Shown: piece by piece, positions 1 through 20,643 of the stretch
Layout of the letters: each line of letters opens with the position of its first letter
Numbering within the stretch: position 1 is the stretch's first letter
Notes under the pieces: generated by a model
Told to the model about the DNA's origin: nothing
Databases searched by the model: none
The model's input: only the letters and a program-made list of their open reading frames with translations
Position numbers and translations under genes: made by a program
IMG/VR virus record: IMGVR_UViG_3300037069_002635
Coordinates: 1-20,643 of that record
Strand: one strand, 5' to 3'
Length of the DNA stretch: 20,643 bases
From: a virus

Positions 1-208
1 CCTGCGCCATGTTCAGGCGCCCCAGTTTGTGGGCGTAGGTCTCCCCCGGCAGGTCCGGTCCCGCCAGCGCGTCGGTCAACTGGGCGATCTGTTCGTTCGC
101 CCGGTCGGTCAGTTCCCGAAAGAACGCCGGTTTGTCCTTGATCCCGTCGTAGACCTCCGGTTGGTACTTCTGGTACCACGCCTCGATCTGGTCCGCTAGG
201 GCGTTCAT
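1..208 (-). CDS. Helical phage-type protein, N-terminal part only (runs off left edge)
   Basis: The first 69 residues are visible, beginning MNALADQIEAWYQKY and followed by a helical, charged stretch containing ALAGPDLPGETYAHKLG. I recall similar sequences after the capsid-processing genes of actinophages, but I know no firm function. The ATG at 206-208 is preceded by GGAAGG eight bases upstream, a reasonable ribosome-binding site. Third codon positions are strongly G/C here, unlike the overlapping frame of the prohead-protease reading frame. I therefore take this as the real coding frame for the left edge. The oddity is that the upstream gene's frame has no stop before this one starts (see findings). 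Confidence 0.65.
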   Translation of the reverse strand, partial: MNALADQIEAWYQKYQPEVYDGIKDKPAFFRELTDRANEQIAQLTDALAGPDLPGETYAHKLGRLNMAQ

Positions 209-3200
209 GGTCACCGCCTTCCGTTTCAGGCGATTGTGCACCCTTAGCGCGGTCCCGCTGCTCGGTGATGATCCCGCGTGCCTTATCCCACAGCTTTTGA
301 CGCTCCGGGTTCAGTTCCTGCGCCTTATCAAGGTGGGCGAATGCGCCCTCGAAGTCGCCGTCGTCGGCGGCGGCGCGAGCCTGACGCATGTGCTCCTGGG
401 CGCGGCCGACGCGGTTGTCGTCGGCGGCGAGACGAGCGTCGCGTTCGTCGCGGCGAACCTGCCCTCGGTGGGGGGCGGGCTCCGGTGCGCTGGCCGGTTT
501 GCCGACATCAGCGAGCCCGGCGACCGCCTCATCCTCGGGCAGTTCCCGCAGACGCATCGCGGTCTCACGCGGACCCGGGTCACCCATCTCCCGCAGGGCA
601 TCGACCAGGGCGATCCGGTCCCCGTCACGGATGGCGGCCTCGGCGGCGGCGCGCGGCTTGGACGGCGCGGTGGTGCTCGCAACCGGAACCGCCGAAGGTT
701 TGGTTTCCACCGCGCCGCGCTTGCGATCCTTACGCGACCTGATCTCGGTGTCCACCGCACCGATGAGGGCCTTGATCCGGTCCCGGTCCAGGCGTTTGGC
801 CAGACGGCGCTTCTTAGCGCCCTCATTGCGGGCCAGGCGCCGCTCCTCACGCACACCCCCGGCGGCGGTGAACAGCATCCCCGCACGCAGCTCACCAGAA
901 GCGATGGCGGCGTGGATGTCGTCACCGGCAGCGGCCCGGACCGCGTCAAAGGACTTCGAGTCCCCGTGACGGCGGAGCATCTTCGCGAAGCGTTCGGCGG
1001 CGGCGTGCACCGTCGCGTCGTCACGGGGTTTGGCGTTCAGGGCGTCGCCGAGGTCTTCGGCGGCCCCCGCGACACCGGGGCGCAGCTTCGGGCCGGTATC
1101 TTCCGCCCCGGCCGGGGCGTTGGCCGCCGACTCGGAAGGCGCCCCGGTCTTCGCGGCGGCGACCTCTTTGCGACGCTCGGTGTCACGCCGGGCCAGTTCG
1201 TTCTGTAGCGCCAGCTCGTCGGTCAGATCCTTGCGGATCGTGGGGAGCTCGTCGTCGGTTTTGTTGGCCAGGGCGGTTTCCCCGGCCGCCAGGTGCGCTT
1301 GGACGCGGTCTTGCCGGTCGGCGACCTCGGGGGTCAGTTCCTCTTGCCCGTCGGGGCCGTCGATGATGCCCAGGGCGTCCGCCCGAACCTTGTGTGCACC
1401 GTCAGCGAGCTCGGGGGGCACTCGGATCGTGTCGGCGGGCTTACTGCCCTCGGGGACCTCTCCGGGCTTGTCCGGCGCGGCGGCCTGACCGGCAGCCGCC
1501 CGTCGGGCGATCTCTCCCTTGACGAGGCGAGCCCGCTTGGAGTCGCTCTTGCTCCAAGTGGCTGCGGTCTTCGCTAGGTCTTCGTCGGATGCCTCAGAGA
1601 GGGCCTTCAGGAGCTCCGGGCCGTCGGCATTAGCGAGCTTCTTATGGGCGCGACCGGTCGCCATCTCCTCTTGCCAGGCGGCGTCTTCCTTGCGGGTCAT
1701 CTCGTCGCGGATCTCGCGCAGGCGAGCCGTCTCCGCAGGGGTGCGGTGATTGCTGAGCAGACCGCGCCGTTCGGTGCGGAGCTCCTCCAGGGTCATGTCC
1801 GAGACTGGTTTCAGATCCGGCGCGGGAGGTGTCCCCGGTGTCGGGGGCGCGTCGGGGGTGTGTTCCCCGCCGGTGGCCCGGCGCCGGATCTCGTCCTGAA
1901 AGACGGTGTGACCCAGTTTCGCGTCGTGATGCTCGACGGAGGTCTTCGGTGCCCCGTTGGCGCGGGCGCGGGCGTAGCGGGCGGCGGCGTGGGCGGATTC
2001 GGTGGCCAGTTGTTCGTCGGTGAGCTTGTGCGGGGCGTTGATGTTGCCGGTGGCCTGATACGGCTCCGGCGCGGCGGGCTTGTCGGGCTCCGGGGCGGGC
2101 TGCGGCCTGGGCGGCTGGTCGGCGGCCTTGCCCAGCTTCTCCACGTGGTGGCGCGACCCGGCCCCACCGATCCACGTTTTGGTGCCGTCGTCGTGCACAA
2201 GATGGTGCCCGGTCTTGCCGGTTTCGACGGTGCCTTCCAGGGTGCCCTTGGGGTGCCCGTGGACGCGGATCCGGTCACCGGGCTGCACGCCGTGGCCCTT
2301 CAGGGAGCCGCGCGGGAACGTTTTCGGCGAAACGGGGGGTGCCCCTGCCGGAGGGGGGGTGACGGCAGGGGCGGCTTGCGGCGGTACCGGGGGCACGGCC
2401 GGGGGTTGGGCGTAACCCGACGGTGCCCCGACGGGGAGCCCTGGGGCGTTGGGCGGTGCACCGAGGACGTTGGGGGGTGCACCGGGTGGCGCATTCGGCG
2501 CTTGCGGTGGCGCGGGGACGCCGGGGGGTGGCGGGGCGCCCATTCCCGCGCCACCGACCCCGGCTGGTGTTGTGGTCGGCGGTAGGCCGCCCCTGGCGAA
2601 AATGCCCGCTACAGCGGTCTTGTCGGCTTGGAGCTGAGCGGGGTTATCGGACCAGCGCTTGCGGCGGGCCTCCACGGAATCCCAGGGGATACCGACCTGG
2701 GACAGGTCGTGGAGTACGACATCAACGTTGGGTTGGGGCAGGGTGCCGGGCAGGGTGGCCTGCATGACACCACCGTTGGCGGTGTCGGCGAAGCGCCAGG
2801 CGTCACCGGTGTGCACGGCGACGAGCTGCCCGTCGGCTGATGCCCGCACGGGCGCGCCGGGTACCAGGAAGGGGGTCAGGGCGGCGGCTGCGGTGCGGGC
2901 GGCCGGAGTGTTGAGCTTCTGAATCTCTCCGACGCGTTTGCGTAGCGCTTCGACGGCCGCCTCGGGGTCACCGGTGGGTACGTCGCCGTCTTTCGGCCCG
3001 GGGGTGGGCAGTGCCATGTCGGGCATGGGTGGGGCGCCCAGGCCAGCGGGGGCACCGGGCATGCCGGGGGTGGCGACGTCGTCGGGGGCGCCGTGGACTC
3101 CGGCGTCGTCACCGGTTTCGGCGGTGGTGGAGTGCAGTTCTTGCGCGGTGGGTGGCCTGTTCAGTCCGTGGGGGACCATGCCGGGCTTGATGGGGGTGCC

Positions 3201-3920
3201 GACGGGCAGGTGCCAGAAGTCCGCGTCGCGGACAACACGAACCTTGGTTTCCACGTCAGCAGGCAGAGCGGTATCCCCCTCGATGTCACCGGAACGGGTG
3301 CCATCGTACCACGGGGCTTCGATGGTGTCGGCGAGGGATTTCACCCCCGTCAGGGTCGCCAGACGGTGCGCCCCGTGAAGCACCTGCGACCATTCGTATA
3401 GATCGAAATCGTGCAGGTACCGTTTCCCGTTGCGCATCTTCGCGCCACCGGGGCGAACCTTATAGCCGATCGAAAAGCACTCCTCCGGGCCGTAGAACTT
3501 CGCGTCCGCGTAAGCGTCCCGCCCGGATTGCTTATCGAGATTGTACCGGGCCTTGATCAGCAGACCGCCCGCGTTGGCGGGCCACGGCTGCCCGTCGGGG
3601 GTTTGTTTGGGCAGCATCGGGTCGCCCGGCATCAACTCTTTCGACCACACCAGCTTAGAAACCTTCTCGCCCCAATTGTGCGACATCACCCCCTTAGGCT
3701 TAAGCCGCTTGATCGCCGCCTCCAGGGAGCCGGGCACGATGACGTCACCGACCTCATCGACCACCCCAGACACCGCGACCAAAGCGGTGATCGTGCCGTC
3801 GGCGTCGTCGTGACCGATCACCCCGGTCAGTGGGGAGGTCATCTCCCCGCCCGGCAGGGACTTCCACTCCAGGGGACTCATGTCCTCCGGGGTGTCAATA
3901 TCGCCGAGAGTGGCGGTCAC
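1..3920 (-). CDS. Prohead serine protease (HK97 / S78 type) fused to a very long low-complexity and helical extension; open at left edge
   Basis: In HK97-like phages this protease cleaves scaffold and capsid proteins during head maturation. Residues about 25-190 carry the family pattern: GVVDEVGDVIVPGSLEAAI, then MSHNWGEKVSK with likely catalytic His81, then CFSIGYKV with likely catalytic Ser150. Family members are usually about 200 residues, but this frame stays open for more than 1200. After the protease come an Ala/Pro-rich linker (about residues 450-530), a small KOW/SH3-like segment (about 540-600, GVQPGDRIRVHGHPKG), and long charged helical stretches ending in a TPR-like segment. The extension could act as a scaffold. 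The GTG start at 3918-3920 overlaps the previous stop as GTGA. The frame has no stop in the window, but its codon bias fades near position 245, so the true C-terminus is probably near there. Protease call firm; extension and end uncertain. Confidence 0.75.
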   Translation of the reverse strand, partial: MTATLGDIDTPEDMSPLEWKSLPGGEMTSPLTGVIGHDDADGTITALVAVSGVVDEVGDVIVPGSLEAAIKRLKPKGVMSHNWGEKVSKLVWSKELMPGDPMLPKQTPDGQPWPANAGGLLIKARYNLDKQSGRDAYADAKFYGPEECFSIGYKVRPGGAKMRNGKRYLHDFDLYEWSQVLHGAHRLATLTGVKSLADTIEAPWYDGTRSGDIEGDTALPADVETKVRVVRDADFWHLPVGTPIKPGMVPHGLNRPPTAQELHSTTAETGDDAGVHGAPDDVATPGMPGAPAGLGAPPMPDMALPTPGPKDGDVPTGDPEAAVEALRKRVGEIQKLNTPAARTAAAALTPFLVPGAPVRASADGQLVAVHTGDAWRFADTANGGVMQATLPGTLPQPNVDVVLHDLSQVGIPWDSVEARRKRWSDNPAQLQADKTAVAGIFARGGLPPTTTPAGVGGAGMGAPPPPGVPAPPQAPNAPPGAPPNVLGAPPNAPGLPVGAPSGYAQPPAVPPVPPQAAPAVTPPPAGAPPVSPKTFPRGSLKGHGVQPGDRIRVHGHPKGTLEGTVETGKTGHHLVHDDGTKTWIGGAGSRHHVEKLGKAADQPPRPQPAPEPDKPAAPEPYQATGNINAPHKLTDEQLATESAHAAARYARARANGAPKTSVEHHDAKLGHTVFQDEIRRRATGGEHTPDAPPTPGTPPAPDLKPVSDMTLEELRTERRGLLSNHRTPAETARLREIRDEMTRKEDAAWQEEMATGRAHKKLANADGPELLKALSEASDEDLAKTAATWSKSDSKRARLVKGEIARRAAAGQAAAPDKPGEVPEGSKPADTIRVPPELADGAHKVRADALGIIDGPDGQEELTPEVADRQDRVQAHLAAGETALANKTDDELPTIRKDLTDELALQNELARRDTERRKEVAAAKTGAPSESAANAPAGAEDTGPKLRPGVAGAAEDLGDALNAKPRDDATVHAAAERFAKMLRRHGDSKSFDAVRAAAGDDIHAAIASGELRAGMLFTAAGGVREERRLARNEGAKKRRLAKRLDRDRIKALIGAVDTEIRSRKDRKRGAVETKPSAVPVASTTAPSKPRAAAEAAIRDGDRIALVDALREMGDPGPRETAMRLRELPEDEAVAGLADVGKPASAPEPAPHRGQVRRDERDARLAADDNRVGRAQEHMRQARAAADDGDFEGAFAHLDKAQELNPERQKLWDKARGIITEQRDRAKGAQSPETEGGDHERPSGPDRGVVPEVPTGGLRRDQGQTGVLSGTDRPGERTDRPVDRRAGGTGPAGGDLRPQTGAPEHGA

Positions 3921-5761
3921 TCCCCGACCCCTGATACCCCGGTACTGCCGAACAAACTGTCCCCCGCGTCGGTTCCCGCAGCGTCCGAGGTGTCCCCGGA
4001 CCCCCCCATGGCAGGGTCAGCGACCAGTTTCGCGCCCAACGCGGCCAGCGCGGCGGTCCGCTCAACGTCCCCGGGCTCCCCCTCGTCAGGGAGCTCGCCC
4101 TGGGCTTCGGCCAGTGCCGCGAGGTAGGCGTCGGCCTCATCGCTGATGAACTCACGCCCCCAGTCGTCGACCCCGGCGAACAGCTCCGCCATGTCCGGCT
4201 CGGTGAGGGCGTCCTTCTGCTCGACCGACTCCCACGCCACGACGGACTTAATCCCGTAGGTGAGCGGCTTGCCGGGCTTCGCCCGAATGGTGTGCGCATT
4301 CTTACCGGGCCACTCACCGGTGGCCATCTTGTGAATGTTCGCGGCCAAACCGTTAAGGATCTTCGGGTTGTGCACGTACTTCGCCAAATGGCGGCGCAGC
4401 CGGTTGAAATCCCCGCCGCTGCCCGGACGCCACTTCGCCCGGCCTTTCGGATTGCGCGCCCAATACTCCCGCAAGCGGGTCGCGCCCGGCCCCGGTGAGG
4501 TGACCTTGAACTCGACACCATCAGTACCGGATTTCAGTGCCGGATGGAAAGAATGCGGCTCCAGAGTGTCGATCCGGGCGTGCACACTGCCCGACGCACC
4601 CAAACGGTGCGCCTCAACCTTCAGATGGTGCTTGTGCTTACCCCGCGCCTCCGGACGCACCTTGTGGTGCGCGGCGATCGCCTGATCCAGCGCGGCCAGA
4701 TGCGGCAACAGCGGCGGTGTCGAATTGCCCGGCGCCCACGTCTTGTACTCGACGCCGTCAGCGTCATCCTTGCGCCCGGACCCGTCGGTCGTGGCGGTCT
4801 CCAGACTGCCGATCCGCTCGTGCACGTGATGATCCGCGCCCAGGCGGTGCGCGGACGCCTTGAGGCGTTTGACGTTCTCCGCGCGCTCCTGGGCGGGCAG
4901 CTCGTGATGCGCCCCGATCGCGTCATCGAGGTCTTTCAGAGACTCCAGTTTCGGCCGGTCACCGCCGACGACACGGCCCATGTTCATGTCGGTCTTGACC
5001 TCGACCCGACCGAGCATGTCCCGGGCCCACTCCCGGCCGACGTCACCGCAGTGCGCCGCAACCCACACCAAACCGTCCGGGTCCAGGGCCTTGCCCTCGA
5101 CCACATCACAGGCCATTGGGCCGTCTAAATCCCACGCTGCGTCGCGAACCTCTTTCGGTGGGGTGAAAGTGATGCCCTTGATCTGCGGACCGGCCACGGT
5201 GTCCTCCTGCTCGCCCAACGGCACATCAGTCACGTCGCCACCCAGCGCCAACCGCAATGTCGAGAACCGCACCGGCCCGGTGTAGGACAGTTCATCGGGT
5301 CCGATGTCCTGCCCGGCCGTGATATGCGGGATGAACGGCTGGTGCTGCGGTGGCGGGGTCGGGTAATCCTGTCCCGTGGTCGCCGTCCAGGTGGCCCATT
5401 TGTGCAACGGTTCGAGGTCGGGCGTGTCGGACACCAGGTAGACCACGCACGGGGATTTGTCCCCGTCAGCACCGCCGTCGGGATTGAACAGGGCGTGGCC
5501 CATGATCCGGGCGTTCACCGGATCCAAACCCGGCCCGCTGGCCGTCACGAGCGCCTTGAGGTGATCGGCCTGTCCCGGCGCCCAGGTGCTGACGTCATCC
5601 CCCAGGTAGATCAACGTCAGGTGGAGCTCACTGGCGGGCAGGCCACCCTCGACGGCGAGCTGCTCGACGTTGTCGGGGATCAGGGCGAGCATCCCCCCGG
5701 TTTGCGGGTCATCGGTGGGGGGCGTGGCGGGGGTGGCGACAACATCGGGGTTATCGGCCAT
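3917..5761 (-). CDS. Large phage head-region protein: 2H phosphoesterase-like domain plus tandem repeats
   Basis: 614 residues from the ATG at 5759-5761, which overlaps the end of the upstream zinc-cluster gene by 11 bases. The N-terminal domain has two HxT motifs, LHLTLIYLG (His47, Thr49) and FIPHITAGQ (His146, Thr148), the signature of 2H phosphoesterases (LigT / 2'-5' RNA ligase-like), which act on cyclic phosphodiester or 2'-5' linkages. Two tandem repeats of about 75-80 residues follow (about 275-345 and 354-424), each with a LD-AI-AHH core, an AHRLGA motif, an RI-x-x-L helix end and a terminal DGVE(Y/F)K. Residues 425-490 (REYWARNP, GGDFNRLRRHLAKYV, ATGEWPGK) resemble a segment I recall from actinophage structural proteins. 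The earlier in-frame ATG at 5908 lies inside the upstream gene and gives an Arg-rich, shadow-like N-terminus, so I rejected it. The protease gene downstream is coupled by a GTGA overlap. Confidence 0.8.
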   Translation of the reverse strand: MADNPDVVATPATPPTDDPQTGGMLALIPDNVEQLAVEGGLPASELHLTLIYLGDDVSTWAPGQADHLKALVTASGPGLDPVNARIMGHALFNPDGGADGDKSPCVVYLVSDTPDLEPLHKWATWTATTGQDYPTPPPQHQPFIPHITAGQDIGPDELSYTGPVRFSTLRLALGGDVTDVPLGEQEDTVAGPQIKGITFTPPKEVRDAAWDLDGPMACDVVEGKALDPDGLVWVAAHCGDVGREWARDMLGRVEVKTDMNMGRVVGGDRPKLESLKDLDDAIGAHHELPAQERAENVKRLKASAHRLGADHHVHERIGSLETATTDGSGRKDDADGVEYKTWAPGNSTPPLLPHLAALDQAIAAHHKVRPEARGKHKHHLKVEAHRLGASGSVHARIDTLEPHSFHPALKSGTDGVEFKVTSPGPGATRLREYWARNPKGRAKWRPGSGGDFNRLRRHLAKYVHNPKILNGLAANIHKMATGEWPGKNAHTIRAKPGKPLTYGIKSVVAWESVEQKDALTEPDMAELFAGVDDWGREFISDEADAYLAALAEAQGELPDEGEPGDVERTAALAALGAKLVADPAMGGSGDTSDAAGTDAGDSLFGSTGVSGVGE

Positions 5762-6181
5762 TGATCGCCACCAGGGGCAGGACGGTGCGCACGTCAGCCT
5801 GGAAGGCGCACACGAGGGGAATCGCGTCGGCCTTCGGGTGGCACGGTGACAGCGGGTGCCCGTAAGCGGGATAGTTCGCGCAGATCGGCGGCCGGACCGC
5901 GTAGGCACCGCACCGTCGGGTGTGCGGGTCGAACTGGTCGCAGCGTAGGGAGTACACCCGCCCGGTGGGTGACCGGTCGTCCTCGACCACGCTGATCACG
6001 TGCCAGTGCTGGCGGGCGAACGGACCCGACGGGCCGTTCATGCGATCTGGTGGCACGGGCATGGCGACCGGGTCGCAGCAAGCGCCGCACCCCGGCGCAC
6101 ATTGCGTGGGGGACTGCGCGGCGGGCTGCACGCGACGCATGGTGTCAGCCGGGGCGCCTACGATTCGCGGGGCACGCCGCA
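5751..6181 (-). CDS. Cysteine-rich zinc/iron-chelating (YkgJ-like) protein
   Basis: A small cysteine-rich protein with CAPGCGACC near the N-terminus, then LRCDQFDPHTRRCGAYAVRP and CANYP. This order resembles the YkgJ family of putative Fe-S or zinc cluster proteins; no reaction is known for most members. Its end overlaps the ATG of the 2H-phosphoesterase gene by 11 bases, so the two are probably co-transcribed. The start is unsure. I chose ATG 6179-6181, which leaves room for a promoter after the hairpin at 6302-6339. The frame stays open to a TTG at 6258-6260 with GGAGG just upstream, giving 169 residues; ATG 6141-6143 is also possible. The stretch between 6181 and 6260 has weak codon bias. 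Confidence 0.65.
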
Positions 6182-6301
6182 TGATCTGGAAACAGTCGGA
6201 AGTGGCTGCTACACTCACCCTTGTCACATCAGTTGGCGCGTTGAGGCCGCCGTCAGGCAATTGCCTCCGCAGCGTCTCCTCGGTGCTGGCCGGAACCCGG
6301 G

Positions 6302-6339
6302 AAGCCCCGCCCCATGCGCGTAGCGCATCTGCGGGGCTT
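6302..6339. terminator. Hairpin terminator, probably bidirectional
   Basis: A 9-bp perfect stem (AAGCCCCGC with GCGGGGCTT) encloses a second 6-bp stem (ATGCGC/GCGCAT). It lies between the zinc-protein gene ending at 6484 and the YkgJ-like gene. A short T run follows on the plus strand (CTTTCG). Confidence 0.6.
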
Positions 6340-6431
6340 TCGCGGTTCTAGGCCCGGCAAGGTTTTGCCCGTCGGGGGTCTGTGACATGATGGGAGCCGT
6401 TCTGATGGTGTTGCTCGGGGAGCGAGCGCTC

Positions 6432-6474
6432 GACCCCCGCCGACTAGCTGCTCACAGGCAGCCCGGCGGGGGTC
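6432..6474. terminator. Strong hairpin just downstream of the zinc-protein gene
   Basis: An 11-bp perfect stem (GACCCCCGCCG with CGGCGGGGGTC) encloses a smaller GCTGC/GCAGC hairpin. It starts about 10 bases after the minus-strand stop at 6484. On the plus strand it is followed by CCAGTGTTTT, a weak T tract. The stretch 6261-6483 appears to hold no gene and is mostly this hairpin and the one at 6302-6339. Confidence 0.6.
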
Positions 6475-6483
6475 CAGTGTTTT

Positions 6484-6852
6484 CTAGGCCCGGGTCATTT
6501 TCCCCCGCTGGCACGCCTCGCACACCGCGAACCAGTACGTGACCCCGCTGATGGTCATCTTCCCGCCGATGGTGTCGGCGACGTCGCGGTCACAGCAGTC
6601 GCACCGGTGGGCGTCCGGGTCGTGGGCGGCGATATTGAACAGGTGCGTGCATCGGGGGCAGGCGACGATCTCGGGTTTCCATGAGCACATGTGCGCCAGC
6701 GCGCGCCCCGGCTGGGGGTCGTGCACACAGTTGCGGGTCAAGCCGCTGGCCCACGCTTGACGCTGGGTGGTGAGCTTCGCGGCCAGCCACACGGGCAGGT
6801 CGGCGGCTGTTTGTACGCGCGGTTCCCGGCGCAGCGTCTTCTTCTTAGCCAC
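6484..6852 (-). CDS. Small zinc-binding protein of unknown function
   Basis: 122 residues. The N-terminus is basic (KKKTLRREPR). Cysteine pairs follow at Cys65/Cys68 (CPRC), Cys84 and Cys86/Cys87 (CDCC) and Cys111/Cys114 (CEAC), suggesting one or two zinc ribbons. The GTG start at 6850-6852 has AGAGGA seven bases upstream. The start overlaps the end of a 25-codon reading frame by eight bases, which suggests translational coupling. Hairpins follow the stop. Such proteins are common among uncharacterised actinophage genes. A nucleic-acid-binding role is possible but not shown. Confidence 0.75.
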   Translation of the reverse strand: MAKKKTLRREPRVQTAADLPVWLAAKLTTQRQAWASGLTRNCVHDPQPGRALAHMCSWKPEIVACPRCTHLFNIAAHDPDAHRCDCCDRDVADTIGGKMTISGVTYWFAVCEACQRGKMTRA

Positions 6853-6922
6853 GGTGTGTCCTCTGGGACAGGGCGGTGGCGAACGCGTCAGCGGCGGTGG
6901 CGTCGATGTGGATGATGGTCAT
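6845..6922 (-). CDS. 25-residue small ORF coupled to the zinc-protein gene
   Basis: The ATG at 6920-6922 is preceded by GAAGGGAA at good spacing. It encodes MTIIHIDATAADAFATALSQ and a short tail, then TAA at 6845-6847, inside the start of the next gene. Codons have the G/C-rich third positions of real genes here. It could be a real micro-protein or a leader peptide that feeds ribosomes to the zinc-protein gene. Confidence 0.45.
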   Translation of the reverse strand: MTIIHIDATAADAFATALSQRTHRG

Positions 6923-6968
6923 TGGGTTCCCTTCGGTTGCCTGGTGTCAGCAAGCAAACGCCCCACAG

Positions 6969-7133
6969 CTAGCCGGGTGCCGGTTCGTGCGTCTGCGGTG
7001 GAGGCCGGGCGCCGCCGGTGACACCCCTGCCCGGTCGCGGTTTCAGGACCACCACACGGATCATGGGCCACCGCCCGGCACGGTCGGTTTCAACGAACAT
7101 GATCCTGTTGCGGAGACTATTGATGAAAGCCAC
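6969..7133 (-). CDS. Possible 54-residue basic protein (weak)
   Basis: The frame begins at GTG 7131-7133 or at ATG 7098-7100, which has CAGGATC upstream. It encodes FVETDRAGRWPMIRVVVLKP and then a Pro/Arg-rich tail, ending in TAG at 6969-6971. It is the most protein-like frame between 6923 and 7416, a span that otherwise holds only hairpins. No family recognised; it may not be a gene. Confidence 0.3.
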   Translation of the reverse strand: MAFINSLRNRIMFVETDRAGRWPMIRVVVLKPRPGRGVTGGARPPPQTHEPAPG

Positions 7134-7274
7134 AGCTTTCCCATCCTGGTGCTGTTCGAGTAGTTCGACATGTCACCAGCGGGTCCTGGCCGGGCCGGAC
7201 ACCTCTGACCGTAGTCCTGTTTGGTGCTCCGTGCGGGCGAGTCGTCCGGGTTCTTCTCGGAACGGGCGAGACGA

Positions 7275-7312
7275 CCGCCCTGCCTGACGGAAGCGGAGAC
7301 CAGGCAGGGTGG
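7275..7312. terminator. Hairpin downstream of the DUF932 gene
   Basis: CCCTGCCTG (7278-7286) pairs with CAGGCAGGG (7301-7309). The stem extends to 12 pairs with one G-T wobble and has a 14-base loop. There is no T tract on either side, so it may be a factor-dependent stop or an mRNA 3' end structure. Confidence 0.45.
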
Positions 7313-7361
7313 CCGCCCCTTCACTGCACCGGCTCCCACCCGGCGATCGGGCCCGCGCCCC

Positions 7362-7391
7362 CATCGAGCGGCCTGTTGCAGAAGCTCGATG
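7362..7391. terminator. Hairpin immediately downstream of the DUF932 stop
   Basis: CATCGAGC (7362-7369) pairs with GCTCGATG (7384-7391) around a 14-base loop, about 25 bases past the minus-strand stop at 7417. There is no clear T tract. Confidence 0.4.
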
Positions 7392-7416
7392 CGGGAGGTC
7401 CCTGGGAGTCTGTGGG

Positions 7417-8364
7417 TCAGCCAGCGAGGCCGAACATTTCGCGGATCACTGTGTAGGCCCGAACCTGATCCCGGTTTCCACCACCGGCCAGGGCGCGGCG
7501 AGCGCGAGCGGTGTTGAGCTCATCCTCGGGCACTCCGCGTACGCCTTTGGCCCACTGGACGTATTCGGCGATGGCCTGGTAGGCGCACCACGCGGTGTCG
7601 GCGATGTTGGCGTTGGTGGGTCCGTTGAAGATTCCCCGTAGGACTTCCACGCGCTTGTCGTAGTGGGTTTGGGCGGTCTTGGATTCCCCGCCGAGCGGGA
7701 AGACGATGTCGACGATCTCCAGGAACTCATCCAGGCTGCACGACTGGTGCAACATGTCCAGGCCTTCGGCGACGATCAGTTTCATGCCAGCGGTGGTGGC
7801 CATCATGGCTTCCTCGGCTAGCGCGGTGCGCTCAGGCGCGGACACGGTGTGCCGGATGGTGACCTTGTAGTCGCGGCCTTCGCGGACGAGCTGGGGTTGC
7901 TGATTGGCGCACAGGACGCGGCAGCCTCCGGGGACGAACACGTTGGAGCCGGTGCCGTGGCTCATGAAGGTGTTGATGGTGGCGATGAGTTTGTCGTCGC
8001 CGATCACCAGTGGTTCGGGCAGGACGAGGGACACGAATGCTTGGGACAGGCTCAGTGCCCCGGCGTTGGCGTAGGTGGCGCCGAGGCGTCGGGCGACGGC
8101 GTCGAGGGTGTCGGCGTTCTCCTCGAATTGGACGACTTTGTAGTCGTCGCCGACGGTGATACCGGGCAGTGGTTTGCCGTGAGTTTCCAGGGCGAACTGG
8201 CCGGGGACGGTCCGGTGGTGGGTGCAGGTTTGGATCTCGACTTTTTCGACGTCGAGTCCGGCGAGTCCGGCTGCCTCCAGGGCTGCGCGGGCAGTGCCGC
8301 ATTGGGATACGTCGGTGCCGACTAGTTCGACGGCGGTGGGTGGGGTGGCGAGTGCTGTGGTCAT
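7417..8364 (-). CDS. DUF932 phage/plasmid-like protein
   Basis: 315 residues matching the DUF932 pattern (phage/plasmid-like protein, TIGR03299-type): GKPLPGITVGDDYKVVQ near residue 70, a central SHGTGSNVFVPGGCRVLCAN segment, TIRHT followed by a helical region, and a C-terminal AIAEYVQW segment. The family is widespread on phages and plasmids and has no established biochemical role; a DNA-metabolism role has been suggested only by context. I chose the ATG at 8362-8364 because GAGGGAG precedes it, rather than a longer in-frame start at 8427 that lies in the promoter. The gene appears to be its own unit, with a promoter at 8396-8424 and hairpins after the stop. Confidence 0.88.
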   Translation of the reverse strand: MTTALATPPTAVELVGTDVSQCGTARAALEAAGLAGLDVEKVEIQTCTHHRTVPGQFALETHGKPLPGITVGDDYKVVQFEENADTLDAVARRLGATYANAGALSLSQAFVSLVLPEPLVIGDDKLIATINTFMSHGTGSNVFVPGGCRVLCANQQPQLVREGRDYKVTIRHTVSAPERTALAEEAMMATTAGMKLIVAEGLDMLHQSCSLDEFLEIVDIVFPLGGESKTAQTHYDKRVEVLRGIFNGPTNANIADTAWCAYQAIAEYVQWAKGVRGVPEDELNTARARRALAGGGNRDQVRAYTVIREMFGLAG

Positions 8365-8372
8365 GGGTCTCC

Positions 8373-8388
8373 CTCGGTCGGTCGGAAC
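8373..8388 (-). repeat. 16-bp leader motif, copy 1
   Basis: GTTCCGACCGACCGAG on the minus strand lies between the likely transcription start and the ribosome-binding site of the DUF932 gene. An identical copy occurs at 14150-14165. Confidence 0.55.
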
Positions 8389-8395
8389 ATCCCCG

Positions 8396-8424
8396 AGTTT
8401 AGTGGGTCTGCGGGAAAGTCGCAA
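8396..8424 (-). promoter_or_regulatory. Sigma-70-like promoter of the DUF932 gene
   Basis: On the minus strand, TTGCGA (8419-8424), a 17-base spacer and TAAACT (8396-8401) form a good -35/-10 pair. Transcription would start near 8389, leaving a leader of about 25 bases with the shared GTTCCGACCGACCGAG motif. Confidence 0.6.
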
Positions 8425-8445
8425 CATTAGAGCATGCCCACTAAA
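8398..8445. repeat. Inverted repeat spanning the DUF932 promoter
   Basis: TTTAGTGGG (8398-8406) and CCCACTAAA (8437-8445) are perfect inverted copies 30 bases apart. One overlaps the -10 of the DUF932 promoter; the other overlaps the stop of the DUF732 gene. It could be an operator pair or the hairpin ending the upstream transcript. Confidence 0.5.
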
Positions 8446-8800
8446 CGCAGTAGTTCTCCCGCGCCGTGTCCACCATCGCCACCGCGTAGTAGTAGCCGTT
8501 GACCCCGAACATCGGCGCCGTCATCGCGTTAAGATCATTGACCAGGGCCGCGCGCGGCGTCCCCGCCGCCAACTGCTGACACACCCCCTGGGCGATCAGG
8601 GTCTCGGTATCCCCCGACACGCTCACCGGCATGCGGTTGCGCAGCTCGGCGAGATAGAAACCCCGCCCCTTCACCGGCGCGGGCACCGGCGCGACGACCG
8701 CGACCGCTGCCGGGGCGGGGTGCCCAGCGCGGTAACTGACGATCGCGAGATCCGCGCCCCCGGCCAGCAGCGCGGCGACGACGAGAACGGTCTTGACCAT
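8441..8800 (-). CDS. Secreted or membrane-anchored DUF732-like protein
   Basis: 119 residues. A hydrophobic N-terminal segment (about residues 3-22, VLVVAALLAGG) looks like a signal peptide or anchor, followed by an Ala/Val/Pro linker. Residues 47-119 resemble the small helical DUF732 domain common in mycobacteria and relatives, including its two conserved-looking cysteines (Cys74 in QGVCQQLAAG and Cys118 in ENYCV). The function of DUF732 is unknown. The ATG at 8798-8800 has AGGAG seven bases upstream; a longer in-frame start at 8902 would overlap the preceding small membrane gene. It sits between phage head genes and DUF932, probably in one transcript with the 53-residue membrane gene. Confidence 0.8.
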   Translation of the reverse strand: MVKTVLVVAALLAGGADLAIVSYRAGHPAPAAVAVVAPVPAPVKGRGFYLAELRNRMPVSVSGDTETLIAQGVCQQLAAGTPRAALVNDLNAMTAPMFGVNGYYYAVAMVDTARENYCV

Positions 8801-8864
8801 GGCGTGACTCCTGACGGGCCGGAACGGGCTTACGTCAGGGGTATCGCCCCGACAGCGGCAGGTG

Positions 8865-9026
8865 TTACGGGGTGCCCTTGCGGCTGTGGGTGACCGTGCC
8901 AACGATCGCCGTCAACACGAACAGCACCAGCGCGACGTAGGCCAGCACCAGCAGGCCCTTCACTGCGATCCCGATGACTCCCAGGATCACCCACAAGATC
9001 AAAGCCGCAACGATGATTCCGATCAT
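8865..9026 (-). CDS. Small single- or two-pass membrane protein, 53 residues
   Basis: The ATG at 9024-9026 encodes MIGIIVAALILWVILGVIG, then AVKGLLVLAYVALVLFVL, then a short polar tail (THSRKGTP), ending in TAA at 8865-8867. Nearly the whole protein is hydrophobic, consistent with two membrane segments. It begins 19 bases after the MuF-like gene ends and sits just before the DUF732 gene, so the three are probably co-transcribed. I see no strong ribosome-binding site. A holin-like or accessory membrane role is possible, but nothing in the sequence decides it. Confidence 0.65.
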   Translation of the reverse strand: MIGIIVAALILWVILGVIGIAVKGLLVLAYVALVLFVLTAIVGTVTHSRKGTP

Positions 9027-9044
9027 GCGCGCACTGTAACCGGA

Positions 9045-10418
9045 TCAGACGACCGCGACCGGCGACACGACCGGCGTGGCCACCACCTGCCCACCACTGA
9101 CCGACGCCACCGCCAACGGCACCCCCGACGGCAGCACCACCGCCCCGTTAGCCACCCCGACAACCGTTCCCGCTGAGATCGCCACCGCCAACACCGCCAA
9201 CCCCGCCGCCACCGGGGGCGCCAACGCTAACGCGAGCGGCCCCGGCCACGAGACCTGCTGACCCGGCGCGACCGGGCCCTGCGCCCCAAGGACGCGATAG
9301 CCAACAACATCGCGGGGCACTGGCACGGCAGGCACGGACATACCCGCACCGAGATCTGGCGCACCGAGCACCAGATCGGCTCCGGTAGCTCTGTCCGCGA
9401 CATCGACCAGCCTCCGCGCCGAAACCTCAGTGCCCCGCTGCGCCAACGCGACCGCCTTAGCGCGCAGCGGGGACGGGGGCGCGAACAGCAGTGAACAGCG
9501 GCACCCGTAGACCTCCGGGCCGCCCTCCGGCAGCACCTCGGGGTCGGCCGGGAACCGCAGCCCGAACCCGCCGACGGCGAACTTAGCTCCCACCGGCCGG
9601 ACCTGACCATCGGCCACCCGGTGAGTCTCGCGCACCCGGTCATCCCGACGGGTTAACCACTGCACATGAGTGACCCCCAAGGCCTTCGCCGCCGCCAGTG
9701 CCGCATCCCCCGTCAGCGCCGTCGCCAGCGTGCGCCCGGCCAGCAATAACCACCGGCCACCCCTGCGGGTGGCCTCGGTGACCCGGTCGATCGCTGCGGA
9801 CAGGGAACCAGCGTCGGAATCGGCGCGCAGAATCTCGCCCCGGACATCGCGAGCGTGGCGTTCGTTGACGTCCAGCAGGCGCTTCACGGCGTCGTCGACG
9901 GTGGCGTTGATGTCGGCCCAGTCGAACGCAGCGAGCCCGGTGTTGGGGCGCTTGAGGGATCTGGCGACGTTACTGGTGGCGTCGGCGACGATCCTTAGGC
10001 ACACGGGGCGGACCACGTCGCCCAGCTCGTCGACGGTGCGCTCGGGGAGCACGTAGGACGCGTCGATGGCTTTTACCTCGACCCCTACGGGGGTCTTATG
10101 TGTAGAAGAGTCGCTTACCCCTCGAATAAATCCAGACTTCACCCCATCAGGTGACGGATTCCAGAATCGAGTGCCCTTGCGGGTCTTCGGGCTCCGCATC
10201 CGGGCCTCCACCACCGCCGCGAGGCGTTCGTTGTAGCCGGTAATCGCCGCATCCATCAGGGCTATCGCCTGATCCACCCGCACCGACCCCGCATCGGCCA
10301 TCGCGTCACGAACCGAACCCACCGGGGGATCCGGTGGGGCCTCGAACACCATCATCTGCTCTACGGGCAGCTCGGGCAGCTCATCGGCTGCGAGGAGGTC
10401 GCCCCCCGCTCTGCTCAT
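9045..10418 (-). CDS. MuF-like minor head protein with hydrophobic C-terminal tail
   Basis: 457 residues from the ATG at 10416-10418. Residues about 250-312 match the Mu F head-morphogenesis pattern: WLTRRDDRVRETHRVADGQ, a glycine-rich Phe segment, PADPEVLPEGGP, and the closing YGCRCSLLF. In tailed phages this protein sits at the portal side of the head and helps assembly; some MuF proteins carry variable C-terminal toxin domains. Here the last 65 residues are a hydrophobic Ala/Val/Gly tract that could insert in or cross a membrane. The start overlaps the portal gene end by 38 bases. GGAGG lies directly against this ATG, so GTG 10425-10427 remains possible. Codons for residues about 82-108 are unusually A/T-ending (see findings). 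Confidence 0.82.
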   Translation of the reverse strand: MSRAGGDLLAADELPELPVEQMMVFEAPPDPPVGSVRDAMADAGSVRVDQAIALMDAAITGYNERLAAVVEARMRSPKTRKGTRFWNPSPDGVKSGFIRGVSDSSTHKTPVGVEVKAIDASYVLPERTVDELGDVVRPVCLRIVADATSNVARSLKRPNTGLAAFDWADINATVDDAVKRLLDVNERHARDVRGEILRADSDAGSLSAAIDRVTEATRRGGRWLLLAGRTLATALTGDAALAAAKALGVTHVQWLTRRDDRVRETHRVADGQVRPVGAKFAVGGFGLRFPADPEVLPEGGPEVYGCRCSLLFAPPSPLRAKAVALAQRGTEVSARRLVDVADRATGADLVLGAPDLGAGMSVPAVPVPRDVVGYRVLGAQGPVAPGQQVSWPGPLALALAPPVAAGLAVLAVAISAGTVVGVANGAVVLPSGVPLAVASVSGGQVVATPVVSPVAVV

Positions 10419-12150
10419 CCTCCGCACTTTTGACCTGCGTCAAACCCCCACCGGGCACCGTGCGACCCGCTTGGGCCTCCATGCGGGTACTGGGCGGCCC
10501 GAAACCGGCGCCCGGCGCCCCACCGGCCCCGATCGCCGCGTGCGGCCTGGGCATCTTCATGGGCGGTGGTGGTGCGATCCCTGGAACCGCCACCCCGGGC
10601 GCCCCAGGGATCGGGACACTGCCCGTGCCCTGCCCCGCGCCGTCGAGATCCGCATCAGGATCAACCCCGAACCCGGGAGGCAACGCGTTGGGAATACCCG
10701 CCCCACCCGGGGCGCCACCAGACATCCCGGCCGCACCGAGCTGCCCATTGCCGATCGGCGCCGTACTGGCCGCCTGGGCGTCCCCATCGTGATCGCGCTC
10801 CCCGTCGTCGACGACCAGTCGGGCGGCGGGAATCCACAGCACGCGCGTAGCGGGCACATCCCACGGGTCACGCCCGCAGATCTCCCGGTACTCGTCGATG
10901 GTGATAGTGCCCCGATCTAGGTCGGCGGCGGCCCGATCCTCCTCGGCTCGCTTGTGCCGACCGAGCACCCACACGTCGGATACGTCGTGGTTAAGAAATG
11001 TATCGTCATCATATCCGCCTGGAGAAAGTACATCCAATTGTCCATCAAGTAGTCGAAACAGTGGGAGCATGCAGTGTTCCCACGCTTTGGCGTAATCGGC
11101 GTCAGCATTGTCAAAGGTTTCCCCCGATGAATCCGACACCACCGATTCGGGCAGGCCGAACGCGACACAGATCTCGCGTTTCGTCCGATCCATCGTGTCG
11201 CCCCACTGAGTGTCACGAGGAGTGCCCGACGTGTCGGTCCAGGCCATGTCGTCGGCCTGGATGACGGTGGTGCGGGAGTTGGCGACATCCGGGCCACCCC
11301 GGAAGCGCTGCTGAAGCACCTCCTCGTACTGCGGATCGAGGTCACCTTTGACGGCGAGCACCCCACCCGGTCGCCCGTCTTCCATCATGAACCTGCGGTT
11401 ATACAACCGCGCGTACCGATCGAGGTCCACCGAGAGACCGGCCGCCTCCACCGGCGACATGCCCCGCTCGAACATCGTCGGGTGCGGGGAACGCAACCAC
11501 ACGATGCCCGACGGTTGGCTCTCGGCGTCGGCATCAGGATCAAACGGTGGCCGCCAGTCGTAGTGCGGGGAACCGTTGGCCACAGCGGTGGTCACCCGAA
11601 ACGACTCGATGGGGACGACGACGCCCTTCTCATTAGGGTCGTTGGGGTCCTTTTTGCGGCGCCCCGGTACCGGCAGGACCCGATCAGGGTCCAGCAGATA
11701 CGCCGAGTGGATACCACCAGAGCGGGTCCGGACCGCCTCAACGAACACCCCGCGTGAGCTGAGCATGAACTGGGCGGTCAGGCGGTGACGCCACACTTGG
11801 GCGATCTCCCACTCATTGGCGCGCCGATTCAATACCCGCAGGATGCGGCGTTGCTCCCGGGACTGCTGATCAGGTTCGATGATCGGCCCGGTGTCGGGGT
11901 CATCAGCGCGCAGCACCATGCGCCGGGCACGTTCATTGGCGGCGACGAACTCCACGCACCGGAAAACATACGGGTTCCACGAGTAGCCCTCCTCAACGGA
12001 GCGGGCCACCGACCAGTCCACCGGGTAGGGCTGTCCAGGGACGACGTACCCGGACGGGCCAGACACGATCCGGGCATCGAGGTCACCTTGACCCGACGAG
12101 CCCCCGGCCAGCGCTTGGCGTAGGGCCGGGAGAAAACGGCGACGTGCCAC
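10381..12150 (-). CDS. Phage portal protein, HK97 family
   Basis: 589 residues. The portal is the ring at the capsid vertex through which DNA is packaged and released. Family features include NPYVFRCVEFVA near residue 60, MSPVEAAG near residue 230, the RGGPDVANSRTTVIQ segment, and REICVAFGLPESVV near residue 335. The last 120 residues are a Gly/Ala/Pro-rich tail not seen in typical portals. The GTG start at 12148-12150 has GGAGGTG five bases upstream. No terminase gene precedes it, which is unusual; a hairpin at 12209-12243 lies upstream instead. Codons for residues about 363-386 end almost entirely in A or T, unlike the rest of the gene. Confidence 0.92.
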   Translation of the reverse strand: MARRRFLPALRQALAGGSSGQGDLDARIVSGPSGYVVPGQPYPVDWSVARSVEEGYSWNPYVFRCVEFVAANERARRMVLRADDPDTGPIIEPDQQSREQRRILRVLNRRANEWEIAQVWRHRLTAQFMLSSRGVFVEAVRTRSGGIHSAYLLDPDRVLPVPGRRKKDPNDPNEKGVVVPIESFRVTTAVANGSPHYDWRPPFDPDADAESQPSGIVWLRSPHPTMFERGMSPVEAAGLSVDLDRYARLYNRRFMMEDGRPGGVLAVKGDLDPQYEEVLQQRFRGGPDVANSRTTVIQADDMAWTDTSGTPRDTQWGDTMDRTKREICVAFGLPESVVSDSSGETFDNADADYAKAWEHCMLPLFRLLDGQLDVLSPGGYDDDTFLNHDVSDVWVLGRHKRAEEDRAAADLDRGTITIDEYREICGRDPWDVPATRVLWIPAARLVVDDGERDHDGDAQAASTAPIGNGQLGAAGMSGGAPGGAGIPNALPPGFGVDPDADLDGAGQGTGSVPIPGAPGVAVPGIAPPPPMKMPRPHAAIGAGGAPGAGFGPPSTRMEAQAGRTVPGGGLTQVKSAEDEQSGGRPPRSR

Positions 12151-12208
12151 TTACACCTCCGGGGCAAGATCGGAGTCAATGTGCCACGAAGAACACCCCC
12201 ATCACGCG

Positions 12209-12243
12209 CCGACGCGCCGGTCCCGTCAGGCCCGGCGCGTCGG
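12209..12243. terminator. Hairpin between the small membrane gene and the portal gene
   Basis: CCGACGCGCCG (12209-12219) pairs perfectly over 11 bp with CGGCGCGTCGG (12233-12243) around a 13-base loop. It probably separates the sigma-gene cluster from the head genes. The rest of 12151-12299 shows no gene; TTGACT at about -35 has no clear -10 partner. Confidence 0.6.
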
Positions 12244-12299
12244 TTGGGTGGAGTGATGCCACAAACGGAGTCGGGGTGGTGAGCCGTCTCCGCCCGCGA

Positions 12300-12464
12300 T
12301 CATAGCGGTTTGTCGGGTCTGTTACCGACAACCACGGTCAAACCGAACAGGAACGCCGCGACGAGCAGGCCGACCCCGGGCCATCCGGCCACCGCGTATA
12401 GAGACATGGCGGCGATGATTGCCGCCGCGATACCGCACAGCAGGGCGAAGATTTCGGCGATCAC
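12300..12464 (-). CDS. Small two-pass membrane protein, 54 residues
   Basis: The GTG at 12462-12464 overlaps the upstream stop as GTGA. It encodes IAEIFALLCGIAAAIIAAM, then a short loop, then VGLLVAAFLFGLTVVVG and a polar end (NRPDKPL), finishing with TGA at 12300-12302. Two hydrophobic segments suggest a small inner-membrane protein. The tight coupling to the 60-residue gene supports both as real. No family recognised. Confidence 0.6.
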   Translation of the reverse strand: MIAEIFALLCGIAAAIIAAMSLYAVAGWPGVGLLVAAFLFGLTVVVGNRPDKPL

Positions 12465-12643
12465 CGGGCCAGGACCACGATGCCCCGATGCTTCCCGCGT
12501 GGGACACGAGCGGGCGCATGTTCATTCAGCGCGGTAACCAAGGCCAGCAGTTCAGGTTTCAGCGGTAGGTAGACGGAGCCCTTCGCAGTGGTGAAGCGGA
12601 AGATCCCACTGCCGAGCAAGGTTCGGGCTCGGTGTTTACTCAC
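12461..12643 (-). CDS. Small protein of unknown function, 60 residues
   Basis: The GTG at 12641-12643 encodes a basic protein with GSGIFRFTTAKGSVYLPL and LLALVTALNEHA. The ribosome-binding site (AAAGGG, about 11 bases upstream) is distant. The main support is the GTGA overlap with the membrane-protein gene downstream and G/C-rich third positions. It lies after the terminator at 12703-12728, so it may need its own promoter. No family recognised. Confidence 0.55.
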   Translation of the reverse strand: MSKHRARTLLGSGIFRFTTAKGSVYLPLKPELLALVTALNEHAPARVPRGKHRGIVVLAR

Positions 12644-12702
12644 AGGTCAAGCACCCTTTCCGTGATCTATGCAGTCCTCTTCGGACGGCCCGTAACATGC
12701 GA

Positions 12703-12728
12703 GAGCCCCCGGGCGAAGCCGGGGGCTC
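12703..12728. terminator. Terminator of the sigma-factor operon
   Basis: A 10-bp perfect stem, GAGCCCCCGG with CCGGGGGCTC, has a 6-base loop (GCGAAG) and starts 30 bases after the stop of the 105-residue gene. The compact shape is typical of an intrinsic terminator, although the T tract is poor. Confidence 0.65.
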
Positions 12729-12757
12729 GTGCATCTGCAATAACGTTGGGCATTCGG

Positions 12758-13075
12758 CTAGTGAACCACGCTACCCGCCGCAGGCGAGTCTGGCGCGCCC
12801 TGGCGCGATGCCTCCAGCTCGCCGTGCCGGGCTTCCCGGACGCGGCGCTGATGGTTGGCGATGTCGAGGTGGGCTTCGACGTCACGAGCCTTCCTGATCA
12901 GCTCCCGGATCCCGGCCACCGCCGTGCGCACCGTGTTGACGTCGTCGCCGTGAAGCCACAGCAGGGCCTCGTCGAGCCGATCGGCCTGCTGCACTAAAGA
13001 CGCGATACCTACCAGCGTGTCCGCCTGGGCGTCCTTCACGCGGTTCTCGGCCTGCTCCTTGCTGTGACAACTCAC
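12758..13075 (-). CDS. Helical protein downstream of the sigma factor, 105 residues
   Basis: The GTG at 13073-13075 has GGGAG six to seven bases upstream. The protein is almost wholly helical and charged (VKDAQADTLVGIASLVQQAD, then LRKARDVEAHLDIANHQ-type heptads), consistent with a coiled coil. It follows the sigma-factor gene by 33 bases and ends before a terminator, so it is the last gene of that operon. A role as sigma-factor partner, such as an anti-sigma, is a position-based guess; it has no zinc motif and no membrane segment. No family recognised. Confidence 0.65.
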   Translation of the reverse strand: MSCHSKEQAENRVKDAQADTLVGIASLVQQADRLDEALLWLHGDDVNTVRTAVAGIRELIRKARDVEAHLDIANHQRRVREARHGELEASRQGAPDSPAAGSVVH

Positions 13076-13108
13076 TCACACCACTCCCTTTCGATCGGTT
13101 TCCGCCCC

Positions 13109-13834
13109 TCACTGGACGGTATTGCGGTCGGGCAGTATCTGCGCTAAACGCCGTATCGCCCGATGCTGAAGGGCCTTGACTGCGCCCGCGTCCTTACCCA
13201 TGGCGGTGGCGGTCTCGGCCACGGAGTACTCCAGGTCGAACCGGTAGGTCAGCACCTGCTGCTGCGGGGCAGTCAGGGCCGCCCGGCAGGCTGCCAGGTC
13301 GGCGCGCAGTTGAGCCCGGAATATCTCGTCGGTGGCCTCCTCGGCGGTGTCGGTGTCATCCTCGTGCCCGACCAGGGCGGTGCGCCGTAGCTGCTGAGCG
13401 AACCCGACGGAACGCATGCTGAACGGCCGGGCCTTGTCGCCACCCGCGTCGAGCATCTCCCCGGTGGGGACCTCCAACCGGTAGCGGCTGGACTTGGTGT
13501 CATCGAGGATGAGGTTGCGGGCGATGGTGACAAACCACGCGCCGACGTCGCGCCCCTGGTAGCTGACCGACCCGATGCGGTTCAGGGCGCGGAGGAACGT
13601 TTCGCTGGTGAGGTCTTCCGCGACATGCCGACTGGCCACCCGGAACAGCACGTACCGGAGCACCACACCGTGATAGCGCCGATAGAGCTCCCCGTAGGCG
13701 GCTGAGTCGCCCTGCTGGGCAGCGGCGACGAGATCCCAGCAGTCCCCACGCTCCACGTGATAGCGGTCGTCGCGTTGCACGCGGGGCGCCAGGCCGCGCA
13801 CGTGGGGGGCGACGGTGATGGTGCCCGATGTCAC
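13109..13834 (-). CDS. ECF-type RNA polymerase sigma factor
   Basis: 241 residues. Region 2 runs from about residue 32 to 105: DLVAAAQQGDSAAYGELYRR, RYVLFRVASRHVAEDLTSET, FLRAL, and the GAWFVTIARNLILDD segment that contacts the -10. Region 4 runs from about residue 180 to 232: ALTAPQQQVLTYRFDLEYSV followed by a helix-turn-helix (AETATAMGKDAGAVKALQHR). There is no region 1.1 or 3, which fits the ECF group. It resembles sigma factors common in Streptomyces and related chromosomes, so it may have been acquired from a host. The GTG at 13832-13834 overlaps the stop of the zinc-ribbon gene as GTGA. The operon promoter carries the GntR-associated motif. Its target promoters are unknown; the neighbouring head genes are the obvious candidates. 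Confidence 0.9.
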   Translation of the reverse strand: MTSGTITVAPHVRGLAPRVQRDDRYHVERGDCWDLVAAAQQGDSAAYGELYRRYHGVVLRYVLFRVASRHVAEDLTSETFLRALNRIGSVSYQGRDVGAWFVTIARNLILDDTKSSRYRLEVPTGEMLDAGGDKARPFSMRSVGFAQQLRRTALVGHEDDTDTAEEATDEIFRAQLRADLAACRAALTAPQQQVLTYRFDLEYSVAETATAMGKDAGAVKALQHRAIRRLAQILPDRNTVQ

Positions 13835-14139
13835 GCGGTACGCCCCAGGACGGCGTTGGCGAAGTCGATGCTGCACGGTGGGGTCATGTCGACTTCTTCG
13901 ACGCCGTAGTGGGCGCAGGCATCGAACTGCTCGGCGTCGGCGTGGGTACCACCGCAGACGGAGCAGTAGTGGTCACGGCAGACGAATGAGTCACCGTCGT
14001 CAGTGAGGCCGGAGTAGCCGGTGGCGTCGACGAGGACGATCCCGCCGTCGCGTCGCATCGTCAGGGTCACCGGTGCGTTACACACGATGCACTGACCGCC
14101 CTCGGTTCGGGTCGATTCGTTGGTCGGCAGAGTCGCCAC
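13831..14139 (-). CDS. Zinc-ribbon protein co-translated with the sigma factor
   Basis: 102 residues with three Cys/His groups: QCIVCNAPV near residue 18, CRDHYCSVCGGTH near residue 55, and a later Cys-rich segment (DACAHYGV). This suggests one or two zinc ribbons. The GTG start at 14137-14139 has GAGAGG seven bases upstream and follows the 16-bp leader motif. Its stop overlaps the sigma-factor start as GTGA, so the two are made in fixed ratio. Zinc-containing anti-sigma factors use His-x3-Cys-x2-Cys; here the nearest match is His-x-Cys-x2-Cys, and the gene lies upstream rather than downstream. A regulator of the sigma factor is possible but unproven. Confidence 0.75.
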   Translation of the reverse strand: MATLPTNESTRTEGGQCIVCNAPVTLTMRRDGGIVLVDATGYSGLTDDGDSFVCRDHYCSVCGGTHADAEQFDACAHYGVEEVDMTPPCSIDFANAVLGRTA

Positions 14140-14149
14140 AGTGAATCCT

Positions 14150-14165
14150 CTCGGTCGGTCGGAAC
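14150..14165 (-). repeat. 16-bp leader motif, copy 2
   Basis: GTTCCGACCGACCGAG on the minus strand lies directly before the ribosome-binding site of the zinc-ribbon gene, identical to 8373-8388. A shorter version (GGTCGGAAC on the plus strand, 16012-16020) lies in the GntR/transfer intergenic region. Confidence 0.55.
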
Positions 14166-14174
14166 GTTGCCCAG

Positions 14175-14213
14175 GGTATCAGCAGGATCAGTGGGTGTCC
14201 ACCTATCCCTACA
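14175..14213 (-). promoter_or_regulatory. Promoter of the zinc-ribbon/sigma operon with GntR-type operator motif
   Basis: On the minus strand, TGGACA (14196-14201) and GATACC (14175-14180) are 15 bases apart. The -35 lies inside the motif at 14196-14213, plus-strand reading TGTCCACCTATCCCTACA. This matches the motif upstream of the GntR gene at 16 of 18 positions. The same region drives the divergent plus-strand gene at 14232. The promoter call itself is only moderate because the spacing is short. Confidence 0.5.
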
Positions 14214-14231
14214 GGTGCTACCGTGGGCGGC

Positions 14232-14468
14232 ATGGCCCAACCCTGCACCCGCACCTATTGCGATGACGTGACCGACGCGCTGACGTTGCTCGACGATGCG
14301 CAACGAGAACTGGACAACTGGCGAGCCCACCTGAACGCACTAGCGACCAACCCCAGTTACAGCCGCAGCCTCCAAGCCCTACGCAGCGCCGCGATCGTGC
14401 GCAATGCGATCCAGACAGCGGCCTGCGACACTGCCCGGGCAGGCGAACGACTACTGCCCTGGCTGTAA
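14232..14468 (+). CDS. Helical protein of unknown function, 78 residues
   Basis: The ATG at 14232 begins MAQPCTRTYCDDVTDALTLL; the rest is helical (DDAQRELDNWRAHLNALA, then an Arg/Ala-rich helix) and ends near LLPWL. A GTG nine bases upstream is an alternative start. No clear ribosome-binding site is visible, so the transcript may be nearly leaderless. It is transcribed away from the sigma operon across a 92-base gap that holds the operator motif, so the two may share control. No family recognised. Confidence 0.6.
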   Translation: MAQPCTRTYCDDVTDALTLLDDAQRELDNWRAHLNALATNPSYSRSLQALRSAAIVRNAIQTAACDTARAGERLLPWL

Positions 14469-14521
14469 CACCCGCGCCCGCGCCAGCGATAACCAAACGA
14501 CCACCAAGGAAAGGACCCCCC

Positions 14522-14707
14522 ATGAAGCGACCCCTCGCCGCCGCGATCCTCACAGCCGCAGCCGCGATCAGCATTACCCTCGCGACCGCCACCCCCGCAC
14601 TGGCCTGCGGTGACACCCCCGGTTTTTGCCCCAACCCGCCCGAGACCAACGGCCAAACGCACACCATCAGTCCCGACGGCACCGTAGGCACCAGTCAGGA
14701 CTTCTAG
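14522..14707 (+). CDS. Small secreted protein, 61 residues
   Basis: The ATG at 14522 has AAGGAAAGGA upstream. The N-terminus is a clear signal peptide: MKRPL, then a 20-residue Ala/Ile/Leu core, then ATPALA followed by Cys29. The predicted mature part is only about 33 residues, with Cys29 and Cys36 (CGDTPGFC) and a polar Asn/Thr/Gly-rich tail. The ALAC sequence lacks the usual Leu at -3 of a lipobox, so simple secretion is more likely than lipid attachment. Function unknown. It lies between the helical gene and the tRNA genes. Confidence 0.7.
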   Translation: MKRPLAAAILTAAAAISITLATATPALACGDTPGFCPNPPETNGQTHTISPDGTVGTSQDF

Positions 14708-14714
14708 CCGTCGA

Positions 14715-14787
14715 TCCCTCGTGGGGCAATTGGTAGCCCACCGGCGTCTGGTGCCGGGGTGTCTAGGTTCGAGTCCTAGCGAGGGAG
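14715..14787 (+). tRNA. tRNA-Gln, anticodon CTG
   Basis: A complete cloverleaf is visible: acceptor TCCCTCG/CGAGGGA, D stem GGGC/GCCC with GG in the loop, anticodon stem CCGGC/GCCGG with loop GTCTGGT (T33, anticodon CTG, G37), and T arm CTAGG-TTCGAGT-CCTAG. The 3' CCA is not encoded. It reads CAG, the favoured Gln codon in G/C-rich genes. Confidence 0.9.
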
Positions 14788-14788
14788 C

Positions 14789-14861
14789 TCCCCCGTGGCG
14801 TAATCCGGCAACGCGGCGGATTTTGGTTCCGCATATTCAGGTTCGAGTCCTGACGGGGGAA
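14789..14861 (+). tRNA. tRNA-Gln, anticodon TTG
   Basis: Acceptor TCCCCCG/CGGGGGA, anticodon stem GCGGA/TCCGC with loop TTTTGGT (T33, anticodon TTG, G37), and T arm TCAGG-TTCGAGT-CCTGA. It starts one base after the previous tRNA ends, so both are probably cut from one precursor. CCA is not encoded. It reads CAA, and CAG by wobble. Confidence 0.9.
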
Positions 14862-14870
14862 CCTGGACGC

Positions 14871-15137
14871 CTAATCCGGCCAGCGCAGCGTGTAAACCTC
14901 GCGCTCCGCGTCGTACTCCCCGATCCGATAGGTCACCACCCGATTCGCACCCACAAAGGTGACCATCGTGACGGACAGGCCGTCATGTGGACCCAACTGC
15001 CCCGTGGGCGTTTGCGTCACCTGACGCAGGAACTGCTCCGTGCACTCCACCACAGGATCGGCTTGCAAGATCTCGATCCGCCCCCCGGGGCCTACCCGGG
15101 TCGTGAGATAACCCGGATCCAACTGTGGGTGACTCAC
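14871..15137 (-). CDS. 88-residue protein coupled to the GntR regulator
   Basis: The GTG at 15135-15137 overlaps the GntR stop as GTGA. The protein reads SHPQLDPGYLTTRVGPGGRI at the start and ends in a beta-rich SVTMVTFVGANRVVTYRIGE segment and YTLRWPD. It looks like a small soluble alpha/beta protein. Constant coupling suggests it works with, or modulates, the regulator. The longer in-frame ORF to 15374 is Gly/Arg-rich and lies within the GntR gene, so I rejected that extension. The stop at 14871 is nine bases from the convergent tRNA-Gln(TTG). No family recognised. Confidence 0.7.
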   Translation of the reverse strand: MSHPQLDPGYLTTRVGPGGRIEILQADPVVECTEQFLRQVTQTPTGQLGPHDGLSVTMVTFVGANRVVTYRIGEYDAEREVYTLRWPD

Positions 15138-15952
15138 CGGATGGCCGTGTCGAAACTGAGCCGATAGGCCATCGCCTCGATCACCGCCACCGAGTACTCC
15201 ACCGGACGCCCCCGCACGTAGAACACGCGAGTGATCTCCGCGACCGGACCGGCCGCGTCCATCCGCAACACCTGACGCTCCCGCGCCGTCGGTTGCCGCA
15301 CCCCCGCCTCCTCCAGCACCCGGGTCACCTCCAGGCCCAGGGAGAACAGCTCCGCGATCACCCCACCGGGCCACGGTTGCCGGTTCGGGTCAGCGACCGG
15401 CGTGCCCGACACGATCGACAGCGGCATCACTGAGACCTGCATCTGCACCGTGACGCCCTTGACTTGTTTGGTCAACTCCCGGCGCAACACGAGCGCGCCC
15501 GGAGCAAGGTCGAGGCGTCTGGCCTCATCGGGGGTCGCTGGGGCCTCGATGTAGGAAGCCAGCACGGTGTGTTCTCGCCACGCCACCCCGTGGTCGGTGG
15601 TGAACGCCGACGAGTCCGGGTGGTGTCCCCCGGTGCGGCGTAGCTCGTCCATCGCCTCCTGATAGCGGGCGGTAGACATGCGCCGTACTTGTGGCGGGGT
15701 CACAACTCGCGCCGGGAGACCCGACCGCTTGATGATCAAACCCTCGGCGACCAGGTGGTCAATCCCGTCACGCATCGTGTTACGAGAGACCTCCGCCATG
15801 GCGGCCATGTCGTGCTCACTGGGCAACTTCTCGTCAGGGACCAGAGTGCCGTCGGCGATGGCGTCGCGAATGACCCGCGCGACCTGCCGGTGCAGGGGCG
15901 TGTCCGCGTCGAAGCGGTTGACGCTCCGAAAGTGATCCGCAGTCAGTGGCAC
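15134..15952 (-). CDS. GntR/HutC-family transcriptional regulator
   Basis: 272 residues. The N-terminal winged helix has the GntR signature: TPLHRQVARVIRDAIADGTL, then LPSEHDMAAMAEVSRNTMRD, then LVAEGLIIKRSG. The C-terminal part (about residues 100-272) fits the UTRA effector-binding domain of the HutC group, with YIEAPATPDEARRLDL, GALVLRRELTK and a final PVEYSVAVIEAMAYRL strand pair. Such regulators repress transfer genes of actinobacterial conjugative elements (for example pSAM2 KorSA). The start is GTG 15950-15952, exactly where transcription should begin after the -10 TATGAT, so the mRNA is probably leaderless. Longer in-frame starts to 16024 lie inside the promoter. The gene is divergent from the transfer operon. 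Confidence 0.9.
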   Translation of the reverse strand: MPLTADHFRSVNRFDADTPLHRQVARVIRDAIADGTLVPDEKLPSEHDMAAMAEVSRNTMRDGIDHLVAEGLIIKRSGLPARVVTPPQVRRMSTARYQEAMDELRRTGGHHPDSSAFTTDHGVAWREHTVLASYIEAPATPDEARRLDLAPGALVLRRELTKQVKGVTVQMQVSVMPLSIVSGTPVADPNRQPWPGGVIAELFSLGLEVTRVLEEAGVRQPTARERQVLRMDAAGPVAEITRVFYVRGRPVEYSVAVIEAMAYRLSFDTAIR

Positions 15953-15958
15953 GGCCGC

Positions 15959-15997
15959 ATCATACCCGACCTGTCCGGCTGTCCACCTATCCGGACA
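15959..15997 (-). promoter_or_regulatory. GntR gene promoter with palindromic operator
   Basis: On the minus strand, TGGACA (15980-15985) and TATGAT (15959-15964) are 15 bases apart. The -35 lies in the motif at 15980-15997, plus-strand TGTCCACCTATCCGGACA, whose ends are inverted (TGTCC/GGACA). A wider inverted pair, TGTCCGG (15972-15978) and CCGGACA (15991-15997), surrounds it. For the divergent transfer operon, TATTGT at 16005-16010 is a possible -10 without a clear -35. Confidence 0.6.
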
Positions 15998-16028
15998 CCT
16001 GCGTGTATTGTGGTCGGAACACAAGCTG

Positions 16029-16067
16029 CGCCGGTCGGCCGGGTGACCACCCCTCGACCGACCGGCG
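16029..16067 (+). promoter_or_regulatory. Stable hairpin in the leader of the transfer operon
   Basis: CGCCGGTCGG (16029-16038) pairs perfectly with CCGACCGGCG (16058-16067). A small inner stem (GGGT/ACCC) can form in the 19-base loop. It ends seven bases before the GGAGG ribosome-binding site of the DUF2637-like gene, so it could affect translation or transcription of the operon. Confidence 0.5.
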
Positions 16068-16084
16068 TTACCAACGGAGGCGAC

Positions 16085-16957
16085 ATGACCACGATCGAGC
16101 GCCCAGAGGTCGAGTTGTTCGACACCTGGACCCGGCGCGGTCTCCTACTCGCCCTCGTGCCGCTACTCGGTTGGGACGCGGCCAGCGTGTTCCTGCTCGC
16201 CAAAGCCTGCGGGGTGCCCTTCTACGTCGCGTGGATCCCCGCCATCTCCACCTCGGGGATCATGCTGGCCAGTAGTCGGATCGCCATGCGCGCCGTCGAC
16301 ACTGATGTTCGGCGCCAAGCGAAAATCCTGTCCTGGGCGGGTCTCACGCTCGGGGTCATCATCGCCGCTGTGCAGCACTCCCTCCCGGCAACACTGACCG
16401 CTGTGCCCTGGGAGGCCATGGCGTTGATCGGGGCCCTGCCGGTGGCCATGGGCGGCTGGTTGTGGCACATCTACTCCCTGGCGCATGCCCGCGCCGAGCA
16501 GGCCACCGCCGCCGCGTACGCGGCGCGTCTCGCCCACACTGAAGCGGCCGAGACGGCCCGAAACGCTCGAATCGCCGCAGAGACCGCGCGGGCGGCCGAC
16601 CTGGCGCACCAGCGGGAACTCGCCGACATCGCCACCCGCACCGCCAACGCGCAACGGGCCGCGACTGAACTCGCCGAACGTCAGCGAGCGGCCAGCGTGG
16701 AGCTGGTCAACACGGCGCTGACCAAACCGAACCTGCACAGCGTCCCGAAACGACCCGAAGCGAAACGCGCCGCGAAACCGACCCTGCGGGACGCTGCGGT
16801 CACCGAGCTGGTCATCCGGCACCGCGCGGGGCGTGACATCACGACCACCGTCGCTGCCGAGCTTGATGCGGCTATCGGGGCCAGCAAGGGCTACTGCAAG
16901 AAGTTCCTCCCAGAGATCATCGAGCACGTTCTGAGAGCTGAGCGGGGGGTGGCGTAA
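16085..16957 (+). CDS. DUF2637 / SpdB-like membrane protein
   Basis: 290 residues. Four hydrophobic segments lie in the first 140 residues: GLLLALVPLLGWDAASVFLL, VPFYVAWIPAISTSGIMLA, LSWAGLTLGVIIAAVQ, and MALIGALPVAMGGWLWHIYS. Then follow a long Ala-rich helical region (about 140-230, ARAEQATAAAYAARLAHTEA type, probable coiled coil) and a C-terminal DNA-binding-like segment (TLRDAAVTELVIRHRAGRD). The membrane part fits DUF2637, often next to transfer genes in Streptomyces elements and compared with Spd proteins that spread DNA between mycelial compartments. The ATG at 16085 has GGAGG seven bases upstream. The next gene overlaps the stop by one base. Confidence 0.78.
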   Translation: MTTIERPEVELFDTWTRRGLLLALVPLLGWDAASVFLLAKACGVPFYVAWIPAISTSGIMLASSRIAMRAVDTDVRRQAKILSWAGLTLGVIIAAVQHSLPATLTAVPWEAMALIGALPVAMGGWLWHIYSLAHARAEQATAAAYAARLAHTEAAETARNARIAAETARAADLAHQRELADIATRTANAQRAATELAERQRAASVELVNTALTKPNLHSVPKRPEAKRAAKPTLRDAAVTELVIRHRAGRDITTTVAAELDAAIGASKGYCKKFLPEIIEHVLRAERGVA

Positions 16958-18219
16958 TGGCCACACGGACCAAGTCGTCACCGAAACCCAAACCGGATCC
17001 GGCGCCGAAAGCCAAAGGCAAACCGCCCCGCTCGGTGTGGGCCAAAGGCGGGCAGAAAAAGCCCACCAATGCACTGGAGTGGGTCGGCTACCACCTCAGC
17101 AAGCGGGCCGACAAGTACGCCCTCACCCGGGGCGTCCGGGGCCTGCACCGCAAAGGGCTCGCCCAGGCGGAGCGGGCGCGGGAACGCAAACAGGCCCGCA
17201 AGGAACACCGTCACAGCGCCCACCCGACCTGGGGGGAACGCCGCACCCAACGCAAGTTCGACCAGCAAGCCAACAGTGGCGGTGGCAAAGCCACCGTGGC
17301 GTGCATCGGGTGCGGCGCCAACCTGAACACGGAAGCCGCCCGCACCCACCACTGCCCCACGGACGCGGCGGAAACCAAACGCATCGAGGCCGCGCGGGAT
17401 AAGTGGCGTGCCCGCGCCGGGTACGGGGGACCGACGGCGACCGCCCCGGCCGCGAGCTCGGCGGCGGCGCAACTGGCCGCCCCTCCCATCGACCACCGGG
17501 AGGCGATCAAACAGTGGAAGTGGGACCGCAAAGCGTGGCGCCGGGAGAACATGACCCGCCCGGCGCGGGCCTGGGACACCGTGCAGCGCTACGACTCCGT
17601 CTTCGCGGGCAACGGCGCGAAATGCGGGGCGTGCGGCATCGCCGTCCACGGCGACGAATGGGACACCCACGACTGCGGCAACACCCCCTACACCCATCCC
17701 CGCTACCAGCAGGCGCCGGTCACCCCGACCCCCGCCCCGACACCGCAACCGAGCACGAGCAGCACCCCGGCAGCAACCAACGGAGGGAGGCCCCCAGTGG
17801 CCTTTGGTAAAGGCAGTAGCAGCAGTAACGGCGCGGGGACGGCCACCGGAAGTGGCGCGTCCAGTCAGCACGCCGCAGCGGTCCTCCAGGCGATGGCCGC
17901 CTGGTCGCAGGACATCCCCAACACCGAGGGCGAGATGATGGGAATGCTCGCCGCGATGAACAACATGTGCGTCGGCATGGGTGGGTTCGTCCGCGAATTT
18001 CAGGCCCGCCTGATCAACATGGGCACCGACGCTGAGGGCCACCCGATCGGTTTCCACCCCTCGTGCGTGGCGCAACTCAACGGGGCCGCTGACCAGATCG
18101 CCGGAGCCGGGGCCTACTTCACCGCCACCGGCGTGGCCATTCAGCAGTACTACGAGCCCCTGAAGCAGTTCCTTCAGGGCGGCGCCCCCGCCCCGAAGCG
18201 CAGCTACTTCGCAAGCTAA
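16957..18219 (+). CDS. Basic protein with two CCHC zinc knuckles
   Basis: 420 residues of unknown function. Residues 1-105 are very basic (KPKPDPAPKAKGKPPR, RKQARKEHRH). Two knuckles have identical spacing, Cys-x2-Cys-x11-His-x-Cys: Cys116/Cys119/His131/Cys133 and Cys223/Cys226/His238/Cys240. After a Pro/Thr/Ser-rich linker (about 250-300), residues 305-420 form a helical domain with MLAAMNNMCVGMGGFV and ATGVAIQQYY. The basic and knuckle parts suggest nucleic-acid binding. The gene starts on the last base of the upstream stop and ends 12 bases before the translocase gene, so it is probably part of the DNA transfer machinery. A direct TraB partner is an inference from position. Confidence 0.7.
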   Translation: MATRTKSSPKPKPDPAPKAKGKPPRSVWAKGGQKKPTNALEWVGYHLSKRADKYALTRGVRGLHRKGLAQAERARERKQARKEHRHSAHPTWGERRTQRKFDQQANSGGGKATVACIGCGANLNTEAARTHHCPTDAAETKRIEAARDKWRARAGYGGPTATAPAASSAAAQLAAPPIDHREAIKQWKWDRKAWRRENMTRPARAWDTVQRYDSVFAGNGAKCGACGIAVHGDEWDTHDCGNTPYTHPRYQQAPVTPTPAPTPQPSTSSTPAATNGGRPPVAFGKGSSSSNGAGTATGSGASSQHAAAVLQAMAAWSQDIPNTEGEMMGMLAAMNNMCVGMGGFVREFQARLINMGTDAEGHPIGFHPSCVAQLNGAADQIAGAGAYFTATGVAIQQYYEPLKQFLQGGAPAPKRSYFAS

Positions 18220-18231
18220 GAAAGGAGTCTA

Positions 18232-20373
18232 GTGAGCAAGCGCGTCGGGCACGCCCCCGCAATCACCTCAGAGCAAACCTGGGGGGATTGGTACAACGAT
18301 CACCGTCTACTGCTCAACCCTTTCGCCGTAGGGTTGACGTTAGGCGTGTTCGGTGTGCTCGACGCGCTACTCGTCCCGTTTTGGTGGGAGACCGTCGCCA
18401 TTATCGGCGCGGCAGCCTTAGCGGTGTTCGTGTGGACCGCTGGCCTGCTCAAGCACGGGCAGCGGGTCTACTACCGGATGATCATCTTCGTGGGCGTCCT
18501 GTGGTTTTGTGCCCTGCACACACCGCTGGCCGCCGAGCACGTTTTGGGATTCGCGGTGGCGTGGTTGTCGGCGACTCTGCTGCTCGGCATGGGCTACTGG
18601 AATGACCAGCGTGAGCGTAAGCGCATCGAGCTCGACAACGAACTGAAGATGTGGCCAGCGAAAGCTAAGAAGATCGGTATCCCGCTGGCGCGGATCACCG
18701 TGTGGACGAGGACAGCGACCGGCCGGTACCGGGATTTGTGGTGGGATGACGGGGATTACACCACGGAGCAGATCAAGGGCCTCAAAGCGAAGATCGAAGC
18801 CACGCTTGGCGTACCCCGTGGCCAGTTGCGGATCCTCGACGTCAAGGACGGCAACGACAACATCAACTCCAATAGGGTCAGATTGTCGGAGAACACCGAA
18901 TCGGCTGCCCGGAAAGAGCCGGTGCCGTTCACGGAGCCGACCATGCGTTCCATTTGTGACCCGATGCTCGTCGGCCCGTTCGAGGATGGGGAGCCGTGCG
19001 AGGTCTTCTGGTACAAGCAAGGTTTCGGTGGGACGCACACACTCGCGGCGGGGGCGACCCGGTCGGGTAAGTCGGGCCTGTATCACCTGATGCTCGCCGA
19101 GACCGCTGACTGCAATGACGTGGCGCGTTTGGGCATCGACGCTAAGGGCGGTATGGCGTTGCGGCCGTGGGCGCCGATGTTCGAGTGGCTGGTGTGCGGT
19201 CGGGGCGCGGCGGCGGCCGATGAGACGGCGGCGATGCTGGAATGGCTCAACGCGGTCATGATCGCCCGAGAGAATTACGCGGGTGAACGCGGGTGGGATG
19301 TGTGGCGGGTGTCCCGCAAACACCCGTTGATCATTCTATATGTGGATGAGGCCGCTGAGGTCTTCGCCATGAAACTGGAGAACTTCGCGGCCCTGGAGAT
19401 GGTGGAGAAAATCGGCCGGATGGGTGCCGGTGTCGGTGTTCTGTTGTGCGCCGCGACCCAGTACCCGACGCTGGAAGCGATCGGTTCGAGCCAGGTGCAG
19501 GCCAACATTCTGCGGAGGTTCTGTTTCCGGGTGGAACGCAAAGCGCACCAGCACGTGATCCTGCCCAACGCCCTGGAGGTCGACGCGACGTTCCCGGACA
19601 AGCCGGGCGGCGACAAGGGCGCCGGATGGTGCCTCCTGTCCGACATGGGGACGATGAGTGCGCTGCCGTTGCGGGTCCGCAACGTCGACCGGGCGGGGAT
19701 CTTCGAGATCGTCGAGTCGTATTGGACACGGAAGTGCCCACTGGACGCGGTCAGCGCGGGTGTGCCGACCCGTCGGGCGGAGTACTTGGCGCGCAAGATC
19801 TGGACCCCGGATGACATCCGGCCGCGCTCCGATGACGACTTCGAGGCGTGGAAGGACGAGCTTGAGGAGACCGACGACGGGGGAGTCGATCCGGTGACGG
19901 AGGGGACTGGCGCGGGGACTGCCGGTGGGGAATCGGTAGGGGATAAGGCGGGGACTCCATCGGGGAATCCGGTGGGGAATGACGGAGAGGAGCAGGTCAT
20001 GGCGGCTACGGGTACGACGGAAGACCAAGGCATGTCGATCATGGATTTGGTGCGGCCCAGGACGGCTGACGCTGCGGCGGACTTCGCTGCCGCGCAGGCC
20101 GCGTGGAACGCGGAGCACGAGGAGTGGTCGAAGGAACGGGCCACGGCGGAGTTTTGGAAGGTCTTCCAGTTGGCCGGATCCAACGGGGTGCGGGTGTCGA
20201 AGCTGGCCACGTTGTGCCACCGGTCGGACACGTGGGCGCACAACCTGCGGCGTGAGGCGCAGGAGGCGTTGGCGATTGTGCCGGTGGCGACGGGGTCTCA
20301 GTTCTACAAGCTGACGACGCTGGAGCGGGTGCCGGAGCAGTACAGACTGCCCACCGGTGGCGACGCAGCGTAG
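18232..20373 (+). CDS. FtsK/SpoIIIE-type DNA translocase (TraB-like transfer protein)
   Basis: 713 residues. Four membrane segments occupy about 31-122 (LNPFAVGLTLGVFGVLDALL, WETVAIIGAAALAVFVW, MIIFVGVLWFCALH, FAVAWLSATLLLGMGYW). The motor domain has Walker A GATRSGKSG at 274-282 and Walker B LIILYVDEA with Asp372/Glu373. A C-terminal winged-helix part (about 630-700, VFQLAGSNGVRVSKLATLCH) resembles the DNA-reading domain of FtsK and TraB. TraB proteins of Streptomyces-type elements move double-stranded DNA between cells after binding short repeats near the gene. Partition or chromosome-type translocation is the alternative. The GTG start has AAAGGAG at good spacing. Between motor and winged helix (about 550-600) lies a Gly/Thr/Asp-rich linker. 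Confidence 0.9.
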   Translation: MSKRVGHAPAITSEQTWGDWYNDHRLLLNPFAVGLTLGVFGVLDALLVPFWWETVAIIGAAALAVFVWTAGLLKHGQRVYYRMIIFVGVLWFCALHTPLAAEHVLGFAVAWLSATLLLGMGYWNDQRERKRIELDNELKMWPAKAKKIGIPLARITVWTRTATGRYRDLWWDDGDYTTEQIKGLKAKIEATLGVPRGQLRILDVKDGNDNINSNRVRLSENTESAARKEPVPFTEPTMRSICDPMLVGPFEDGEPCEVFWYKQGFGGTHTLAAGATRSGKSGLYHLMLAETADCNDVARLGIDAKGGMALRPWAPMFEWLVCGRGAAAADETAAMLEWLNAVMIARENYAGERGWDVWRVSRKHPLIILYVDEAAEVFAMKLENFAALEMVEKIGRMGAGVGVLLCAATQYPTLEAIGSSQVQANILRRFCFRVERKAHQHVILPNALEVDATFPDKPGGDKGAGWCLLSDMGTMSALPLRVRNVDRAGIFEIVESYWTRKCPLDAVSAGVPTRRAEYLARKIWTPDDIRPRSDDDFEAWKDELEETDDGGVDPVTEGTGAGTAGGESVGDKAGTPSGNPVGNDGEEQVMAATGTTEDQGMSIMDLVRPRTADAAADFAAAQAAWNAEHEEWSKERATAEFWKVFQLAGSNGVRVSKLATLCHRSDTWAHNLRREAQEALAIVPVATGSQFYKLTTLERVPEQYRLPTGGDAA

Positions 20374-20378
20374 CGATC

Positions 20379-20483
20379 GGTTCTGGTCAGCACTGGTCAC
20401 CAGAACCGACCAGAACCCTCCAATTGGGCCTCTGGCGGCCCGCTGACCTTAGGGATACTCGCGGAGGTGGCCAGAACCCTCCA
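20379..20483. repeat. CCAGAACC octamer repeats downstream of the translocase gene
   Basis: CCAGAACC occurs at 20400-20407, 20410-20417 and 20471-20478, and inverted (GGTTCTGG) at 20379-20386. GGTTCTGGTC (20379-20388) and GACCAGAACC (20408-20417) form a perfect 10-bp inverted pair. CCAGAACCCTCCA is repeated exactly at 20410-20422 and 20471-20483. No gene is visible in 20374-20549. The cluster could be the recognition locus of the translocase, an operator for the next gene, or an origin. Confidence 0.6.
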
Positions 20484-20488
20484 GCGGC

Positions 20489-20502
20489 GTACGGGCCCGT
20501 AC
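20489..20502. repeat. 14-bp perfect palindrome
   Basis: GTACGGGCCCGTAC is a perfect palindrome flanked by direct copies of AGCGGC (20483-20488 and 20503-20508). It lies about 50 bases before the small membrane gene at 20550 and is a likely protein-binding site. Confidence 0.55.
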
Positions 20503-20549
20503 AGCGGCGACCAGAGCTCGACAGCACACAGTGAGGGCGGTGACGGAAC

Positions 20550-20643
20550 GTGAGCGGCGGCACCTTGATCACCCTGGTGGTACTCGGGTTGCTGCTGTGG
20601 CGATTCGTCAAGATCCAAGCCAACCCCATGACCCGCTGCGGCG
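20550..20643 (+). CDS. Small membrane protein, N-terminal part (runs off right edge)
   Basis: The visible start is GTG 20550-20552, then SGGTLITLVVLGLLLWRFVK, a single membrane segment, then QANPMTRCG at the edge. Short proteins with one membrane helix followed by a Cys-x2-Cys-Gly-x-Gly zinc motif are common in Streptomyces-type elements, and TRCG could begin such a motif; this is a guess. An alternative frame from GTG 20540 (VTERERRHLDH) is open but less protein-like. It is probably expressed after the translocase, possibly from a promoter in the repeat-rich gap. Confidence 0.6.
   Translation, partial: MSGGTLITLVVLGLLLWRFVKIQANPMTRCG

Follow-up and report, generated by a model that had tools for sequence, protein, structure and literature searches.

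We propose that the gap behind the translocase gene of this phage is probably a clt-like site at which its TraB-like translocase loads onto DNA, a reading drawn from sequence comparison. The window, by which we mean the whole stretch of DNA analyzed, is a complete IMG/VR virus record of 20,643 bases (67% G+C) and a fragment of its element. On its plus strand, positions 16085 to 20643 form an operon of four genes, namely, two conserved genes, an FtsK-like translocase gene, and a small membrane protein gene (Table 1). The repeat array occupies the whole gap between the last two; it is non-coding, lies directly next to the translocase gene, and holds multiple short direct and inverted repeats, as clt loci do. 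An earlier note on this DNA had pointed to a candidate TraB recognition locus here. Comparison supports that suggestion, as evidenced by a related winged helix, a TraB-like motor, and repeats behind plasmid traB genes, and so does an array layout that is kept in four relatives while its letters diverge. The position beside the translocase gene was also right, but the interval assigned to the locus, 20379 to 20483, was too small, and the locus extends over about 178 bp (20374 to 20551).

The octamer CCAGAACC, from which that suggestion started, occurs exactly four times in the window: at 20379-20386 on the minus strand and at 20400-20407, 20410-20417, and 20471-20478 on the plus strand. The three direct copies and one inverted copy are therefore confirmed, against an expectation of 0.75 in the entire window from dinucleotide shuffles, of which 0 of 100 reached four. 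They had been placed within 100 bases of the translocase stop codon, which ends at 20373; they do lie near it, but at distances of up to 105 bases. Two copies extend to a 13-mer, CCAGAACCCTCCA, and because this 13-mer ends at 20483, the earlier interval ended there as well. A genome-wide count of the octamer had also been called for. The octamer is enriched at the window locus, but it is not dispersed: a 120-kb relative has six copies, versus about five by base composition (a rough estimate), and only one of the six is beside the translocase gene. Since CCAGAACC is not enriched in the relative, it represents this lineage's version of a unit with lineage-specific letters. The repeats are thus real, but the unit looks like 10 bp instead of 8 bp. 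Within the 178-bp region, four-base matches at a distance of 10 number 14 versus 0.9 expected (0 of 500 shuffles), and the gap is the window's strongest place for 10-bp spacing. Repeated 7-mer pairs on either strand number 35 in the same region, whereas 300 shuffles gave 3.5 on average and never more than 12.

Table 1. Features of the window that bear on the putative loading site, with the neighboring genes
Feature	Position	Strand	Evidence or remark
Predicted head-maturation-protease-type protein	3917-5908	-	
Mu-F-type head protein	9045-10427	-	
Portal gene	10381-12150	-	PF04860, 2.6e-35
GntR/UTRA regulator, divergent from operon	15134-16024	-	Pfam GntR 1.1e-12, UTRA 4.5e-15
Operon gene, hydrophobic N-terminal segments	16085-16957	+	tblastn matches in 4/4 relatives; likely start ATG 16085, inside longer ORF 15689-16957
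Operon gene upstream of translocase, Cys/His zinc-finger-like motifs	16957-18219	+	tblastn matches in 4/4 relatives
FtsK/TraB-like DNA translocase	18232-20373	+	membrane helices at the N terminus, motor of the FtsK/SpoIIIE type, winged helix at the C terminus
C-terminal winged helix (residues 633-695, approximately), candidate DNA-reading domain	20128-20316	+	AlphaFold2, hhalign
clt-like repeat array	20374-20551	+	178 bp; whole gap from translocase gene to small membrane protein gene
Two inverted 10-bp units, CCAGAACCGA (20377-20386) and CCAGTGCTGA (20387-20396)	20377-20396	-	relatives-only matrix
Three direct 10-bp units, CCAGAACCGA, CCAGAACCCT, and CCAATTGGGC	20400-20429	+	register shared with relatives; matrix
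Core CCTTAGGGATACTCGCGG in spacer of about 50 bp, partial inverted repeats on both sides	20447-20464	+	conserved in three relatives
Second direct array: units at 20471, 20481, 20511, and 20521, degenerate units at 20491 and 20501	20471-20530	+	register of first array
Small membrane protein gene, start; cut by window end	20552-20643	+	translation and equivalents in L043, L042, L038, and L041

The array runs in a fixed order, from two inverted units through three direct units and a spacer with the core CCTTAGGGATACTCGCGG to further direct units; the units are of the CCAR type and spaced by 10 bp. A unit matrix built from three relatives only (G006, G002, and G004), with the window left out, found plus-strand units in the window at 20400, 20410, 20471, 20481, 20511, and 20521, along with both inverted units on the minus strand. 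The direct units found in this way share a single 10-bp register, and the distance between the two arrays keeps the helical phase, at about five turns. The third direct unit is a weak match to the matrix. The inverted repeat folds well and immediately adjoins the stop codon in every lineage tested. The core may have a promoter-like or structural role.

A portal search led to seven other virus records, four of which have the translocase, and aligned translocases added one further lineage (L040/L041). The distinct lineages are thus the window, G006 (120 kb), G002 (121 kb), G004 (77 kb; G003 is near-identical to it at this locus), and L041 (in record G008, 111 kb). The translocases of the four related lineages are 51 to 64% identical to the window's, and the layout is kept almost base for base in them while the repeat letters differ. 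Relative to the stop codon, the direct units of the window, G006, G002, and G004 begin at +27, +37, and +47 and resume at +98 and +108, running on to about +148/+158; the values for G006 and G002 are one base less than those for the window. Inverted units lie around +10 and +20. L041 shares this plan, but its first part is shorter (+17, +27, and +37, then +87 to +117). The unit itself reads CCAGAACC in the window, CCAGCACC/CCAACACC (CCARCACC) in G006 and G002, CCAGACCT/CCAGAGGT in G004, and CCGGAACC/CCGGAGGT in L041. Matches summed over multiples of 10 range from 27 to 65 versus shuffle maxima of 17 to 23, so that every lineage exceeds all 1,000 shuffles. This locus is also the strongest 10-bp array of each genome, although in G002 it ties with one unrelated 10-bp place.

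The core CCTTAGGGRTAC.TCGCGG is common to four lineages and altered in L041, and inverted arms flank it in the window, G006, and G004. Neither core nor array recurs elsewhere in these genomes, and for that reason a role of the core as a genome-wide phage promoter was rejected. Dispersed sites of the KOPS-like or stoperator-like kind were ruled out as well, since the array is found at this locus only and the octamer is not enriched elsewhere. A scan of viral contigs for CTTAGGGRTAC..CGCGG returned the related phages and matches without 10-bp arrays, which we take as chance, and a DNA search with the array against plasmids and phages gave no match. The translocase was also used in a protein pattern scan from a single sequence, which found no close relatives in viral contigs; one match of that scan to an alphaproteobacterial genome was spurious.

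Judged by its sequence, the translocase is a remote TraB relative. Its motor matches Pfam PF01580 above the gathering score (1.2e-5), contains Walker motifs (GATRSGKSG and LIILYVDEA), and is matched by FtsK structures. A profile of five translocase sequences aligned with eleven plasmid TraB-type proteins at an hhalign Prob of 99.8 (E 1.1e-30), and the alignment spans residues 27 to 525, membrane segment included. The window translocase had no match to the NCBIfam plasmid_TraB model, NF041214; the G006 copy matched it at 3.8e-17 with 62 bits. Because this score is far below the curated cut-off of 800, we call the protein TraB-like and not TraB.

The earlier note had also attributed a winged-helix domain to the translocase, and the AlphaFold2 model of the C-terminal 114 residues bears this out (mean pLDDT 84); the whole-length model, at pLDDT 45, is too poor outside the C terminus. 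The domain has the topology H-H-H-E-E, with helix 3 at residues 666 to 678. Its alignment to plasmid TraB winged helices reached hhalign Prob values of 94 and 91 in the two directions, with a single-pair E of 1.5e-7, and passes through the recognition helix, while the winged helix of the window's GntR protein, used as a negative control, stayed below a Prob of 1. The recognition helix carries R..SW in most of these phages and SRPW or DRSW in most plasmids. A fold search with the domain returned generic winged-helix proteins tied at a Z of about 8; FtsK gamma was absent from the matches, which carries no weight against it.

Plasmids provide the experimental precedent. The clt of pWTY27 consists of the last 16 bp of the translocase gene and the 159 bp that follow. 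The translocase binds this locus and protects the repeats in footprints, and the locus is required for transfer, which deletions lower up to about 1,000-fold (PMC3583192). The repeat sequence of clt differs between plasmids, and in pJV1 it is CCGCACA[C/G][C/G] (PMC3583192). TraB and its 8-bp repeats are the subject of Vogelmann 2011, as that work is cited in PMC3583192, PMC4170104, and PMC10191066. We examined the gaps behind 13 plasmid TraB-type genes with a winged helix for repeated 7-mers. All 13 gaps have short repeats, 12 directly after the stop codon and one, in S. globisporus, behind one small ORF, and the repeated 7-mers exceed all shuffles in 12 of the 13, with pWTY27 as the exception. 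Repeats of the TGACACC/TGACAG type, in both orientations, are present in pWTY27, Thermobispora bispora, Nonomuraea, Amycolatopsis, pRL1, pCQ3/pCQ4, S. longwoodensis, and S. globisporus. Those of the CCGCACA type are present in pSN22, pS4.7a, NBC_00104, and S. acidiscabies, and in the 42 bp that follow the pJV1 gene before the record ends. The repeats of pFP4 are weaker. Several plasmids even have a CCTTAGG-like core in midarray, such as GCCTTAGGTAATGCGCG in pCQ3, ACCTAAAGG in T. bispora, and CCTATAGG in S. globisporus. No such array was found behind the translocase gene of Kitasatospora NBC_01302 or of Gilgamesh-type elements.

Across 18 loci, the more alike two translocases are, the more alike their repeats (Spearman 0.64, p 2e-4), and the same holds for helix 3 (0.48). 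Beyond overall relatedness, helix 3 made no significant contribution in partial Mantel tests (0.11 with p 0.19; p values from 0.19 to 0.25), in a run in which the pFP4 helix was mis-picked. These figures therefore fit a cognate pair of translocase and repeat without singling out helix 3.

The likeness to pWTY27 and to other TraB plasmids (e.g., pJV1, pSN22, pIJ101, and pSVH1) thus lies in a non-coding locus directly after the translocase gene, in short direct and inverted repeats with letters specific to the lineage, and in an adjoining translocase with a related winged helix. The difference is that plasmid clt units are TGACACC or CCGCACA at 12- to 13-bp or irregular spacing, whereas the phage array is of the CCAR type, has an exact 10-bp spacing, and is borne by a phage.

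We infer that this winged helix binds the array and loads a ring there and that the phage translocase transfers DNA between cells. Winged helices of the translocase subunits would bind the 10-bp-spaced units, and with one unit per helical turn, the units would lie on one face of the DNA. Bound units would gather subunits, so that a ring would form around the DNA here and nowhere else, and a defined loading complex would result from the inverted pair together with the two arrays that bracket the conserved core. The motor would then pump phage DNA, double-stranded and intact, through a pore in the membrane into a neighboring cell or hyphal compartment, a step modeled on plasmid transfer by Streptomyces TraB. 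Another protein could be the binder, either the product of 16957-18219 or the small zinc-ribbon protein, as these are conserved equally with the translocase. Both upstream operon proteins are kept in four of four relatives, as is the small membrane protein, which is zinc-ribbon-like in relatives.

A regulator, either the GntR protein or the translocase itself, might instead use the array as operators that control a promoter in the core CCTTAGGGATACTCGCGG and thereby expression of the small membrane protein gene. Repeats do stand on either side of a conserved core, like operators around a promoter, and a divergent GntR gene is present in the window and in three relatives (G002, G006, and G004); many TraB plasmids likewise have a GntR gene divergent from the operon. 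However, a search restricted to sigma-70-type promoters found none in the region, and no second array precedes the operon or the GntR gene. L041, moreover, keeps the array, while GntR was not found there and an HTH_31/DUF5753 regulator lies upstream. In pWTY27, the repeats positioned likewise behind traB have been established experimentally as clt (PMC3583192). Control of the small membrane protein gene is an unlikely function for the array.

We regard as improbable, too, that the array is a partition centromere, in which iterons around a core would be recognized by a centromere-binding protein (the translocase or a small operon protein) and secure stable inheritance of a circular prophage. 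Its outline of two phased arrays on either side of a core does resemble parMRC-type centromeres, the map is circular with no integrase found, and a structure search with the winged helix returned the centromere protein AspA, at a score shared by many transcription regulators. Yet the neighboring gene encodes a TraB-like pump and not a cytoskeletal motor, and neither ParB (PF02195) nor AAA_31 ParA (PF13614) was found in the four related records, which are possibly incomplete; tyrosine integrase and resolvase were likewise not found in these records. A search for StbA_N/ParM matched nothing in any control genome and therefore has no weight. Replication-origin iterons, which would suit regularly spaced direct repeats in a replicon with a circular map, are very improbable: no initiator gene was recognized next to the array, there is no AT-rich stretch save a mild one in L041, and the cumulative GC skew of G006 changes direction close to the start of that genome and around 105 kb, not at 85.7 kb. 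That the gap holds only a transcription terminator plus chance repeats is scarcely credible, despite the well-folding inverted repeat after the stop codon, as no T-run terminator was found, the 10-bp array covers about 150 bp, with units before and after the core, and beats shuffles in every lineage, and its register is conserved in four relatives, which contradicts chance.

The loading-site interpretation raises the question of what kind of element carries the array. The analogy with TraB plasmids drawn earlier probably holds for the kind of locus; the element, however, is a phage, and probably a phage-plasmid, which could spread as a virion and by TraB-type transfer alike. G002 and G006 share one 121-kb map that is circularly permuted between them, and the closest plasmid-borne portal relatives (33 to 35%) reside on Streptomyces plasmids of 125 to 133 kb and a Thermobispora plasmid of 145 kb, several of them annotated as circular. 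Conjugative plasmid-phages are already known in Streptomyces, and pZL12 is a plasmid-phage with transfer according to a title cited in PMC4487206. Like the window's element, pZL12, pCQ3, pCQ4, and pFP4 are phage-like actinobacterial elements with TraB-type transfer genes. Behind traB, pCQ3 and pCQ4 carry repeats of the TGACA type together with a CCTTAGG core, and pCQ4 has a terminase gene nearby. They differ in belonging to another phage lineage, whereas the window falls in the portal group of Gordonia and Streptomyces phages, and the pCQ3 translocase is only about 25% identical to the window's and is paired with another repeat unit.

Two further elements are informative. The window's portal gene has a relative (33%) on the 145-kb circular plasmid of Thermobispora bispora (NZ_CP039125.1), which also bears a TraB-like gene with GntR upstream and clt-like repeats downstream, but those repeats are TGACACC at 12- to 13-bp spacing, unlike the window. 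Dense GGTACCGGTACC-type repeats also occur on the Thermobispora plasmid within and after the gene behind the array (L058, 5452-6600). Streptomyces phage Gilgamesh and its plasmid-form relatives (e.g., CP108533.1) have a portal and an FtsK-like translocase related to the window's. Members of this type (L056, L057, L077, and L078) are without an array after the translocase and instead have a GACGT/GAGGT-type inverted repeat in the gap upstream, a possible alternative docking site.

Should the loading site be what we propose, phages of uncultured actinobacteria would possess a full DNA-transfer module of the single-protein kind found in Streptomyces plasmids, consisting of a repressor, a translocase, a docking site, and an accessory membrane protein, and the boundary between phage and conjugative plasmid would be blurred in this phylum. 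A broader idea is put forward more tentatively: a tailed actinophage lineage might spread both as virions and through a TraB-like pore of its own that passes its circular double-stranded genome to adjacent cells, with loading at a helically phased 10-bp iteron array. If so, its loading geometry would be unlike that of plasmid clt repeats, and pump and docking site would be coevolving by lineage. The 18 translocase-array pairs, which fall into three repeat classes (TGACA, CCGCACA, and CCAR/CCGG), make the word choice of the winged helix in FtsK/TraB proteins directly testable.

Other genes of the window deserve mention. Two adjoining tRNA-Gln genes with anticodons CTG and TTG (14715-14863) lie between the head genes and the transfer-like operon. 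The predicted protease-type protein additionally resembles, over its residues 65 to 235, the terminal part of an RNA ligase family. A very large proline/alanine-rich ORF with a protease-like start is incomplete in the window (3-3920) and encodes 3,563 amino acids in G006 (59486-70177). A sigma factor with sigma-70 regions 2 and 4 is encoded at 13109-13876 and is also present in G006, G002, and G004, and a DUF932 gene at 7417-8427 (PF06067, 1.2e-21) is kept among related phages.
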